The notes below the pieces were generated by a model that had not been told where the DNA came from, searched no databases, and worked only from the letters and a program-made list of their open reading frames with translations. A DNA stretch of 64,000 bases, from positions 434,001 to 498,000 of the forward strand of contig WGNU01000001.1 in the NCBI GenBank assembly GCA_016124385.1, given 5' to 3'. Positions 1 through 64,000 of the stretch are shown here, in pieces (positions within the stretch are counted from its first letter, which is position 1; every line of letters starts with the position of its first letter). The translations under genes were made by a program, and so were the position numbers. Source of the DNA: Alphaproteobacteria bacterium. Its GTDB lineage: Bacteria; Pseudomonadota; Alphaproteobacteria; Micropepsales; Micropepsaceae.

Positions 1-1
1 C

Positions 2-46
2 GGCCAGCGCCGCCACATGCGCCGCGTGACGGTGGACGCCGCTTAA
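2..46 (+). CDS. possible C-terminal end of a gene cut by the window edge
   Basis: Frame 2 is open from the window edge for 14 codons (ending V-T-V-D-A-A) and stops with TAA. The arginine-rich tail could end a real gene entering from the left, but 14 codons are too few to identify a family and the other frames are also open here. Inference only. Confidence 0.2.
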   Translation, partial: GQRRHMRRVTVDAA

Positions 47-166
47 GCCGGATAGCGCGCGCGCATGACGGCGAGGATGCGTTGGATGATCGCGGCGCGT
101 GCGCCCTTGCGCCCCCGCCTTCCGGCATGGCCTTGTCGGCGGCCACTTGAGCAGGAGTTTCCAGCC

Positions 167-517
167 GTGCCCGCCCCCTTCGCCGCGATCGCGCCCATTG
201 CGATGCTGATTGTCTCCAACGTGTTCATGACCTTCGCCTGGTACGGGCATTTGCGTTATCCGCATGCGGCCTTGCCGCTGGTGGTCGTGATCAGCTGGGG
301 AATCGCGTTCTTCGAATATTGCCTGGCGGTGCCGGCAAACCGCATCGGCGCGGCGGTCTATTCCCCGGCGGAGTTGAAGACGATCCAGGAGATCGTGACG
401 CTCGTGGTCTTTGCCGGTTTCTCCGCGCTGTGGCTGAAGGAGCCGTTGACGGTGAGCCAGCTGGCCGGTTTTGCGCTCATCGCGGCGGGGGCGGGTCTGG
501 TTTTCTTCAAGCCTTGA
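167..517 (+). CDS. DUF486 / DMT-superfamily small membrane protein
   Basis: A 116-residue integral membrane protein with about four hydrophobic segments. It matches the DUF486 (COG3169) pattern of small DMT-superfamily proteins: an early N-V-F-M-T-F-A-W-Y-G-H-L segment, then Y-S-x-A-E-L-K-x-I-Q-E-I and a C-terminal helix ending in F-F-K-P. The transported substrate is not known for the family. I chose the GTG at 167 because AGGAG lies ten bases upstream and the resulting length fits the family. A longer reading from 65 would add 34 arginine-rich residues with no membrane character and is probably wrong. It appears monocistronic. Confidence 0.8.
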   Translation: MPAPFAAIAPIAMLIVSNVFMTFAWYGHLRYPHAALPLVVVISWGIAFFEYCLAVPANRIGAAVYSPAELKTIQEIVTLVVFAGFSALWLKEPLTVSQLAGFALIAAGAGLVFFKP

Positions 518-836
518 CGCTGCGCTTTGCGGCCTTTGTTTTTCGTTTTTCGTTTTCGAGTTTGATTTTTCAGATTGCGCGCGGGCGCCCGCGACCTGAG
601 CGAATCCGCGGCGTTCCGCGTGCGCGGGCGCGCTCGCGCTGAAAAACGAAGGGATGGCGGGCGGGCATGCGCCAGCGCCCGCGCCGCTGCGGCCGGTCGG
701 ATCACGTCTCATGGCGCGAAGGATACGCCCGCGCGCTCCCTGTCGGATAAGATGGGCATTCGTGCGCGCGATCCTCAGGCGCGCCGCGGCGCCGAGCCCC
801 CGCGCGACGGGGATAAGCGGCAATGGCGCCTTGGCT
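518..836. other. intergenic, no gene seen
   Basis: About 320 bases between converging genes. The left part (about 537-572) is rich in T runs and could help terminate the DUF486 gene, although no clean stem precedes them. The remainder is GC-rich with overlapping open frames of arginine-rich composition that look like noise. No tRNA, repeat or promoter was recognised. Confidence 0.5.
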
Positions 837-1178
837 TCAGATCGCCAGCCTCAATTGGTGCCGCACCCTGTCGATGACGCCCGGCAGGTTCTCGTTCACC
901 TCGCCGTTCCAGAAGCGGATGACGCGAAACCCCTCGCGCTCGAGGAAGGCCGTGCGCGCCGCGTCTTCGGCGGGCGCGGTGCCGCGCCCGTGCTGGTCGC
1001 CGTCGATCTCGATGATCAGCCGCGCGGAGAGACACGCGAAATCGACGATGAAGGGGCCGAGCGGCACCTGGCGACGAAAATGGAATCCGTCGTTCTTCAG
1101 AAGCCGCAGATGTTGCCAGAGCCGGCGCTCCTGCGGCGTCGCTTCGCGGCGCAGATGACGGGCGCGCTCATTGGCCAT
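837..1178 (-). CDS. DUF559 domain protein (Vsr-like endonuclease fold)
   Basis: A 113-residue DUF559 protein, a family related to very-short-patch-repair-type endonucleases of the PD-(D/E)XK fold. The hallmark order is visible: P-Q-E-R-R-L-W-x-x-L-R near residue 15, F-R-R-Q-x-P-L-G-x-F-I-V-D-F with D46, then the E57-I-D59 pair and H63, and a C-terminal F-R-V-I-R-F-W strand. These acidic residues are the likely metal ligands. The cellular role is not established for the family. The ATG at 1178 gives the canonical M-A-N-E start; the frame stays open upstream only through repeat DNA. Confidence 0.85.
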   Translation of the reverse strand: MANERARHLRREATPQERRLWQHLRLLKNDGFHFRRQVPLGPFIVDFACLSARLIIEIDGDQHGRGTAPAEDAARTAFLEREGFRVIRFWNGEVNENLPGVIDRVRHQLRLAI

Positions 1179-1492
1179 GGCGAGACTGTAGCATCTTACC
1201 CTCCCCCTTGTGGGGAGGGTCGCGCGAAGCGCGGGGTGGGGGCCTAATCCTTCAGGAAGCGCGATACCACCGCACACTCTCCCCCTTGATGGGGAGGGTG
1301 GCGACCCCGGACTTGGCCGGGGGAGCCGGGTGGGAGTCGAGCCCATCAAGCCCCCACCCGAAAAATCGCACGCTGCGCTCCGATTTTTCGGCCTCCCCAC
1401 AGGGGGGAGGCGAACCGCGGAACCCACCGCCTGTTATGGTCAGCGGGGTCGGATCATCCATGAGAGCGCTCGCCGCGCGCGAACGAAGCGCC
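1179..1492. other. intergenic between DUF559 gene and lepA, mostly repeats
   Basis: No gene is supported here. Most of the stretch is the R1 repeat cluster listed separately; the last 80 bases before the lepA stop codon hold nothing recognisable. Confidence 0.6.
1198..1414. repeat. R1-type intergenic palindromes (three units)
   Basis: Three GC-rich units sit between the DUF559 gene and lepA. Each joins a CCCTCCCC-TTGNN-GGGGAGG hairpin to a second, unit-specific hairpin and a GGGTGGGGG or CCCCCACCC arm. The units occur at about 1198-1243, 1276-1338 and 1351-1414 (the last inverted, with a CGAAAAATCG...CGATTTTTCG core). The same design recurs at 3342-3450, 18476-18655 and 20685-20790. It looks like a REP-type dispersed family and may also terminate transcription from both sides. 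Confidence 0.7.
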
Positions 1493-3295
1493 TCAATTCT
1501 CATCCATCTTCAGCGCGGCGATGAAGGCTTCTTGCGGGATTTCCACTTTCCCGAATTGCCGCATCTTCTTCTTGCCCTCTTTCTGCTTGTCGAGGAGCTT
1601 GCGCTTGCGCGTGATGTCGCCGCCATAGCATTTGGCGGTCACGTCTTTCCTCAGCGCACTGATGGTTTCGCGCGCGATCACCTTGCCGCCGAGCGCGGCC
1701 TGGATCGGAATCTGGAAGAGGTGCCGGGGGATCAGCTCCTTCAGCTTCTCGCACATCGCGCGCCCTCGCGCCTCCGCGCGCGTGCGGTGGACGACCATCG
1801 AGAGCGCGTCCACCGGCTCGCCGTTGACGAGGATCGACATCTTGACGAGGTTGCCGACCTCGTACCCCTCGATCTGATAGTCGAAGCTCGCATAGCCGCG
1901 CGTCACGGATTTCAGCCGGTCGTAGAAATCGAACACCACCTCGTTGAGTGGCAGATCGTAGACGACCATCGCGCGGCTGCCGGCATAGGTAAGGTCGCGC
2001 TGCCGCCCGCGCCGGTCCTCGCAGAGCTTGAGCACGCTCCCCAAAAACTCGTCCGGCACGAAGATCGTCGCCTTGATCCAGGGCTCGGCGATCGTGTCGA
2101 TCTTGACGGGGTCGGGCATGTCGGCGGGGTTGTGCAGCTCCACCGCCTCGCCGTTGGTGAGCGTCAATTTGTAGACGACCGAGGGCGCCGTCGTGATGAG
2201 CGCGAGGTTGAACTCGCGCTCCAGCCGCTCGCGCACGATGTCGAGGTGGAGCAACCCTAAGAACCCGCACCGGAACCCGAAGCCGAGCGCGGCGGAGGTT
2301 TCCATCTCGTAGGAGAACGAGGCATCGTTCAGCCGCAATTTGCCGATCGCGTCGCGCAAATCCTCGAACTCGGCCGCGTCCACCGGAAAGAGCCCGCAAA
2401 AGACGACCGGCTGCACCGGCTTGAAGCCGGGCAGGGGCGCGGCCGCCGGCCGGCGCTCGTCGGTGATCGTGTCGCCGACGCGCGTATCGGCCACCTGCTT
2501 GATCGCGGCGGTGATGAAGCCGACTTCGCCCGGCCCCAGCCGCTCGACCGCGACGCCCTTGGGGGTGAGCACCCCCACGCGCTCGATCGTGTATTCGGCG
2601 CCCGTCGCCATCATGCGCACGCGCTGGCCCTTGGTGATGATGCCGTCCTTCACGCGCACCAGCACGACGACGCCGAGATAAAGGTCGTACCAGCTATCGA
2701 TGAGGAGGGCCTTCAAGGGCGCCGCCGCGTCGCCCGTCGGCGCGGGCAGGCGCGTGACGATGGCTTCGAGCACCTGATCGATGTTGAGGCCGGTCTTGGC
2801 GGAAATCTCCAGCGCGTCCGATGCGTCGAGCCCGATCACGTCCTCGATCTGCTGCTTGATGCGCGCAGGCTCGGCGGAGGGAAGGTCCACCTTGTTGAGG
2901 ACCGGCACGACTTCAAGGTTCGCGTCGAGCGCCTGATAGACGTTCGCGAGCGTCTGCGCCTCGACGCCTTGGGAGGCATCCACCACCAGCAGCGCGCCCT
3001 CGCAGGCCGCCAGGCACCGCGAGACCTCGTAGGCGAAATCCACATGCCCCGGCGTGTCCATCAGGTTGAGGACATAGGCCTCGCCGTTCTTGGCCGTATA
3101 GGAAAGGCGAACGGTCTGCGCCTTGATCGTGATGCCGCGCTCGCGCTCGAGTTCCATGGAATCGAGCACTTGTTCCTTCATTTCGCGGTCGGAAAGCCCG
3201 CCCGTCGCCTGGATCAGCCGGTCGGAGAGGGTGGATTTCCCGTGGTCGATATGCGCGACGATGGAGAAATTGCGGATATGCGAGAGGTCGGTCAT
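1493..3295 (-). CDS. lepA: elongation factor 4 (LepA), ribosomal GTPase
   Basis: LepA/EF4 is a translational GTPase related to EF-G that acts on the ribosome during translation. The 600-residue product is full length. The GTPase motifs are visible: A-H-I-D-H-G-K-S-T (G1, about residues 14-22), D-T-P-G-H (G3) and N-K-V-D (G4). Domain II, the EF-G-like domains and the LepA-specific C-terminal domain, rich in K and R ([13 protein letters not shown]-x-G-K-K-K-M-R), follow. The ATG at 3295 starts the standard [10 protein letters not shown]; upstream in-frame sequence is repeat DNA. No strong Shine-Dalgarno sequence is visible. Confidence 0.97.
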
Positions 3296-3341
3296 CGCGG
3301 GGAGATAGCGTGCGGCCTCCGGGGCGTCTAGGGGGGCTCGA

Positions 3342-3450
3342 ACCCCCACCCCAACCCCTCCCCGCAAGGGGGAGGGGCTTGCCGTCGATACCCTCCCCTT
3401 GATGGGGAGGGTGGCGCGGGCTTCGCGCGCCGGGTGGGGTGGGAGCGACC
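3342..3450. repeat. R1-type palindromes upstream of lepA
   Basis: Two adjacent units: an ACCCCTCCCCGCAAGGGGGAGGGG hairpin (3354-3377 region) and a CCCTCCCCTTGATGGGGAGGG unit continuing into a GCGCGGGCTTCGCGCGC hairpin and GGGTGGGG. The lepA promoter must lie in or near this block, between divergent lepA and the decarboxylase gene. Confidence 0.65.
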
Positions 3451-3546
3451 GAAAAACCTCCCCATTCCGTGACAATCGCGCGGTCGACGCGGGGGCCGCG
3501 ACCCGGCTAGCCTCCCGCTCCCGTTTCGCCGGCGCCGGAGGCCGCC

Positions 3547-4962
3547 ATGACCGATCCTTTGAAGCAGACGCTCGACCGCATCGTGGCGGCAACGCTGAGC
3601 TATCGCGCTGGCGTCGCGGGCGCGCCCCAGCGCGCCGCGATGACCTATGAGGAGATGCGCGCCCGCTTCGCCGCCCCGCTGCCCGAGCATGGCGCCCCGA
3701 CCGAGGCGGTGATCGCGGAATTGATCGAGCAGGCCTCGCCCGGCATCGCGGCGATGACGGGCCCGCGCTTCTTTGCCTGGGTGATCGGCGCGACGCACGA
3801 GGCTGGCATGGCGGCCGATTGGCTGACCAGCGCCTGGGGCCAGAACGCGGGCAACCAGGCCGCGACCCCCGCCGCCGCGGCCGCGGAGGAAACCGCCGCC
3901 GCCTGGCTGCTCGATCTCCTGGATCTGCCGCGGGGCAGCTCCGTCGGCTTCGTCACGGGCGCGACGATGGCGAATTTCACCGGCCTTGCCGCCGCGAGGG
4001 GCGAGGTCCTCGCCCGCGCCGGCTGGGACGCGGAGGGCGAGGGCCTGTTCGGCGCGCCGCCCGTCACGGTGATCTTAGGGGAAGAGGCGCACGCGACGGT
4101 TTTCGCCGCGCTCAAATATCTGGGTCTCGGCGATCGGCGCGTGACGCGCGTGAAGACCGATCGTCAGGGCCGCATGATCGTGGCCGATGTCGAGCGCGCG
4201 CTCGCCGCCGCGCCGGAGGGGCCGATCATCGTCATCGCGCAGGCGGGGCACTTGAACACCGGCGCGTTCGATGATTTCGCGGCGATTATCCCCCGCGCGA
4301 AGGAGAGGGGCGCCTGGGTTCACGTCGATGGCGCGTTCGGCCTCTGGGCGCGCACGGTGCCAGCCCTCGCCGAGCAAGCGAAGGGAATCGACCTCGCCGA
4401 CAGCTGGGCGAGCGATGGCCACAAATGGCTCCAGACGCCGCATGATTGCGGCTACGTCATCGTGCGCGACCGCCGCGCGCATCTCCGCGCGATGCGCATG
4501 GCGACGAGCTACCTCCCGTTCGACGAGAGCGCGCGCAATCCGGTCGACTACGTGCCTGAGCTCTCGCGCCGCGCGCGCGGCTTCGCCACCTGGGCGATGG
4601 TGAAGGCGCTCGGCCGCGCCGGCATCGCGGCGATGGTGGAGCGCCACTGCGCGCTCGCCCGCCGTTTCGCCGAGCGGCTCTCCGTCGCGCCCGATGTCGC
4701 CGTCTTGAACGAGGTCGTCCTGAACCAGCTGGCCGTGCGCTTCGGTTCGAACCTCCCCGACGCGGAGGCGGACCGCCTCGCCGCGCCCCTGATCGCGCGC
4801 ATCCAGCAGGACGGCGAATGCTTTGTCGGCGGCGCGACGCATCAGGGCCTCCAGATCGTGCGCGTCTCCGTCATCGGCTTTCCGACGACGGAAGCCGATA
4901 TCGACCGCGCCGCCGCCGCGATGCTCAGCGCCTGGGAGATCGTGAAGCAGGCCGGCGCGTGA
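3547..4962 (+). CDS. PLP-dependent decarboxylase (group II, aromatic amino acid decarboxylase-like)
   Basis: A 471-residue fold-type I pyridoxal-phosphate enzyme of the group II decarboxylase family (aromatic-L-amino-acid / glutamate decarboxylase type). Visible active-site features are H182 in E-E-A-H-A-T, which would stack on the cofactor ring; D261 in V-H-V-D-G-A-F-G, which would bind the pyridine nitrogen; and K293 in S-D-G-H-K-W, the Schiff-base lysine. An N-terminal part with G-P-R-F-F-A-W-V replaces the longer swapped domain of animal enzymes. Substrate cannot be read from the sequence; some members act on tryptophan, tyrosine or DOPA. ATG 3547 follows a GGAGG at about 3537. It is divergent from lepA. 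Confidence 0.88.
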
Positions 4963-5153
4963 CCGCGCGCCTTGCCAACATTTAATCTCGCGCGCCCTGC
5001 GCGGCGCCGTGTCCCAATGCCTTGTCGGGACACGGTTTTAGCGTCGTCCGGGCACGCTTTTCCTGGCCCCTTGCCCATCGCCCGCGCTTGCTGAGGGCGC
5101 CGCTTCCACGCGACACTGCGCGGTCGATCCGGCGCAAGGCATCCGAGGACCCG

Positions 5154-6092
5154 ATGGACGAAGGACCCGAACGCGAGCCGAAGAAGACGGCGACGATCGA
5201 GATCCGCGTGCCTCCGGAAACGAAGGAGGCGCTGCAGGCGCGTTGCCGCGCCGAGGGCGTCACCGTCTCGGAGCGCCTGCGCGGCGCCATCGACACGCTG
5301 ATCGCGGGCGAAGCGGGCGAACCTGAACAGGAGCCGCCGATGTCTCACCCGCCCTTCAAGCTCAAATCCGCCGGCGCCGCCTTGGGCGGTGTCGCGCTTG
5401 GCGCTGCACTCGCCCTCGCCGCGCCGACCGTCGCCCGCCCCGATCTGCAGGAGGTCTTCAAGACGCTCGACGCAGACCGCGACGGCACGCTCAGCGAGGA
5501 TGAATTCAAGGCCGCCGCTTCGGGCGATGTCGTCGTCATGCTGCACGACGGCCCGCCGCCGGGCGCGGCCCCTCACCCTTCCGGCGCGATGCCGATGATG
5601 ATCCCGCTCGGCGATCACCGCCCGCCGCCGCCGGGCGCGGCGATGGGCGCGGGGATGGGCGCCGCGCGCCCCGATCCGCAGATGCTCGCCGCGCTCCAGC
5701 GCCGCGAGTTCGGCCGCATGGATCTGAACGCCGACCGGATGGTGACGCTCGAGGAGTTTCAGGCGAGCCAGCTCTCGCTGCTCCGCGCGACCTTCGTCGA
5801 GCTCGACGCGAACGGCGATGACCGCCTCTCGCAGGCGGAGTTGGATGCGGGTCTTCCCCCGCCGCCGCCGTCGGGAGCCGCCTTCGCCCCGCCTCCGATG
5901 GGTAGGGAAGGACCGGCGCACGCGGCGCCGGATGGCGCGCCGGGATCGATGACGAGTGCCGGCCCGCGCGCGGACGGAACGGCTGGCGCCGAACCCGCGC
6001 CCTTCCCCCCGCGCCCGCAAGTCGCGGACTTCGACGCGAACGGCGACGGCGCGATCGACTGGTCGGAATTCAAATCCGGCCCGAGGGCGTAG
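5154..6092 (+). CDS. ribbon-helix-helix N-terminus joined to an exported four-EF-hand protein
   Basis: 312 residues in one open frame. Residues 12-52 look like a ribbon-helix-helix DNA-binding unit (strand T-I-E-I-R-V-P, then two helices). Residues 73-90 form an A/G/L-rich hydrophobic segment, and the rest carries four EF-hand loops at D106-E117, D190-E201, D218-E229 and D294-E305, separated by proline-rich linkers. A DNA-binding motif in front of an export or anchor segment is odd. ATG 5340 (M63) has its own AGGAG six bases upstream and would give a 250-residue EF-hand protein starting just before the hydrophobic segment. ATG 5154 is preceded by GAGGA. Either two products or a membrane-tethered fusion is possible. 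Calcium binding is inferred from the loops. Confidence 0.75.
   Translation: MDEGPEREPKKTATIEIRVPPETKEALQARCRAEGVTVSERLRGAIDTLIAGEAGEPEQEPPMSHPPFKLKSAGAALGGVALGAALALAAPTVARPDLQEVFKTLDADRDGTLSEDEFKAAASGDVVVMLHDGPPPGAAPHPSGAMPMMIPLGDHRPPPPGAAMGAGMGAARPDPQMLAALQRREFGRMDLNADRMVTLEEFQASQLSLLRATFVELDANGDDRLSQAELDAGLPPPPPSGAAFAPPPMGREGPAHAAPDGAPGSMTSAGPRADGTAGAEPAPFPPRPQVADFDANGDGAIDWSEFKSGPRA
5327..5342 (+). promoter_or_regulatory. internal Shine-Dalgarno and start for the EF-hand part
   Basis: AGGAG at 5329-5333 followed by six bases and ATG at 5340-5342, in frame with the longer reading. Strength and spacing are as good as those of the outer start, so internal initiation is plausible. Confidence 0.45.
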
Positions 6093-6207
6093 AGCGCACC
6101 GCGAGAACATCGTTCGCGCTCTGCCGTGTCTTGCGTGCTCACTCGACCTTTCAAAAACGAGCCGACTCGCGCAAGAAATATGACGGATCTTACTTTGGAG
6201 CGAGCGC

Positions 6208-7815
6208 ATGAAAGTGAAGAGGATAAAAGCGCACCAATTCAAAAGATTCGCGGACTTAACGGTGAGAGAGGTGCCGGAGAGCGCTAAGCTTGTGATGCTC
6301 GCCGGTCCGAATGGATCTGGGAAATCGTCGCTCTTCGAGGCGATGCATACATGGCACAAAAATGCTTGGAGGGGCCATGGCGGATGGGATGACGAGTATC
6401 ATTTGAAAAGAGGGGCTGCACGTACCGGTTGGAATAAGCAACTTAGTGTAGAGTTTTGGTCTGCCGAACCGGAAAATCAGGAAGAAAAGAAAAAAGCTAT
6501 ATACATACGGACAGCCTATAGAAATGAAGCGGATTTTAGAGTATCAAGCTTCGAACGATCGAGCAATATTATAAATGAATCAAATGTCGAAAGATTGATT
6601 GATAATGACGTTTCTGTAGGAAAAAATTATAAAAGGATGATAAGTAATGGAGTCGAAGATCTATTTAGCAAAAGTGACAAAGGAAAAACATTTGAGCAAT
6701 ACAGGGAAGAGACACTCGGAGAGATAGCGAGATATGTTGGCAGATTGTTTCCGGATTTGTTGCTTAATGACCTTGGTAATCCGTTCGAAGATGGAACGTT
6801 TCGATTTAAAAAAGGGGATAGTGATGGCTTTCAATTCAAGAATCTATCAGGGGGAGAAAAGGCAGTATTTGACCTCATATTAGACTTAGTGATTGTAGGA
6901 AGAGTTTATAATAATACGGTATTTTGTATTGATGAACCTGAGGCGCACATGAACGCGCGCCTGCACGCGGAATTGGTTGCCGTTCTCTGCGACATCGTTC
7001 CGGAAGAGTGTCAGCTTTGGTTGGCGACCCATTCAATTGGGATGATGCGAAAGGCGAGCGACATGGCTCGCGACAATCCAGGAACCGTTGCGTTCATTGA
7101 TTTTGGCGGGCGCAATTTCGACGATCCGCAAATACTGACGCCTATTCAGCCCAACCGGGCATTCTGGCAGCGGGCTTACGAAGTTGCACTCGACGATCTC
7201 TCAACGCTCGTTGCCCCAGAAAGAGTCGTGATCTGTGAGGGCGGAACGACAGCGACCGGGGCAAGAGGGAGCGCAAACTTCGACAGTGATTGCTACAATA
7301 CGATCTTCGAAGAGGAGTTTCCGGAGACCCGTTTTATTCCCGGCGGTGATAGCGTCTCAGTAGAGAGGGACAGGCTTGCCCTGATGCAATCCATCCAAGC
7401 TCTGGTTACAGGCGCAAGTGTGGTGCGGCTCATTGATAGAGATGATCACTCTGAATTGGACGTCGCCGAGAAGCAACGGAATGGCGTTCATGTTCTCAGC
7501 CGTCGAGCCATTGAGAATTTTCTTTTTGCGGACGAGGTTCTAGGTGCGCTTTGTGCCTCGGAAGGCAAGCCGGAGGTAACGGTAGACCTGAAAGACGCCA
7601 AGCAGAGCGCGATCAATGAGTCGGTCGGCCGCGGAAATCCACGCGACGATCTAAAATCAGCCGCTGGCGGAATTTACAATGCAGCCAAGCAGCTTCTGCA
7701 ACTGACGGGAAAAGGAAACGACTGGCGTGGCTTTGCGCGCTCCACCCTCGCGCCGCTGATAAGGCCGGGTATGACCATTTATGAAGAACTCAAGCGAGAC
7801 ATTTTTGGCATCTAG
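6208..7815 (+). CDS. AAA ATPase with TOPRIM/DUF4435-like C-terminus (OLD-like), defence candidate
   Basis: 535 residues. The N-terminal ABC-type ATPase has Walker A G-P-N-G-S-G-K-S-S (33-41), signature L-S-G-G-E (213-217), Walker B F-C-I-D-E-P-E-A-H (239-247) and an A-T-H-S switch (273-276). A TOPRIM-like half follows: V-V-I-C-E-G-G (E344), L-I-D-R-D-D (D410, D412) and R-R-A-I-E-N-F-L (about 432-439), the last resembling DUF4435. This ATPase-TOPRIM order is that of OLD-family nucleases and other antiphage proteins; the nuclease activity here is inferred. Start ATG 6208 follows TTGGAG. Codons up to about residue 245 are strikingly AT-rich while the later part approaches, but does not reach, genome composition, which suggests acquisition and recombination. 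No partner gene lies in either flank. Confidence 0.8.
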   Translation: MKVKRIKAHQFKRFADLTVREVPESAKLVMLAGPNGSGKSSLFEAMHTWHKNAWRGHGGWDDEYHLKRGAARTGWNKQLSVEFWSAEPENQEEKKKAIYIRTAYRNEADFRVSSFERSSNIINESNVERLIDNDVSVGKNYKRMISNGVEDLFSKSDKGKTFEQYREETLGEIARYVGRLFPDLLLNDLGNPFEDGTFRFKKGDSDGFQFKNLSGGEKAVFDLILDLVIVGRVYNNTVFCIDEPEAHMNARLHAELVAVLCDIVPEECQLWLATHSIGMMRKASDMARDNPGTVAFIDFGGRNFDDPQILTPIQPNRAFWQRAYEVALDDLSTLVAPERVVICEGGTTATGARGSANFDSDCYNTIFEEEFPETRFIPGGDSVSVERDRLALMQSIQALVTGASVVRLIDRDDHSELDVAEKQRNGVHVLSRRAIENFLFADEVLGALCASEGKPEVTVDLKDAKQSAINESVGRGNPRDDLKSAAGGIYNAAKQLLQLTGKGNDWRGFARSTLAPLIRPGMTIYEELKRDIFGI

Positions 7816-7995
7816 CGGCGCAGCGATGATCTCGCTCGCGCACCCCAGCGAGCCAGGGGCAGCCGCCGCCTTTGCGTATTATCGCCCCTTGCCTCCGCCC
7901 TCTCTAATCGGCACCATTAACGCCTGAGGGGCGGCGCGTTGCGGCCGCGCGGCCTGCCCACCGCAACGACAACGCCGCTGAACGGGGAGGCCGCC

Positions 7996-9297
7996 ATGGC
8001 GGATCTGCTGAAGCTGTCCGAGCGCTTCATCGATGAGGGCATCTATGAGGGCCCGCAATCCGTCAACCGCACGACGGGCGAGCTGTCCGAACTGGCCGAT
8101 GGCATCGCGGTGGTGGAGGCCTTCTCCCACGTCGTCGCGTTCGCAACGGATGACGGCCTCGTGCTCTTCGACACCTCGCTCGATGCCTTCGCGCCAAAGG
8201 TGATCGAATCGCTGCGCGGCTGGTCGAAGGCGCCCGTCAACACGATGGCCTATACGCATGGCCACATCGATCACGTGGGCGGGGGCGCCGCCTTCGTCGC
8301 GGAGGCGGAGGCGAACGGCCAGCGCCGCCCGCGCGTCGTCGGGCACGCGCATGTGCATCACCGCTTCGACCGCTATCAGCTGACGAACGGCTATAACGCC
8401 ATCATCAACGACCGCCAGTTCCGCGCCTCCACCGGCCGCGAGAACAAGGTGAGCGGCAGCTTCGGCGCCAAGGGCCTTCATTTCGGCCCCCGAACCTGGA
8501 TCGAGCCAGACACGACGTTCGAGGAGCGGATGGGATTGTCCGTAGGCGGAACACGCTTCGACCTCCGCCACGACAAGGGCGAGACCGACGATCACCTCTG
8601 GGCCTTTGTGCCGGAGCGAAAGGCGATCTGCGCGGGCGATTTCGTGCTCTGGGTGTTCCCGAACGCCGGCAATCCGCAAAAGGTGCAGCGTTATCCGCGC
8701 GAATGGGCCAAGGCGCTCCGCAGCATGGCCGCGCTCGAGCCGGAATTGCTGCTGCCGGCGCATGGCCTGCCCGTCGCGGGCAAGGCGCGCATCGCCGCGA
8801 TGCTGGGCGACATGGCGGAGGCGTTGGAGATCCTCACCGAGGAGACGCTGAAGATGATGAACGCGGGCGCGCGCCTGAACGACATTCTCCACGCGGTCCG
8901 CGTGCCCGACCGGCTGATGGAAAAGCCGTATCTGCGCCCCGTCTATGACGAGCCGGAATTCGTCGTGCGCAATGTCTGGCGGCTTTACGGCGGCTGGCAC
9001 GACGGCAACCCCGCGCGGCTGAAGCCCGCGCCGGATGCGGCCTTGAGCGCGGAAATCGCCGCGCTCGCCGGCGGCGCGTCGCGGCTCGCCGCCCGCGCGC
9101 GCGCGCTGGCGGAGGCGGGCGATTTGCGCCTCGCCTGCCATCTCGTCGAAATGGCGGGCGAGGCCGCGCCCGACGACAAGGCCGTCCACGCCGCCCGGCG
9201 CGATGTCTACCGCGCCCGCCGCGCGGCGGAACTCTCGCTGATGGCCAAGGGCATCTACGGCGCCGCCGCCGAGGACAGCGCCGCCATCGCCGATTGA
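7996..9297 (+). CDS. metallo-beta-lactamase-fold hydrolase with alkylsulfatase-type dimerisation region
   Basis: 433 residues. The zinc-binding motif T-H-G-H-I-D-H-V-G-G lies near residues 89-98, a further H-x-H pair in G-H-A-H-V-H-H, and the later acidic ligand in I-C-A-G-D-F-V. The C-terminal part has V-W-R-L-Y-G-G-W-H-D-G-N-P-A-R-L, matching the alkylsulfatase dimerisation domain of SdsA1-type enzymes. A sulfatase or related hydrolase role is inferred; the substrate is unknown. I chose ATG 7996 because GGGGAGG lies five bases upstream. No signal peptide is seen, so it is probably cytoplasmic. It follows the AAA-TOPRIM gene by 180 bases and returns to typical high GC. Confidence 0.85.
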   Translation: MADLLKLSERFIDEGIYEGPQSVNRTTGELSELADGIAVVEAFSHVVAFATDDGLVLFDTSLDAFAPKVIESLRGWSKAPVNTMAYTHGHIDHVGGGAAFVAEAEANGQRRPRVVGHAHVHHRFDRYQLTNGYNAIINDRQFRASTGRENKVSGSFGAKGLHFGPRTWIEPDTTFEERMGLSVGGTRFDLRHDKGETDDHLWAFVPERKAICAGDFVLWVFPNAGNPQKVQRYPREWAKALRSMAALEPELLLPAHGLPVAGKARIAAMLGDMAEALEILTEETLKMMNAGARLNDILHAVRVPDRLMEKPYLRPVYDEPEFVVRNVWRLYGGWHDGNPARLKPAPDAALSAEIAALAGGASRLAARARALAEAGDLRLACHLVEMAGEAAPDDKAVHAARRDVYRARRAAELSLMAKGIYGAAAEDSAAIAD

Positions 9298-9312
9298 GCG
9301 CCGCGCCCCACG

Positions 9313-9342
9313 GCAAGCGCCCGCCAAACGGTCAGGCGGGCG
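9313..9342. terminator. hairpin after the MBL hydrolase gene
   Basis: GCGCCCGCC and GGCGGGCG arms separated by about eight bases lie just after the stop codon. There is no U-tract, so this is a stem-loop that may end or protect the transcript rather than a textbook terminator. Confidence 0.4.
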
Positions 9343-9540
9343 ATAAGTGCATTGTCCAAATGAAGATTCGCGAATGGGCCGCGATTGCTGCCCTATCTGA
9401 GGGGCGCGGAGTCAAACACAAGTAAAGCCTGTGCAAAGACTGAAAAGACACAGCGAGTATTTATTCTGTCATAAACCGCACGGAATCACCCCGTCTGAGG
9501 TAGTCTTCGTCAAGGGCGTCAAAAGCTCAGGGGGGAAGCA

Positions 9541-10218
9541 ATGTCTCGAGGGATTGGATTCTCGTTTGGCGTGGCGTTGTTTGCGGTGGTCTTCGCGGGC
9601 GCGAGTGTCGCTCAAGAAGCCGGCGGAGAGATGTGGACCGGCTACCACGCGGGTGTCGTTGGGACTTGGGTCTCGGGCGATGCAACGGTTTGCGACAATC
9701 AAACCTGTAACGCGCCCGGCCAGGCCTATCCTGGCAACGATTTCGACGGACTTTTCGGCGGTCTCTCTGCGGGCGTGGATTGGCAAGTGGGCAGCCTCGT
9801 CATCGGCGCGGCGGGCGATTGGTCATGGGGCGACGCAGAGGGTTTCTCGCGCTCCATCACGGGGTTCGGCTGCAGCACGGGCTGTGTCACGGAAGTGGAC
9901 TCGATCGGCACGGTGCGCGCGCGCCTAGGACTCGCGCTGGACGGGTTCATGCCGTTCGTGACGGCGGGTATGGCGATGGTCGACTATCGCGTGTCGCTCG
10001 GCACGGCCCAGGACGATCATCAGGAAATGAGCTTTGCCGGCGGCGCGGGCGCCGAGTTCTTCGTGACGGATAGTATGACCGCCAATCTCGAATATCTTTA
10101 CATCGACGGTCAGGATGACCTCGATATTCCAACATGCGGCGCCGCGCCGAATAATTGCTTCGTGAACGTTGAGGAGATCCATTCGGCGCGGGTCGGCCTG
10201 AACTTCCGGTTCTGGTAG
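9541..10218 (+). CDS. outer-membrane beta-barrel protein (Omp25/Omp31-like)
   Basis: 225 residues. A signal peptide (hydrophobic V-A-L-F-A-V-V-F-A-G-A-S, cleavage likely after S-V-A-Q) is followed by W-T-G-Y-H-A-G-V and alternating polar/aromatic strands. It ends in L-N-F-R-F-W, an aromatic C-terminal residue typical of barrels inserted by the BAM machinery. Pattern and length fit the porin-family barrels of rhizobial and brucella surface proteins. Three pairs of cysteines (C-D-N-Q-T-C, C-S-T-G-C, C-G-A-A-P-N-N-C) are unusual and may form disulfides in surface loops. ATG 9541 follows a GGGGGGAAG. It is monocistronic, with a strong terminator after it. Confidence 0.85.
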   Translation: MSRGIGFSFGVALFAVVFAGASVAQEAGGEMWTGYHAGVVGTWVSGDATVCDNQTCNAPGQAYPGNDFDGLFGGLSAGVDWQVGSLVIGAAGDWSWGDAEGFSRSITGFGCSTGCVTEVDSIGTVRARLGLALDGFMPFVTAGMAMVDYRVSLGTAQDDHQEMSFAGGAGAEFFVTDSMTANLEYLYIDGQDDLDIPTCGAAPNNCFVNVEEIHSARVGLNFRFW

Positions 10219-10250
10219 GACCCGCGCGATCCAACTCGCGATGCGGTGAC

Positions 10251-10278
10251 GAGGGGCGCCCTGCGGCGCCCCTCGTTT
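10251..10278 (+). terminator. intrinsic terminator after the barrel gene
   Basis: A perfect 10-bp stem: GAGGGGCGCC at 10251-10260 and GGCGCCCCTC at 10265-10274, with a four-base loop, followed by GTTTCG. The stem is strong but the U-tract is short. Confidence 0.75.
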
Positions 10279-10330
10279 CGCGTGCGGCTGGTCCTGCCGC
10301 GATCCCCGCGCGCTCCCGATCGATGCCCTT

Positions 10331-10381
10331 GTAGTTGACACTGTCTACTTCACGGCGTTAGGGTGGTTGACACTGTCAACC
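10331..10381 (+). promoter_or_regulatory. two palindromic operators with overlapping -35 boxes, for the SDR/TetR/BVMO genes
   Basis: GGTTGACACTGTCAACC at 10365-10381 is a perfect 17-bp palindrome about C10373. GTTGACACTGTCTAC at 10334-10348 is the same site with one mismatched pair, about C10341. The centres are 32 bp apart, about three helical turns, so two dimers would sit on one DNA face. Each half-site contains a consensus TTGACA -35 hexamer, so a bound protein would block RNA polymerase. The TetR protein encoded at 11206-11820 is the obvious candidate. The SDR start lies 14 bases downstream of the second site. Confidence 0.7.
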
Positions 10382-10394
10382 GAGCGGGGATGTC

Positions 10395-11243
10395 ATGAAC
10401 GGGCGAAAGAACGCGGTTGCGCCGACGCGGCTGGCCGCGCGGTACGGGTCGGTCGCGGTGGTGACCGGCGCAAGCGAGGGCATCGGCCGCGCCTTCGCGC
10501 AGGCCCTCGCGAAGGCCGGCCTCGATCTCATCCTCGTCGCGCGGCGCGAGAAGGCGCTGGCCGCGCTCGCCGCGGAGCTGACCGCCGCCCACCGCGTCGC
10601 CGTGGAGGTGCTGGCGCTCGATCTGGCCGACCCGGCATCGTGCGACACGCTGCTCGCCCGAACGCAGGGCCGCGACGTCGGGCTTCTGGTCGCCGCCGCG
10701 GGGTTCGGCACGTCGGGCCCGTTGATCTCGTCCGATCCGCATGAGGAGCGCGCGATGATCGACGTCAATTGCCGCGCCGTCGTCCATTTGGCGCAGGGCT
10801 TTGCCGCGCGTTTCGTCGCGCGGGGCCGGGGCGGTCTCGTCTTGATGAGTTCGCTCGTGGCGTTCCAGGGCACGCCCTTTGCCGCCAACTACGCCGCGAC
10901 CAAGGCCTATGTGCAGACCCTGGCCGAGGGTCTTCGCGCCGAGCTGAAGCCCAAGGGCGTGGACGTCATCGCCTCCGCGCCCGGCCCCATCCGCTCGGGC
11001 TTTGCCGCGCGCGCCAACATGCGCATGGGGCTGGCGCAGGGCCCCCGCGCGGTCGCGCAGGCCACGCTCAATGCCCTGGGCCGCAAGGGAACCGTCCGGC
11101 CCGGCTGGCTCGCGAAAGGCCTTGAGGCCTCACTTGCGCTGTTGCCCCGCGCGGGCCGCACCGCGATCATGGCGCGCGTCATGGGCGGAATGACGAAGCA
11201 CCAGAATGCCCAAACCAAAACTCAAGCCGCAGGATCTGCGTGA
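10395..11243 (+). CDS. short-chain dehydrogenase/reductase
   Basis: 282-residue classical SDR oxidoreductase. The Rossmann motif T-G-A-S-E-G-I-G is at residues 25-32 and the catalytic Y-A-A-T-K (Y-x3-K) follows M-S-S-L-V at about residues 152-174. This subgroup, with V-A-R-R-E after the second strand, usually prefers NADPH. Substrate is unknown; its place before a TetR gene and a Baeyer-Villiger monooxygenase suggests alcohol/ketone interconversion feeding that enzyme, which is inference. Its 3' end overlaps the TetR start by 38 bases. Expression is probably repressed through the palindromes at 10331-10381. Confidence 0.88.
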   Translation: MNGRKNAVAPTRLAARYGSVAVVTGASEGIGRAFAQALAKAGLDLILVARREKALAALAAELTAAHRVAVEVLALDLADPASCDTLLARTQGRDVGLLVAAAGFGTSGPLISSDPHEERAMIDVNCRAVVHLAQGFAARFVARGRGGLVLMSSLVAFQGTPFAANYAATKAYVQTLAEGLRAELKPKGVDVIASAPGPIRSGFAARANMRMGLAQGPRAVAQATLNALGRKGTVRPGWLAKGLEASLALLPRAGRTAIMARVMGGMTKHQNAQTKTQAAGSA

Positions 11244-11820
11244 GGCCTGCCTCGCCGAGGCGGCCGCGATCATCGAGCGCGACGGCCTGGAGGCGCTGAG
11301 CCTGCGCGAGGTCGCGCGCCGGCTGGCCGTCTCGCATCAGGCGCCCTACAAGCATTTCGCGAGCCGCGATCATCTGCTGGCGGCGCTGGTCGCGCGCGCC
11401 TATGCCGCCTTTGCTTCGGCGCTGGAGGCGCGCCCCCGCTCGAGCGATCCCTGGGCCGACATGGCGGCGATGGGCGAGGCCTATTTCGCCTATGCGCGCG
11501 CCCATCCGCGGCAATACCGCTTGATGTTCGGCGCCAAGCTGCCCGATCCCGCCGATCATCCCGAGATGATGCGCGAGGCGAAGGCCGCCTTCGGGCTTCT
11601 GGAAAAGGCGATCGCCGCCTTGCCGCGCGGCCCGCGCAGCCGGGGCGCGTGCCGGCACGACGCGCTCTTCGTCTGGTCGACCATTCACGGGCTGGCGACG
11701 ATCCTCTTGACCGATTCCGCACAGACGATCGCCATGCCGCGCGCGGCGCTGAAAGCGGCCGAAAGCGAGGCGCTCGCCCGCATCGGCGCGGCGCTGGGCG
11801 CGCCCGCGGGCCCCCCTTGA
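11206..11820 (+). CDS. TetR-family regulator with WHG-type C-terminal domain
   Basis: 204 residues. The N-terminal helix-turn-helix (about residues 13-60) carries L-S-L-R-E-V-A-R-R-L-A-V-S-H-Q-A-P-Y-K-H-F, the standard TetR recognition region. The C-terminal half has F-V-W-S-T-I-H-G-L-A-T-I-L-L, the W-x-x-H-G signature of the TetR_C_33/WHG ligand domain. It overlaps the upstream SDR gene and lies 75 bases before the monooxygenase gene, so it probably represses its own operon through the GTTGACA-C-TGTCAAC sites. The ligand is not predictable. Confidence 0.88.
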   Translation: MPKPKLKPQDLREACLAEAAAIIERDGLEALSLREVARRLAVSHQAPYKHFASRDHLLAALVARAYAAFASALEARPRSSDPWADMAAMGEAYFAYARAHPRQYRLMFGAKLPDPADHPEMMREAKAAFGLLEKAIAALPRGPRSRGACRHDALFVWSTIHGLATILLTDSAQTIAMPRAALKAAESEALARIGAALGAPAGPP

Positions 11821-11895
11821 TGCCGCCACCCCCTGCGCGCAGAATGCGGGGAACAACAACGCACAATGGCGGCCAGGCTTCGAGGAGGAGAGCTC

Positions 11896-13527
<1,632 letters not shown>

Positions 13528-13543
13528 GGCTCCAATCCATCGA

Positions 13544-13644
13544 TGTCATGGCCGGCCTTGTGCCGGCCATCCAGGGTTCCGCGTCACCGGCGCTTCCCGC
13601 CGATCGGGGCGCGATGGATGACCGGGACAAGCCCGGCCATGACA
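13544..13644. repeat. R2 element (101-bp two-hairpin repeat)
   Basis: It begins TGTCATGGCCGGC and ends GCCGGGC-type sequence then CATGACA. Each end folds on itself (GGCCGGC...GCCGGCC; CCGGGAC...GCCCGG) and the two ends are inverted copies. The stop codons of two convergent genes flank it. Same family as 20800-20851 (partial), 33995-34095, 43395-43495, 49896-49997 and 60764-60849. Confidence 0.75.
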
Positions 13645-13655
13645 ACAGGGGGTCC

Positions 13656-14429
13656 CTACGCCAACCCCGGCCTATCCGCCCCGCCATAGACGGAGATCTT
13701 CTCGCCCGACACATAGGTGTTCTGCGGCGAAACGAGGAACGCGACGACGTTCGCGATCTCCTGCGGGCTGCACACATGCCCGAACGGCATTTTGGAATCG
13801 AGCTCGTGAATGTCGCCGACGCGCGCGACGGCTTTCGCCAGCCGCCCGCCCATGTCGGTATCGGTGAGGGGCGGCGCGACGACGTTCACATAGATGCCGT
13901 TGCCGACCTCTTCCTTCGCGAGCGTCATGGCGAGCGCCTCGAGCGCGGCTTTGCCCATGTTGTAGGGCGCGCCGTTCGCCGCGTGCTTGAGCGTCGCGAC
14001 GCTCGAGATCATGATGACGTCGCCGCGTTTGTGCGCGCGCAATTGCGGAAGGAAGGCCTGCGTCACGTAGAACGCGCCGAACGCGTGCACGCCGACGACG
14101 CGCGCCATCTCGGTGGGGTCCGTGTCGCCCACGCTCTGGCCGCGGCTGGCGATGCCCGCATTGTTGACGAGGAGCGAGATCGGCCCCATCTGGCTCTTCA
14201 CCTGGGCGGCCATGTGCTGCACTTCCTCGACGGAATCGACCGACGCCTGGAAGGCTTCCGCTTTCCGTCCGAGCTTGCGGATCGTCTCCACCACGGCCTC
14301 CGCCTCGCCGGCCTCGCGCCGGAAATTGATGGCGACGTCGGCGCCTTCCTTGGCGAGCGTGAGCGCGATGGCGCGGCCAATGCCGCGGCTTCCGCCGGTA
14401 ACGAGCGCAAGGCGTCCGGTGAGCGACAT
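13656..14429 (-). CDS. short-chain dehydrogenase/reductase
   Basis: 257-residue SDR. The cofactor motif T-G-G-S-R-G-I-G is near residues 12-19, N-N-A-G in the middle, and catalytic S-S...Y-N-M-G-K around residues 143-159. It resembles 3-oxoacyl-ACP-reductase/gluconate-5-dehydrogenase-type SDRs; the substrate is not readable. Two in-frame ATGs are adjacent. I chose the second (14429) because the AGGAG Shine-Dalgarno abuts the first ATG but lies six bases before the second. It converges on the BVMO gene with the R2 repeat between. Confidence 0.88.
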   Translation of the reverse strand: MSLTGRLALVTGGSRGIGRAIALTLAKEGADVAINFRREAGEAEAVVETIRKLGRKAEAFQASVDSVEEVQHMAAQVKSQMGPISLLVNNAGIASRGQSVGDTDPTEMARVVGVHAFGAFYVTQAFLPQLRAHKRGDVIMISSVATLKHAANGAPYNMGKAALEALAMTLAKEEVGNGIYVNVVAPPLTDTDMGGRLAKAVARVGDIHELDSKMPFGHVCSPQEIANVVAFLVSPQNTYVSGEKISVYGGADRPGLA

Positions 14430-14527
14430 GAGCATCTCCTCTGGTTTTTTAGGGCGGCGCGACGCTCAAGTGAACCATGTTAAGTTCGCCTGCGTATCTC
14501 TCTTGAACGAGTAAGGGAGACAAGGCC

Positions 14528-15298
14528 ATGGTCAGCGCCGCAACCGCGATTGTCGTGGGTTTAATCATGGCGGCAGCCCTCGCGCCAGCGCCCAGTGAGA
14601 CGATGCCGACGGCGATGATCGACGCCGATCATCCAGCCATCGTCGCGGCCGCGCGCGAGGCGGTGGGCGAGGCGCGCGAGGCGCGCGAGAAGGCGGTGCG
14701 CATCCACGATTTCGTCCGCGACCGCATCCGCTTCGGCTGGGACCACCGCTTCTACGCGATGACGGCGTCCGAGGTGCTCAAAGCCGGTGTCGGCTTCTGC
14801 AATACCAAGAGCACGCTCTTTACCGCGATGCTGCGCGCGGCCGGCATTCCCGCACGCCAGCATTTCGCCGATATCGATGTCGCGCTGCTTGCCGGGCTGG
14901 TCGATCCGCGCACGCCTTACGTCGATCATTCGTATACGGAGGTTTATCTGGACGGGCGCTGGCTCAAAGTCGACAGCTACATCGTCGACCGACCTTTGGC
15001 GGAGGCCGCCCGCGCGCGCCTCGCGCGGGAGGGCAAGGCGCTGGGCTACGGCGTGCACGCGAACGGCACGTCGGACTGGGACGGCACGCGCGACAGCTTC
15101 GCCCAATTCGTGCCCGGCATCGCGACGACGCGCGACTACGGCGTGTTTGCGGATGTGGCCGCCTTCTACGCCGCCCCCGGCCCGCGCTGGAACCGCCGCA
15201 CGCTGATGCTGCGGCTTTTCTTTCCCGCGGCGGCCGATGCGGCAAACGCGGCGGCGGAGCGCCTGCGCGCGGAAGGATTAGGCGCAAGCGCGCTCTAG
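14528..15298 (+). CDS. exported transglutaminase-like (papain-fold) protein
   Basis: 256 residues of the transglutaminase-like superfamily. The catalytic triad order is visible: C91 in V-G-F-C-N-T-K-S, H134 in V-D-H-S-Y-T-E-V and D149 in K-V-D-S-Y. The N-terminal hydrophobic A-T-A-I-V-V-G-L-I-M-A-A-A-L-A-P-A-P is a probable signal peptide or anchor. Bacterial members are often proteases or amidases rather than cross-linkers, so no substrate is proposed. ATG 14528 follows AAGGGAGACAAGGCC. It diverges from the SDR gene at 14429 and converges with the FecR gene, whose stop lies within four bases of its own. Confidence 0.82.
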   Translation: MVSAATAIVVGLIMAAALAPAPSETMPTAMIDADHPAIVAAAREAVGEAREAREKAVRIHDFVRDRIRFGWDHRFYAMTASEVLKAGVGFCNTKSTLFTAMLRAAGIPARQHFADIDVALLAGLVDPRTPYVDHSYTEVYLDGRWLKVDSYIVDRPLAEAARARLAREGKALGYGVHANGTSDWDGTRDSFAQFVPGIATTRDYGVFADVAAFYAAPGPRWNRRTLMLRLFFPAAADAANAAAERLRAEGLGASAL

Positions 15299-15963
15299 TT
15301 CTCGCCCCAGGCTTGGCGCGCGGCCTCCAGCCCCTCGCCGACCGCGACGTCCTTGACCGGCAGCAATCGCTCCTGCACGCCGCCGTCCACCCAGGTACCG
15401 TCGACGCCCACATGGGCGGATTGGTTCGCCTCGACGCTCAGCACCTTGCCGGTGATGATCGAGCGGCAATCGGCGGCGCCCTCGATGACGCTCATTTGCG
15501 TCGCGCCGTTGCGCGCGACCGAGAAAAGCAATTCCGTGCCGCGAATGCCGGCCGTCATGGTGGGCGTCTGGATGCGCACATTCTCCCGCGGCATCGCGCC
15601 GGAGAGGAACCGGAACGCGCCTTCGAGCAGCGTCATCGTCGAGAGCCCGCCGCCCGTATCCGGGTTGTAGATGAAGGCATCGATCACGAGCGTGGAGTTC
15701 TCGCCCATGGTGAGGCTCGATCCGTCGGTGAAGGCGATGGTGACGGCGCTGTGCGCCTCGGTTTCGATCCGCTGCTCGAAATAGACGCGGTGCGCTTCCA
15801 CCAATCGTCCGCGCTCGCCGCCCGGCGGCGTGCCCCAGGCGGTGGGGATAAGGTCGGCGACTGCGCCGATCCCGTCATTGGCCGCGCGCGCGCCGATGAA
15901 GCCGGCCGGCAGCAGCGCGGCGGACGTCATCAGCGGAAAGAATGTGCGCCGAGAAATCAGCAT
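15295..15963 (-). CDS. exported FecR-domain protein
   Basis: 222 residues. The N-terminus M-L-I-S-R-R-T-F-F-P-L-M-T-S-A-A-L-L-P-A-G is a probable signal peptide with an S-R-R start reminiscent of Tat signals. The body matches the stand-alone FecR domain: D-G-S-S-L-T-M-G-E-N-S, G-A-F-R-F-L-S-G, I-Q-T-P-T-M-T-A-G-I-R-G-T-E-L and V-S-V-I-E-G-like strands. There is no sigma factor or TonB receptor next door, so this is probably not a classical iron-signalling anti-sigma factor. Its stop overlaps the end of the transglutaminase-like gene. It lies 53 bases downstream of pheT, and read-through from the phe operon is possible. Confidence 0.8.
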   Translation of the reverse strand: MLISRRTFFPLMTSAALLPAGFIGARAANDGIGAVADLIPTAWGTPPGGERGRLVEAHRVYFEQRIETEAHSAVTIAFTDGSSLTMGENSTLVIDAFIYNPDTGGGLSTMTLLEGAFRFLSGAMPRENVRIQTPTMTAGIRGTELLFSVARNGATQMSVIEGAADCRSIITGKVLSVEANQSAHVGVDGTWVDGGVQERLLPVKDVAVGEGLEAARQAWGEN

Positions 15964-16016
15964 GGCAGCAAAACTCCGTACACCCGCCCCATGAACCGGG
16001 GCAGCATGGCCGGGCT

Positions 16017-18419
16017 TCAGCCCGCGCGCAAGGCGCCGCCTGTCGCCTTCGTGACGGCGCTCACGATGGCGCTGCTGATTTTCTCGATTTCCGGCTCCGT
16101 CAGCGTACGGTCGAACGGTTGCAGACGCACGGCGATGGCAACCGATTTGCGGCCCTCCGGCACGCCCTTGCCAGCATAGACGTCGAAGACGCTCACCCGC
16201 TCGATCAGCGTTTTCTCGGCGCCTTGCGCGGCGCGGATGATCTGCGCGGCGCTGATGTCGCTGTCGACCAGGAACGCGAAATCGCGCTCGACGGCAGGAT
16301 AGTCCGAAGTTTTCAGCGGCGGCTTCGCCTTCGTCGGCTTCGCCTTGGGCTGCGGCAGCGCGTCGAGGAACACCTCGAACATCTGGACAGGCCCGTCGAG
16401 GTCGAACGCGCGCGCGACGCGGGGATGCGCCTCGCCGAACGTCGCGAGCAGAATCTTGGGGCCAAGCTTGATCGCGCCCGACCGCCCGGGGTGATACCAC
16501 GCGGGCGCCTCGCGCGTGACGGCAAGGCTGGCGGCGTTGAGGCCCGCCAGCGTCAGCACCTCGGCGACGTCGGCCTTGACGGCGAAGAGATCGGCCGGGC
16601 GCGCGCCCTGCCAATGCCGCTCGGGCGCACCGCTGCGCAGACCCGCCGCGACGACCACCTGCTCGCCCGGCGTCCCGCCCAGGAATTGTGGCCCGATCTC
16701 GAACGCGCTGAAAGCGCTGGCGCCGCGATCCGCGTTCCGCGCCGCCGCCGCCAGAAGAGACGGCAGCAGCGAAGGCCGCATCGCGTCGATCTCGGCCGAC
16801 ATCGGATTGGCGAGCTGGCGCTCGTCATCGCCCCCGCCGAAGAGCTGCGCATGCGCGCGCGGCACGAAGGAATTGTTGATCGTCTCGGTGAGCCCCCGCG
16901 CCGCGAGCAGGCGCCGCGTGTCGCGCACGCGGCGCTGCAGCGGCGTCAGCACCGCCCGCGCGACGCCGGGCAAGCGCGGCAGTGGCGTCGAGGGCAGGCG
17001 GTCGAGTCCCGCGATGCGCACGACTTCCTCGACGAGATCGGCGCTTCCCTCGATGTCGGGTCGCCAAGACGGCGGTGTGACGACCAGCGCGGCATCGCGG
17101 CCCGCGACGCCGAAGCCCAGATCGTTGAGAATCTGCACGATCGTTTCATCATCGATGGAAAGGCCCGTGAGCGCGGCAACGCGCCCGGCATCGAAGGCGA
17201 TCGTGCGCCGCCACTCGGGCGCCGCGCCGGCGGTGACGATGGTGCTCGCCTCCCCGCCGCAGAATTGAAGGATGAGCGCACTCGCAAGCTCAAGGCCGGG
17301 GAGGCAGAATTCCGGATCGACGCCCCGCTCGAAGCGGAAGCGCGCGTCAGACGTAATGTTGAGCATCCGCCCGGCCTGCGCGATCCGCTGCGGCGAGAAA
17401 AGCGCCGCCTCGATGAAGACGTTCTTGGTTTCCTCCGTACACCCCGTATCGAGGCCGCCCATGACGCCTGCGATGCCGAGCGCGCGCGTGTCGTCCGCGA
17501 TGACGCAGATCTCGGGCGAGAGGCGATAGGTCTCCCCGTCGAGCCCGACGATGCTCTCGTTCGCATGCGCCATCCGCGCCTGGAGATTGCCGCTGATTTT
17601 GTCGGCGTCGAACACGTGAAGCGGCCGCGCGCGATCGAGCGAGAGGAGGTTCGTCACGTCCACCAGCGCAGAAATCGGCCGCAGCCCGACCGCCTTCAGC
17701 CGGCGTTGCAGCCAGGCGGGCGAGGGCCGGTTCGTCACGCCCTTGATGAGGCGCCCCGCGAACAGCGGGCAGGCATCCGCCGTCTCGGCCGCGAGATGGA
17801 GCGCGGTCGTGATCGGCGAGGCGAAGCGCCCCTCGACCGGCGGCACGGGCGGCGTCTTCAGCGTGCCGAGCCCGGCGGCCGCGAGGTCGCGCGCGATGCC
17901 GTGAACGCCCGCGCAATCGCCGCGATTGGGCGTGAGCTTGATGAGGATGACGGGATCATCGAGCCCCATCACCTGCGCGATCGGCGCACCGACGGGCGCA
18001 TCGTCCGGCAGCTCGATGATGCCGTCATGCTCGCCCGAAAGCCCCATCTCGCGCTCGGAGCACAGCATGCCGTTCGATTCGACGCCGCGGATCTGCGTGG
18101 GCTTGAGCACCAGCCCGCTGCCCGGGATGATCGAACCCGAGGGCGCGAAGACGCCCTTCATGCCCGCGCGCGCATTGGGCGCGCCGCACACGACTTGCGT
18201 GACGCCGCCGGCCGTCTCCACTTCGCAGACCTGCAATTTGTCCGCATTCGGATGACGCGCGGCCGACTTCACATAGGCGACCGTGAAGGGCGCGAGCAGC
18301 GCGGCCTTGTTCTCGATCGCCTCGACCTCGAGGCCGATGCGCGTCAGCGCCTCGCCGATCGCGTCGACGTCGGCGTCCGTTTCCAGATGCTCCTTCAGCC
18401 AGGAAAGCGTGAATTTCAT
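16017..18419 (-). CDS. pheT: phenylalanyl-tRNA synthetase beta subunit
   Basis: 800 residues, full length for the bacterial beta subunit that pairs with PheS as an alpha2-beta2 enzyme charging tRNA-Phe. Visible regions are M-K-F-T-L-S-W-L-K-E-H-L at the start, the tRNA-binding OB domain (H-P-N-A-D-K-L-Q-V-C, about 57-66; V-V-C-G-A-P-N), L-T-P-N-R-G-D-C, the editing B3/B4 region, F-R-F-E-R-G-V-D-P and a C-terminal ferredoxin-like anticodon-binding domain. ATG 18419 is the homologous start. pheS lies 265 bases upstream on the same strand, separated by R1 repeats, a wide gap for this normally tight pair. Confidence 0.97.
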   Translation of the reverse strand: MKFTLSWLKEHLETDADVDAIGEALTRIGLEVEAIENKAALLAPFTVAYVKSAARHPNADKLQVCEVETAGGVTQVVCGAPNARAGMKGVFAPSGSIIPGSGLVLKPTQIRGVESNGMLCSEREMGLSGEHDGIIELPDDAPVGAPIAQVMGLDDPVILIKLTPNRGDCAGVHGIARDLAAAGLGTLKTPPVPPVEGRFASPITTALHLAAETADACPLFAGRLIKGVTNRPSPAWLQRRLKAVGLRPISALVDVTNLLSLDRARPLHVFDADKISGNLQARMAHANESIVGLDGETYRLSPEICVIADDTRALGIAGVMGGLDTGCTEETKNVFIEAALFSPQRIAQAGRMLNITSDARFRFERGVDPEFCLPGLELASALILQFCGGEASTIVTAGAAPEWRRTIAFDAGRVAALTGLSIDDETIVQILNDLGFGVAGRDAALVVTPPSWRPDIEGSADLVEEVVRIAGLDRLPSTPLPRLPGVARAVLTPLQRRVRDTRRLLAARGLTETINNSFVPRAHAQLFGGGDDERQLANPMSAEIDAMRPSLLPSLLAAAARNADRGASAFSAFEIGPQFLGGTPGEQVVVAAGLRSGAPERHWQGARPADLFAVKADVAEVLTLAGLNAASLAVTREAPAWYHPGRSGAIKLGPKILLATFGEAHPRVARAFDLDGPVQMFEVFLDALPQPKAKPTKAKPPLKTSDYPAVERDFAFLVDSDISAAQIIRAAQGAEKTLIERVSVFDVYAGKGVPEGRKSVAIAVRLQPFDRTLTEPEIEKISSAIVSAVTKATGGALRAG

Positions 18420-18475
18420 GGCCGCGCCCCTCCCGCCAATGTCCCTTCTCCTCCCCCGCAACGCGCACCGACCTG

Positions 18476-18655
18476 TTGCCTCCCCCTTGCGGGGAGGCAC
18501 AAAAAATCATTGGGAAGCAATGATTTTTTGGGTGGGGGTGAAGCCGCCAGTCCGGCATGGGATCTGGCGCGGGTGAAGGGAATGCCCGAAACCCCCACCC
18601 GAAATATCGCACGCTTCGCGGCGATTTTTCGGCCTCCCCACAAGGGGGAGGCGAT
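18476..18655. repeat. R1 palindromes in the pheS-pheT gap
   Basis: Two inverted R1 units face each other: 18476-18540 and about 18592-18655. The first contains a 12-bp perfect stem, AAAAAATCATTG (18501-18512) with CAATGATTTTTT (18518-18529), which on either strand ends in a T-tract and could act as a bidirectional terminator. The second has the CGAAATATCG...CGATTTTTCG core. The location inside what should be one operon is notable. Confidence 0.7.
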
Positions 18656-18684
18656 CGTTGCTGCGTCGTTCATCCGCACACGGC

Positions 18685-19761
18685 TCATTTGCTGAGGCCC
18701 CCGGCGAGCGTCGGCACGTCGAGCGCGGAAAAGCCGTAATGCTTCAGCCAGCGAAGATCGCTCTGGAAGAACGCGCGCAAATCCGGAATGCCGTATTTGA
18801 GCATCGCCACGCGGTCGATCCCCATGCCGAACGCGAAACCCTGATAGCGCGAGGGATCGATGCCGCACATGGTGAGGACGTTTGGGTGCACCATCCCGCA
18901 GCCCAGAATCTCCAGCCAGTCCTTGCCCTCGCCGAAGCGGATTTCATCGCCCCGCCGGTCGCACTGGATGTCGACTTCGGCCGAAGGCTCCGTGAACGGA
19001 AAATAGGACGGGCGGAACCGCATTCGCACCGCATCCACCTCGAAGAAGGCGCGGCAGAATTCCTCCAGCACCCATTTGAGGTTCCCCATATGGGTGGTCT
19101 CATCGATGACGAGCCCTTCCACCTGGTGGAACATCGGCGTGTGCGTCTGGTCGCTGTCGCAGCGATAGACGCGCCCCGGCACGATGATGCGGATCGGCGG
19201 CTGCTGGCTCAGCATCGTGCGCACTTGAACGGGGCTCGTATGCGTGCGCAGCACCGGCTGCGAGCCGTCGGCCTGGCGCGCCATATAGAACGTATCGTGC
19301 ATCTGGCGCGCCGGGTGGTCGGCGGGAATGTTCAGCTTCGTGAAATTGTGATCGTCCGTCTCGATGTCGGGCCCTTCGGCGACGGCAAACCCCATGTCGC
19401 AGAAGATCGCGATGATTTCATCGAGCGCCTGCGAGACCGGATGCACGCGCCCCTCGCTCTCGGCGGGCAGGGGGAGCGTTACGTCCACGCGTTCCGATTG
19501 CAGCTGCCGGTCCAGCGCCAGCGCCTCGAACGCGGCCTTCTTCTCGGCGAGCGCGGCGGTGACGCGCTCCTTCAGCCCGTTGATGAGCGGGCCTTGCGTC
19601 TTGCGCTCCTCGGGGCTCATGCCGCCCAGCGACTTCAAAAGCTCGCTGATCGCGCCCTTCTTGCCCAGCGCGGCGATGCGCACCGCCTCGAGCGCGGCAT
19701 CATCGCCCGCCGCCGCGATCGCCGCGAGCGTCTCGCGTTCGAGAGTGTCGAGTGTCGTCAT
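18685..19761 (-). CDS. pheS: phenylalanyl-tRNA synthetase alpha subunit
   Basis: 358 residues, catalytic subunit of PheRS. Class II motifs are visible: F[14 protein letters not shown] (about residues 120-134), motif 2 [10 protein letters not shown], and motif 3 G[13 protein letters not shown]. [14 protein letters not shown] is also characteristic. ATG 19761 gives M-T-T-L-D; upstream in-frame sequence to 19809 is unlikely to be coding. It follows rplT by 78 bases. Confidence 0.97.
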
Positions 19762-19839
19762 GGCCGTTCCAATAACCAAGGTCGGAGGGAGAGGCGAGCC
19801 TTGCGGCAAGCCTCGCGCGCCCTGGAACGGAGGGAGAGG

Positions 19840-20238
19840 TTAGGCCGCCGCCTGTTTGGCGCCGATCTTCTCCGCCGCCTGGGTCGCGAGCGCCAGGAAG
19901 GCCTCGGGCTCGTGAATGGCGAGGTCGGAGAGGATCTTCCGATCGACCTCGATACCCGCAAGCGCGAGGCCGTTGATAAATCGGGCATAGGTGACGGGCC
20001 GCCCGTTCGGCTCGGTGAAGCCCAGCGCGCGGATCGCCGCGTTGATGCGCTGGATCCAGAGCGCGCGGAAATCGCGCTTGCGAAGCTTGCGCCCGATATA
20101 GGCGTGCTGGCCCGAACGCATCACCGATTGCTTGGCGACGCGGATGGTGTTCTTGCGGCGGCCGTAAAAGCCCTTGGCGGCTTTCAAAACCTTCTTGTGC
20201 TTGGCGTGGGACGTAACGCCCCGTTTGACGCGGCTCAT
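19840..20238 (-). CDS. rplT: 50S ribosomal protein L20
   Basis: 132 residues, with [23 protein letters not shown] at the start, then Y-x-G-R-R-K and [14 protein letters not shown], diagnostic of L20, a 23S rRNA-binding assembly protein. The alanine-rich tail ([12 protein letters not shown]) extends slightly past the usual end. It lies 27 bases downstream of rpmI and is surely cotranscribed. Confidence 0.97.
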
Positions 20239-20265
20239 GGGATTAAACCTTCGAAAAAGCGTGGG

Positions 20266-20463
20266 TTAGCGATAGGGCATCCAGCGCTCGACGCGCCGCG
20301 TTTCCGAATCCGACAGCACCTCGGTGCCGCGATTCTCCCGGATGTATTTGCCGCTATGGCTGATCAGGCGGTGCCGCTTGCCGGCGACGCCGCGCTTGAT
20401 CTTGCCGGTCGCCGTGAACTTGAAACGCTTTTTCGCGCCGCTCTTGGTCTTGAGCTTCGACAT
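20266..20463 (-). CDS. rpmI: 50S ribosomal protein L35
   Basis: 65 residues: M-S-K-L-K-T-K-S-G-A-K-K-R-F, T-G-K-I-K-R, H-R-L-I-S-H-S and a C-terminal R-W-M-P-Y-R, all typical of L35. ATG 20463 is preceded by AGGAGAAC (minus strand). It is the first gene of the rpmI-rplT-pheS-pheT set. The usual upstream partner infC is not here but at 41797-42339. Confidence 0.96.
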   Translation of the reverse strand: MSKLKTKSGAKKRFKFTATGKIKRGVAGKRHRLISHSGKYIRENRGTEVLSDSETRRVERWMPYR

Positions 20464-20684
20464 GTCGTTCTCCTGGTGAGCCTCAGAAGGGGCGGGGGGT
20501 GGGCCGGCGGATGCGCCGTCCTCACTGGGGTCCCGACTTAAACCCTTGAAACTCTTGTTCTTTAGCGGGTGAAGGGGCTCGCGCCCGCAGCCCCGCCGCA
20601 TCGAGCGGCGGACCATGCCGCAAACGCCTGAGAGAGGCAAGGGGGCGGGAGGCTAAGGGCGGCCGCCACTTCGCTCTCCTTCCC

Positions 20685-20790
20685 CGTTTACGGGGGAGGT
20701 GTCGCCGAAGGCGACGGAGGGGGGAAAGCCCAGAGAATGGCCCCCCTCCGCCTCGCTGTGCTCGGCACCTCCCCCGTGAACGGGGGAGGA
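20685..20790. repeat. R1-type palindromes between PRC-barrel gene and rpmI
   Basis: Two inverted hairpins of CTCCCC-GTTTAC-GGGGGAG type flank a GTCGCCGAAGGCGAC hairpin and a central CCCCCTCCG stretch. Same architecture as the other R1 sites with a different inner hairpin. Confidence 0.6.
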
Positions 20791-20799
20791 ATAAGATCG

Positions 20800-20851
20800 A
20801 CGGCCGTTGATCGGCCCGTAATGGATGGCCGGGACGAGCCCGGCCATGACA
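20800..20851. repeat. R2 element, right half only
   Basis: It contains ATGGATGGCCGGGACGAGCCCGGCCATGACA, the right-hand hairpin of the 101-bp R2 family. The left hairpin is replaced by a short CGGCCGTTGATCGGCCCG stem. It probably represents a decayed or solo copy. Confidence 0.6.
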
Positions 20852-20892
20852 TGAGGAGAAGGGTGCAATCGCCCGCGTTGTGCGCGGTGACT

Positions 20893-21354
20893 CTACCCCC
20901 GATAGAGCGCGCTGAAGCGGGTATCACTGTCCTGCGCTTGATAGGCGGGCAGGGCCGCCACGTCCTGCGCGGTCATGCTGTCGAGCGTGATTTCGCGGCC
21001 CGAATATTCCAGCAGGAAGTTGATCTCCTTCACGTCGATCTGGACCTGCCGTCCGCCGAAGCCGAGAAACCCGCCTTCGTGCACGACAATCGCGGACGCC
21101 TCGCCCGATTGATCGAGCAGGATGTCCTCGACCGTGCCGACGCTCATGCCTTTCGCGCCCTTCACCGGCAGATTGAGGACGCTGCCCAGCTCCACGCCCC
21201 GCAGGGGGTTGCGCGCTTCCTCAGGCGGCGCGCCGAAGATGCTTGAGACGTTCGGCAGCTCGGGTTCGTCCGCAACGATGGGATCCGCCGCGAGCGACGC
21301 GCCCGCGCCCAGTGCCAGCGCGGTCGCGCAGCCGAGGAGATAAGGGATCTTCAT
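20893..21354 (-). CDS. exported PRC-barrel domain protein
   Basis: 153 residues. The signal peptide (Y-L-L-G-C-A-T-A-L-A-L-G-A-G-A-S-L-A-A) is followed by a PRC-barrel-like region: L-R-G-V-E-L-G-S-V-L-N-L-P-V-K, V-G-T-V-E-D-I-L-L-D-Q-S-G-E-A-S-A-I-V-V, and I-D-V-K-E-I-N-F-L. The C in the signal peptide is not in a convincing lipobox. Periplasmic PRC-barrel proteins are common in this class and mostly of unknown function. GGAGG lies seven bases before ATG 21354. Confidence 0.8.
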   Translation of the reverse strand: MKIPYLLGCATALALGAGASLAADPIVADEPELPNVSSIFGAPPEEARNPLRGVELGSVLNLPVKGAKGMSVGTVEDILLDQSGEASAIVVHEGGFLGFGGRQVQIDVKEINFLLEYSGREITLDSMTAQDVAALPAYQAQDSDTRFSALYRG

Positions 21355-21521
21355 AGGGTCGCCTCCATTTCTTTGTTCATTGGAAAAATGGGAGCGGCGC
21401 CAGGCGCACAACTCACAGAGGATACATAGGCGCTCCGGCGGCTAGGTGCAAAGAGTGAGGGGCCGCAGGGTAAACCCGCGACGCTGTCTTGCGGGGGCGC
21501 CGCACCCCGTGCCGGCCAGCC

Positions 21522-22925
21522 TTATTCGGCGGCCTTGCTCCGCGCTTCGTCGCGCGCGCGCATGAGCGCGGCGACGAAATCGTCGCGCCAATGCGCCACG
21601 TCCTCGCGCATGACGCTTTGCATCATCGATTCCCAGCGCCGCTTGCGCTCCTCGAGGGGCATTTCGATCGCGGCTTGGAGCGCCTCCGCGAGGCCCTCCT
21701 GGCTGAACGGATTGACGATGACGGCGTCCTTGAGTTGCAGCGCCGCGCCCGCGAAGCGCGAGAGGATGAGAACGCCGGGATCGTCCGCGTCTTGCGCGGC
21801 GACATATTCCTTCGCGACGAGGTTCATCCCGTCGCGCAGCGGCGTCACATAGCCGATCTGCGCCGCGCGGAAGATGCCCGCCAGCTCCTCGCGCTTGTAG
21901 GCGCGGCTGACATAGCGCACCGGCACCCAATCGACATCCGCGTAGGCGCCGTTGATCCGCCCCGAGAGCGCTTCCATCCGTCCACGGATTTCCTGGTACG
22001 CGTGCACGTCCTCGCGGCTGGGCGGCGCGATCTGAAGCAACGTGACCCTGCCGCGATGCTCGGGATGATGGTTGAGGAACGTCTCATAGCCGAGGAGGCG
22101 CTCCTCCATGCCTTTGGAATAATCCAGCCGGTCGACGCCGACGATGAGCTTGCGGCCCGAAACGCTCCTGCGCATCCGCTCGAATGTGCGCCGCGCCTCC
22201 GCGCTCTCGGCCATCGCGGAAAATTCCGGCGCATCGAGCCCGATGGGAAACGCCGCCGCGCGCACCGTCCGCCCGAAACAGCGGAAGCGCCCGTCGCCCA
22301 GCGCCTCGCCGCCCGCTTCCTTGCGCACATAGCCCGCGAACGCGTCCAGCCATTCCTCGGTCTGAAAGCCGATGAGGTCGTAGGCGAACAGCGATTCGAC
22401 GAGCTCGCGGTGGCGCGGCAGCGTCGTGATGAGTTGGCGCGCCGGCCAGGGGATGTGGAGGAAAAAGCCGATCGGGCTTGTGACGCCGCGCTTGCGCAAT
22501 TCGCGGCCGAGCGGGATTAGGTGATAGTCGTGCACCCACACGAGATCGTCCGCCTCGATCAGCGGCGCGACGGTTTCGCCGAACCGGCGGTTGACGCGCT
22601 CATAGCCCTCGCCGAACGAGCGGGCATAGGCGGTGAGGTCGATGCGGTAGTGGAACAGCGGCCACAGCGTCTTGTTCGCATAGCCGTTGTAATATTCCTG
22701 GAAGTCGCCTTCCTCGAGGTCGACCAGCGCGGTCGTCACCCCTTGCACCTTGTGCATCGCGATCTGGCCGGTGAAGGTCTCGCAGATCTCGCCCGACCAG
22801 CCGAACCAGAGCCCGCGATATTCCCGCAGCGCCGCTGTCAGCGCCATCGCCAGCCCGCCGGCGGCGGCCTTGCCCTTGCCGGACGGCACGTTCACGCGGT
22901 TGGAGATGACGATGAGACGGCTCAG
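21522..22925 (-). CDS. otsA: trehalose-6-phosphate synthase with probable CTG start
   Basis: 467 residues of GT20, which joins UDP-glucose and glucose-6-phosphate. Visible are L-I-V-I-S-N-R-V, the G-G-L loop near 20-22, W-V-H-D-Y-H-L-I-P, G-F-F-L-H-I-P-W-P, V-D-R-L-D-Y-S-K-G and L-R-D-G-M-N-L-V-A-K-E-Y. No ATG, GTG or TTG is available where homologues start; the first in-frame ATG falls at M23, after the G-G-L loop. The only sensible codon is CTG at 22925 (giving M-S-R-L-I-V-I-S-N-R), nine bases after GGAG and overlapping the TGA of the GH15 gene as CTGA. Third gene of the trehalose operon. Confidence 0.92.
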   Translation of the reverse strand: MSRLIVISNRVNVPSGKGKAAAGGLAMALTAALREYRGLWFGWSGEICETFTGQIAMHKVQGVTTALVDLEEGDFQEYYNGYANKTLWPLFHYRIDLTAYARSFGEGYERVNRRFGETVAPLIEADDLVWVHDYHLIPLGRELRKRGVTSPIGFFLHIPWPARQLITTLPRHRELVESLFAYDLIGFQTEEWLDAFAGYVRKEAGGEALGDGRFRCFGRTVRAAAFPIGLDAPEFSAMAESAEARRTFERMRRSVSGRKLIVGVDRLDYSKGMEERLLGYETFLNHHPEHRGRVTLLQIAPPSREDVHAYQEIRGRMEALSGRINGAYADVDWVPVRYVSRAYKREELAGIFRAAQIGYVTPLRDGMNLVAKEYVAAQDADDPGVLILSRFAGAALQLKDAVIVNPFSQEGLAEALQAAIEMPLEERKRRWESMMQSVMREDVAHWRDDFVAALMRARDEARSKAAE

Positions 22926-24721
22926 CGGACGGAACTCCAGGGCTTGGACAGCAGCATGGCGGAATTGATGATACCAACCAGCGAGTAGGTTTGGGGGTAA
23001 TTCCCCCACAATTCGCCGGTTCCAATGGCGATGTCTTCCGAGAGCAGCCCCGCGCGGGTGCGATGCGCGAGCATGTTCTCGAAAAATCCGCGTGCCTCCT
23101 CGGCCGCGCCGCTGCGGAACAGCGCCTCGACATACCAGAACGTGCAGATATTGAAGGCGTTCTCGGGCAGGCCGAAATCGTCGGCGACGGTGTAGCGCAT
23201 CACGTGGCGCCCCTTCACGAGGTCGCGCGCGATGGCGGCCATGGTGTTCGCGAAGCGCGGATCGCTCGCGTCGAGAAACCGCACGTCGACGATTTGTAGA
23301 AGGCTCGCATCGAGCGCCGTGCCGCCAAAGGTTGCGGCAAAATGCTGGCCGTCCTCGCGCCAGGCCTGATCGAGGATCCGCTCGCGAATCTCGTCGGCCC
23401 GCGCGCGCCACAGGCGCTGCTTCTCGTTGAGCGACAAATGATCGGCGATATTCGCCAGCCGGTCGCACGCCGCCCAGCACATGACGGCCGAATAGGTGTG
23501 GACCGCCGCCATCGTGCGGAGTTCCCACAAGCCCGCGTCCGGCGTCTCGTGCAGTTGATAGGCGCGCGCGCCGATCCGCTCCAGCGCCTCGAAATCGGCG
23601 ACATCCGCCGGCCGCAGCAGCCGCTCATCGAAAAAGGCGTGCGCAGCCGACAGCACCACTTGTCCGTAGACGTCGTGTTGCTTTTGCAGATAGGCCTCGT
23701 TGCCCGCGCGCACCGGCCCGTTGCCGCGATAGCCGGGCAGGCTCGCGATCGTGCGCTCGTCGAGCCGCGGCTCGCGCCCGATGCCATAGACGGGCTGGAG
23801 CGTCCCGTCGGGCGAGGCGTCGATGAGATTGCGGAGATAGGAGAGATAGCCCTCGAGAATATCCGCCGCGCCCAGCCGCGTCAGCGCCTGGATCACGTAA
23901 TAGGCATCGCGCAGCCAGCAGTAGCGGTAATCCCAATTGCGGCTGGTGCCGGGCGCCTCGGGGATGGAGGTCGTCAGCGCCGCGACGATCGCGCCGGTTT
24001 CCTCGTACCAGCACAGCTTGAGCGCGATCGCGGCGCGGATGACCGCCTCCTGCCATTCGAGCGGCAAGGCGAGGCCCCGCACCCATTCGCGCCAATAGAT
24101 CGCGGTGTTCTCCAGCATCTCGCGCGCGGCGAAGGAAACGTCCCGCGCGAAGCTTTCATCGGGCCCGAGAAAGAACGCGAGCTCGCGCTCGACGCGGAAC
24201 GTCTGCTCGCTGATGAGATAGCTGACCGGCGCGTTGGTCGTCAGCCGCAGCGTCACCGCGTTCGTGACGTACCGGATGTGGTTGGAGCCGGACGTGAGCG
24301 GTGTTGGCGCGGCGCCCCAATCGTTGAGCGGGCGCAGCCGCACCGCGATGCGCGGCGCGCCCGCGAGCGGGCGCACGATCCGCACGAACGCGATCGGGCG
24401 GTACATCCGCCCGTGATGGCGGAAACGCGGCGAGAAATCGAGGATCTCGATCGCCCCGCCCCGCTCGTCGCGCAGGATCGTGCGCAGGATCGCCGTGTTG
24501 CGCAGATAATCCTGTTCGACCGCCGCGCAATCCTCGAGCGCGATGTCCCAGAGGCCCGACGCCCCCGCCTCGTGTCCGGCCGTGTTGTTGAGCAGCGCCC
24601 CGAAACATGGATCGCTGTCCGGCCGGGGCGCGCACGCCCACACGAACCGTCCCATGCGATCGATCAGCGCACTGACATTGCAATTGCCGATGACGGCAAG
24701 GTCGAGCGAGGCTTCGGTCAT
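22922..24721 (-). CDS. GH15 family hydrolase (glucoamylase/trehalase-like)
   Basis: 599 residues of glycoside hydrolase family 15. It has the N-terminal super-sandwich (L-A-V-I-G-N-C-N-V-S-A-L-I-D), the (alpha/alpha)6 core with R-N-W-D-Y-R-Y-C-W-L-R-D-A near 273-285, and G-L-L-S-E-D-I followed by G-x-x-P-Q-T-Y-S-L at the end. Bacterial GH15 proteins of this length include glucoamylases and trehalases. Its position between otsB and otsA favours trehalose or a related glucoside, which is inference. It overlaps otsB by four bases (ATGA) and otsA by three, so all three are probably translationally coupled. Confidence 0.9.
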   Translation of the reverse strand: MTEASLDLAVIGNCNVSALIDRMGRFVWACAPRPDSDPCFGALLNNTAGHEAGASGLWDIALEDCAAVEQDYLRNTAILRTILRDERGGAIEILDFSPRFRHHGRMYRPIAFVRIVRPLAGAPRIAVRLRPLNDWGAAPTPLTSGSNHIRYVTNAVTLRLTTNAPVSYLISEQTFRVERELAFFLGPDESFARDVSFAAREMLENTAIYWREWVRGLALPLEWQEAVIRAAIALKLCWYEETGAIVAALTTSIPEAPGTSRNWDYRYCWLRDAYYVIQALTRLGAADILEGYLSYLRNLIDASPDGTLQPVYGIGREPRLDERTIASLPGYRGNGPVRAGNEAYLQKQHDVYGQVVLSAAHAFFDERLLRPADVADFEALERIGARAYQLHETPDAGLWELRTMAAVHTYSAVMCWAACDRLANIADHLSLNEKQRLWRARADEIRERILDQAWREDGQHFAATFGGTALDASLLQIVDVRFLDASDPRFANTMAAIARDLVKGRHVMRYTVADDFGLPENAFNICTFWYVEALFRSGAAEEARGFFENMLAHRTRAGLLSEDIAIGTGELWGNYPQTYSLVGIINSAMLLSKPWSSVR

Positions 24722-25503
24722 GCGCGGGAGACCTCCGGAAGCCCGGCTGCGAGAAAGCGAAGAACGGCACGGGGATCTTTAAGACCATAGCGCGCAGCAC
24801 TCGCACGCGCAGGCCCGACCAGGATGCCGAAGCCGCCATGCGCGGCGCACGCCTCGAACCCGTGCTCGTCGGTCAGATCATCGCCGATGAAGATGGGCCT
24901 CGCGCCCGCGAAGGGCGGCTCGGCGAGGAACGCGGCGACCGCATCGCCCTTCGTGATGCCAGCGGGCTTTACCTCCAGCACCATGTGGCCGGGCTGAACG
25001 GCGAGCGCGCCTTCGGCCTCCGAGGCAATCGCATCGGCCGCGTGGCGCAGCTCCGGCCCGAGCGATGGCGCGCCGCGATAGTGAAGCGCGAGCGCAAGGC
25101 CCTTATCTTCGAGCAGCAATCCTGCGTGCTGCGCGGCGAGCGCCGAAAGCCGCCCGCGCGCGATCGCAAGCACGTCCGACGCGTCCGCGCGCCGGATCGT
25201 CCCGTCCGCGCCGCGCCGCTCGAGGCCGTGAATCCCCGCCGCGATCCGCGCGGCCTCGCCCAGATGCCGGTCGAGATCGGCGATCATGCGTCCGCTGACG
25301 ATCGCGAGCCGGCCGTTGAGCGCGGTGCGAAGCGCGGTCAACAGCGGCGCGAGGCCGGGATCGAGCGCGATCGCGTCGGGATGCTCGGCGATCGCAACCA
25401 GCGTGCCGTCGAGGTCGAGGAACAGCGCGTCCTCAGAGAGGGTGAGCGGCGGCGGCGCCGGCAGCGCGGGGGAGGGGGGCGAGGAATCGACGCGGCCATC
25501 CAT
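24718..25503 (-). CDS. otsB: trehalose-6-phosphate phosphatase
   Basis: 261-residue HAD-superfamily phosphatase. The nucleophile motif F-L-D-L-D-G-T-L-V has D30 and D32, followed by I-V-S-G-R-M and the late G-D-D-L-T-D-E. V-L-E-V-K-P-A-G-I-T-K-G-D-A is typical of OtsB. It dephosphorylates the OtsA product to trehalose. First gene of the otsB-GH15-otsA operon. ATG 25503 is 72 bases from the modB stop, so transcription from mod cannot be excluded. Trehalose synthesis is often stress-induced, but I see no EcfG-type promoter (GGAAC then GTT) here. Confidence 0.92.
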   Translation of the reverse strand: MDGRVDSSPPSPALPAPPPLTLSEDALFLDLDGTLVAIAEHPDAIALDPGLAPLLTALRTALNGRLAIVSGRMIADLDRHLGEAARIAAGIHGLERRGADGTIRRADASDVLAIARGRLSALAAQHAGLLLEDKGLALALHYRGAPSLGPELRHAADAIASEAEGALAVQPGHMVLEVKPAGITKGDAVAAFLAEPPFAGARPIFIGDDLTDEHGFEACAAHGGFGILVGPARASAARYGLKDPRAVLRFLAAGLPEVSRA

Positions 25504-25575
25504 GACGCTGCCGTTTATGCGGATTTGCCGCCGCGCGTGCAACCGGCGAAGCCTTAACCGCTTAACGCTTTGCGG

Positions 25576-26316
25576 TCAGCCATAGGGAAAGGTGTTGGGC
25601 CGCGGCGTCGGCTGGCCATTCAACCGTCGATAGGCGCGCCGCGAGAGGATCTCAGACGCAATGAGCGCGGCGAGCGCGACGGCGATGGAGATGAGCGTGA
25701 GGCGCAGCACCGCGAGCTCCTCGCCCGGCACTTGCAGCAGCGCGTGGATGGCGTTGGGAATCGTTTGCGTCTCGCCGGGAATGTTCGAGACGAACGTCAC
25801 CGTCGCGCCGAATTCGCCGAGCCCGCGCGCAAACATGAGGATCGCGCCCGCGATGATCCCCGGAAGGCTCAAGGGCAATGTCACGAACAGGAAAACGCGC
25901 CAGGGCGGCGCGCCGAGGCTCGCGGCCGCGCGCTCCATCTCGCGGTCGACCGCTTCGATCGAGAGGCGGATCGCGCGCACCGCGAGCGGCAAGCCCATCA
26001 CGAACGCGGCGAGCGCCGCGCCCGTCCAGCGGAAGGAGAAGGTGAGCCCGAAAACATCATGGAGAAAGGCGCCGGCCGGCCCCTGCCGCCCGAACGCGAT
26101 GAGCAAGAGATAGCCCGTCACGACCGGCGGCATCACGAGCGGCAGATGGATGATGGCATCGAGAATGAACTTGCCGGGAAAGTCGCGCCGCGCCAGCACA
26201 TGCGCGAGCAGGATCGCCGGTGCGAGGCCCGCGAGCGTCGCGACGGTCGCAACGAGAAGGCTGAGCCTCAAGGCCTCCCATTCCAGCGCGCTGAGAGAAA
26301 GGCCCGCCTCGTTCAT
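25576..26316 (-). CDS. modB: molybdate ABC transporter permease
   Basis: 246 residues with about five to six membrane helices and the ABC permease loop E-R-A-A-A-S-L-G-A-P-P-W-R-V-F-L-F-V-T-L-P-L-S-L-P-G-I near residues 127-153, followed by A-R-G-L-G-E-F-G-A-T. That E-F-G-A-T is characteristic of ModB. It overlaps modA by four bases. The ATPase modC, normally next, is missing: the next gene downstream is otsB. Confidence 0.92.
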   Translation of the reverse strand: MNEAGLSLSALEWEALRLSLLVATVATLAGLAPAILLAHVLARRDFPGKFILDAIIHLPLVMPPVVTGYLLLIAFGRQGPAGAFLHDVFGLTFSFRWTGAALAAFVMGLPLAVRAIRLSIEAVDREMERAAASLGAPPWRVFLFVTLPLSLPGIIAGAILMFARGLGEFGATVTFVSNIPGETQTIPNAIHALLQVPGEELAVLRLTLISIAVALAALIASEILSRRAYRRLNGQPTPRPNTFPYG

Positions 26317-27068
26317 GGCACGGGTGTGAAGCCGGCCCGTTCGAAAGCGGCAAAGCCTTCCACGCTGGCGAGATAATCGAGGAGGGCGCCCGCCTGGCCG
26401 TGATCGCTGCCGCTGGTCACCGCGCCCGGATAGACGATCGGGGGATGGAGCGATCCCTCGAACGCGGCGACGACGCGCACGTCCGGCTCGGCCTTGGCAT
26501 CGGTTGCATAGACGATGCCGAGCGGCGCCTCGCCCCGCGCGACGAACGCGAGCGCCGCGCGGACATTGTCGGCCCGCGCGGTCTGCCCCGCGATGCCGTC
26601 CCAGAGGCCGAGCGCGGAGAGCGCGGCCTTGGCGTATTTGCCGGCCGGCACGCCCGCCGGGTCCGCAACCGCCAGATAGCCGCCCGCGAGCGCGGCCTTG
26701 AGGTCGGTGTGCGGGCTGAGCGTCAGCGCGATCGTGCTCGCCTTGGGCGCGATCAGAACGAGCGCGTTGCCGAACAGCACGCGACGCGTTTCCGGCGCGA
26801 TCAACGAGCGCTCGGCGAGATAATCCATCCAGGCTTCGTCGGCCGAAAGGAACAGATCGGCCTCCGCGCCCGCCTCGATCTGCCGCGCCAGCGCCGAGGA
26901 GGCACCGAACGAGATCGCGATGGAAACGTGCTCGCGCGCGCCGAACGCGGCGGCGGCTTCATCGAGCGGGCCCTTCAGGCTGGCCGCCGCGAAGACGAGA
27001 AGATCCTCCGCCTGCGCCGTACCGGTGGCGAGGACGAGGGAGGCGGCAAGGAGGATCCGGCGCAGCAT
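26313..27068 (-). CDS. modA: molybdate-binding periplasmic protein
   Basis: 251 residues with a clear signal peptide (I-L-L-A-A-S-L-V-L-A-T-G-T-A-Q-A). F-A-A-A-S-L-K-G-P-L-D and F-G-A-S-S-A-L-A-R-Q-I contain the two oxyanion-contacting serine regions of ModA. A-D-L-F-L-S-A-D and A-D-P-A-G-V-P-A-G-K-Y follow. It delivers molybdate or tungstate to ModB. ATG 27068 was chosen over an upstream in-frame start because it begins the signal peptide. Confidence 0.92.
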   Translation of the reverse strand: MLRRILLAASLVLATGTAQAEDLLVFAAASLKGPLDEAAAAFGAREHVSIAISFGASSALARQIEAGAEADLFLSADEAWMDYLAERSLIAPETRRVLFGNALVLIAPKASTIALTLSPHTDLKAALAGGYLAVADPAGVPAGKYAKAALSALGLWDGIAGQTARADNVRAALAFVARGEAPLGIVYATDAKAEPDVRVVAAFEGSLHPPIVYPGAVTSGSDHGQAGALLDYLASVEGFAAFERAGFTPVP

Positions 27069-27155
27069 GGGCGACCTTGTGCGTTCACGGCCAAGGGGGC
27101 TGTGTATCACGATTTTTCATGCCGCAGCATGCCGGGCCGGGCGGCCCGCGCCCGC

Positions 27156-28571
27156 TCAGGCGAGCGGGCCCGGCGCCGGCCGCAGCGACAGCACGTGAAA
27201 CCGCCAGACCATCAAGGCGGCGGCGACGATCAGCGCCGCAACGAAGCTGAACCAGATCCCCGCGCCGCCGAGCCCCGCCGGAAACGCGAGCACGACCGAG
27301 AGCGGCAGCCCGATACCCCAATAGGCAAGACCCGCGAACAGCATCGGCACGAACGTGTCCTTGAAGCCGCGCAGCGCTTGCGCCGCCGTCACCTGCAGCG
27401 CGTCGAAGATCTGGAAGAACGCGGCGATCCGCAGGAACACCACGCCGGCTGCGATCGTCTCGGCGTTCTGGGGGTCATCAACGTCGAGGTAGAACCCGAG
27501 GATCGTCTCGGGCATGACGAAGAGGACGAGCGCGCACAACCCCATGAAGAGCCCGCCGACGCCGATACCGGTGAAGCCCGCGCGCCGGGCGCCCGGCGCG
27601 TCCCCGCCGCCCGCCATCAGGCCGACGCGCACGACCGTCGCCATGCCGACACCTAAAGGCACCATGAAGGTGAGCGAGGCGACGTTGACCGCGATCTGGT
27701 GCGCCGCCAGCGCCGCCGCGCTGAAGAGGCCCATCAGGAAGATCGAGACGTTGAAGAACCCGCCCTCGAAGACGAGCGAGGCCGAAACCGGCAGGCCAAG
27801 GCGCAGCACTTCGGCCAGGCGCGGCCAGTCGGGTGTCCAGAAATCGCGCGTGATCCGGTAGCGCCGGAAGGGCTCCGCCAGCGAGAGCCACGCGATGAAG
27901 CCCGCGACGCCCAGGAAATTCGCTGCCGTACTCGCGATCCCCGCGCCCAAAACGCCGAGCGCCGGCGCGCCGAAATGCCCGTAGATGAGCACATAGTTGA
28001 GCGCGATGTTGATCAGCGTGACGCCGATCGCGGCGTAGAGCCCGTGCATCGGCTTGTCGAGGCACGCCGCGAAATTGCGCAGGATCGTCAGCACCAGCGC
28101 GAAAATGAGGCCGGGCGCGAGCGCGAGCGCATAGGGCGCTGCCTCTGCCGCCAAATGAGGCTTCTGGCCGATCAGGAGGAGGAAGGGCTCGGCAAGCGCG
28201 AGCAGGCCGATCATCGGCACGCCGACGAGCGCGACCGCCCACACGCTCATGCGCAAGGTCGCCCGCACGTCCTCGATGTTGTCGCGGTCGGCGCCGAGGC
28301 TCCGCGCGATCAGCGCCGAGACGATGACGGCCGGACCCATCGTGAAGATCCAGCCCATGAAATAGAGCGTGACGCCGAGCGAGGTGGCGGCCAGCGCCTC
28401 CGTGCCCAGCCGGCCGATCATCACGAGGTCGGCGGTGAGCACGGCGAATTGCGCGACCTGCGTCGCGACGAGCGGCCCGGCAAGCTTCAGGAGAGCGCGC
28501 AGTTCCGCGCGCCAGGCTGGCACGTCGAACGGTTGGGGGCCGATGGAGGGAGTGGCGTTGCTGATCGTCAT
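27156..28571 (-). CDS. MATE-family multidrug/organic cation exporter (NorM-like)
   Basis: 471 residues with about twelve hydrophobic segments in two homologous halves, the MATE architecture. Typical are L-A-G-P-L-V-A-T-Q-V-A-Q near 29-40, D-L-V-M-I-G-R-L-G, and the second-half L-G-L-P-V-S-A-S-L-V-F-E-G-G-F-F. MATE proteins export cationic compounds with Na+ or H+. ATG 28571 starts M-T-I-S-N-A-T; the 64 codon-positions upstream are leader. Just upstream lies a terminator that competes with a second hairpin, suggesting attenuation. Confidence 0.9.
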   Translation of the reverse strand: MTISNATPSIGPQPFDVPAWRAELRALLKLAGPLVATQVAQFAVLTADLVMIGRLGTEALAATSLGVTLYFMGWIFTMGPAVIVSALIARSLGADRDNIEDVRATLRMSVWAVALVGVPMIGLLALAEPFLLLIGQKPHLAAEAAPYALALAPGLIFALVLTILRNFAACLDKPMHGLYAAIGVTLINIALNYVLIYGHFGAPALGVLGAGIASTAANFLGVAGFIAWLSLAEPFRRYRITRDFWTPDWPRLAEVLRLGLPVSASLVFEGGFFNVSIFLMGLFSAAALAAHQIAVNVASLTFMVPLGVGMATVVRVGLMAGGGDAPGARRAGFTGIGVGGLFMGLCALVLFVMPETILGFYLDVDDPQNAETIAAGVVFLRIAAFFQIFDALQVTAAQALRGFKDTFVPMLFAGLAYWGIGLPLSVVLAFPAGLGGAGIWFSFVAALIVAAALMVWRFHVLSLRPAPGPLA

Positions 28572-28858
28572 GGGATGGGAACCGAAAGGAAATCGGTCCG
28601 GAGAAGCGTCGCGGCCGGAGGGTGCCGGACACAAAAAACCCTCCGGAGCCGTGGCTCGGGAGGGGCGGTCAGCGGACGCCGCAATGCGTGTGCGCTAGCG
28701 CGAAGCCTCCTCGCGAGCCGGGGGGAACAATGTCGGCGACACGTTCCGTACTGTGATCAGGAAGAAGACTCGCATCGAAGAATCCGGTCTTGCGGAGGAA
28801 AGCGTGAAGCGCCGCGCGCGCCAACGCCCGTGTCTCGTAGGCTGAGGGCTGAAACCTG
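28572..28858. other. leader region between nucleotidyltransferase-like gene and MATE gene
   Basis: About 290 bases containing the two-state hairpin at 28615-28664. A 26-codon frame on the minus strand (starting M-R-V-F-F-L-I-T-V) ends with TAG before the terminator, but it has no Shine-Dalgarno sequence and its residues suggest no amino-acid sensing. Nothing else was recognised. Confidence 0.4.
28615..28664 (-). promoter_or_regulatory. terminator with mutually exclusive hairpin ahead of the MATE gene
   Basis: Terminator: CCCTCC-C-GAGCC and GGCTC-C-GGAGGG (plus-strand arms 28639-28650 and 28653-28664) followed on the minus strand by six U. Competing hairpin: the terminator's 3' arm sequence CCGGAGGGT (28638-28646) can instead pair perfectly over nine bases with ACCCTCCGG (28615-28623), enclosing the U-tract. 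Both cannot form together. This could be an attenuator for the MATE gene, or a simple terminator of the upstream gene with a chance complement. Confidence 0.5.
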
Positions 28859-30019
28859 TCAAGCCGAGAGCGGCTTCTTTGTGACGCGCCGCACAAGCGC
28901 CCGCTCGAGCGCGCGGTCATGGCCGCTCTCGTTGAGCGCGCGATAGGTGAGCCAATAGCGCCGCTCGGCCATCACGATCAGCCAGTCGAGGAGCGCGCGC
29001 TCGCCCAGAAGCCGCCGCGTGAAGGTAAGGCCGTGATGCGCCCAGAGCAGCCAGGGCCGCGGCGCGCTCGGATCCTCGTGCGCGGCGAGCGCGGCGCGCC
29101 CGGACGGCGTGAAGCGCGCGGGGCAGGGGATCTCGATGTCGAAGAGCTGGCGGAAGAGCTCGAGATGAAAGGCGAGCGCGCCGCCAAGGCCGATCTGCTC
29201 GAACCGGCGCGCGATCTCGGGCCAGTCGATCGCATCGCCCTCGCGCGTGACGAGGTCGAGCAGATCGAAATGATCGCGCAGCATCTGGAAGCCCGTCCAG
29301 AATTGCCGCGCGCCGAATTGCGCGTGAAGGATGCTGTGAAGAACGAGATGCGTCGCGCTCGGCACGAGCACGCGCGCCGCGCCGAACGCCATCGGCCGGG
29401 CCTTGGCGATCATCTCGTCGGTCGTCAATCGTCCGCGTACGATCCAATTGAGGGGGCGCTCGTGCAGCTCGATCGGAAAGGTTTGGCCCTCGGCGATGAA
29501 GGAGGGCAGATGATGGTGGCGCAGGCGCGGTGTCTCGCCGTGGGGTTGATAGCCCTGCGCGGTGAGGGCCGCCGTGGCGCGTGTGAGATCGTCCGCGTGG
29601 ACGAGAATGTCGAGATCATTGGAGAGGCGCAGCCGCGCGCGCCCGGCGGGATCGCACGCGAGATAGGCCGCTCCCTTCAGCATCACCGGCACGACGCCTG
29701 CCTGGTTGAGCAGGGCCGAAACGGATTCGAGTTCGCACGCCATTCTCGCGCCCCGCTCGCGCGAGAGCACGCGCACGCCCTCCAGCATCTCGGCGGCGCT
29801 GGGCGGCAGCAGTGCCGGCTGGCTCTCGGCCCGCTCGGCCAACTCGCCGATCACGAAATGGTCGCAGGCCAGCGCGATCAGCGAGTCCCAGTCCTCCGCC
29901 GCGATCGCCGCGAAATCGGGGTTCGGCGCGCGCAGCAGGTCGGCCAGCCAGCGCAGCGCGTCGGGCGCGGCCTCGGGGTCGCCGGAAGGGATCTCGGTGT
30001 CGGGTTGGACGAGGGCCAT
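28859..30019 (-). CDS. nucleotidyltransferase-fold protein (NTP_transf_5 type)
   Basis: 386 residues. A nucleotidyltransferase-like centre is visible: V-M-L-K-G-A-A-Y-L (113-121) followed by R-L-S-N-D-L-D-I-L-V with D135 and D137 as likely metal ligands. The helical C-terminal half has H-L-V-L-H-S-I-L-H. This fits the uncharacterised nucleotidyltransferase family PF14907, members of which occur in some peptide-natural-product clusters. It lies directly downstream of, and on the same strand as, three small-peptide genes, but a strong terminator separates them, so it probably has its own promoter. Substrate unknown. Confidence 0.75.
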   Translation of the reverse strand: MALVQPDTEIPSGDPEAAPDALRWLADLLRAPNPDFAAIAAEDWDSLIALACDHFVIGELAERAESQPALLPPSAAEMLEGVRVLSRERGARMACELESVSALLNQAGVVPVMLKGAAYLACDPAGRARLRLSNDLDILVHADDLTRATAALTAQGYQPHGETPRLRHHHLPSFIAEGQTFPIELHERPLNWIVRGRLTTDEMIAKARPMAFGAARVLVPSATHLVLHSILHAQFGARQFWTGFQMLRDHFDLLDLVTREGDAIDWPEIARRFEQIGLGGALAFHLELFRQLFDIEIPCPARFTPSGRAALAAHEDPSAPRPWLLWAHHGLTFTRRLLGERALLDWLIVMAERRYWLTYRALNESGHDRALERALVRRVTKKPLSA

Positions 30020-30102
30020 GCCTCAATCTGCCACGGGTACCTTAACAATCGGAAACGCGAACGGGGCTGGTCATAAGGGAGGGAAAGGGGTTTCGGGACC
30101 CC

Positions 30103-30146
30103 CCAAAAAGAGAACGCGCGCCCCGGTTCGTGACAGGGGACGCGCG
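30103..30146 (-). terminator. terminator of small-peptide gene A
   Basis: Arms CGCGCGCCCC (30115-30124) and GGGGACGCGCG (30136-30146, one bulge) are followed on the minus strand by TTCTCTTTTT. It ends the transcript of the gene at 30166-30363. Confidence 0.75.
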
Positions 30147-30165
30147 ATTCTGCAGGCCAAATCGC

Positions 30166-30363
30166 CTAGCGATGCTTCGCCGGCTTGTGGTGCTTCGGCT
30201 TGCGGCGCTTCGGCTTGCGGTGCTTCGGCTTCGGGCCTTCGCCGACCGACCGCGCCAAAGCGCGCTCCGCCGACAGCAGCACGATGGCCGCCGGCGCGGA
30301 ATAGGCCGCGATCTTACCAACCCGCTGCAGCGCCTCGCGGCGCGAAACAGATGGCTCGCTCAT
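30166..30363 (-). CDS. small basic peptide A with Tat-like leader and K-P-K repeats
   Basis: 65 residues. Residues 1-40 are a leader with S-R-R-E-A-L, a hydrophobic A-A-Y-S-A-P-A-A-I-V-L-L stretch and A-L-A-R at the end, resembling a twin-arginine signal with cleavage after A-L-A. The tail is extremely basic, built from K-P-K-H-R, K-P-K-R-R, K-P-K-H-H units coded by 15-bp tandem repeats. The leader differs from those of the genes at 30627 and 31119 by only one to three residues, while the tails are unrelated. The 5' region (GAACAGATGCAACGC, later GGCGTTA..GGGGACTC) is shared with gene B. Function unknown; an exported DNA-, RNA- or envelope-binding peptide, or a modified-peptide precursor, are possibilities. 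Confidence 0.8.
   Translation of the reverse strand: MSEPSVSRREALQRVGKIAAYSAPAAIVLLSAERALARSVGEGPKPKHRKPKRRKPKHHKPAKHR
30192..30236. repeat. 15-bp tandem repeat in the tail of peptide A
   Basis: Three units of GCTTCGGCTTGCGG(C/T) at 30192-30206, 30207-30221 and 30222-30236, the last slightly diverged, with a fourth degenerate unit at 30174-30191. Each unit codes five residues of the K-P-K-x-x type on the minus strand. Copy number could change by slippage. Confidence 0.75.
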
Positions 30364-30566
30364 GTTCTTGGAGTCCCCATAACGCCTGTCCGCGACATGC
30401 GGAACAGCCGTCGAGCGTTGCATCTGTTCTTTTGAAAACGCAAGACCGGCAAATGGAGCGGAAGAAAATAAAGGTCTGACGTCGCGCGGCCGCGTCACAT
30501 CAAGTATTTAGGCGAACAAAGCGACATGGTTACTTTCCACAAATCCACGGCGAAGGCGACAACGCC

Positions 30567-30604
30567 AAAAAGGAAAGCGCACCGCCGGGGGCGATGCGCT
30601 TTCC
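30567..30604 (-). terminator. terminator of small-peptide gene B
   Basis: Perfect 10-bp stem GGAAAGCGCA (30572-30581) with TGCGCTTTCC (30595-30604), followed on the minus strand by TTTTT. It ends the gene at 30627-30848 before gene A starts. Confidence 0.85.
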
Positions 30605-30626
30605 GCAACGATGGTGTTGCGATGCC

Positions 30627-30848
30627 TTACTTGACCTTCCGCACGATCACCCGGCCGAGGCCCCGGTGATAGTAGCGGCGATAGCCTGGCGGAACGGTCT
30701 TGCCCGACTTCGTCGGCGCGGGCGCGCTGACGGAGCGCGCGAGCGCCCGCTCGGCCGTCAGCAGCACGATGGCCGCCGGCGCGGAATAGGCCGCGATCTT
30801 ACCAACCCGCTGCAGCGCCTCGCGGCGCGAAACAGATGGCTCGCTCAT
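30627..30848 (-). CDS. small basic peptide B with Tat-like leader
   Basis: 73 residues. The first 40 are identical to peptide A except one S-to-T change (L-L-T-A-E-R-A-L-A-R-S). The tail is unrelated: a proline/threonine stretch, then P-P-G-Y-R-R-Y-Y-H-R-G-L-G-R-V-I-V-R-K-V-K, basic and aromatic. About 95 bases of leader-coding DNA match gene A exactly and the upstream 190 bases are also similar, indicating a recent duplication or gene conversion with tail replacement. It has its own promoter region and terminator. Function unknown. Confidence 0.8.
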   Translation of the reverse strand: MSEPSVSRREALQRVGKIAAYSAPAAIVLLTAERALARSVSAPAPTKSGKTVPPGYRRYYHRGLGRVIVRKVK

Positions 30849-31060
30849 GTTCTTAGAGTCCCCTAACGCCTGCCCGCGACATGCGGCACAGAAGTTTAGC
30901 GTTGCATCTGTTCGTTTGTGTGCGCAAGGGCTGCAAGGCAGCATGAAGAAAATAAAATGCTGACGCCGCGGCCAGGCATCCGGCCAAGTCCTTAGACAAA
31001 CAAAGAGACTGGGTTGCTTTCAACGCGGCCCGGGCGGGCGAAACGCGGACCCGCCGGAAA

Positions 31061-31099
31061 AGCAAACGCGCGCCGGAGCAAGAGGTCCCGGCGCGCGTT
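31061..31099 (-). terminator. terminator of small-peptide gene C
   Basis: Perfect 12-bp stem AACGCGCGCCGG (31065-31076) with CCGGCGCGCGTT (31088-31099), followed on the minus strand by TGCTTTTCC. Confidence 0.75.
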
Positions 31100-31118
31100 G
31101 CGATTGAGATCGTCGGCT

Positions 31119-31322
31119 TTAGTTCCGGCCGCGACGCGACGGCTTACGGAACTTCGGCTTGCGAATCTTCGGCTTACGCTCCTTGCGCGGCTTCTCGCCG
31201 CCCACGGAACGCGCAAGGGCCCGCTCCGCCGTCAGCAGCACGACGGCCGCCGGCGCGGAGTAAGCCGCGATCTTGCCGACGCGCTGAAGCGCTTCGCGGC
31301 GAGAAACGGACTGCTCACTCAT
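31119..31322 (-). CDS. small basic peptide C with Tat-like leader
   Basis: 67 residues from the ATG at 31322 (M-S-E-Q-S-V-S-R-R-E-A-L). An in-frame ATG nine bases earlier abuts the GGGG and is less likely. The leader matches peptides A and B at about 37 of 40 residues although the DNA has diverged by many silent changes, which argues for selection on the leader protein sequence. The tail has K-P-K-I-R, K-P-K-F-R, K-P-S-R-R units like A but is not repetitive in DNA. Upstream DNA is not obviously related to that of A and B. Function unknown. Confidence 0.8.
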   Translation of the reverse strand: MSEQSVSRREALQRVGKIAAYSAPAAVVLLTAERALARSVGGEKPRKERKPKIRKPKFRKPSRRGRN

Positions 31323-31495
31323 GATTTTCATCCCCTACAAACGCCCATTGACGCCGGACGTCCCCGCAAACTGCCCGTGTTGAGAGCATGCGGCAAGGCC
31401 AATGCTAACGATCGGTTAACCGGTTAAAGGCGGGATGTGTCGGGCGGCGGAGAAAGACTATGGGAAGCCATGATTTATATGGTTAATACTTCGTT

Positions 31496-32416
31496 TCATT
31501 GTTCCGCGTCGGATTCGGGCGCGACGCCCGCCCGCTTGGCGACGATGAGGAGCGCCCGGTTCAATTCCGCCCCGAACAAGACGACGATCGCGGAGAAATA
31601 GAAGAACACCATCGCCGCCGCGATGCCGGAAAGGCCGCCATAGATGACGGTGTAATTGGCGTATTGCGCGAGATAGATCGAGAATGCGGCCGCCATGATG
31701 AGCCAGGCGAGGGTGGTGACGAGCACGCCCGGCAGCACGTGGCTGACGCGCCGCTGCCCGCCGGGCAGCATCAGATGCGCGAGCGTCAGCGACAGCCCGA
31801 GCACCACGCCCGCGATCAGATAGCGCGTGACGATGTTCTGGCTGACCGAATCGATCACCACGCCGGCCAAGGGATCGAGCGATTCCCGCGCGCTGCTCCA
31901 GGCGACCGTCGAGGCGACGGTGAAGAAGCCGACGAAAAGCGTGATCGCGATCGCGGCAAGCACGACGGCCAGGCTCTCCAGCCGGCGCCAGATGAAATGT
32001 CGCATTTCGATGACGCCGTAAGCCCGGTTGAGGCCCGTGCGCAGCGATTCAACGCCGTTCGATGCCGACCAGAGCGCGACGAGCGCGCTGAGCGTGAGGA
32101 CGTTCGGGCTGCGGCTTGCGAGCGCTTGGCGCAGCGGTTCGGTGACCGCGCTTGCGATCTCGCTCGGCAGCGCCCCGAACACCAGCGTCACCGCGTCGTC
32201 CGCCGTGTTCTCCACATGGAAGAAGGCCGCGATCGCGAAGAGGAGGATCAGGAACGGAAAGAGCGTCAGCACGGCGGAGAACGCCATCGAGCCCGCGATT
32301 TCCAGGCCGTCGTGATTGATGAGGCGGTTCGTCGCCTCGACCCACGGATTGAGCGCCCGCCGCGTGCGCACGAGGCGGCTGGGCTGGCTCTCGACGGGCG
32401 GACGCATGTCGTTCAT
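31496..32416 (-). CDS. YihY/BrkB-family inner-membrane protein
   Basis: 306 residues with six hydrophobic segments. Family motifs are A-F-S-A-V-L-T-L-F-P-F-L near 46-57, L-W-S-A-S-N-G-V-E-S-L-R-T-G-L-N-R-A-Y, and a late Y-G-G-L-S-G-I-A-A-A-M-V-F-F-Y-F-S-A. The family was once annotated as RNase BN, which is not supported; transport or envelope roles are proposed. ATG 32416 and an in-frame ATG nine bases later are both possible. Diverges from the acyl-CoA dehydrogenase gene. Confidence 0.88.
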   Translation of the reverse strand: MNDMRPPVESQPSRLVRTRRALNPWVEATNRLINHDGLEIAGSMAFSAVLTLFPFLILLFAIAAFFHVENTADDAVTLVFGALPSEIASAVTEPLRQALASRSPNVLTLSALVALWSASNGVESLRTGLNRAYGVIEMRHFIWRRLESLAVVLAAIAITLFVGFFTVASTVAWSSARESLDPLAGVVIDSVSQNIVTRYLIAGVVLGLSLTLAHLMLPGGQRRVSHVLPGVLVTTLAWLIMAAAFSIYLAQYANYTVIYGGLSGIAAAMVFFYFSAIVVLFGAELNRALLIVAKRAGVAPESDAEQ

Positions 32417-32570
32417 GGGGCTGTTAGTTGCCCGTTGCCGCGCGCGCGCGCAAGGGTGGGACCCGATGCCGCGTGGCCCCGCGCCCGCTTCGGCTTCTGG
32501 TTCTGGCCGGTCGCTCTGTTAAGCTTGGGGCACCGCAACTCGACATCAAGAAAATGAGGGAGAAAAGCCG

Positions 32571-33866
32571 ATGGACTTCAACATCCCGGCCGACGTGAAG
32601 GCTCTGCTCGCCAAGATGGACGATTTCATCGAACGCGAAATCAAGCCGCTGGAAAACCAGGACGACAATATCCGCTTCTTCGACCATCGCCGCGAGCATG
32701 CCCGCACCAATTGGGACGCCGACGGCATGCCGCGCGAGGAATGGGAAGAACTGCTGCGCGAGATGCGCCGCCGGGCCGACAAGGCGGGGTTCCTGCGCCT
32801 TGCGCTGCCGAAGGAATATGGCGGCCAGGATATCGGCAATCTCGCGATGGCGATCATCCGCGAGCATCTGGCGGCCAAGGGCTTAGGGCTCCACAACGAC
32901 CTGCAGAACGAGAGCTCGATCGTCGGCAATTTCCCGCAAGTGCTGATGTTCCGCGATTTCGGCACGCCCGCCCAGAAGGACGAGTTCATCAAGGGCATGC
33001 TCGCGGGCACGCATCGCTGCGCCTTCGGCCTCACCGAACCCAAGCACGGCTCGGACGCCTCCTGGATGGAGACTCGCGCGGTGCGCGAGAAGCGCGACGG
33101 CGTCGATGGCTGGCTGATCAACGGCGAGAAATTCTGGAACACGGGCGTCCACATCGCGAATTACGACATGGTCTTCGCGCGCACCGGCGGCAAGGACGGC
33201 GACGCGAAGGGCATCACCTGCTTCCTCGTGCCGATGCAGGCGCCGGGCGTGAAGGTCGAGTTCTACTATTGGACGTTCAACATGCCGACCGACCACGCGC
33301 ATGTGACGTTCAAGAATGTCTGGGTGCCCGACACCGCCGTTTTCGGCCCGCCCGAGGACGGGCTCGTGCTCGCGCGCCATTTCGTGCACGAGAACCGCAT
33401 CCGCCAGGCGGCCTCCTCGCTGGGCGCGGGCGTCTATTGCCTCAACGAGTCGATCGACCACGCGCGCACGCGCAAGCCCTTCGGCAAGCCGCTCGCGGCC
33501 AATCAGGCGATCCAGTTCCCCACCGTCGAATTGATGACGCAGGCCGAAATGCTCCGCCTGCTGATTCAAAAGACCGCCTGGGAGATGGATCAGATGACGG
33601 GGCCGGAGGTGCAGCTCTACGTCTCCGACAAGGTCTCGATGTGCAATTACTGGGGCAATCGCTTCTGCTGCGAGGCGGCCGATTGGGCGATGCAGGTGCA
33701 CGGCGGCATGGGCTATTCGCGCCACAAGCCGTTCGAGCACATCTACCGCCACCACCGCCGCTATCGCATCACCGAGGGCTCCGAACAGATCCAGATGCGC
33801 AACGTCGCGGGCTATATGTTCGGCTATCTCGGCAAGAACCGCCCCCGGCGCGGGGAAGAACACTAG
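32571..33866 (+). CDS. acyl-CoA dehydrogenase family flavoprotein
   Basis: 431 residues, three-domain acyl-CoA dehydrogenase fold. It shows F-G-L-T-E-P-K-H-G-S-D-A (about 157-168), W-L-I-N-G-E-K-F-W-N-T-G, V-H-G-G-M-G-Y-S-R and a final R-I-T-E-G-S-E-Q-I-Q, the region where the FAD and catalytic loop lie. The longer N-terminal and C-terminal parts resemble the ACAD10/11 subgroup. It would oxidise an acyl-CoA to an enoyl-CoA, chain length unknown. ATG 32571 follows GAGGGAGAAAAGCCG. Monocistronic. Confidence 0.92.
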   Translation: MDFNIPADVKALLAKMDDFIEREIKPLENQDDNIRFFDHRREHARTNWDADGMPREEWEELLREMRRRADKAGFLRLALPKEYGGQDIGNLAMAIIREHLAAKGLGLHNDLQNESSIVGNFPQVLMFRDFGTPAQKDEFIKGMLAGTHRCAFGLTEPKHGSDASWMETRAVREKRDGVDGWLINGEKFWNTGVHIANYDMVFARTGGKDGDAKGITCFLVPMQAPGVKVEFYYWTFNMPTDHAHVTFKNVWVPDTAVFGPPEDGLVLARHFVHENRIRQAASSLGAGVYCLNESIDHARTRKPFGKPLAANQAIQFPTVELMTQAEMLRLLIQKTAWEMDQMTGPEVQLYVSDKVSMCNYWGNRFCCEAADWAMQVHGGMGYSRHKPFEHIYRHHRRYRITEGSEQIQMRNVAGYMFGYLGKNRPRRGEEH

Positions 33867-34242
33867 ACGGCGCCAAGGCCTCCAACGTTGTCTCGTCACC
33901 GCACGCGCATGCGGGTGGTCCATGGCCTCACAGGTTGTCCGGCGGCCATGGATCGCCCGCATGGCGCGGGCGATGACGTAAGAAAAACACTGAGTGTCAT
34001 GGCCGGGCCTGTCCCGGCCATCCCTCTTGCCGACCTGCCGAACTTGCCCGGCGATCGGGGCGCGATGGATGGCCGCCACAAGGGCGGCCATGACATGTTC
34101 GATGGCAGGCGGGGCACGTTCCCGCCCGAGGCGGGCCGCCGCACCGCCGCTTAGCCCTGACCTCTGAGGGCCTGACCTCTGAGGGAATGGAAATCATCCA
34201 AGGCGCAGGCTCCCATCGGGATCCCCGAAAGGAAGGTGGGCC
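33867..34242. other. intergenic with R2 repeat
   Basis: About 375 bases with no supported gene. A complete R2 element lies at 33995-34095, and a direct duplication of CTGACCTCTGAGGG occurs at about 34155-34183. The Shine-Dalgarno of the next gene (GGAAGG) is at its right end. Confidence 0.55.
33995..34095. repeat. R2 element (101-bp two-hairpin repeat)
   Basis: TGTCATGGCCGGG...CCCGGCCATCC forms the left hairpin and ATGGATGGCCGCC...GGCGGCCATGACA the right. The right stem has changed to GGCCGCC/GGCGGCC with both arms altered together. Confidence 0.75.
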
Positions 34243-34635
34243 ATGGATCGAACGGCGGAGAATCGCGCGGCTTTGGAGGCCTACGCCAAGGCCTGGCAGT
34301 CCGGCGACATTGCGGGGCTCTTCGCGGCCTACGCGGACGACATCGTCCTTCATTATTTCGGCGAGAGCGATCTGGCCGGCCTTCACACGGGCAAGGACGC
34401 GGCCTTCACCGCGCTGGCCGAGATCGTGCGCCGCACCAACCGCACGCTGGTCGAGATCGTGGACGTGATGGCCGGCCCCAAGCGCGGCGCCATCATCGCG
34501 CGAGAGGAGATGGAGAAGAACGGCGAGGCGCACGAGATCGAGCGCGTGCTCGTCTACCGGCTCGCGGGCGGCAAGATCGCCGAATGCTGGGTCTATGACC
34601 GCGACCAGCGCCTGGTGGACGCGCTCCTCTCTTAG
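34243..34635 (+). CDS. SnoaL/NTF2-like fold protein
   Basis: 130 residues in the NTF2-like alpha+beta cone fold: A-L-E-A-Y-A-K-A-W-Q-S-G-D-I-A-G-L-F-A-A-Y-A-D-D-I-V-L-H helix and strand, and a final V-Y-R-L-A-G-G-K-I-A-E-C-W-V-Y-D-R-D-Q pair of strands. Members include ketosteroid isomerase-like enzymes and binding proteins; the substrate cannot be assigned. GGAAGG precedes ATG 34243. Its TAG overlaps the TAA of the convergent aldo/keto reductase gene. Confidence 0.82.
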   Translation: MDRTAENRAALEAYAKAWQSGDIAGLFAAYADDIVLHYFGESDLAGLHTGKDAAFTALAEIVRRTNRTLVEIVDVMAGPKRGAIIAREEMEKNGEAHEIERVLVYRLAGGKIAECWVYDRDQRLVDALLS

Positions 34636-35636
34636 ACGTGCCCCATCACGCGCTTGGGGCGATAGGGCTCCTCCAGCGCCTTGACGTCGTCGTCCGTGAG
34701 CTGAAGATCGAGCGCCGCCGCCGCGTCCTCCAGATGTCCGGGCTTCGACGCGCCGACGATGGGAGCCGTAACGCCCGGCTTCTGTAAAAGCCACGCGAGC
34801 GCCACCTGCGCGTTCGGGCGCCCAAGGCGCTGCGCCACCTGCCGCACGCGCTCGACGATCGCGAAATCCTGCTCGCGGTAATAAAGGAGATGCGCGAACT
34901 CGTCCGTCCCCGCGCGCGAGGTTTCAGCGTTCGCCCCCGCGCCGGATTTGGGATTGTCGCCCGCCTTGCGGTTGCCCGCCAGGAACCCGCGCGCGAGCGG
35001 GCTCCAGGGAATGATGCCCACGCCCTCCGAGAGGCAGAGCGGCACCATCTCGCGCTCCTCCTCGCGGTAGAGGAGATTGTAGTGCGGCTGCATCGAGACG
35101 AACCGCGCGAGGCCGCCCGCCTTCTGCAGCGAAAGCATCTTCATGAACTGCCAGGCATGCATGGAGGAGGCGCCCACATAGAGCGCCTTGCCGGCCTTGA
35201 CGACGTCGCTGAGCGCTTCGATCGTTTCCTCCATCGGCGTGTCGTAGTCGAAGCGATGGATCTGATAGAGATCGATATAGTCCGTCCCCAGACGTTTCAG
35301 GCTCGCGTCCACCGCCTCCATGATGTGCTTTCGCGAGAGGCCGCGATTGTTCGGGTCCTTGCCCATCGGGTTGTAGACCTTGGTCGCGATGACGATCTCG
35401 TGGCGCTTGGCCATGTCCTTGAGCGCGCGGCCAGTCACTTCTTCGCTCGCGCCCAGCGAATACATATCCGCCGTGTCGAAGAAATTGATGCCCAGATCGA
35501 GCGCGGATTTGAAGAACGGCCGCGCCGCCGCCTCGTCCAGCACCCAGTCGCGCCATTTCGAGCCGCCATAGGTCATGCAGCCGAGACAGAGCCGCGAGAC
35601 TTTGAGGCCGGTCGAGCCGAGGCGGACATAGTTCAT
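34632..35636 (-). CDS. aldo/keto reductase
   Basis: 334-residue (beta/alpha)8 aldo/keto reductase. It has the catalytic D-T-A-D-M-Y tyrosine-aspartate region (about 51-56), A-T-K-V-Y-N lysine and Y-Q-I-H-R-F histidine near 120-125, and the C-terminal V-G-A-S-K-P-G-H-L-E-D NADPH phosphate-binding region. It resembles the YajO/Tas group acting on small aldehydes. The ATG at 35636 begins M-N-Y-V-R-L-G-S-T-G-L, the family start; the longer upstream frame has no such character. Confidence 0.92.
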   Translation of the reverse strand: MNYVRLGSTGLKVSRLCLGCMTYGGSKWRDWVLDEAAARPFFKSALDLGINFFDTADMYSLGASEEVTGRALKDMAKRHEIVIATKVYNPMGKDPNNRGLSRKHIMEAVDASLKRLGTDYIDLYQIHRFDYDTPMEETIEALSDVVKAGKALYVGASSMHAWQFMKMLSLQKAGGLARFVSMQPHYNLLYREEEREMVPLCLSEGVGIIPWSPLARGFLAGNRKAGDNPKSGAGANAETSRAGTDEFAHLLYYREQDFAIVERVRQVAQRLGRPNAQVALAWLLQKPGVTAPIVGASKPGHLEDAAAALDLQLTDDDVKALEEPYRPKRVMGHV

Positions 35637-35781
35637 GGGTATGGCTCCGCGAAATTGGGATGCAGCGCGCAGTATAGCGCGGCCCTCGCGTTCCGTCGCA
35701 TCGCGGCGATCGCGCCCGCCGGTTGCAAATTCGCGCCCGCCGTCGCACGGTCTGGTCTCAACGACAAGAGCGAAACCGCCA

Positions 35782-36282
35782 ATGGCGCCTGACCCCAAAA
35801 CGCCGGCTGAACAGCCCTCAAATCCCTTCGGATCGGACGAACGCGAGATCGACGCGCCGACGCTGCCCGGCAGCATCGCGCTGCTGGAATTCTGGCGCGC
35901 GAAAGTGGCCGCGAGCGGCGCGATGCGCCGCGGCGATTTCCCTGCGCGCGAGATCGCGGCGCTTCTGCCTTGGCTCATCGTCTATGAACCGGTCGACGGC
36001 GGCAGCGATTGCGTTTTGCGGTTGATCGGCACGGGTCTCGTGGAGCGCTACGGCGCCGATTTTACCGGGCGTCGCCTCGGTGAGCTGATGACGCCGGAGT
36101 CTTTTAAGACAGCGATGGCGCGCCTGACGGCCGTGACCGAAACACAAATGCCGCGCTTTACGTCCGGGCGGCTGATTGGCCTAGACCGTGACTTCATCGT
36201 CTTTGAAATCGTTGTCCTGCCGCTGCTGGCGCCGGATGGCGTCGGCAAGTGGGTGCTGGGCGGCATGTTCCTGAAAGGCTGA
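35782..36282 (+). CDS. PAS-domain protein (PAS_5 type)
   Basis: 166 residues. The central and C-terminal part resembles the PAS_5 family (PF07310) common in this class: F-W-R-A-K, R-x-D-F-P-A-R-E-I, L-P-W-L-I-V-Y-E-P-V-D, R-L-I-G-T-G-L-V-E-R-Y-G-x-D-F-T-G-R-R-L, and a final L-P-L-L-A-P-D-G. There is no output domain, so its signalling role is unknown. It lies seven bases before the GDPD gene and is likely cotranscribed. Confidence 0.8.
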   Translation: MAPDPKTPAEQPSNPFGSDEREIDAPTLPGSIALLEFWRAKVAASGAMRRGDFPAREIAALLPWLIVYEPVDGGSDCVLRLIGTGLVERYGADFTGRRLGELMTPESFKTAMARLTAVTETQMPRFTSGRLIGLDRDFIVFEIVVLPLLAPDGVGKWVLGGMFLKG

Positions 36283-36289
36283 GGCGCCC

Positions 36290-37261
36290 ATGGTGTCCGC
36301 GCCGTGCCCAAGCGTTGCCGTCATCGCGCATCGCGGCGGCGCGGGGCTCTGGCCGGAGAACACGGCCGAGGCTTTCGCCAACGCCTTCGCCATGGGGGCC
36401 GATGGCGCCGAGCTCGACGTTCACCTCGCGCGCGACAGCACGTTGGTGGTCTTTCACGACGAGACGCTGAAGCCCGAGATCGTGCGCGATGGCGCGGGGG
36501 CGTGGCTGACCGCGCGGGGCCCGCGCCTTTCGGCTCTCACCTATGACGAGCTCGCTGCCTTCGATGTCGGCCGCCTGAAGCCCGGCACGGCTTACGCGGC
36601 GCGCCACCCCGAGCAGCGCCCGATCGACGGCGCGCGCATTCCCCGCCTGGACGACGTGATCGCCCTCGCCAAGGAGGCGAAGGGCGCGCCGCGCCTCTGG
36701 ATCGAACTGAAGACGCCGCTCTTGGGCGCGGAGGGCCTCGAGGCGCCCGCGCCGCTCACCGAGGCGGTGATCGCGTGCCTGAGGCGGACCGATTTCATCG
36801 ACCGCGCGACGCTGATCGCCTTTGACTGGCAGTGCCTCGCGCTCGCGCGGCGCCTCGAGCCCGCGATCAAGACGCGCGCGACCACCCTCCCGCAGCGCTG
36901 GTTCGGGCCCGATCCCGTACCGCCCGAGCACGGCCCCCCGCCGGCCCCCGCGCTCGCCGAATTGCGCCGCCACGCCGCGGCCGGCGCGCCCTGGGAGGCG
37001 GGCTGCCATCCCCGCGATCACGGCGGGCTCATCGGCGCGGTCGCGGCCCTGGGGGTCGATGGCTGGTTTCCCTTCCACCCGGACCTGACGAACGAAAGCG
37101 CCGCCGAGGCGAAGGCCCGTGGCCTCAGCCTTGCGGCGTGGACGGTCGATGCGCCTGAGGAGATGCGCCGGCTGCTCCCGCTCGGCCTCGATGCGATCTG
37201 CACCGACCGGCCGGACCGCCTGCTCGCGCTCCTGGGCGCGGCGCGTCGCGGACGGGCGTAG
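36290..37261 (+). CDS. glycerophosphodiester phosphodiesterase
   Basis: 323 residues, GDPD family TIM barrel. It carries the signature A-H-R-G-G-A-G-L-W-P-E-N-T (13-25), E-L-D-V-H (41-45), F-H-D-E-T-L and I-E-L-K-T. The two catalytic histidines and the metal-binding glutamate, aspartate and second glutamate are therefore present. It hydrolyses glycerophosphodiesters to glycerol-3-phosphate and an alcohol. No signal peptide, so probably cytoplasmic. Confidence 0.92.
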   Translation: MVSAPCPSVAVIAHRGGAGLWPENTAEAFANAFAMGADGAELDVHLARDSTLVVFHDETLKPEIVRDGAGAWLTARGPRLSALTYDELAAFDVGRLKPGTAYAARHPEQRPIDGARIPRLDDVIALAKEAKGAPRLWIELKTPLLGAEGLEAPAPLTEAVIACLRRTDFIDRATLIAFDWQCLALARRLEPAIKTRATTLPQRWFGPDPVPPEHGPPPAPALAELRRHAAAGAPWEAGCHPRDHGGLIGAVAALGVDGWFPFHPDLTNESAAEAKARGLSLAAWTVDAPEEMRRLLPLGLDAICTDRPDRLLALLGAARRGRA

Positions 37262-37390
37262 CATGTACCCTCCCCCTGAGCGTGGAGCGCCCATCCCTCC
37301 AGCCAGTTTCACTGGGCGCGAATTTACCCCTGCCTCAGTTCCGCCACACCCTCGGTTAGAATAGGGGGATTGGGTCGGTTGGGGTTTGCA

Positions 37391-37981
37391 ATGGACGCGA
37401 TGAGGGCGGCAACGCTCGGGCTGGTGGCGGTATTGGGTCTCTCGGGCTGCGCGCGGTGGGTGCTGCCGTCGGAATCCCAATCGCGCGCGACGCAATTCGA
37501 AACCTACGAGACGGCCGAGGCCGCCTATGCGCGCGTCGCGCCCTTCCAGACGACGACCGCCGATCTGCGCGCGATGGAAATCGCGCCCGGCAAGACGCCC
37601 AATCTGCGCGTCGCCAATTACCTCGAGGTCATGCAGCGCTTCATGCCGCAGGAGACCGTGCGGCTGAAGGACCTCGACCCGGCGGTTCAGGCCTGCATCA
37701 ACGCGCGCGATGCGTGCAAGGGCTGGATCCTCCCGCTCGAGCGCATGGACAAGGAGCGTGTCGGCGACGTCTCGCTCGACCTGCTCGGCATCGAGCGCGA
37801 GACGCGCTCATCGGGCTGGCGCGCGGAGATGGTGCTACTGCTGACCGACGACGTCGTCATTTACAAGTTGTGGTCGGGCACGCCGAACGTGATCGAAACC
37901 GCCCGCGAGACGAAGCCGCTCGGTCCGTTGCAGGATCTCTCCGGCACCGCCGGCAATGCGGTCAAGAACGCGATCCAATAA
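37391..37981 (+). CDS. predicted lipoprotein of unknown function
   Basis: 196 residues. The N-terminus has a lipoprotein signal: a hydrophobic A-T-L-G-L-V-A-V-L-G segment and L-G-L-S-G-C lipobox. The remainder is soluble with W-I-L-P-L-E-R-M and V-L-L-L-T-D-D-V-V-I-Y-K-L-W-S-G-T-P-N-V-I-E-T. I do not recognise the family. ATG 37391 was preferred to an in-frame ATG at 37370 because it puts the hydrophobic segment nearer the start. It converges with the glycosyltransferase gene three bases later. Confidence 0.7.
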   Translation: MDAMRAATLGLVAVLGLSGCARWVLPSESQSRATQFETYETAEAAYARVAPFQTTTADLRAMEIAPGKTPNLRVANYLEVMQRFMPQETVRLKDLDPAVQACINARDACKGWILPLERMDKERVGDVSLDLLGIERETRSSGWRAEMVLLLTDDVVIYKLWSGTPNVIETARETKPLGPLQDLSGTAGNAVKNAIQ

Positions 37982-37984
37982 CAC

Positions 37985-39043
37985 TCAAGGCGAATAGAGC
38001 GTCGGCCAATCATAGCGCGCGGGATCGTGCTCGCCCATCAGCGCCTCGATCATGTAGCGCGCGACGATCTCGCAATCGAAGAGCGCGTGATAGCGCGCCC
38101 AGCCTTTGGCCGCGATCCCCCGCGCGCGCGCATCATCGCCCAGCATCCGCTCGATCTGCGCGAGCAGTTCTTCCTCGCTTGAGAAGAACGCGAACGCATC
38201 CTCGTCGAACAGATCGCCGTATCCGGTCTTCCGGTCGATGAAGACGCAAAGCCCGTTCCCGGCCAAATGCGCGAGCCTGTCGGAGGAATAGAGATAGAGA
38301 TCGTTGTCGAACGAGATGTTGAGCCCGCCGCGCGTCGATGACAGCGCGGCCTCGTAGGCCGGCCCATAGAGCGCGGGCGCGCCCCCGATCCCGTGAAAGG
38401 AGGGCCGCAGGCGCGGCAGGCGCTCAAGAATGTGCTGGGCGAGCGTCTCGGGCGCGACGCGCGTATCGCCGACCGCGCGCGGCAGGCCCGCGCTCGACAC
38501 CGCGAAGAAGAGATCGCGCGCGACGCGCTCCTGCTCGAAGGTGCGCGCGCGCTCGACCGCCTTGTCCACCGGGTTCGGCATGAACCCCGCGATCCGCCCG
38601 CCCCCCGCGAAGGGCGCAAGCGCCGCCCCGCTCGTCGTTGCAAAGGTCGCATCGATGAAGGCAAGCTTGCGCGTCATCCGCTCGATCGTATCGGGATTGG
38701 TGAGCAGATCGGCCGTCCATTGGAGGATCTTGATGCTGGGCGCCGCCTCGCGGATCGCGGCGACCGTCTCGGGCGTGATGACATCGGCATGGCCGAGCGC
38801 GAGGACGTCCGGCGCCATGTCGCGCGCGACGTCCCGCAGCGCGCGGTTCGCTGGCCCCGCGCCGAATTTGCGGTGCCCCATGAGGCCGCTCCAGCGCGCG
38901 ACGTCGCGGTCCGAGAACGGGATCACGTGATGCCCCGCCCGGATCCACCCGTTCGTCAGCTTCCAGGAGATGTTGTGGAGATAGACGCCCTTCGGCTTGT
39001 AGCCGAAATTCGAGACGTGAAGGATCCGCAGCGCTCGGCTCAC
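37985..39043 (-). CDS. glycosyltransferase (CgeB/GT4-like)
   Basis: 352 residues. It has a Rossmann-like N-terminus (I-L-H-V-S-N-F-G) and a C-terminal region with G-L-N-I-S-F-D-N-D-L-Y-L-Y-S-S-D-R-L-A-H-L-A-G-N-G and G-Y-G-D-L-F, resembling the CgeB-type glycosyl_trans_1_2 family in which a conserved stretch binds the sugar nucleotide. Donor and acceptor are unknown; envelope polysaccharide is plausible. It overlaps the nitronate monooxygenase gene upstream by four bases. Confidence 0.8.
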   Translation of the reverse strand: MSRALRILHVSNFGYKPKGVYLHNISWKLTNGWIRAGHHVIPFSDRDVARWSGLMGHRKFGAGPANRALRDVARDMAPDVLALGHADVITPETVAAIREAAPSIKILQWTADLLTNPDTIERMTRKLAFIDATFATTSGAALAPFAGGGRIAGFMPNPVDKAVERARTFEQERVARDLFFAVSSAGLPRAVGDTRVAPETLAQHILERLPRLRPSFHGIGGAPALYGPAYEAALSSTRGGLNISFDNDLYLYSSDRLAHLAGNGLCVFIDRKTGYGDLFDEDAFAFFSSEEELLAQIERMLGDDARARGIAAKGWARYHALFDCEIVARYMIEALMGEHDPARYDWPTLYSP

Positions 39044-39993
39044 GCGGGGAAACGCTGGTGGAGCGAGCCGATCGTTTCGTGAAAGCCCGCGACCATCTCA
39101 TCGATGATCTCTTTGACCGGCTTCACGCTGTCGATCCGCCCGGCCACCTGGCCCGAGAGCGCGAGCGAGGCTTCCATATCGCCGCCGAAATAGAGGTCCT
39201 TCGCGTGGCCGAACTCGGCCATCACGGGCGGCCCGTCATAGCTGGGGCCGAGCTTGCGCAGAAGCGCCTCGCTCTTTTCGGTGCGCAGCGCCCGGAGCGC
39301 CGGCCGCGAGAATTGATTGAGGAACACGGTGTCCGTTTCCTGCGCGGCGATGATCGCGTTCTTCCAGTTCTGATGAACGGGGCTCTCGGCGGCCGAGACC
39401 ATCCGCGTGCCGAGCTGCACGCCATCCGCGCCGAGCGCGAAGGCCGCCGCCATCGTCCGCCCGCAGGTGATGCCGCCCGCCGCGATGATGGGCACGTCCG
39501 TGTGCTCGCGCACGAGCGGCAGCAGCACCATCGTCATCACGGGATCGGGGTTTTTGAAGCCGCCGCCTTCGCCGCCCTCGACCACCAGCCCGTCGACGCC
39601 GGCCTCGATCGCTTTCATCGCGGCCTTGAGCGTCGGCACGACGTGAAAGACGGTGAGGCCCGCCTCCTTCAGCGCGCGGCAATATTTCGTGGGGTCCCCC
39701 GCCGAGGTCGTGACGAACTTCACGCCCTGAGCGATCACGAAATCGACGATGCCGGGGTCGCGCACGAAGGCCTGCGCGATGTTGACGCCGAACGGCTTGT
39801 CCGTGAGCGTCCGCATCGTGGCGATCTCGCCCTTGATCTCATCGAGCGCGCCGGACGAGGTCTCGATGATGCCGAGCCCGCCGGCCCGCGAGACGGCGGA
39901 GGCAAGCTGCGCCCGCGCGATCCAGCCCATCGGCGCCTGCACGATCGGGTAGTCGATGCCGAGCATCTCGGTGAGGCGGGTCTTGATGGGCAT
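39040..39993 (-). CDS. nitronate monooxygenase (2-nitropropane dioxygenase family)
   Basis: 317 residues, FMN-dependent TIM barrel. It has P-I-V-Q-A-P-M-G-W at the start, V-E-G-G-E-G-G-G-F, P-I-I-A-A-G-G-I-T-C-G-R and G-A-D-G-V-Q-L-G-T-R, matching the family's FMN phosphate-binding loop. It oxidises nitronates or related compounds; some family members are instead enoyl reductases, so the exact substrate is open. GGAGGCC lies upstream of the ATG. Translationally coupled to the glycosyltransferase by ATGA. Confidence 0.9.
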   Translation of the reverse strand: MPIKTRLTEMLGIDYPIVQAPMGWIARAQLASAVSRAGGLGIIETSSGALDEIKGEIATMRTLTDKPFGVNIAQAFVRDPGIVDFVIAQGVKFVTTSAGDPTKYCRALKEAGLTVFHVVPTLKAAMKAIEAGVDGLVVEGGEGGGFKNPDPVMTMVLLPLVREHTDVPIIAAGGITCGRTMAAAFALGADGVQLGTRMVSAAESPVHQNWKNAIIAAQETDTVFLNQFSRPALRALRTEKSEALLRKLGPSYDGPPVMAEFGHAKDLYFGGDMEASLALSGQVAGRIDSVKPVKEIIDEMVAGFHETIGSLHQRFPA

Positions 39994-40064
39994 GGCGCTG
40001 GCCTCCGCGTCTGAACGTCGGTCGTTGAACCGCGCGCCAATGAAAAGGATTCAGCCCCGCCCGT

Positions 40065-41270
40065 CTAGGGGCCGGTCGCGGCGGCCGCGTCCGCGACGTC
40101 GCCGAGAAACCGCACCCAGCCGCGATAGTCGCCCCAGTCGAAGCCGGTGCGCACGATGACGACGCGGTTGGCGGGCGAGACGTAGATGTATTGGCCGAGA
40201 TTGCCCGACGCGAAGAAATCGTCGCGCCCGTCGTCGCGGTGGTGCACCCACCAATAATATTTGTAGCCGAGATCGAGCGCCCCCGGCTTCCAATCGGGGT
40301 CGACGTGAAGAAGCCCCGCGCCGTCCGCTTCCGTTAGCGTGGCCGAGGCCGCAACCCAGGCGTCGGGAACGATCGCCCGGCCTTGCCAGGTTCCGTTCTG
40401 CAGAAAGAGCTGGCCGAACGTTGCGAAATCGATCGCGCGCGCGTTGATACCGGTCGCCATCTTCTCGAACCCGTGTTCATCGAGGCTCCAGGACGCGGGC
40501 GCCGTCATGCCGAGCGGGCGCCAGATTTTTTCCGAAAGATATTCCGCGACCGGCTTTCCCGTCGCGCGCTCCAGCACCATGCCGATGAGGAGGAGGTTGT
40601 AATCGTTGTACCGCCATTCGGTGCCGGGCGACGTCTCGACCGATTGCGCAAGCGCCAGCGCCTTCAGATCGGGCCCATAATAGGTGAGCGCATCGTCCGA
40701 CCACGGAAGGCCGGATTCGTCGTAGGCAAGACCCGAGCGCATCGTCAACAGCTGCTCGATCGTGATCGCGCCGAGGTCGCGGTCCGCGAGCGCGGGCAGA
40801 TAGGTCGAGATCGGATCGCCGACGCCGCCGATTTTTCCCTCCGCGATCGCGATCCCGACGAGCGCCGAGACGAAGGATTTCGCCGCCGAGAACGACGTCT
40901 CGGTGGAGGTGCGCGCATGGCCGTTGAAATAGCCCTCATAGGCGAGCTGCCCGTCAAAGAGGACGATGAAGGCGGTCGTGTTGGTACCGCTGAGGAAGTC
41001 TTCAAGGCTGTCCGCGCCCGTCGCGGAGAAATGGCGCTGGACGGCCGGCCCGAGGCGCGCATCGCTGAGCGGGCGGGCAGCGGGCGGATAGGTGGTCGCG
41101 GGCGGCTCGTTCGCGACCGCGCGCTCGGGAAAGAGCGTGTAGTCGTCGATCCCGACGCTGTTCCACGCGAGCACGCGCACGAGATAGACGTCGCGCCATG
41201 GCAGGGTCCAGGCCCCTGCAAGGCCCGCAAGGATCAGGATCGCAAAGACGGCAAGCACGCCTCGAAGCAC
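40065..41270 (-). CDS. membrane-anchored serine hydrolase (beta-lactamase/class C-like)
   Basis: 401 residues. An N-terminal hydrophobic segment (V-L-A-V-F-A-I-L-I-L-A-G-L-A-G-A) is followed by a penicillin-binding-fold domain: S128-A-A-K131 as the S-x-x-K nucleophile motif, and Y-N-D-Y-N as the Y-x-N motif near 220. Such proteins include esterases, D-aminopeptidases and carboxypeptidases; class C beta-lactamase activity is not implied. Periplasm-facing location is inferred from the anchor. Confidence 0.87.
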   Translation of the reverse strand: MLRGVLAVFAILILAGLAGAWTLPWRDVYLVRVLAWNSVGIDDYTLFPERAVANEPPATTYPPAARPLSDARLGPAVQRHFSATGADSLEDFLSGTNTTAFIVLFDGQLAYEGYFNGHARTSTETSFSAAKSFVSALVGIAIAEGKIGGVGDPISTYLPALADRDLGAITIEQLLTMRSGLAYDESGLPWSDDALTYYGPDLKALALAQSVETSPGTEWRYNDYNLLLIGMVLERATGKPVAEYLSEKIWRPLGMTAPASWSLDEHGFEKMATGINARAIDFATFGQLFLQNGTWQGRAIVPDAWVAASATLTEADGAGLLHVDPDWKPGALDLGYKYYWWVHHRDDGRDDFFASGNLGQYIYVSPANRVVIVRTGFDWGDYRGWVRFLGDVADAAAATGP

Positions 41271-41341
41271 GGAATGAACCCCGGATTGAATTGCGTGGCG
41301 ATCCTAACGGGGCGGGCGTGACAGAAAACAGCGTGTACGGA

Positions 41342-41773
41342 TCACCTTTGCGCGAGCAGGCTCGCCCACGCCGTGGCCGCCTCGGGCGCGACCATCTGCG
41401 CCATCACGAGCACGAGGCCGAGCGTGGCTGCGTTCCACGAAAAGCTGCGCAGCCAGGGGACCCCCGCCGCATAGAGCGGGATGAAGAGAATCCGCCCGCC
41501 CAAATAGAGGAGCGCGCCATAGTGGCTGAGATCGCCGTTCCGGCCGAGCATGTGGCACGCGAGCACCGCGGCAACGAAGATCGCGAAGGTCTCAAGGAAA
41601 TTGCGCTGCGCCCTGTCGAGCCGCCCGGCGATGCCCGTGGGCTTCAGATCCGCATCGCGCGCGCCGACCGTATAGGCGTTGCCGACCTGCGCCTTGAAAG
41701 TGAAGCTCGCAGCCGAGACATGGACGAGCCCGACGACCATCGCGCCGAACAGGCACCACAGCTCGACCGTCAT
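41342..41773 (-). CDS. MAPEG-family membrane protein
   Basis: 143 residues with four predicted membrane helices. R-A-Q-R-N-F-L-E-T-F-A-I-F-V-A-A-V-L matches the MAPEG core (R-x-x-N-x-x-E), the glutathione-binding region of microsomal GST-like proteins. Activity is not predictable. It starts 24 bases after the infC stop and may be read from the infC transcript. Confidence 0.85.
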   Translation of the reverse strand: MTVELWCLFGAMVVGLVHVSAASFTFKAQVGNAYTVGARDADLKPTGIAGRLDRAQRNFLETFAIFVAAVLACHMLGRNGDLSHYGALLYLGGRILFIPLYAAGVPWLRSFSWNAATLGLVLVMAQMVAPEAATAWASLLAQR

Positions 41774-41796
41774 GGCTCTGCCCCCCGTGACGGCGC

Positions 41797-42339
41797 CTAG
41801 CGCGGCGCCATCACCATCATCATTTGCCGCCCTTCGAGCTTGGTGTCCTGCTCGACCTTGGCGATCTCGTCGAGCTCGGTGCGGATGCGCTGGAGCAGCT
41901 GCATGCCCAGATGCTGATGCTGCATCTCGCGGCCGCGGAAGCGCAGCGTGAATTTCACCTTGTCGCCCTCTTCGAAGAAACGGCGCGCGGCTTTCAGCTT
42001 CGTGGAATAATCATGGTCGTCGATCGAGGGGCGCATTTTCAGCTCCTTCACCTCGATGATCTTCTGCTTCTTGCGGGCTTCGGCCGCCTTCTTCTGCTGT
42101 TCGTATTTGAACTTGCCGAAATCCATCAACCGGCAGACGGGCGGGGTGGAGTTCGGCGCAACCTCGACGAGGTCGAACCCTTCTTCTTCCGCGAGGCGGA
42201 TGGCGTCCAGCTTGCGCATGACGCCGCGCTTCTCATTGCTCTCATCGATCACCAGCACTTCGGGCGCGGTGATGTCGTGATTGACGCGGGGGCCGTCCTT
42301 CGCCTCGGGCTTAGCGGCAGTCATGGGTCGTCTGACTAT
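41797..42339 (-). CDS. infC: translation initiation factor IF-3, probable AUA start
   Basis: 180 residues with both IF-3 domains: D-G-P-R-V-N-H-D-I-T-A-P-E-V-L-V-I-D at the N-terminal domain, the lysine-rich linker E-A-R-K-K-Q-K-I-I-E-V-K-E-L-K, then R-F-R-G-R-E-M. IF-3 checks start codons and anti-associates subunits. I chose the ATA at 42339: a perfect AAGGAG (42347-42352) lies seven bases before it, and the product opens V-R-R-P, a motif I recall in related IF-3 proteins. The ATG at 42324 is 22 bases from that Shine-Dalgarno. Rare starts in infC allow IF-3 to repress itself, as known for AUU in E. coli. Confidence 0.9.
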   Translation of the reverse strand: MVRRPMTAAKPEAKDGPRVNHDITAPEVLVIDESNEKRGVMRKLDAIRLAEEEGFDLVEVAPNSTPPVCRLMDFGKFKYEQQKKAAEARKKQKIIEVKELKMRPSIDDHDYSTKLKAARRFFEEGDKVKFTLRFRGREMQHQHLGMQLLQRIRTELDEIAKVEQDTKLEGRQMMMVMAPR

Positions 42340-42352
42340 GGGTCGTCTCCTT
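42337..42352 (-). promoter_or_regulatory. infC: infC ribosome-binding site with AUA start codon
   Basis: AAGGAG, a seven-base spacer, then ATA. The next in-frame ATG is 15 bases further. The spacing argues that ATA is the true initiation codon and the site of IF-3 autocontrol. Confidence 0.65.
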
Positions 42353-42612
42353 GGAGCGCGGGCCACGGCAAACGGCGAACGGCACCTGCGCTCCGGAGCG
42401 GTGTCCTCCGGGCGATCATGGCAGCGATCAAACGAGGAGGTGCCCCTTGGCAGATGGCGCCACCGCCCGCGTGACGCCGCGAGGGGGCTGAATGGCGCGA
42501 AAGCTAAGCGCGTCTCGGTCAAAGCGCAAGGGTGCTTGTCCGGCGCCGGCGATGGAGCGATTGAACGCATCGGCTTACCGCGCCTGCGAAGGGCGTTTGC
42601 GCCCCCGCCCGC

Positions 42613-43332
42613 CTAGCTCCACCCGCCCGAGATGTTCAGCACCTGGCCGGTAACGAACCCCGAATTGCCCAGCGCGAAGAAGGCGATCGCCTCCGCCGCC
42701 TCCGCCGCATCGCCCAGCCGGCCGAGCGGAATGCGGCCATAGAGCTTCTCGCGCTTGGCGGGGTCCGCCAGCAGCGCCTTGGGATAATAGGTCTCGGTCT
42801 GGATGAAATTGGGCGCGACCGCGTTGACGCTGATGCCCTTGGGCGCAAGTTCGAGCGCGAGGCTCCGGACCGCGCCGTTGATCGCCGCGCGCGCGGCCGC
42901 ATAGGCGGCAAAGCCCGGAATGCCGCCGATCGGCCCGGACGACGTCGCGAACACGATGCGCTTGATCGCGCAGATCGACAGCGCCGCCGCCACCATCGCC
43001 AGGGGCTCGATCGCCAGCTTCTCGAAATAGGGGCGCGTCGTGCCGGCGCTCAGCGTCTCGGCGGGCGTGCGCGGCGCGGGCAGGGCGGCGGGAATGACCA
43101 GCACGTCGAGATCGCCGTGCTTGGCCTTCGCCGCCGCGATCGTTTCTTCCGCGCTCGTCTGCGCGACGGTTTCCACCTTCGGGCGCGGGCCGACGAAGGA
43201 TTGCGTGATCCCGGTATTGTTGAAATCGGCGTCCGCCGCGATCACGCGCGCGCCGCCCTCGATCAGCCGCTCGCAGAGTTCGGGCCCGACGAAATGGGTC
43301 GCGTCGGTCACGAGGACGATGGGGTTCGCCAT
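42613..43332 (-). CDS. halohydrin dehalogenase-like SDR
   Basis: 239 residues, SDR fold. Both halohydrin dehalogenase signatures are exact: T9-x4-F14-x-G16 (T-D-A-T-H-F-V-G), which replaces the SDR cofactor motif T-G-x3-G-x-G and forms the halide site, and S131-x12-Y144-x3-R148, in which arginine replaces the SDR lysine. The downstream A-P-N-F-I-Q-T-E-T-Y-Y-P and T-G-Q-V-L-N-I-S-G-G-W also resemble HheC. These enzymes convert vicinal halohydrins to epoxides without NAD(P) and can open epoxides with azide or cyanide. Activity is inferred. AGGAGG lies five bases before ATG 43332. It lies between thrS and infC with an R2 repeat on the thrS side. Confidence 0.85.
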   Translation of the reverse strand: MANPIVLVTDATHFVGPELCERLIEGGARVIAADADFNNTGITQSFVGPRPKVETVAQTSAEETIAAAKAKHGDLDVLVIPAALPAPRTPAETLSAGTTRPYFEKLAIEPLAMVAAALSICAIKRIVFATSSGPIGGIPGFAAYAAARAAINGAVRSLALELAPKGISVNAVAPNFIQTETYYPKALLADPAKREKLYGRIPLGRLGDAAEAAEAIAFFALGNSGFVTGQVLNISGGWS

Positions 43333-43394
43333 GGATGCCTCCTGTACTCGGGCGTGCCCACCATAGATTGCTGCCGCCGAGCGGACCACAACGC

Positions 43395-43495
43395 TGTCAT
43401 GGCCGCCCCTGTGGCGGCCATCCATCGTCGGCCGATCGACGGGAGCCGCCTGAGAAGCGGCGCCATGGATGGCCGGGACAAGCCCGACCATGACA
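43395..43495. repeat. R2 element (101-bp two-hairpin repeat)
   Basis: The left hairpin GGCCGCC...GGCGGCC and right hairpin CCGGGAC...GCCCG lie between TGTCATGG and CATGACA ends. It lies between the thrS stop and the HHDH start, where it could separate their transcripts. Confidence 0.75.
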
Positions 43496-43508
43496 TCGTT
43501 AAAAGGCG

Positions 43509-45467
43509 CTAGGCCGAACGCAAATCCGGCGGCGTCGCTTCCGCCGCAAAAGCCGCGATCGCCGCATCGAGGCTCATCGATTCCTGCTTGTCGGAGCCGA
43601 GCCGGCGGACCGAGATCGTTCGCTCCTCCGCCTCCCGCTTGCCCGCGACGAGCAGGATCGGGGTTTTTGCTAGGCTATGCTCGCGGACCTTGTAGTTGAT
43701 CTTCTCGTTGCGAAGGTCGGCCTCCGCGCGCAGGCCGGCTCTCTTCAGCAGGTGAACCACCTCGTCGGCGTAAGGGTTCGCGTCCGAGACGATCGTCGCG
43801 ACGGCGATCTGCGTCGGCGCGAGCCAGAGCGGGAAGCGCCCGCCATAATGCTCGATCAGAACGCCGATGAAGCGCTCCATCGAGCCCAAGACCGCGCGGT
43901 GCAGCATCGCCGGGCGCTTGCGCGAGCCGTCCTCGGCGACGTACTCGGCCTCGAACCGTTCCGGCAGATTGAAATCGACCTGCACGGTGCCGCATTGCCA
44001 GCCGCGCCCGATCGCGTCGAACAGTGTGAACTCGAGCTTGGGGCCATAGAACGCGCCCTCGCCCGGATTCTCCGTATAAGGAATGTCGAGGCGGTGGCAC
44101 GCCTCGGCGAGATCGGCCTCCGCCTTGTCCCAGATCTCGTCCGACCCGATGCGGTTCTCCGGCCGCGTCGCCAGCTTCACGCGCACGTCGTCGAACCCCA
44201 GTTCCTTGTAGGTCTCGAAGATGAGTTCGCTCGCGCGCACGGATTCATCGACCATCCGTTCGGGCTCGCAGAAAATATGCGCGTCGTCCTGCGTGAACCC
44301 GCGCACGCGCATGATGCCGTGGAGCGCGCCCGAGGGCTCGTAGCGGTGGCACGAGCCGAACTCGGCCATGCGGATCGGCAAATCGCGATAGGATTTGAGC
44401 CCCTGGTTGAAGATCTGCACGTGGCCGGGGCAGTTCATCGGCTTGACGGCCAGTGTCTTCTTCTCGTCCTCGACTTCGGCGAGGAACATGTGCTCGCGGA
44501 ACTTCGCCCAATGGCCCGAGCGCTCCCACAGCGCCCGGTCGAGCAGCAGCGGCGTCTTCACCTCGATATAGTCGCGCGCCTCGATCTTGCGGCGCACATA
44601 GGATTCGAGCGTGCGGAAGAGCGTGTAACCCTTCGCGTGCCAGAACACCTGGCCGACCGCTTCTTCCTGGATGTGGAAGAGATCCATCTCGCGCCCGATG
44701 CGGCGATGGTCGCGCTTCTCGGCTTCCTCGAGGCGCGTGAGATAGGCCTTCAGCTCCTTCTCGTCGCGCCACGCGGTGCCGTAGATGCGCTGCAGCTGCG
44801 CGTTTTTCGCATCGCCCCGCCAATAGGCGCCCGAGATTCTAGTGAGCTTGAACGCGGTGCCGATCTTGCCGGTCGAGGGCAGATGCGGCCCGCGGCAGAG
44901 GTCGTGCCAATCGCCGTGATAATAGACGCGGATTTCCTCATCGCCCGGCAGGTCGGCGATGATCTGCGCCTTGTACTCCTCGCCGATCGATTTGAAATGC
45001 GCGATCGCCGTCTCGCGCGGCCACACTTCGCGGCGCGTCTTGAGGTCGGCCGCGACGAGCGCGCGCATCTTCTCTTCGATCTTGGGCAGATCGTCGGTCG
45101 TGAACGGCTCGTTCCGCGCGAAATCGTAGAAGAACCCGTCCTCGATATTGGGGCCGATCGTCACCTGCGTGCCGGGGAAGAGCTCCTGCACGGCCTGCGC
45201 GAGCAGATGCGCCGTGTCGTGCCGGATGATGTCGAGTGCCTCCGCCTCGTCCTTGCGCGTGATGATCTGCAGCCGCGCGTCCTCGGTGATCGGCAGGTCG
45301 AGATCGACCATCCGCCCGTTGACGCGCGCGCACAGCGCGGCCTTGGCGAGGCCGGGCCCGATCGCGGCGGCGATGTCGCCGGCCGTCACGCCGCGCGTTT
45401 CCGTCCGCACCGTGCCGTCGGGCAGGGTGATGCGAATGGAAGCGGTAGTCGCGGCGGGGGCGGACAA
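43509..45467 (-). CDS. thrS: threonyl-tRNA synthetase
   Basis: 652 residues, full length. It has an N-terminal TGS domain ([10 protein letters not shown]), the editing domain with [10 protein letters not shown], then the class II core with M-N-C-P-G-H (zinc cysteine), [19 protein letters not shown] (motif 2) and [11 protein letters not shown] (motif 3), and a C-terminal anticodon-binding domain. The start is TTG 45467 with GGAG seven bases upstream; no in-frame ATG precedes the TGS domain. Head of the ancestral thrS-infC gene order. Confidence 0.97.
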
Positions 45468-45543
45468 GGCGGCTCTCCGATGCTGGTGTTAGGGTGCCGC
45501 GACCATCGGCAAGGGGCCGAAACCTGTCAAGCGAGGGCCGCCC

Positions 45544-46143
45544 CTAGACCCCCACCGCGACGACCCCGCCCGCGATCAGCGTGAGCCCGCACGCGATGAT
45601 CATGATGAGCCCGTCCTTCGCCGTGAGCGCGAGACCGAAAAGGATGATCCCCGTCCCCGGAATGGCGTTGGCGAAGGGAATGGCCTCGAGCGGCACCATG
45701 AGGCCCGCGAGGAAGATCGACAGGAACGCCGCGCCCCGCCGCGCGACTTCATCGGTCGCGTGCGGCAGACGTTCGCTCACCAGCGCGTCGATGCGCTTGA
45801 GCCAGTCGCGCGCGTCGCGCCGCACCTGCTGCACGCGGCGCGTCTTCACCGCCATCCGCCGGATCGAGCCGGGCAGCCAGGGATGCTCGTGCCCCAGCAG
45901 CAACTGCCCCGCGATCAGCGCGACCGCGATGCCGATGACCGCCGGCACGCCCGGAATCGCGCCGATCGGCGAGACGGCGATGATCCCTAAAATAATGAGC
46001 AGCGGCCCGAATCCGCGATGGCCGAACGCGTCGAGAAGGTCATCGATGCTGATTTCGCCGTTCGCGCCGTTCCGGATCGCTGCGTCGAGCGTTTCTTCGA
46101 GCGGCTTTTCCGCGAGGCGGCGGGCGTCGGGGGCTTGGGCCAT
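45544..46143 (-). CDS. ExoD-family membrane protein
   Basis: 199 residues. It has the ExoD pattern: a helical N-terminus with I-S-I-D-D-L-L-D-A-F-G-H-R-G-F-G-P-L-L, then hydrophobic segments with P-I-G-A-I-P-G-V-P and M-V-P-L-E-A-I-P-F-A-N-A-I-P-G-T-G-I. First linked to exopolysaccharide synthesis in rhizobia; the biochemical role is unknown. ATG 46143 follows AGAGGA. Confidence 0.88.
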   Translation of the reverse strand: MAQAPDARRLAEKPLEETLDAAIRNGANGEISIDDLLDAFGHRGFGPLLIILGIIAVSPIGAIPGVPAVIGIAVALIAGQLLLGHEHPWLPGSIRRMAVKTRRVQQVRRDARDWLKRIDALVSERLPHATDEVARRGAAFLSIFLAGLMVPLEAIPFANAIPGTGIILFGLALTAKDGLIMIIACGLTLIAGGVVAVGV

Positions 46144-46310
46144 GGCGATCCTCTTCGGCCTTCTGAAAAAACGCGGCGCCGCGGTGACGGTTCCGCCGAA
46201 CTTGCCCATGTTAACCCTCTGAGGGCGCTTTGGGGGATTGCGTTCGCGCCCGCGAAACGGTCTCCTGTGGATAACCGCCCGGCGTATTCGGGCGCGGACT
46301 GGGGGTTGGT

Positions 46311-46949
46311 ATGGTGTTCAAGGGTTTGGCCGCCGGCATGGCGCTGGCCTTGGCATTGGGATCGGCGGCCCCGTCGGCCGCCGCCGAGGTGAAGTTCTAC
46401 CCGATCGAGAGCTTCACCATCGTCTATGGCTATGAGGGCGTTCAGGTCGGCTCCTCGACGCTGCATGTGCGCGATTTCGGCGGCAAGCGCGCGGAGCTGA
46501 AATATTTGGCCTCCAGCGCGGCTGGCTATCCCGCAACGACGCGCGAGCGTGTCGTCACCGAAGGCGCGATCGTCACGACCGTCGATCTGATGACGAAGGC
46601 GGGCGTGCGCATCGAGAACCCGATGTATTCGCGCATGGTTCAGGCCATCCCGCCCGAGGGAACAGAGGGCGTTGCTCCCGGCACCGGCTATATCCGCTCG
46701 CTCGGCGGCATCGAGACGGGCGAGATGAAAACGATCGCGGGCGAAACCTGCATGGTCTGGTCGGTCGCCGCCTTCGGCCAGTCGCAATGCCTCGCGGTCG
46801 ACGGCCTGCCGCTCGAGATCGTCTCGGGCACCTTCGGCGTGATGTCGACGCAGACGGCGGTTGAAGTCCGCCGCAATGATCCGGGCCCGGACGATGCCTT
46901 CTCGGTCGAGGGCGTGAACCTCACGGACTACACCGTCACGCCGCGTTAG
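46311..46949 (+). CDS. exported protein of unknown function
   Basis: 212 residues with a signal peptide (A-A-G-M-A-L-A-L-A-L-G-S-A-A-P-S-A-A-A, cleavage before E-V-K-F). The mature part alternates strands and has a C-pair (C in E-T-C-M-V-W and Q-S-Q-C-L) that may form a disulfide. It ends Y-T-V-T-P-R. I do not recognise the family. Divergent from the ExoD gene and followed by an R3 repeat. Confidence 0.72.
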   Translation: MVFKGLAAGMALALALGSAAPSAAAEVKFYPIESFTIVYGYEGVQVGSSTLHVRDFGGKRAELKYLASSAAGYPATTRERVVTEGAIVTTVDLMTKAGVRIENPMYSRMVQAIPPEGTEGVAPGTGYIRSLGGIETGEMKTIAGETCMVWSVAAFGQSQCLAVDGLPLEIVSGTFGVMSTQTAVEVRRNDPGPDDAFSVEGVNLTDYTVTPR

Positions 46950-46956
46950 CCGCGCG

Positions 46957-46994
46957 CTCCTCAGGGTGAGGCGAAAGGGCGTCTCGAAGGATGG
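46957..46994. repeat. R3-type repeat fragment
   Basis: CTCCTCAGGGTGAGGCGAAAGGGCGTCTCGAAGGATGG, related to the longer inverted arrangement at 54677-54775. It lies between two convergent stop codons. Confidence 0.5.
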
Positions 46995-47007
46995 ATCGAT
47001 CCAACCG

Positions 47008-47919
47008 CTAGGTCGCCTTCGCCAGCACGTCCTCGACGCTGAGCGCGGCGAGGTCCTCGCGCCTGAGGATCGTGACGTCCCTTCCGCGCTGGCCGCAGCG
47101 AAGGGGATCGCTGGCGCCGGAGAAAAGCACGATCGAGCGCGCGCCCGCCGTCGCGATCAGATGCATCGGCCCCGTGTCGTTGCCGATGGCGAGGGCCGCG
47201 CCGCGCGCGAGCCCCACGATCTCCAGAAGCGACGTCCGCCCGACGAGATTGATCGTCGCGGGCGCCGCGGCCTCGATCGCCGCGGCGAGGACTTCTTCAT
47301 CCAATCCCTGGCCGAGCACGACCGGCGTCACGCCCGCCTTGGTGAGGGCGCCCGCGAGCGTCACGTAGTGCCCGATCGGCCAGCGCTTCTCCGGCCGGTG
47401 CGCCGCGCCGCCGGGCACCAGCAGCGCGTAGGGCGAAGGGAGCGCGAAGCGCGAAACATCGGCGGTGACGAACGAGAGATCGGGCGGCGGCGTTTGGGCG
47501 AGCCCCGCCATCAGCAATTGCTCGGCCTGGCGATCGATCGTGTGCATCGGCACACGGCGCGGATTGGCGTGCGGGTGCGAGCAGCCGAAGGCGACGCCCG
47601 ACCAGAAGGGCGGGTTCGGCCGCATGAGCTGGAAGAGCCAGCCGCTGCGCGAGGAGGTCTGAAGATCATAGATGCGCGCGAAATCCTGCGCCTTCAGCCG
47701 CCGCGCGAGCGCAACCGTCTTCAGCCAGCCTTTCGCGCGCCCGCCCGTGTCGATCGCGTCGAACCAGCCCGACGCCTTGGCCAGCGGCTCGAACGGCGGC
47801 GTCGTGAGCAAAGTCAGATGCGCTTGCCCGTGATGCTCGCGGATCGCGCGCATCGGCCCCAGCGCCTGCACGAAATCGCCGAGCGCCCCCAGCTTGATGA
47901 TGAGGATCCGCTCGCTCAA
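47008..47919 (-). CDS. glycosyltransferase family 9 (heptosyltransferase-like)
   Basis: 303 residues. It has I-L-I-I-K-L-G-A-L-G-D at the N-terminus, P-G-G-A-A-H-R-P-E-K-R-W-P in the middle, and G-N-D-T-G-P-M-H-L, the GT9 donor-binding signature of ADP-heptose:LPS transferases. It probably adds a heptose or other sugar to a cell-surface glycan. The start is TTG 47919, overlapping the TGA of the GT4 gene as TTGA, so translation is coupled. Confidence 0.9.
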   Translation of the reverse strand: MSERILIIKLGALGDFVQALGPMRAIREHHGQAHLTLLTTPPFEPLAKASGWFDAIDTGGRAKGWLKTVALARRLKAQDFARIYDLQTSSRSGWLFQLMRPNPPFWSGVAFGCSHPHANPRRVPMHTIDRQAEQLLMAGLAQTPPPDLSFVTADVSRFALPSPYALLVPGGAAHRPEKRWPIGHYVTLAGALTKAGVTPVVLGQGLDEEVLAAAIEAAAPATINLVGRTSLLEIVGLARGAALAIGNDTGPMHLIATAGARSIVLFSGASDPLRCGQRGRDVTILRREDLAALSVEDVLAKAT

Positions 47920-49097
47920 CGCGGATCGCGCCCAAGGATCTCGTCATAGAGCGCGAGCGTCGCCGTGCACATCGCCGCGACCGAGAACGTGCTCTTGGCG
48001 TGGCCGCGCGCCGCGCTCGCCATCGTCTCGCGCGTTTCGGGATCGAGCGCGAGCGCGGCGCGGATCGCCTGTGCGAGGGCGGTCGCATCGCCCGCCTTGA
48101 CGAGGAAACCCGTCTCGCCGCGTTTCACCGTCTCGCGCGCGGCGCCGAGATCCGTCGCGATGATCGGCCGGCCCATCGCCTGTGCCTCTACCGCGATCCG
48201 CCCGAAGGCTTCCGGCTTGACCGACGTCGAGAGCACGACGTCTGCCGCCATATAGGCGGCCGGCATGTCGGTGATGTGCCCCACACGCTTGACGCGGCCG
48301 GTGAGTCCCGCCGCCGCGATCGCCTTGTCCAGTTCGCCCACGTAGTGCGAATGCGATCCCTCATCGCCCGCCAGCACGAAGAGGCTCGACGTGTCGCCCG
48401 CCTTCGCCATCGCGGCCGCCGCCTCGATCAGCACGTGCTGGCCCTTCCAGCGCGTGAGCCGCCCCGGCAGCAGCACGACGCGCTGATCGTGCCGCGCGCC
48501 CCAGGCCGCGCGCATCGCGTCCACCCGGTCGGGGTTCATCGCGCCCTCGTCGAACGCGGAGAGATCGATGCCGCGATGGATGACGCGCAGCCGCTCGGCG
48601 GGCGTTGCGTGCGCGGCCGCGACGTGATCGGCCGTATACTGAGAATTGGCGATGACGCGCTCGCCCCGCGCCATGATCGAATTGTAGAGCCGCTTGCCCG
48701 GCAGGTCGGCCGAATGGATGCCGGCATAGGTCGTGATGAGCGGCACGCCCGCGCGCGTGCACGCGATCAGCGCCGACCAGCCGGGCGCGCGGCTGCGCGC
48801 GTGCACGAGCGAGACGTTTTGCGATTTGAGGAACGAGGCGAGCGCGAACCCATTCGCAAGGATCGTGATCGGGTTTTTGGACGCGACATTGAGGCGGAGG
48901 ATTTCGACGTCCTGCGCCCGCGCCTCGTCTTCCAGCCGCCCGCCCGTCGTCACCAGGATCGAGCGCCACCCGCGCTTGGCGACGGCGATCGCGACGTCCA
49001 CGGCCGTGCGCTCGACCCCGCCCGCATCGAGCGCGGGCACGATCTGCACGATGCATGGCGCAGAAGCGTCGGCGTCTTTAAGGTCGGGCTCGGCCAA
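47916..49097 (-). CDS. glycosyltransferase family 4
   Basis: 393 residues, GT-B fold. It has P-A-L-D-A-G-G-V-E-R-T at the N-terminus, H-R-G-I-D, L-P-G-R-L-T-R-W-K-G-Q, and the E-A-F-G-R-I-A-V-E-A-Q-A-M-G-R-P-I-I-A-T donor site (the E-x7-E motif). It is upstream of and coupled to the GT9 gene; the pair probably works on LPS core or a surface polysaccharide. The start is a TTG at 49097 with only a weak Shine-Dalgarno, so a different start is possible. Confidence 0.9.
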   Translation of the reverse strand: MAEPDLKDADASAPCIVQIVPALDAGGVERTAVDVAIAVAKRGWRSILVTTGGRLEDEARAQDVEILRLNVASKNPITILANGFALASFLKSQNVSLVHARSRAPGWSALIACTRAGVPLITTYAGIHSADLPGKRLYNSIMARGERVIANSQYTADHVAAAHATPAERLRVIHRGIDLSAFDEGAMNPDRVDAMRAAWGARHDQRVVLLPGRLTRWKGQHVLIEAAAAMAKAGDTSSLFVLAGDEGSHSHYVGELDKAIAAAGLTGRVKRVGHITDMPAAYMAADVVLSTSVKPEAFGRIAVEAQAMGRPIIATDLGAARETVKRGETGFLVKAGDATALAQAIRAALALDPETRETMASAARGHAKSTFSVAAMCTATLALYDEILGRDPR

Positions 49098-49132
49098 GGA
49101 AACTCGCTGAGACAGGAAAGAAGGAGCGCGCG

Positions 49133-49888
49133 ATGACGCAACCGGAACGCCTCCCCCGCGACGGCTATGATCTGGCCTATTGTCGGCGGAAGGGAGGAAG
49201 GCCCGGCGGCGTCCTCTGGCTCGGCGGCTTTATGTCCGACATGACGGGCACGAAGGCAACCGCTCTCGATGCCTGGGCGGCCGAAACCGGCGAGACGTTC
49301 CTGCGCTTCGACTATTTCGGCCACGGCGCCTCGGGCGGCGCGTTCGTCGACGGCACGATCTCGCGCTGGCGGGACGACGCGGTCGCGGTGCTGGACCGCT
49401 TGACCGAGGGGCCGCAGGTGCTGGTCGGCTCCTCGATGGGCGGCTGGATCGCGACGCTTTTGGCGCTCGCCCGGCCGGAGCGGGTCTCGGGCATCGTTTA
49501 CATCGCTCCCGCGCCCGATTTCACCGAAGAGCTGATGTGGAAGAATCTGCCCGAGCCCGCCCGCCGCCAGATCCTGGAGGAGGGGGTCTGGCATCGCCCG
49601 AGCGAGTATGACGACGGGCCTTACCCCATCACTCGCGCGCTGATCGAGGATGGCCGCCGCCACCTCGTGCTGGGCGGGCCGATCGCGATCGACTGCCCCG
49701 TGGCGGTGCTCCAGGGCATGGCCGACCCGGACGTCCCCTGGGCCCACGCGATGCGCCTCGTCGCGGCGCTGCGAACCCAGGATGTGACGGTGACGCTGAC
49801 GAAATCGGGCGATCACCGGCTGTCGGGCGAGGCGGATCTCGCCCGCCTCATCGCAACCGTTGCGGCCATGCGCGCGCGGACGGTGTAA
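49133..49888 (+). CDS. alpha/beta hydrolase (ABHD10-like esterase)
   Basis: 251 residues. Nucleophile S101 in G-S-S-M-G-G, oxyanion region L-G-G-F, and H in K-S-G-D-H-R-L-S-G as the likely triad histidine. G-G-F-M-S-D-M-T-G-T-K-A near residues 31-42 and F-D-Y-F-G-H-G-A-S-G-G resemble the ABHD10/YqiA-type hydrolases. Substrate unknown; ester or thioester cleavage is inferred. GGAGCGCGCG precedes the ATG. Divergent from the GT4 gene with 35 bases between. Confidence 0.87.
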   Translation: MTQPERLPRDGYDLAYCRRKGGRPGGVLWLGGFMSDMTGTKATALDAWAAETGETFLRFDYFGHGASGGAFVDGTISRWRDDAVAVLDRLTEGPQVLVGSSMGGWIATLLALARPERVSGIVYIAPAPDFTEELMWKNLPEPARRQILEEGVWHRPSEYDDGPYPITRALIEDGRRHLVLGGPIAIDCPVAVLQGMADPDVPWAHAMRLVAALRTQDVTVTLTKSGDHRLSGEADLARLIATVAAMRARTV

Positions 49889-49895
49889 CCCAATC

Positions 49896-49997
49896 TGTCA
49901 TGGCCGGCCTGCGTGCCGGCCATCCATCGCGCCCCGATCGACGGGTTTCGCCGGTGAAGCGGCGCCATGGATGGCCGGGACAAGCCCGGCCATGACA
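49896..49997. repeat. R2 element (two-hairpin repeat)
   Basis: Left hairpin GGCCGGC...GCCGGCC, right hairpin GGCCGGG...CCCGGCC, between TGTCATGG and CATGACA ends. Lies between convergent hydrolase and baeRF-like genes. Confidence 0.75.
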
Positions 49998-50008
49998 TCC
50001 AGGAGAGT

Positions 50009-50404
50009 TCACCCCCTTTGCGGACGCATCCGGTCGGCGGCGACGAAATATTTCCGCGCGAAGGCCACCACCTGCCCATCGCTCAAATGATCGACGGTCT
50101 CGACCGCGACGATCTTGTCGGCGATTTGGGGGTCGTGCCGCGCGAGATGCTTCAGAAGCGCCGTCTTTGCCTGGCCCGGTCCGACGATGAGCGCCTCGTG
50201 GACCGTGCTGAGCGCTTGCGCGACCGCGTGATAAAACGCCTGGTCCTCCGCCGCGTGGCCCGATCCGAGAACACCCGCCTTGTGGTGGATCTGATGCGCC
50301 GGGTTGTGCGCATGGATGACGAGCTTGTCCACCTCCTCGGCGTTGAACGGGAAAACGCGCGCCTCGCGGTGATCGATCCAGACAACGGCGTGATAGTGCG
50401 GCAT
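50009..50404 (-). CDS. eRF1-domain-like 'translational machinery' protein
   Basis: 131 residues. H-Y-H-A-V-V-W-I-D-H-R-E-A-R-V-F begins the fold, G-S-G-H-A-A-E-D-Q-A-F-Y lies in the middle and D-G-Q-V-V-A-F-A-R-K-Y-F at the end. Close homologues in this class are annotated as translational machinery protein; the fold resembles the bacterial eRF1-like (baeRF) families, with L-I-V-G-P-G-Q-A-K the expected catalytic-type loop. Function is not established. GGAGAG is upstream of ATG 50404. Confidence 0.75.
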   Translation of the reverse strand: MPHYHAVVWIDHREARVFPFNAEEVDKLVIHAHNPAHQIHHKAGVLGSGHAAEDQAFYHAVAQALSTVHEALIVGPGQAKTALLKHLARHDPQIADKIVAVETVDHLSDGQVVAFARKYFVAADRMRPQRG

Positions 50405-50469
50405 GGGGGCTCTCCTGGCGACCGAGGGCGGTCCTTAGCAGGGGGACATAGAGGCCGGATTGATTCCCC

Positions 50470-51339
50470 TCAAGGGCGCGCAGCGAGCGCGCGCAGCCCC
50501 TCGCGATAGGTCGGGTAGCGGAGCGTCACGCCAAGGGCTGATTTCAGGAGGTCGTTGCGCACACGTTTCGACTCCGACCAGAACGAAAGCGCCATCGGAC
50601 TCATCGTTTCGCGCGCGATTCGATAATCCTCGAGCGGCGGCACCGGCACGCCGATCAGCCTGGCGGCGAATTCGGTGACCTCGGACGGCGCGGCCGGCTC
50701 ATCATCCGCGAGATTGACGAGGGGCGGCGCCCCCGCCTTTGCCATCGCGGCGCGGATCGCCTGTGCGATGTCGTCGACATGGATGCGCGAGAACACCTGG
50801 CCCTCCCGCTGGATGCGCCTCGCGCGGCCCTCGCGAAGCGCGATCAAGGGGTTGCTGGCCGGGCCATAGATCCCTGCCAGCCGGAAAACCGTTACGGCGA
50901 TCCCCGTCCGCGCGCCGAAGGAAAGCCAGCCGTCCTCCGCCGCCGCGCGCCGCTGCGTGCGCGGCTGGGCGGGCGCGATGGGCGTCGTCTCATCGACCCA
51001 GGCGCCCTGATGATCGCCATAGACCCCGGTCGTCGACAAATAGCCGAGCCAGCGCGCCCGGCCGAAGGGATTGCCGTCGCCGATCGCGGCCAGGAGCGCG
51101 TCCCCCGCCTCGCCGGGCGCCGCCGATACGAGGACGTGGCTCGCATCCCCCGCCGCCTCCGCGATGGCGCGATCGGGATCCCCTTGCAGCCGCACGGGCG
51201 CGATCCCGGCCGCGGAAAGCGCCGCCGCCTTGGCCGGATCGCGCGTCGTCGCGCTCACCCGCCAGCCCTCGGCGAGAAGGCCGGGCGTGAGCGCCGCCGC
51301 ACACTGCCCGTAACCGAAACAAAAGAGGTGATTGCTCAA
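50470..51339 (-). CDS. NAD(P)-binding epimerase-like SDR (YeeZ type)
   Basis: 289 residues, extended SDR-like. It has F-G-Y-G-Q-C-A-A-A-L cofactor loop near 7-16, L-S-T-T-G-V-Y-G-D-H-Q-G-A-W-V-D-E, V-F-R-L-A-G-I-Y-G-P, and R-I-H-V-D-D-I-A. It resembles the YeeZ subgroup, whose substrates are unknown. The start is uncertain: TTG 51339 gives a standard Rossmann beginning, while the frame stays open upstream only opposite the TPR gene. Codons in that upstream part look antisense. Confidence 0.85.
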   Translation of the reverse strand: MSNHLFCFGYGQCAAALTPGLLAEGWRVSATTRDPAKAAALSAAGIAPVRLQGDPDRAIAEAAGDASHVLVSAAPGEAGDALLAAIGDGNPFGRARWLGYLSTTGVYGDHQGAWVDETTPIAPAQPRTQRRAAAEDGWLSFGARTGIAVTVFRLAGIYGPASNPLIALREGRARRIQREGQVFSRIHVDDIAQAIRAAMAKAGAPPLVNLADDEPAAPSEVTEFAARLIGVPVPPLEDYRIARETMSPMALSFWSESKRVRNDLLKSALGVTLRYPTYREGLRALAARP

Positions 51340-51408
51340 GGCCCGCCCGATCGGATTTATGGGGCCATGGTCGGGCGCATTCGGCGCCCGTTCAATGGGG
51401 TTTGCGCG

Positions 51409-52233
51409 ATGAGGCTGAAAACGAACGGGAAAAGAGAGGCCTTTGCTCCCGCCCTCCTCGTCGCCCTCGCGCTGGCCGTGCCAGCTGCCGCCGAGGAGCC
51501 GGCCGCGATGCCGCTGGAAGCCCCTACGCTGGAAGCCCCTACGCTGGAGACCCCTGCGCCCGAGGACCCCGCCACCCGTTACGACGCCTGCCTCGCGCAG
51601 ACCGAGATCGATCCCCGCGCGGCGCTCACCGCTGCCGAGAACTGGCAGGCCGCGGGCGGGGGCGTGCCGGCCGGCCATTGCGCGGCGCTCGCCTTGATCG
51701 CGCTCGGCGAGAACGCGGATGCCGGAACCCTCCTCCTCTCGCTCGCCAACGCGGACCCGAACGCCGACGGGCTGATGCGCGCCGCGCTTTACGGCCAGGC
51801 GGGGAACGCGTTCCTTTTGGCCGCGATGCCGGACAACGCGCGCACGGCGCTCAGCCGCGCGCTCGAGCTCAACCCCGGCGATCCGGTGCTCCTCGCCGAC
51901 CGGGCGCGCGGCGCGATGCTCGAAACCGATTGGGAGGCCGCGCGCGCCGATCTCGATCAGGCGATCCTCCTCGCGCCCGACCGCATCGAGGCCTATGCGC
52001 TGCGCGCCCAGGTGCGCCGCCAGCAGGGCGACGTGCGCGGTGCGCGCGATGACATCGACGCGGCGCTGAGGCGTGACCCCGGCAACCCGCAGGCGCTCTT
52101 CGAGCAGGCGATGCTGAAGCTGAAGGCCGGCGATCGGGCGGGCGCCAAGGCCGACCTCGAAGCCGTGGTCGCGGGCGCGCGCGATCCCTCGGTGACGGCG
52201 GCGGCGCAGCAGGAACTGGCGGAGTTTCCCTAA
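51409..52233 (+). CDS. exported tetratricopeptide repeat protein
   Basis: 274 residues. A signal peptide (A-F-A-P-A-L-L-V-A-L-A-L-A-V-P-A-A-A) is followed by a short imperfect repeat of E-A-P-T-L and then TPR helices: A-R-T-A-L-S-R-A-L-E-L-N-P-G-D, A-R-A-D-L-D-Q-A-I-L-L-A-P-D and A-R-D-D-I-D-A-A-L-R-R-D-P-G-N. TPR units usually mediate protein contacts in the envelope. ATG 51409 chosen; ATG 51367 is in frame too. The gene ends where queG ends. Confidence 0.83.
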   Translation: MRLKTNGKREAFAPALLVALALAVPAAAEEPAAMPLEAPTLEAPTLETPAPEDPATRYDACLAQTEIDPRAALTAAENWQAAGGGVPAGHCAALALIALGENADAGTLLLSLANADPNADGLMRAALYGQAGNAFLLAAMPDNARTALSRALELNPGDPVLLADRARGAMLETDWEAARADLDQAILLAPDRIEAYALRAQVRRQQGDVRGARDDIDAALRRDPGNPQALFEQAMLKLKAGDRAGAKADLEAVVAGARDPSVTAAAQQELAEFP

Positions 52234-53381
52234 CCCCACTCCGCGCGGACGTCGGGATCGGCTTCACTGTCAGCACGCTCGGCGGCGAGCGCGGCGAACG
52301 CGTCCGCTGGCAGCAGGCGAGACAGCGCCCAGACCGCCGCGCCGCGCACGAGGGGGCTCTCATCGCCAAGCCGCGCGCGGGTGGCGGGAATGAGCGCCGG
52401 CTCCCCCGAATTGCCGATCGCGATCAGGACGTTGCGCAGGAACCGGTCGCGCCCGATCCGCTTGATCGGGCTCGCCGAGAAGCGCTTCCGGAACGCCGCG
52501 TCGTCGAGTGCGGCGAGCGCGGCGAGGGGCGGTGAAACATTCTCCGCGCGCGCGGCGAGCTTCGCCTCGCGCCCCGTCGCGGCGAATTTGTTCCACGGGC
52601 AGACGGCGAGGCAATCATCGCAGCCATAGATCCGGTTGCCCATGGGCGCGCGCAGTTCGCGCGGGATTGGGCCCGCATGCTCGATCGTCAGGTACGAGAT
52701 GCAGCGCCGCGCATCGAGCTGATAGGGCTGAGGGAACGCCGCCGTCGGGCAGATGTCGAGGCACGCGCGGCAGCTGCCGCAATGATCCGCCTCCGGAGCA
52801 TTCTCGGGCAGCGCAGCATCGGTCAGGATCACGCCGAGGAACAGCCACGAGCCGAAATCGCGGCTGACGAGATTGGTGTGCTTGCCCTGCCAGCCGATCC
52901 CCGCGCGCGCCGCCAGCGGCTTTTCCATCAGGGGCGCGGTATCGACGAAGACTTTCACCGCCGCTCCGCTCTCGCGCGCGAACCACTGCGCGAGGTCTTT
53001 GAGCTTGCCCTTGATGACGTCGTGATAGTCGCGCCCCTGCGCATAGACCGAGAGCGTTCCATGCGCGCGCGCATCGAGCGCGGCGAGCGGATCGTGCGTG
53101 GGGCCGTAATTGAGCCCGAGCAGGATCGCGCTCTCGGCGTCCGGCCACATCGCTCTCGGATGACGCCGCCGTGCCTGCGTCTCCGCGAGCCAGTCCATGC
53201 TGCCGTGCCGGCCTGCGGCGATGAAAGCACCGAGCCGCTCGCCGATAGCCGCATCGAGATCGGCGCGTGCGATGCCGACCGCTTCGAATCCCAGCGCGGC
53301 CGCGCGGGTGCGGAGCGCGGCGCTCAGCCGCTGCGGATCAGAGCGCGGCGGCGGCAAGGGTCCGCGCGCTTTCGATCGCAA
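52230..53381 (-). CDS. queG: epoxyqueuosine reductase
   Basis: 383 residues, the last step of queuosine synthesis in tRNA anticodons, using cobalamin and two 4Fe-4S clusters. The cluster motifs are C-G-S-C-R-A-C-L-D-I-C-P-T (about 203-215) and Y-G-C-D-D-C-L-A-V-C-P-W-N-K. S-V-Y-A-Q-G-R-D-Y-H and G-K-H-T-N-L-V-S-R-D are conserved in QueG, and the end carries HEAT-like repeats. The start is uncertain: TTG 53381 or TTG 53357, each overlapping the upstream membrane-protein gene. Confidence 0.93.
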   Translation of the reverse strand: MRSKARGPLPPPRSDPQRLSAALRTRAAALGFEAVGIARADLDAAIGERLGAFIAAGRHGSMDWLAETQARRRHPRAMWPDAESAILLGLNYGPTHDPLAALDARAHGTLSVYAQGRDYHDVIKGKLKDLAQWFARESGAAVKVFVDTAPLMEKPLAARAGIGWQGKHTNLVSRDFGSWLFLGVILTDAALPENAPEADHCGSCRACLDICPTAAFPQPYQLDARRCISYLTIEHAGPIPRELRAPMGNRIYGCDDCLAVCPWNKFAATGREAKLAARAENVSPPLAALAALDDAAFRKRFSASPIKRIGRDRFLRNVLIAIGNSGEPALIPATRARLGDESPLVRGAAVWALSRLLPADAFAALAAERADSEADPDVRAEWG

Positions 53382-53862
53382 GGCCGATCAGCGTCGAGAG
53401 CGGCCCCGCGAGATAGGCGATGAAGACGTAGAGGAGGGGCGCCGAGAACACGAGCACGACGAGGAGCTGCGAATAGACGTTCACTTCCGCGCCGCCCGGC
53501 AGGCCGCGCGTATAGGCGACATAGCCCACGAACCCGCCCGCAAGCCCGATGAAATAGAAAAGGATCGCGAACGAGAGCCAGATCATCGCGCCGACGAGCG
53601 CGAGCGTCGTGAAGAAATTCGCTGTGTCGCCGAAGACGAAGAGGACGAAGGGCCCGAGCCCCGTCGCCGCCATGAAGCCGTAGAAGAGCCCCGCGCCGAA
53701 CTCGCTCCACGCGAAGGCGGGAAAAGGCTGCATCGGCGCGCGCCGCTCCCACGTGTTCGGCCGCGCGAGCGCGAGCGCCCGCCGCGTCACGGCGAGGATG
53801 ACGAACGCCGTGAAGCCCGCGCCCAGAACGTGGAAGGCCGCTTCGAACGAAAGGCCGGGCAT
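53338..53862 (-). CDS. small integral membrane protein of unknown function
   Basis: 174 residues with about four hydrophobic segments: V-L-G-A-G-F-T-A-F-V-I-L-A-V, F-G-A-G-L-F-Y-G-F-M-A-A-T-G-L-G-P-F-V-L, I-W-L-S-F-A-I-L-F-Y-F-I-G-L and a last region V-L-V-F-S-A-P-L-L-Y-V-F-I-A-Y-L-A. I do not recognise the family. It lies between a GST gene upstream and queG downstream, overlapping queG at its 3' end. Confidence 0.7.
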   Translation of the reverse strand: MPGLSFEAAFHVLGAGFTAFVILAVTRRALALARPNTWERRAPMQPFPAFAWSEFGAGLFYGFMAATGLGPFVLFVFGDTANFFTTLALVGAMIWLSFAILFYFIGLAGGFVGYVAYTRGLPGGAEVNVYSQLLVVLVFSAPLLYVFIAYLAGPLSTLIGLAIESARTLAAAAL

Positions 53863-53877
53863 GAACGAGGCCGTGTC

Positions 53878-54558
53878 TCAGAAATCGAGATCCGCATAAT
53901 GCCGCACGGGGGGCATTCCGGGAACCACATCGCTCAAGAGCGCGCGGAAACACGGCCGCGATTTCAGCCGCACGAACCATTCCTTGGCCGGCTCGTACTG
54001 GCCCCAGGGCACATCGCCCAGATAGTCGAGCGCCGAGAGATGCCCCGCCGCCGCGAGGTCCGCGATCGAGAGTGCGTCCCCCGCCAGCCAGCGCCGAACC
54101 TCCGTGATCTGCGAGATCGCGTCCAAATGCTCGCGCAAGGCTTCCGAGCCCGCGCGCACGATCGCGAGTTCGGGCGTCGCGCGCGCCCCGCGCGGGTCGT
54201 AGAAGCGCTTGTGCACCTTTTCATAGAGGAGGCGCACCGTGACCTCGCGGTGGAACACCTCGTCGAACCAGAAGGTGAGGCGGCGGATTTCCGCGCGGTC
54301 CGCCGCCGTGCCGGGGATCAGCGGGTGGACGGGATAGACCTCTTCCAGATACTCGCAGATCGCGGCCGAATGCGGCACCACGATGCCGCCCTCATCGACC
54401 AGCACCGGCACGGTGCCCGCCGGGTTGAGCGCGAACAGCGCGTCCCGGCCCTCATAGGGGTTCTCGGCCGCCAGGGTGAAGGGCAGGCGCTTTTCCCCGA
54501 GCGCGAGCCGCACTTTGCGGCAGAACGGAGAGAGCGCGAAATGGTGGAGCGTCCGCAT
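53878..54558 (-). CDS. glutathione S-transferase family protein
   Basis: 226 residues. It has a thioredoxin-like N-terminal domain with L-S-P-F-C-R-K-V-R-L-A-L (S/C near 9-12), N-P-A-G-T-V-P-V-L and P-H-S-A-A-I-C-E-Y-L-E-E, the glutathione-binding E-S/S-A segment, then an all-helical C-terminal domain with S-I-A-D-L-A-A-A-G-H-L. ATG 54558 gives M-R-T-L-H-H-F-A-L-S. Substrate cannot be assigned. Confidence 0.9.
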   Translation of the reverse strand: MRTLHHFALSPFCRKVRLALGEKRLPFTLAAENPYEGRDALFALNPAGTVPVLVDEGGIVVPHSAAICEYLEEVYPVHPLIPGTAADRAEIRRLTFWFDEVFHREVTVRLLYEKVHKRFYDPRGARATPELAIVRAGSEALREHLDAISQITEVRRWLAGDALSIADLAAAGHLSALDYLGDVPWGQYEPAKEWFVRLKSRPCFRALLSDVVPGMPPVRHYADLDF

Positions 54559-54676
54559 GGCCGCTCTCCACATTAACTGATTTGCGGCCCTGTCGAGCGA
54601 CCGATTGGGGATTATTTGTGCGGGGGCCGCCTCAGCGGCCGGCTGCCGGGGCCGGGTTTTTCCGCCGAGGGGTAGG

Positions 54677-54775
54677 CATCCTTCGAGGCCCCTTCGCCTC
54701 ACCCTGAGGGCGAGCGCCGCGAGCGTCTCGAAGGGCGAGGCGAAAGGGCGCCTCAGGATGAGGGCGCAGGCGATT
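54677..54775. repeat. R3 repeat, inverted arrangement
   Basis: CATCCTTCGAGGCCCCTTCGCCTCACCCTGAGGG followed by an inverted GTCTCGAAGGGCGAGGCGAAAGGGCGCCTCAGGATGAGG. This resembles the CCTTCGAGAC...CTCAGGATGAGG repeat widely seen between genes in this class. Lies between the mtgA and GST genes. Confidence 0.6.
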
Positions 54776-54794
54776 CCAACGAAGCGGAAATGGT

Positions 54795-55580
54795 TCAGCG
54801 CCCGAGCACGCAATCATCGAGGCCCTGCGCGCGCACGGTCTCCATCCGCCGCAGCAGGATCTGCGCGCGCTGGGCAACGTAAGGGCTGGGCGGATTGGCT
54901 TTCCAGGTCTGCGGCGAGGGCAGAACCGCCGCCAGCTGCGCCGCCTGCCGGGCCGTGAGCGCGCTCGCCGAGACGCCGAAGAACCGCCGCGCCGCGGCTT
55001 CGGCCCCGAACGCGCCGCCGCCGAACTCGGCAACGTTCAGGTAGCTCTCCATCACGCGCCGCTTCGACCAGAAAAGCTCGATGAGCGCGGTGAAATAGGC
55101 CTCGATCCCCTTGCGCAGCCAGGACCGGTCCGGCCACAGAAAGACATTCTTCGCCGTCTGCTGGCTGATCGTGCTCGCCCCGCGCAGCCGCCCCTCTTCG
55201 CCGAGCGCCTGGCTGATCGCGCCGACATCGAACCCCCAATGCTGGCAGAACCGGGCGTCCTCCGCCGCGATCACCGCGCGCACGAGATGGGGCGAGACCA
55301 GCCCGAGCGAGACCGGGCGATAGCGCACGGGCTCGCCCTGGATCGCCTCGCTCAGCATGAGAAGCGTGCCGGGCGATCCGGTCATCCCGATCGCGAGAAC
55401 GAGAAGGATCGGCGCGATCAGGGCGGCGAGGGCGCCCCGGATCAGCCAGCGCCGCCACAGCGGCCCGCCTTTGCCCGGCCGCGTCCAGCGCCGCCAGGTC
55501 TTGCGCAGCGACCGGCGCAGGCGCGTGAGACGCGTCAGTTTCGCGCGCCGGCGCGGCGCGCGCAGGGGCGGCCCGCTCAC
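54795..55580 (-). CDS. mtgA: monofunctional peptidoglycan glycosyltransferase
   Basis: 261 residues. A basic cytoplasmic N-terminus and single membrane segment ([16 protein letters not shown]) precede a GT51 domain: [14 protein letters not shown] (motif 1, catalytic E), [15 protein letters not shown] (motif 2), [10 protein letters not shown] and Y-L-N-V-A-E-F-G[14 protein letters not shown]. It polymerises glycan strands from lipid II. GTG start at 55580 overlaps the TetR stop (GTGA). Confidence 0.93.
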
Positions 55581-56233
55581 GCCTTCGCCGCGAGCGTGAG
55601 GAGCGCGTCGAGCGCGGCCTCGCGGGCCGCCGTCGGCTCCTCGCCGAAGAGATGGCTGAGGTCGCGCCCGAAGAACCCGCTGCCGAGCGCGAGCAGGATG
55701 CCCAGCATCACGAAGCGCCGCATACGCTCAGAGCTGATGTCGCGCGTCGGATCGCGCAGGCTCGCCGCCTCGATGGAGGAGAGCACGCGCTGGATCGCCT
55801 CCTGCACGCTCGAGAGGCGCTGCACCCGGTCAGTCATCACCAGCCACGCAGCGATGCGCGAGGAGGATTTGCTCTCGAACGCCTCGAACATCTCCGTGAT
55901 GCCGAGCGTCATGCGCTGATCCTCGCTCCAGGGCTGCTCGGTGATCGCGACCACGCGGTCGACCAGCCGCTTGACGAGATTTTCCATGAGCGCGGCCTGC
56001 AGCCCCTCAACCGTCCCGAAATGGTGGAGCACGGTGCCGTTCGCGACGCCCGCCGCCTTGGCGACCTCGGAGAGCTTGAGGTCCTGCGGCCCCTTGCTCG
56101 TCAGGACCCGCTCGGCCGCCTCTAGCAGCGCCGTCCGCGCCGCTTCCGCCGGCAGCCGGCGCCGCTTGGCCGGCGCGCGCGGGGGCTTTGCGGCCCGGGG
56201 AGCCCAGGTTGATCGTTTTTTTACTATTGACAT
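55577..56233 (-). CDS. TetR-family regulator
   Basis: 218 residues. The helix-turn-helix (about 33-78) includes [23 protein letters not shown], typical of TetR. The C-terminal part has [11 protein letters not shown]. The start codon is inside the palindrome at 56228-56241, suggesting autorepression. It is coupled by GTGA to mtgA and faces the gene at 56290, which it may also control. Confidence 0.87.
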
Positions 56234-56264
56234 TTTTGTCAGTATATCACATGGTCCATATGAA
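56225..56264. promoter_or_regulatory. operator/promoter between TetR gene and PF10118-type gene
   Basis: TGACA (56228-56232) and TGTCA (56237-56241) form a palindrome with a four-base AT spacer, overlapping the TetR ATG (56231-56233). On the plus strand TTGTCA (56236-56241), 17 bases and TATGAA (56259-56264) make a plausible sigma-70 promoter for the gene at 56290. The tract is markedly AT-rich compared with its surroundings. Confidence 0.5.
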
Positions 56265-56289
56265 CACTAAGCGCTAAGGAGTGAACAGG

Positions 56290-57159
56290 ATGTCCCCCGC
56301 GCTCGCCAAGTCCGTGAAGACGCAGCCCGACGACATAACGAACCATCCGCGCGACATCGCGTTCGTGCGCGGCGGGCCGAAGAACGAAGCCTGGGCCGGC
56401 GGCGACCGCGCCAAGACGGCTGTCTTCAACGCGCTCTCGATCACCTTTCCCCCGGGCGAGCGCTTCTTCATCGACGCGGTGAAGCATTATCGCGGCCTCG
56501 CGAGCGGCAAGCTCGCCGACGACGTGAAGGATTTCATCATCCAGGAATCGCTGCACACGCGCGAGCACATCGCCTTCAACCAATTGATGGACCCTGAGCA
56601 CTACCCGGTCGCCGCGATCGAGGCGATCCTCGCCGAGCGCATGAAGATCGGCCGCTCGAAGGGCCCGCTTGCGATGCTGATGATCACGACGGCGCTCGAA
56701 CATTTCACGGCGATCCTCGCCGATGCGGCGCTCCGCCATCCCGAGACCTTCGAAGACGCGCCGGAAGAAATCCGCAATCTCTGGCTCTGGCATTCGCTGG
56801 AAGAAACCGAGCACAAGGCCGTCGCCTTCGATCTGATGCAGCGCGTGATCGCGGACATGCCGGCCTGGCGGCGCTATCTCCTGCGCGCGCGGGTGATGAT
56901 CATCACGACGACGCTCTTCCACATGAACATCCTCACCTTCGCGCGGATGCTTCTGAAGGCCGACGGCATCACCGGCTGGGCCGCCTGGCGCGGCGTGCTG
57001 GGTGCGATGTATGGCAAAGGCGGTCTCTTCCGCCTGGCGCTGCCGGCCTATTTCGACTGGTATCGCCCGGGCTTTCATCCCTGGGATCACGACAACCGCG
57101 ATCTCCTGGCCAAATGGCGCCCGCTCTTTGAGACGCCTTCGGTGGCGGCGGCGGAGTAG
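56290..57159 (+). CDS. metal-dependent hydrolase-like protein (PF10118 type)
   Basis: 289 residues. It matches the predicted metal-dependent hydrolase family COG3687/PF10118: S-I-T-F-P-P-G-E-R-F-F-I-D-A-V-K-H-Y, E-S-L-H-T-R-E-H-I-A-F-N, I-T-T-A-L-E-H-F-T-A, and W-H-S-L-E-E-T-E-H-K-A-V-A-F-D, whose repeated E and H would form a di-iron-type helical site. Function is undetermined. ATG 56290 chosen because AAGGAG (56276-56281) is eight bases upstream; the GTG at 56281 is part of that sequence. Faces the TetR gene. Confidence 0.85.
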   Translation: MSPALAKSVKTQPDDITNHPRDIAFVRGGPKNEAWAGGDRAKTAVFNALSITFPPGERFFIDAVKHYRGLASGKLADDVKDFIIQESLHTREHIAFNQLMDPEHYPVAAIEAILAERMKIGRSKGPLAMLMITTALEHFTAILADAALRHPETFEDAPEEIRNLWLWHSLEETEHKAVAFDLMQRVIADMPAWRRYLLRARVMIITTTLFHMNILTFARMLLKADGITGWAAWRGVLGAMYGKGGLFRLALPAYFDWYRPGFHPWDHDNRDLLAKWRPLFETPSVAAAE

Positions 57160-57187
57160 CGCGGACGTTTCGGGCGGGCTTGCTCGC

Positions 57188-58180
57188 TTAGGTGAACCGC
57201 TCCTTCGGCTCGATGTAGAGCAGCTGCTCCCCAGCGAGATAGCGGCCTAATTGCTCGAGCATGAAGTGATCGATCCGCCGCACGGTGCCCGCCGTCTGCG
57301 GCGAATTATGCGGGCTCACCATGACGTTCGGGTGCGCCCAGAAGGGGCTGTCGTCCGGCAGGGGCTCCGTCTCGAAGACGTCGAGCGCGGCGAAGGCCGG
57401 CCGGCCGCCATCGAGCGCTGAGAGCAGATCGGGCTCGACGACCAGCGCGCCCCGCCCGACATTGACGAAGAGTGCATCCTTCTTCATCGCGGCGAAGAAG
57501 GATGCGTTCGCCATTTTCTCCGTCTCGGGCGTGTGCGGCGCGCAGAGGAGAACGACATCGGCCTGCGGCAGCAGCGCGGGAAGATCCGTAGGCGGAGCGA
57601 TCGCGTCGGCATCGGGATCGGGCCCCGGCGAGCGGCGCACGCCCGTCACCCGCCCGCCCAGCGCGCGCACGCGCCGCGCCGTCTCCCGGCCGATTTCGCC
57701 GAACCCGGCGATCACCCATTCCGAACCGGACACCTCGCGCGTCGTCAGCCGCCGCCAGTGCCGCGCCGCCTGATCGGCCCGCCGCTCGGGGCCCCGCCGG
57801 AAGAAATCGAACGCCGCCCAGACCACCCATTCCGCGATGGCGGCGGCCTGCGCATGGCAGCTCGTATAGATCTCGGCCTTCCGCCCGAAGGGGATGAAGG
57901 CGCGGTTCTCGATGCCGGCGGCCCCGGACTGGAACCAGACGAGCCGCGGCGAGGCGATCGCCGTCTGCATGATCGTGCGGACGGCGGGCGAGAAGAAGAC
58001 GTCCATCGTCGCGAACAGGATATGCGGTTGCGCGGGCCCTTCGAGCGGCGCCCCCCAGCCGGCGCGGATCGCTCCCGCGTCATTGGCGAGAAGCGGGCGG
58101 ATTGCCGCTTCGTGGGCGATGAGGCGCCCCTCGATGCGGCGGAACATGGCCTCGTGGAGGAGAAGATCGTGCATCGCCAT
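57188..58180 (-). CDS. D-2-hydroxyacid dehydrogenase family protein
   Basis: 330 residues. The NAD-binding loop is G-F-G-E-I-G-R-E-T near 160-168, with N-V-G-R-G-A-L-V (catalytic R), D-V-F-E-T-E-P-L-P (catalytic E) and S-P-H-N-S-P (catalytic H) at the expected spacing. It is closest in outline to glyoxylate/hydroxypyruvate reductase A-like enzymes. Substrate unknown. Two starts (58180 and 58174) are possible. Confidence 0.9.
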   Translation of the reverse strand: MAMHDLLLHEAMFRRIEGRLIAHEAAIRPLLANDAGAIRAGWGAPLEGPAQPHILFATMDVFFSPAVRTIMQTAIASPRLVWFQSGAAGIENRAFIPFGRKAEIYTSCHAQAAAIAEWVVWAAFDFFRRGPERRADQAARHWRRLTTREVSGSEWVIAGFGEIGRETARRVRALGGRVTGVRRSPGPDPDADAIAPPTDLPALLPQADVVLLCAPHTPETEKMANASFFAAMKKDALFVNVGRGALVVEPDLLSALDGGRPAFAALDVFETEPLPDDSPFWAHPNVMVSPHNSPQTAGTVRRIDHFMLEQLGRYLAGEQLLYIEPKERFT

Positions 58181-58510
58181 AGCCTAGCAGGGGATCGATC
58201 GCTTGCTCGAGCCGCGGCGCCCCCTTCTGTTGCGCGCGCCGCCGTCACCGGGTCCGTCGAAAAGGGGCCTCGAAAGTCTCAGGAATGGTCGCGTGCGGCC
58301 GCTTGCCGCCAGCGCCAAAATGCCCTCGAACGGGCCAACGTTTCCCGCGCCCTCCGTCGCGGATGCCGAATTAAGTGTCCCATAAGGCATGCAAGCCCGG
58401 TGACGTAAAGCACAGAAAAATCTGTGTCTCCCGGTCCCGCGCCACTGCCCGAATCGCGACGAATACGCGATCATGACGCGCCAGCCAACGGCCAGCGGGG
58501 GAGGATTGGG
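58181..58510. other. intergenic between hydroxyacid dehydrogenase and SnoaL genes
   Basis: About 330 bases between divergent genes. The one clear structure is CACAGA-AAAA-TCTGTG at 58411-58426, a 6-bp inverted repeat with an A-run, which may be an operator or small hairpin. Otherwise I see nothing. Confidence 0.5.
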
Positions 58511-58915
58511 ATGTCCAACAATCACATCGAAGCGGTTCAAGGGATCTATGCCTGTTTCGGCGCGGGCGATGTGGAGGGGCTGTTGCGCTTCCTTGATCCC
58601 GCCATCGAGTGGGAGCCCGATTGGGGCCGTGAGCCGCCCCGCCTCTACCGGCCGCGGCGTGGCCACGAGGGCGTGGCGGCGTTCTTCTCGGAGCTGGCCG
58701 GTTTCGAATTCCTGCGATTCGAACCGATGGGATTCCTGGCGGGCGGCGCGATGGTTGCGGTTCCCATTGCGGTGACGGTGCGGCACCGGCGCACGGGCCG
58801 CGAGATGCGCGACATTGAAGTCCATCTCTGGACGTTCGGCGAGAATGGTCTGGTCCAGCGCCTGCGTCACGTTCTCGACACGCGCCAATTCGTATGGATT
58901 ACCGGCGAGACCTAG
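58511..58915 (+). CDS. SnoaL-like protein
   Basis: 134 residues with an NTF2-like fold: I-Y-A-C-F-G-A-G-D-V-E-G-L-L-R-F-L-D-P-A-I-E-W-E then E-V-H-L-W-T-F-G-E-N-G-L-V-Q-R-L-R-H-V-L-D-T. The W-E and H residues lie where ketosteroid-isomerase-like proteins keep their pocket. Substrate unknown. GGAGGATTGGG precedes ATG 58511. Its TAG overlaps the TAG of the MerR gene on the other strand. Confidence 0.82.
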   Translation: MSNNHIEAVQGIYACFGAGDVEGLLRFLDPAIEWEPDWGREPPRLYRPRRGHEGVAAFFSELAGFEFLRFEPMGFLAGGAMVAVPIAVTVRHRRTGREMRDIEVHLWTFGENGLVQRLRHVLDTRQFVWITGET

Positions 58916-59640
58916 TCTCGCGCGGTACCGTTCGCCCCGTCGCGCTGAAACCGGCGGCGCAATTCGGCGAGGATCGCCTTGACGTAATAGAGCCCCCTCA
59001 GCGCGTGGGAGAGTTCCATGCCGCGCTGGGCGAGCGCGGCGGCGTTCACCTCGTTGAGCCGGCCCTGCACGCGGCTGAGGAAATTGCGCACGTCCTGCTT
59101 GGCAACGTCTTGCGCGCGCTTGATGTCCTCGGCGAAGACGTCGCCCTCAAAGCCCAACTCGCGCGAGAACCCGGCCGCGCGCATATCGGCCCACAGCCCC
59201 AGGATCTGCGCGTCGAGCCGCGTGACCATGGCGTCCTCGCCGGTGCCGCGCGGCTGGATGACGCCCGCGCGCGTCAGCGTCTCGATGTCGGCCGCGACGG
59301 CGGGATGGCGCTCGAGGATCTCAGAAAGCTTTTGCAGTCCCTCATCGCCCGCGCCCGCGCCCAGCCGGCTGGCCAGAAGATCGGTGAAATGGGGATAGGC
59401 GATCGTCTCGGGCGGCAGGCCCGAAATGTCGCCGTTGAGCGCGCGCTTGATCGCGGCGAGCGGCAGGAACCGGTCGGCCTGCAGCTTCTTGATGGCGACG
59501 ATGGCGCGCACATGCGCGTCGGAATAATGCGCGACGTTCGGCTTCGGCCGCTCGGGCTCGGGCAGCAGGCCTTCTTTGAGATAGTAGCGGATCGTCTCCC
59601 GGCCGACGCCGGTCCGCTGCTCCAGCTCACGCATCTTCAT
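58912..59640 (-). CDS. MerR-family regulator
   Basis: 242 residues. The N-terminal winged helix reads L-E-Q-R-T-G-V-G-R-E-T-I-R-Y-Y-L-K-E-G-L-L-P-E-P-E-R, the MerR signature, followed by Y-S-D-A-H-V-R-A-I. The long C-terminal effector part has no cysteine cluster, so metal sensing is unlikely. Its target is unknown; the divergent OmpA-like gene is a candidate. Confidence 0.88.
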   Translation of the reverse strand: MKMRELEQRTGVGRETIRYYLKEGLLPEPERPKPNVAHYSDAHVRAIVAIKKLQADRFLPLAAIKRALNGDISGLPPETIAYPHFTDLLASRLGAGAGDEGLQKLSEILERHPAVAADIETLTRAGVIQPRGTGEDAMVTRLDAQILGLWADMRAAGFSRELGFEGDVFAEDIKRAQDVAKQDVRNFLSRVQGRLNEVNAAALAQRGMELSHALRGLYYVKAILAELRRRFQRDGANGTARD

Positions 59641-59773
59641 GGGTGACGGGGCTTAGCAGGCGCCGCGCCGCGCTGCAATGCGGCGATTTATTGACACGGT
59701 GGCACACGGAGTTTCGTTTACCATGTGGCTAGTCGCGCGGAGGTTCAGCAAGAACAGGAAGGGGTGAGCGACA

Positions 59774-60760
59774 ATGCGCAAAATACTAGTTGCCGTCGCA
59801 AGTTTGTTCGCACTGACAGTTCTCCCGGTGGAAGCTCGGGAACAGTCAAGCATGTGCAGGACCGACACAATCGGTGCGAGCGGAACGGCCCTCAGGGTTC
59901 AAGTTTGCTTCGGGCTCGAAGAGAGATCGTGGGCAGATCGGACTATCTCGCTCTCCCCCGGAAATCCGATTCGCTGCGGTTGGGAAAAAAAGAAGGATGA
60001 CGCTGTCGGCCACAACAATGGCAACAATGTTCACCTCGGAAGCGGCGGTACGTTGATCCTCGAATTTGAAGATCCAGGGATCTCGGATTTCTTGGGCGTT
60101 GATCTGTGGATTTTCGAGTTTGGTTCCAAAAAGGAGCCACTAGATGTGTTCGTCTCCAGCGACCTGGACGAAGGGAGCTGGGGGGCGCCAGTCGGCCGCG
60201 TTAGCGGAAACCGCTCGTTCGTTGACATTGCTGTCGACGATGCTCGACGTGGGAAAAGCTATCGATATGTGAAGCTAGTGGACTTGTCTCATTTGGAACA
60301 AGAGGCAGAGTGCGTTTCGGGTGATTGGGACTATCCCGGGGCAGAGATCGACGCCGTTGGGACAAACATTTGCTCAGTCATGTTCGATCCCGATGACCTA
60401 GCTTTTTTCGACACGGCTCAATCGGCGTTGAGGGATGATGCGCGTGAACGCCTAGAGCCAGTCATTGAATTGCTCGAGAGCACGGTGCGAGCGAGCGTTT
60501 CGATTCACGGCTATGCGGACGAACGGGGCACTCAAGAGCAGAATTTGCCTCTTTCGGCGCGGCGCGCAGAGGCAGTCGCTGACTTCTTGCGCCAAAACTT
60601 GCCGGACCGTACGCCCGACACTCTCAAGTTCGAGACTTTAGGATTGGGTGAGTTGCCTGGGTCAGCAGAAGAGTGGGAGGGAAATCGAAGAGTCGAAATC
60701 GAAGTGCTACCCGCCGGCCCTAACGCCTGTCCGCAACTCGCCGATCAAGCTACCCCCTAA
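59774..60760 (+). CDS. exported OmpA-like peptidoglycan-associated protein
   Basis: 328 residues. A signal peptide (L-V-A-V-A-S-L-F-A-L-T-V-L-P-V-E-A) is followed by an unfamiliar beta-rich middle with G-A-E-I-D-A-V-G-T-N. The C-terminal OmpA domain has F-F-D-T-A-Q-S-A-L, H-G-Y-A-D-E-R-G-T-Q-E-Q-N-L-P-L-S-A-R-R-A-E-A-V, and N-R-R-V-E-I-E. Peptidoglycan binding is inferred from D and R at family positions. GC content is clearly below the surroundings, which suggests acquisition. A TTGACA at 59691-59696 could be its -35. Confidence 0.85.
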   Translation: MRKILVAVASLFALTVLPVEAREQSSMCRTDTIGASGTALRVQVCFGLEERSWADRTISLSPGNPIRCGWEKKKDDAVGHNNGNNVHLGSGGTLILEFEDPGISDFLGVDLWIFEFGSKKEPLDVFVSSDLDEGSWGAPVGRVSGNRSFVDIAVDDARRGKSYRYVKLVDLSHLEQEAECVSGDWDYPGAEIDAVGTNICSVMFDPDDLAFFDTAQSALRDDARERLEPVIELLESTVRASVSIHGYADERGTQEQNLPLSARRAEAVADFLRQNLPDRTPDTLKFETLGLGELPGSAEEWEGNRRVEIEVLPAGPNACPQLADQATP

Positions 60761-60763
60761 GCA

Positions 60764-60849
60764 GTCATGGTCCGCGAAGGCGGACCATCCATGCCTGTTC
60801 CCGACGCCACGTAGAAGTCATGGATGCTCCGCCCGCGCGGAGCATGACA
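60764..60849. repeat. R2 element, shorter diverged copy
   Basis: Left hairpin GGTCCGC...GCGGACC and right hairpin GCTCCGC...GCGGAGC, within GTCATGG and CATGACA ends. Stems differ from other copies on both arms together. Lies between OmpA-like and gltB stop codons. Confidence 0.65.
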
Positions 60850-60865
60850 GGATGAGAAGCGCCTC

Positions 60866-64000
<3,135 letters not shown>

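Follow-up and report, generated by a model that had tools for sequence, protein, structure and literature searches.

Putative RiPP-like precursor peptides with a Tat-like leader and variable tails in a Micropepsaceae genome

What purpose is served by small peptides that have virtually the same leader but end in different tails? This question is raised by three adjacent genes (A, B and C) of an alphaproteobacterium affiliated with the Micropepsaceae. The window, i.e., the whole stretch of DNA analyzed, comprises 64,000 nucleotides of contig WGNU01000001.1, and all coordinates refer to it. A preliminary description of this DNA had placed three same-strand ORFs between positions 30166 and 31322, and they are present at exactly these coordinates. 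The relevant features are as follows:

28859–30019 (−): PF14907 NTP_transf_5 gene; 386 aa; LKG...R...DxD motif; member of a peptide-associated clade
30111–30151 (−): GC-rich hairpin with T-run between gene A and NTP_transf_5; possible terminator; z = −1.6, weak; missed by the terminator scan
30166–30363 (−): gene A; 65 aa; precursor-like; leader 1–37; predicted mature peptide RSVGEG + (RKPKx)n; charge +12
30247–30249 (−): Ser39 codon of gene A; residue 2 after the predicted ALA cut; candidate phospho-acceptor
30572–30604 (−): terminator-like hairpin 3' of gene B; 15 pairs followed by TTTTT; z = −5.1
30627–30848 (−): gene B; 73 aa; leader like that of A; unrelated basic tail RSVSAPAPTKSGKTVPPGYRRYYHRGLGRVIVRKVK; charge +10
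30732–30734 (−): Ser39 codon of gene B, equivalent to that of A
31065–31101 (−): GC-rich hairpin with T-run 3' of gene C; possible terminator; z = −1.4, weak
31119–31322 (−): gene C; 67 aa; older leader copy (dS ~0.7 to A and B); RKPK-repeat tail homologous to that of A; charge +13
31206–31208 (−): Ser39 codon of gene C, equivalent to that of A

Leader and tails of the three peptides

A, B and C are the only copies in their own genome (2.43 Mb assembly, 74 % complete). The ThrRS of this genome most resembles alphaproteobacterial ones of the plasmid collection. The hairpins following each of the three genes indicate that A, B and C are perhaps transcribed separately and that NTP_transf_5 may not be co-transcribed with them. 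Genes A and B have their upstream DNA in common, which is absent from C with its different upstream region.

Across residues 1–40, the leaders are 93–98 % identical to that of A. Compared to A, the leader of C carries 17 synonymous and 4 non-synonymous differences (dS 0.77, dN 0.05), compared to B 16 and 2 (dS 0.69, dN 0.02), while A and B differ by 6 synonymous and 2 non-synonymous substitutions (dS 0.19, dN 0.02). The earlier claim that the leader DNA of C deviates from that of A and B at many silent sites is thus borne out. The resulting dN/dS of ~0.04–0.07 (C versus A/B) contrasts with ~0.9 in the tails of A and C (dN 0.48, dS 0.53); these are small numbers of substitutions, though the difference between leader and tail is plain. 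Since silent changes by far outnumber replacements, the leader protein is under strong purifying selection, and the substitution pattern provides strong evidence of translation. Given that long ORFs often arise by chance at the 67 % GC of the window, such short ORFs could in principle be spurious or represent an untranslated DNA repeat; the ~15–17 silent versus 2–4 replacement changes in the leader already contradict this explanation, and the fact that its core recurs in other phyla renders it highly improbable.

All three tails are basic as described previously, with net charges of +12 (A), +10 (B) and +13 (C) after a cut at Ala37. Of the three supposedly unrelated tails, only that of B proved to be so (1601 of 2000 shuffles align as well to the tail of A). 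A and C have homologous tails, with identity at 14 of 23 aligned positions (a score reached by 0 of 2000 shuffles); both contain RKPK(x) pentads in series, matched at the DNA level by a 15-nt tandem repeat in either gene. Leader and upstream region therefore group A with B, but the tails group A with C, and a tail seems to have been exchanged among the three genes. Either the tail of B was replaced after duplication of A and B, or gene conversion between A and B affected the leader DNA; by both routes, leader and tail would evolve as separate modules.

The Tat-like anatomy proposed for the leader holds for all three peptides: an SRREAL motif (SRRxxL) is followed by a hydrophobic stretch and an AxA site (ALA|RS). 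As in ordinary Tat signal peptides, a Gly is positioned seven residues past the second Arg; unlike these, the leaders of the window family contain an additional conserved Lys/Arg and a Pro. None of the curated Tat signal models of Pfam and NCBIfam matches the leader at E values up to 1, and a 34-residue leader profile gave matches at E ≤ 0.002 in no more than 10 of 337 genomes, so this profile does not merely detect Tat signals. The segment Y21-S-A-P24-A-A fits the motif [Y/W]xxPx[L/V/I/F/A] bound by lasso-type RREs (PMC13381572). The previous view of the leader as a single unbroken block of 40 residues does not agree with the predicted cut after Ala37, which leaves Ser39 in the mature peptide.

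A scattered peptide family and its partner enzymes

A profile built from the three sequences yielded no real homologue in 95 genomes belonging to the family or in 384 further genomes sampled across the class; the weak matches seen within family and order were dismissed on reading as being due to chance. Likewise, scanning 84,980 species, IMG/VR and plasmids for the exact peptides was without result because the leader has diverged. The degenerate DNA pattern RRx[AFVS]LxxxGKxAx[YF]xAP produced no further match in the 384 class genomes and 18 matches in the 84,980 species. Twelve of the latter are small ORFs of the same layout with other tails, originating from Accumulibacter (6 contigs), Contendobacter (2), Desulfomonile, Acidobacteria, Nitrospinota and a Hyphomicrobiales MAG (1 each); matches L098, L101, L102, L105, L110 and L114 were rejected on reading. 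With GK, Y/F and AP fixed in the pattern, these residues are partly selected for. For this reason, a profile of 15 leaders (A5) was subsequently used, which detected more members in the class and phylum samples, including several alphaproteobacteria; its matches L125, L127 and L128 were rejected on reading.

The family as a whole has the leader core RRxxLxxxGKxAxYxAP, with V or A in place of Y in many alphaproteobacterial members, short variable tails and up to four copies per genome. Genomes of group g272 contain two to four copies each, with leaders ~80–90 % identical and tails ranging from clearly similar to unrelated. The leader search suggested at the outset thus revealed relatives in distant bacteria that keep the leader and change the tail. 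Since peptides and PF14907 neighbour are missing from the sampled relatives (no close match to the latter in 30 relatives searched, including the sole other genome of the genus), the locus looks accessory. No Pfam or NCBIfam model matches the tested family members at its cut-off; the initial statement that no known family fits therefore stands for curated libraries, although a system of closely similar function has been published (PMC13381572). No prior description of these peptides was found in the open-access literature (subscription papers and most preprints being outside the scope of this search), and the peptides represent an undescribed, widely scattered family.

Many members are neither cationic nor long: some tails are rich in Gly and Asn, others comprise 4–10 residues, and Accumulibacter members possess only 4–11 residues beyond the AxA site. 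This bears on a function of A–C as cationic, bacteriocin-like antimicrobial peptides, the three tails of which would have different targets. Small size, positive charge, diversifying tails behind a constant export leader and the patchy distribution would agree with such a role; many relatives are, however, not cationic and too short, and no immunity gene, transporter or peptidase is seen beside the genes in the window or in the related locus L165 (see below), rendering an antimicrobial function improbable.

A second tail motif, GNNGxGNGxxDGxPxxxx, often with Arg at the end, is common to many members from different alphaproteobacterial genomes (L132–L144, L074, L075, L122, L123) and constitutes a distinct core-peptide type. 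Furthermore, a small RR-leader protein with a long tail of KPSKE pentad repeats was observed (L126/L159, on contig G368:C103; G368 has the same family code as G153), and no kinase, PqqD or PF14907 gene was recognised on its 12.8 kb contig.

Most family peptides adjoin a gene for a ~400-aa PqqD-HprK fusion protein (domains confirmed by Pfam and NCBIfam), and often a PF14907 gene as well; gene calls outside the window are those of the present analysis. The loci are distributed as follows:

PqqD-HprK fusion present: L097 (read by eye), L099, L100, L103, L106, L108, L109, L111, L113, L074, L075, L146, L148, L153, L155
No fusion within several kb: L104, L145, L147, L149–L152, L154, L156–L158

In genomes G651, G667 and G623, another copy of the peptide does adjoin the fusion; around members such as L104, L151 and L152, several kb are devoid of any of the enzyme genes. 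The P-loop, one His, one Asp and one Lys are invariant in the fusion proteins, the predicted structure of which resembles those of HprK and PEPCK. The kinase and PqqD domains are related to the HPr-rel-A system of NCBIfam (TIGR04352 HprK_rel_A, TIGR04353 PqqD_rel_X), but with 53–91 bits, the kinases encoded in the peptide loci fall well short of the family cut-off of 200 bits, and no model covers the peptides. The presence of RiPP-type enzymes in the neighbourhood of family members favours the original idea of precursor peptides.

Four RmlA–D-like genes for dTDP-rhamnose synthesis (assigned by eye) adjoin PF14907 in two loci of g272 (L146:3026–6590, L148:2837–6383), representing a possible source of a sugar donor for peptide modification. 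Two Accumulibacter peptide loci are adjoined by large ORFs with similar starts (L103:2–4096 and L097:2–1939, both on the minus strand); the former encodes 1365 aa with SdrD_B and GEVED domains and looks like a surface protein.

The NTP_transf_5 protein encoded next to gene A (PF14907 match with E 1.8e-42) retains the LKG...R...DxD motif that is invariant among eight relatives. Its predicted structure (pLDDT 74) is nucleotidyltransferase-like, with distant matches to MenT1 and ANT(2'')-Ia and a weaker one to FKRP. Among 33 PF14907 domains placed in a tree, it belongs to a clade of 11 members (SH-aLRT 93), 10 of which, the window protein included, are peptide-associated; clustering of this label was as low in 0 of 500 shuffles. 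The eleventh member (G153) had at first been labelled negative when only 1.5 kb around it was fetched. The full locus (L165) harbours two tandem RR-leader peptides with basic tails as well as discrete genes for a 286-aa HprK-type kinase, an 89-aa PqqD protein and PF14907. The two leaders are nearly identical (MSxESNKTPKSDGLSRRDALARLGLAATVAYAAPTLLQLKGxSARSSGG), the basic tails differ, and no peptidase or exporter was recognised by eye among the ORFs. L165 is thus close to the arrangement in the window and additionally contains the enzymes missing there.

The notion that every PF14907 gene is accompanied by such peptides was discarded, since among 20 loci with wider surroundings only L074, L075 and, weakly, L080 have them. 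Small RR peptides near PF14907 in L044 and L080 match more loosely, their NTP proteins fall outside the clade, and they are not considered close kin.

In the own assembly (74 % complete), neither a PqqD-HprK fusion nor a non-canonical PqqD or HprK-related kinase was found; the PqqD and HprK matches obtained were rejected as partners, being the PqqD of the PQQ cluster and an ordinary, truncated HprK. If the complete genome also lacked kinase and RRE, A–C would be orphaned or act unmodified. Accordingly, A–C might instead be basic peptides exported via Tat without any modification, with polyanions (LPS, capsule, DNA) of the periplasm or the cell exterior as binding partners and no involvement of the adjoining NTP_transf_5 in this genome. 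The strongly basic Lys/Arg/Pro tails, the missing enzymes and the hairpins separating A–C from NTP_transf_5 are in line with this explanation. It is nevertheless rather unlikely in view of the family-wide link to RRE, HprK and NTP genes, the clade placement of the window NTP_transf_5, and the Gly/Asn-rich or very short tails of other members, according to which basicity is no family feature.

Two further observations were made in the window. An AAA ATPase-like ORF at 6208–7815 (MKVKRIKAHQFKRFADLTVREVPESAKLVMLAGPNGSGKSS...) has a third-position GC of 0.50 compared to the usual ~0.87 and was probably acquired recently. A gene pair for a ModA/ModB-like periplasmic binding protein and permease (25576–27110) is located downstream of a MATE exporter gene.

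Proposed maturation and relation to known systems

A, B and C are probably precursors of a RiPP-like system, in which a leader with the roles of both RRE tag and Tat signal is combined with phosphorylation, a PF14907-dependent addition and export. The YxxP segment of the leader with its flanks (RRxxLxxxGKxAxYxAP) would be recognised by a PqqD-type RiPP recognition domain, upon which an HprK-like kinase could phosphorylate Ser39 (mature position 2) in the cytoplasm, and the adjoining PF14907 nucleotidyltransferase may add a sugar, sugar-phosphate or nucleotide. The same leader would then function as Tat signal for export of the modified peptide, and an ordinary signal peptidase is predicted to cut after Ala37 (ALA|RS). 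The tails would be free to change or to be exchanged and may confer specificity on each mature cationic peptide of 28–36 residues. Such a sequence of cytoplasmic modification, Tat export and cleavage by signal peptidase would account for the lack of a recognisable dedicated peptidase or exporter in the loci read closely.

The residue proposed as phospho-acceptor is conspicuous across the family: with cut sites set by eye, Ser occupies position +2 after the cut in 20 of 31 members (3.1 expected) and occurs within +2 to +4 in 26 of 31. Together with the conserved AxA site, this enrichment points to a cleavage that leaves the mature peptide with a defined N-terminus. It also speaks against a function of the leader itself, as a small membrane-anchored peptide with dispensable, drifting tails. 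That the leader is the only conserved part and that some members have tails of merely 4–5 residues would fit such a peptide, but A and C keep the repeat pattern in their tails, and this explanation is considered very doubtful.

Two known systems resemble the maturation proposed for A–C. In linear polyphosphorylated peptides (LPPs), stated to be restricted to Bacillota, an HprK-like kinase (LppK) phosphorylates Ser3 of the core and a signal-peptidase-like enzyme removes the leader (Popov et al. 2026, published May 2026; PMC13381572). Corresponding features are loci with one to three precursors, the N-termini of which are conserved while the C-termini vary strongly (as in A–C), a YxxP leader motif, an NTP transferase (in the window encoded beside gene A), absence of a macrolactam cyclase, and, as predicted for the window family, leader removal by a signal-peptidase-like enzyme; a PqqD-type RRE and an HprK-like kinase are encoded beside relatives of A–C. 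Ser39 would be suitably placed to serve as a polyphosphorylated core Ser like that of LPPs. In contrast, of the full LPP motif YxxPxVLxHQxIxFETxxS the window leader has only YxxPx[A/V] (Y21..P24) without HQxIxFET, and is Tat-like; LPPs use a discrete RRE, whereas RRE and kinase are usually fused in the window family (discrete in L165); and the dedicated SipW-like peptidase and MsbA-like exporter of LPPs are seen neither among the Pfam-examined neighbours in the window nor, by eye, among the ORFs of L165.

Phosphorylated and phosphoglycosylated lasso peptides (paeninodin, pseudomycoidin) likewise have the pair of HprK-like kinase and nucleotidyltransferase, the [Y/W]xxP motif and a PqqD-type RRE. 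In case of pseudomycoidin, PsmK phosphorylates a Ser, to which the nucleotidyltransferase PsmN then adds hexoses. They differ in that no lasso cyclase or B2 protease is encoded beside the window-family genes (none among the Pfam-examined flanking genes at 24718–39993 of the window), and the Ser is located near the mature N-terminus rather than at the C-terminus. By analogy, the A–C system appears to work like the tailoring group of LPPs and phosphorylated lasso peptides, without being an LPP as judged from full leader motif, peptidase and exporter; it is best read as a putative diderm counterpart of the Bacillota LPPs.

A more far-reaching proposition is advanced tentatively, and with less confidence than the precursor role of A–C: the peptides may constitute a cross-phylum diderm family of linear, RiPP-like phosphopeptides or phosphoglycopeptides, in which the leader is both RRE tag and Tat signal. 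Cytoplasmic modification would thereby be coupled to export with no need for a dedicated transporter or peptidase, and a single set of enzymes would act on several precursors whose tails are exchangeable. The Tat system carries folded or cofactor-loaded proteins; a dual RRE-tag/Tat leader would therefore explain how Gram-negative bacteria can export peptides modified in the cytoplasm without a dedicated transporter. The precursors were missed by the curated protein libraries used, and the leader profile from this analysis can find more of them. If the proposition is true, phosphopeptide RiPPs, reported only in Bacillota, would extend to several diderm phyla, and PF14907 proteins would gain a defined substrate class.

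Follow-up and report, generated by a model that had tools for sequence, protein, structure and literature searches.

The locus raises the question of whether an SDR-fold protein encoded between thrS and infC in a member of the Micropepsaceae is a halohydrin dehalogenase (HHDH), and on what it might act if it is one. HHDHs form and open epoxides without a cofactor; they are prized catalysts, and their natural role is largely unknown. The features that bear on the question, given in coordinates of the window (the whole 64,000-nucleotide stretch of DNA analysed), are as follows.

42613..43332, minus strand: HHDH-like gene, 239 aa, predicted cofactor-independent SDR with Ser131-Tyr144-Arg148 (from frame, motifs, profile, tree and structure)
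43338..43343, minus strand: Shine-Dalgarno-like AGGAGG, 5 nt 5' of the ATG (from sequence)
43285..43308, minus strand: codons of motif 1, T9-D-A-T-H-F14-V-G16, putative anion/nucleophile pocket position (derived from the reading frame)
42889..42942, minus strand: codons of motif 2, S131-x12-Y144-x3-R148, predicted catalytic residues (derived from the reading frame)
42781..42810, minus strand: codons of the loop N175-F-I-Q-T-E-T-Y-Y-P184, HHDH-type substitute for the SDR PG loop (derived from the reading frame)
43509..45467, minus strand: thrS (threonyl-tRNA synthetase), the gene upstream, with no share in the function (Pfam)
41797..42402 (about), minus strand: infC, IF-3, downstream neighbour, whose start codon could lie further upstream (Pfam)
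43469-43495, 13544-13570, 13618-13644, 20825-20851, 33995-34021 and 49971-49997: copies of a palindromic repeat

The gene between thrS and infC

The reading frame, which runs from 43332 to 42613 on the minus strand and comprises 239 aa plus stop, lies where the preliminary description had placed it, and the neighbours named there are likewise confirmed by Pfam. The frame could be read further upstream, to 43491, but with AGGAGG 5 nt before the ATG the longer version is probably spurious. The gene has a GC content of 66/52/90% at codon positions 1/2/3, which, like the dN/dS comparison below, speaks against decay. No promoter matching the consensus was found for it, and its single terminator-like site represents no excess over shuffled sequence. 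As a separate observation, the dispersed palindromic repeat ATGGCCGGGACAAGCCCGACCATGACA, with up to 3 mismatches allowed, occurs in six copies in the window vs 0 expected; the copy at 43469-43495 lies between thrS and the HHDH-like gene and yields a spurious frame, 'MVGLVPAIHG'.

Motifs, phylogeny and fold

The accessible text of two papers gives T-x4-F/Y-x-G and S-x12-Y-x3-R as filters for HHDHs (PMC4989007; PMC11976700). The window protein carries both motifs exactly and at the positions first read from the sequence, the first as T9, F14 and G16 and the second as S131, Y144 and R148, so that S-Y-R stands in place of S-Y-K. The accompanying claim that the cofactor glycines and the catalytic lysine are absent is borne out by alignment, in which not only TGxxxGxG and YxxxK but also NNAG and PG are substituted. 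TGxxxGxG is replaced by TDATHFVG in the window protein; across the query and its relatives in one alignment it becomes TDxxxFxG/A/N or close variants, NNAG becomes IPAA or similar, YxxxK becomes YxxxR, and in the substrate loop PG gives way to N-[FY]-IQTE-x-YYP. This loop is nearly invariant among the aligned members of the 19-member clade to which the protein belongs, and it fits the N-[FY]-x4-x-Y-[YF]-P of HheA, HheD2 and 6a41. Neither HHDH motif occurs in any of 16 ordinary SDRs (seven from the window's genome and nine from elsewhere), and motif 2 is present in 22 of 22 homologous S-Y-R loci, so that a chance origin of the motifs is unlikely. FabG and other NAD(P)H-dependent SDRs, such as L002 of the same genome, have the fold and Ser-Tyr geometry of the window protein but possess TGxxxGIG, NNAG, YxxxK and PG, all of which it lacks.

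Pfam assigns the window protein to the SDR superfamily only (adh_short_C2), and none of the best 25 NCBIfam models listed exceeds its own cut-off. When the single sequence was searched against the PDB with phmmer, 6a41, a 'dehalogenase', was the top match (3e-36), followed by 7b73, 1zmo, 4z9f, 8xxb and 8oxf, after which FabGs, at 86 bits, scored about the same as HheC, at 81-85 bits. A clade profile built from 18 clade members ranked 13 distinct HHDH chain sequences first in the PDB (best 1e-49), and the first FabG followed at 4e-28. Three of these 13 (7b73, 8xxb and 8h8y) are listed under other names and were recognised through relatives: 7b73 because it is named HheD2 in the Foldseek listing, 8xxb because it is a close relative of 7b73, and 8h8y because it equals AbHheG_m (8hqp) in length and nearly so in scores.

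A tree of 42 rows, made up of the 19 members of the clade, a further 16 S-Y-R proteins (6a41, HheA, HheB, HheC, HheD2 and 8xxb among them) and seven SDRs of the window's genome, separated the S-Y-R proteins, including the query, from the SDRs at 100/99, and the same was found with 16 SDRs. The 19-member clade has a support of 100/100 and a stem length of 0.85, and it lies on the A/C side of the HHDHs (92/89, and 86/94 after nine more SDRs were added), while HheB, HheD2 and 8xxb form a separate branch at 100/98. It thus falls outside A, B, C and D as sampled; the tree holds no HheE, HheF or HheG sequences, HheB and 8xxb enter it as partial sequences and HheD2 in two pieces, and for these reasons the clade is not certain as a new type. 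The placement on an HHDH phylogeny that the preliminary description had proposed therefore agrees with it in that the protein groups with HHDHs and not with SDRs; it puts the protein within no subtype among A-D as sampled. As judged from sequence, the clade appears separate at the subtype level and close to the A/C branch, and with so long a stem its function could have shifted. An AU test of a grouping of the clade with the SDRs gave p 0.32, a value that, the test being unrooted, speaks only to whether the remaining HHDHs group together and not to SDR membership.

A first structure model, made with 14 sequences (pLDDT 74) and weak in the active-site loops, was replaced by a second AlphaFold2 model made with 21 sequences (mean pLDDT 87.1), a monomer without ligand. 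HHDHs are homotetramers that bind an anion where SDRs hold the nicotinamide. The best eight of the 50 PDB entries listed for the second model are all dehalogenases. VIA-align gave 6a41 a Z of 30.3 with an rmsd of 2.2 over 237 residues, and seven HheC entries followed at Z 28.5-28.8 (rmsd 2.2-2.3 over 234-236 residues), with other SDRs starting at Z 27.9 and HheA at 27.5; this lead over the SDRs is narrow, as one fold is common to the entire superfamily, and the structure ranking agrees with the sequence ranking. The nearest solved relative by phmmer, profile, Foldseek and VIA-align alike is 6a41, a 'dehalogenation enzyme' of the HheA/HheC branch. It reaches a Foldseek TM of 0.91 and shares S-Y-R, T-x4-F-x-G and the YFP loop with the window protein, but it is only about 33% identical to it, lies outside the 19-member clade and retains N-N-D at the place taken by I-P-A in the window protein. 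HheA (1zmo, 4z9f) and HheC (1pwx, 3zn2) have both motifs, the fold and a PNF/PNY loop with YFP or YFYP; they differ from the window protein in their identity of 29-32% and their S-N-D segment, and the C-terminus of HheC is the longer. In HheC this extension bears a Trp reaching into the adjacent active site. HheD2 (7b73) and HheB (4zd6) have motif 2 in common with the window protein but belong to a different branch; HheD2 also shares motif 1 and a 'VLVIxxAxPAP' segment. The A/C types have an Asp in their S/N-N-D segment that is absent from the window protein and also from HheB and HheD2.

An ordinary NAD(P)H-dependent SDR, its motifs having drifted by chance, would fit the SDR fold, the adh_short_C2 assignment and the NCBIfam result, but the 19 clade members consistently lack every one of the cofactor signatures. 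Given also the motifs' confinement to the S-Y-R side in this SDR sample, the tree split and the profile ranking, with TGxxxGxG and YxxxK missing, we rejected this reading as highly improbable. The profile, the tree and the eight top structures support the preliminary assignment, and the window protein is probably a halohydrin dehalogenase, that is, an SDR-fold lyase predicted from its sequence and modelled structure to have lost NAD(P)H binding.

The pocket glycine and a proposed mechanism

Within the clade, the two motifs behave differently. Ser, Tyr and Arg of motif 2 are kept in 19 of 19 members and Thr9 in 18 of 19, but the glycine of motif 1 is kept in only four (the window protein, L009, L010 and L012), is Ala in two (L011 and L013) and is Asn in 13 (L018-L030). 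The window protein thus satisfies the published two-motif filter, and most of its orthologues fail it. That the two motifs tell HHDHs from SDRs, as had been assumed at the outset, holds insofar as they are the published HHDH motifs and occur in none of the 16 SDRs; since most orthologues (15 of the 19 members) fail motif 1 at the glycine, the test is not transferable to the whole clade. In HheC and HheG, according to the accessible text of PMC11976700, this glycine tolerates only Ala, with activity then falling drastically, and natural motif-1 variants are mentioned there only at the threonine. A search of the open-access literature, with subscription papers mostly outside its range, found neither the clade nor a natural variant at the motif-1 glycine. 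The kind of enzyme is already known; what seems new, on the sequences compared, is a divergent clade of its own in which 15 of 19 members naturally carry another residue in place of the pocket glycine.

The loss of the pocket Gly in most of the clade, together with its long stem, would also be expected of a catalytically weak or non-enzymatic relative, a pseudoenzyme kept for binding or structure. Such a role is very unlikely, given that Ser, Tyr and Arg are kept throughout, that the IQTE-x-YYP loop is nearly invariant in aligned members, that the motif is complete in the window member and that dN is below dS. The last holds in 11 of 11 pairs of clade genes compared (for example 0.147/0.755 for L009/L010 and 0.039/0.560 for L019/L024); the gene is therefore maintained and not decaying, and purifying selection is acting in the clade.

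As an HHDH, the window protein may work as HheC does. By this analogy, Tyr144, its pKa lowered by Arg148, would remove the proton from a vicinal hydroxyl, Ser131 would hold the oxygen, and the oxyanion would expel the adjacent leaving group, a halide or other anion, to give the epoxide. The anion would presumably be received in a pocket replacing the nicotinamide site and lined by T9, F14 and G16 and by the N175-F176-I177 / Y182-Y183-P184 loop. In the reverse direction, small anions could open epoxides.

Neighbours, distribution and the natural substrate

A catabolic haloalkane cluster was considered and rejected, there being no such gene among the neighbours named by family search. The preliminary description had held that the location gives no hint of the substrate; this stands for the window itself, near which no gene for haloalkanes or other halogenated compounds was seen, but not for some relatives, which lie beside acyl-CoA genes. 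In three of the five genomes of genus g6 (L039, L040 and L042), a pair of acyl-CoA dehydrogenase genes immediately precedes the HHDH gene, the gap to its start being 3, 620 and 10 nt, respectively; this arrangement hints at a lipid or acyl-CoA substrate. The g6 genomes without the pair (L041 and L043) are those with Ala16; the window is also without it, and no orthologue of the first gene of the pair was found in the window's genome (best 34%; assembly 74% complete). A second set of loci, the 13 labelled Hyphomonadaceae-type, has an acyl-CoA ligase directly upstream in two (L019 and L024), an acyl-CoA dehydrogenase directly downstream in one (L022), an RND permease near in eight, a hybrid histidine kinase directly upstream in six and, downstream on the opposite strand in nine, a putative TetR regulator read by eye; these counts come from a simple ORF caller, and the loci L026 and L028 break off at the gene or close to it. 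No theme in common with the window clade emerged from the surroundings of HHDHs that do not belong to it, where genes for alpha-amylase, GMC oxidoreductase, homoserine dehydrogenase, FBPase and RecJ occur. Elsewhere in the window's genome, on another contig, two adjacent EHN-type epoxide hydrolase genes lie on the same strand (G000:C5:35952-37433), so that an epoxide product could be processed. This assembly yielded no Trp-halogenase, and nothing in it passed the cut-off for a type II haloacid dehalogenase; both absences are weak evidence because the assembly is 74% complete.

A clade-level score, set at 349 bits or more, was reached in the family scan by six of the 96 genomes that it covered, namely the window's own and all five of genus g6. 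In an even, class-wide sample of 385 genomes, a clade-level score was reached in the window's genome only, and a scan of named genomes yielded the 13 full-length Hyphomonadaceae-type members (by title eight Hyphomonadaceae/Hyphomonas, four Alphaproteobacteria and one 'bacterium'). In the window, as in each of the five g6 genomes, the HHDH-like gene and infC are neighbours, and three of those five also have thrS upstream; the contig of L042 ends before thrS, and L043 has no thrS in about 10 kb. Among 18 other family genomes examined around infC, 15, including G001, have thrS and infC with no HHDH between them, and in three thrS was not found in up to 1.5 kb beside infC. A tree of thrS/infC, with a midpoint root, places g1 and g3 together beside g6 (88/85), a placement compatible with either of two histories of the gene, one old gain with losses or a later transfer into the same site. 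Three side observations belong here. Five of the 15 thrS copies (L060, L062, L063, L066 and L067, all g5) are distant versions that share 39-42% identity with that of the window, and other g5 genomes have thrS 67-71% identical to it, so that two threonyl-tRNA synthetase types occupy the same place. In G001, a genome of the same genus as the window's, another HHDH-like gene (210 bits, 43% identical to the window protein; L015 / L045) with both motifs exact lies away from thrS-infC, beside GMC oxidoreductase and beta-lactamase-family genes. A second HHDH-like group with exact motifs comprises L072, L073 and L074, from three genomes of genus g127.

What was unexpected in the clade is its stable site beside infC in several genomes, the acyl-CoA neighbours of some relatives and the loss of the pocket glycine. 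One explanation is that in this clade the HHDH scaffold serves a reaction of the cell's own metabolism that involves no halogen, namely the opening or closure of an epoxide or the loss of another anion (carboxylate or thiolate, for example) from lipid or acyl-CoA intermediates; any dehalogenation observed in vitro would then be incidental. The acyl-CoA genes described above, the Gly to Asn or Ala replacements beside an intact S-Y-R and a site beside infC kept in six genomes are consistent with this; the window gene itself, however, has no adjoining acyl-CoA gene, the first g6 pair gene has no orthologue found in its genome, Gly16 is kept and neighbourhoods differ among the groups, and we consider the proposal unlikely. 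A more far-reaching reading, likewise improbable, takes the 19 members for an HHDH subtype of their own, new and at work in endogenous lipid/acyl-CoA metabolism, in which the glycine would have been replaced twice (by Asn on the Hyphomonadaceae-type stem and by Ala in two g6 genomes) with S-Y-R intact, pointing to a changed nucleophile or leaving group, and of which the window protein would be a surviving Gly form. Our guess is that in nature the enzyme acts on an epoxide or beta-substituted alcohol arising in the cell's own lipid/acyl-CoA metabolism and not on a man-made haloalcohol.

The accessible text of a 2016 review of HHDHs allows that further physiological functions cannot be excluded (PMC4989007). 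A branch of probable HHDHs that is kept beside infC in several genomes and tied to acyl-CoA dehydrogenases in some may offer a concrete lead to a natural substrate. The natural series from Gly to Asn and from Gly to Ala, with the Gly-bearing window relative, provides a ready panel on the role of the motif-1 glycine, and the same panel would also probe whether the two-motif filter overlooks real HHDH relatives.
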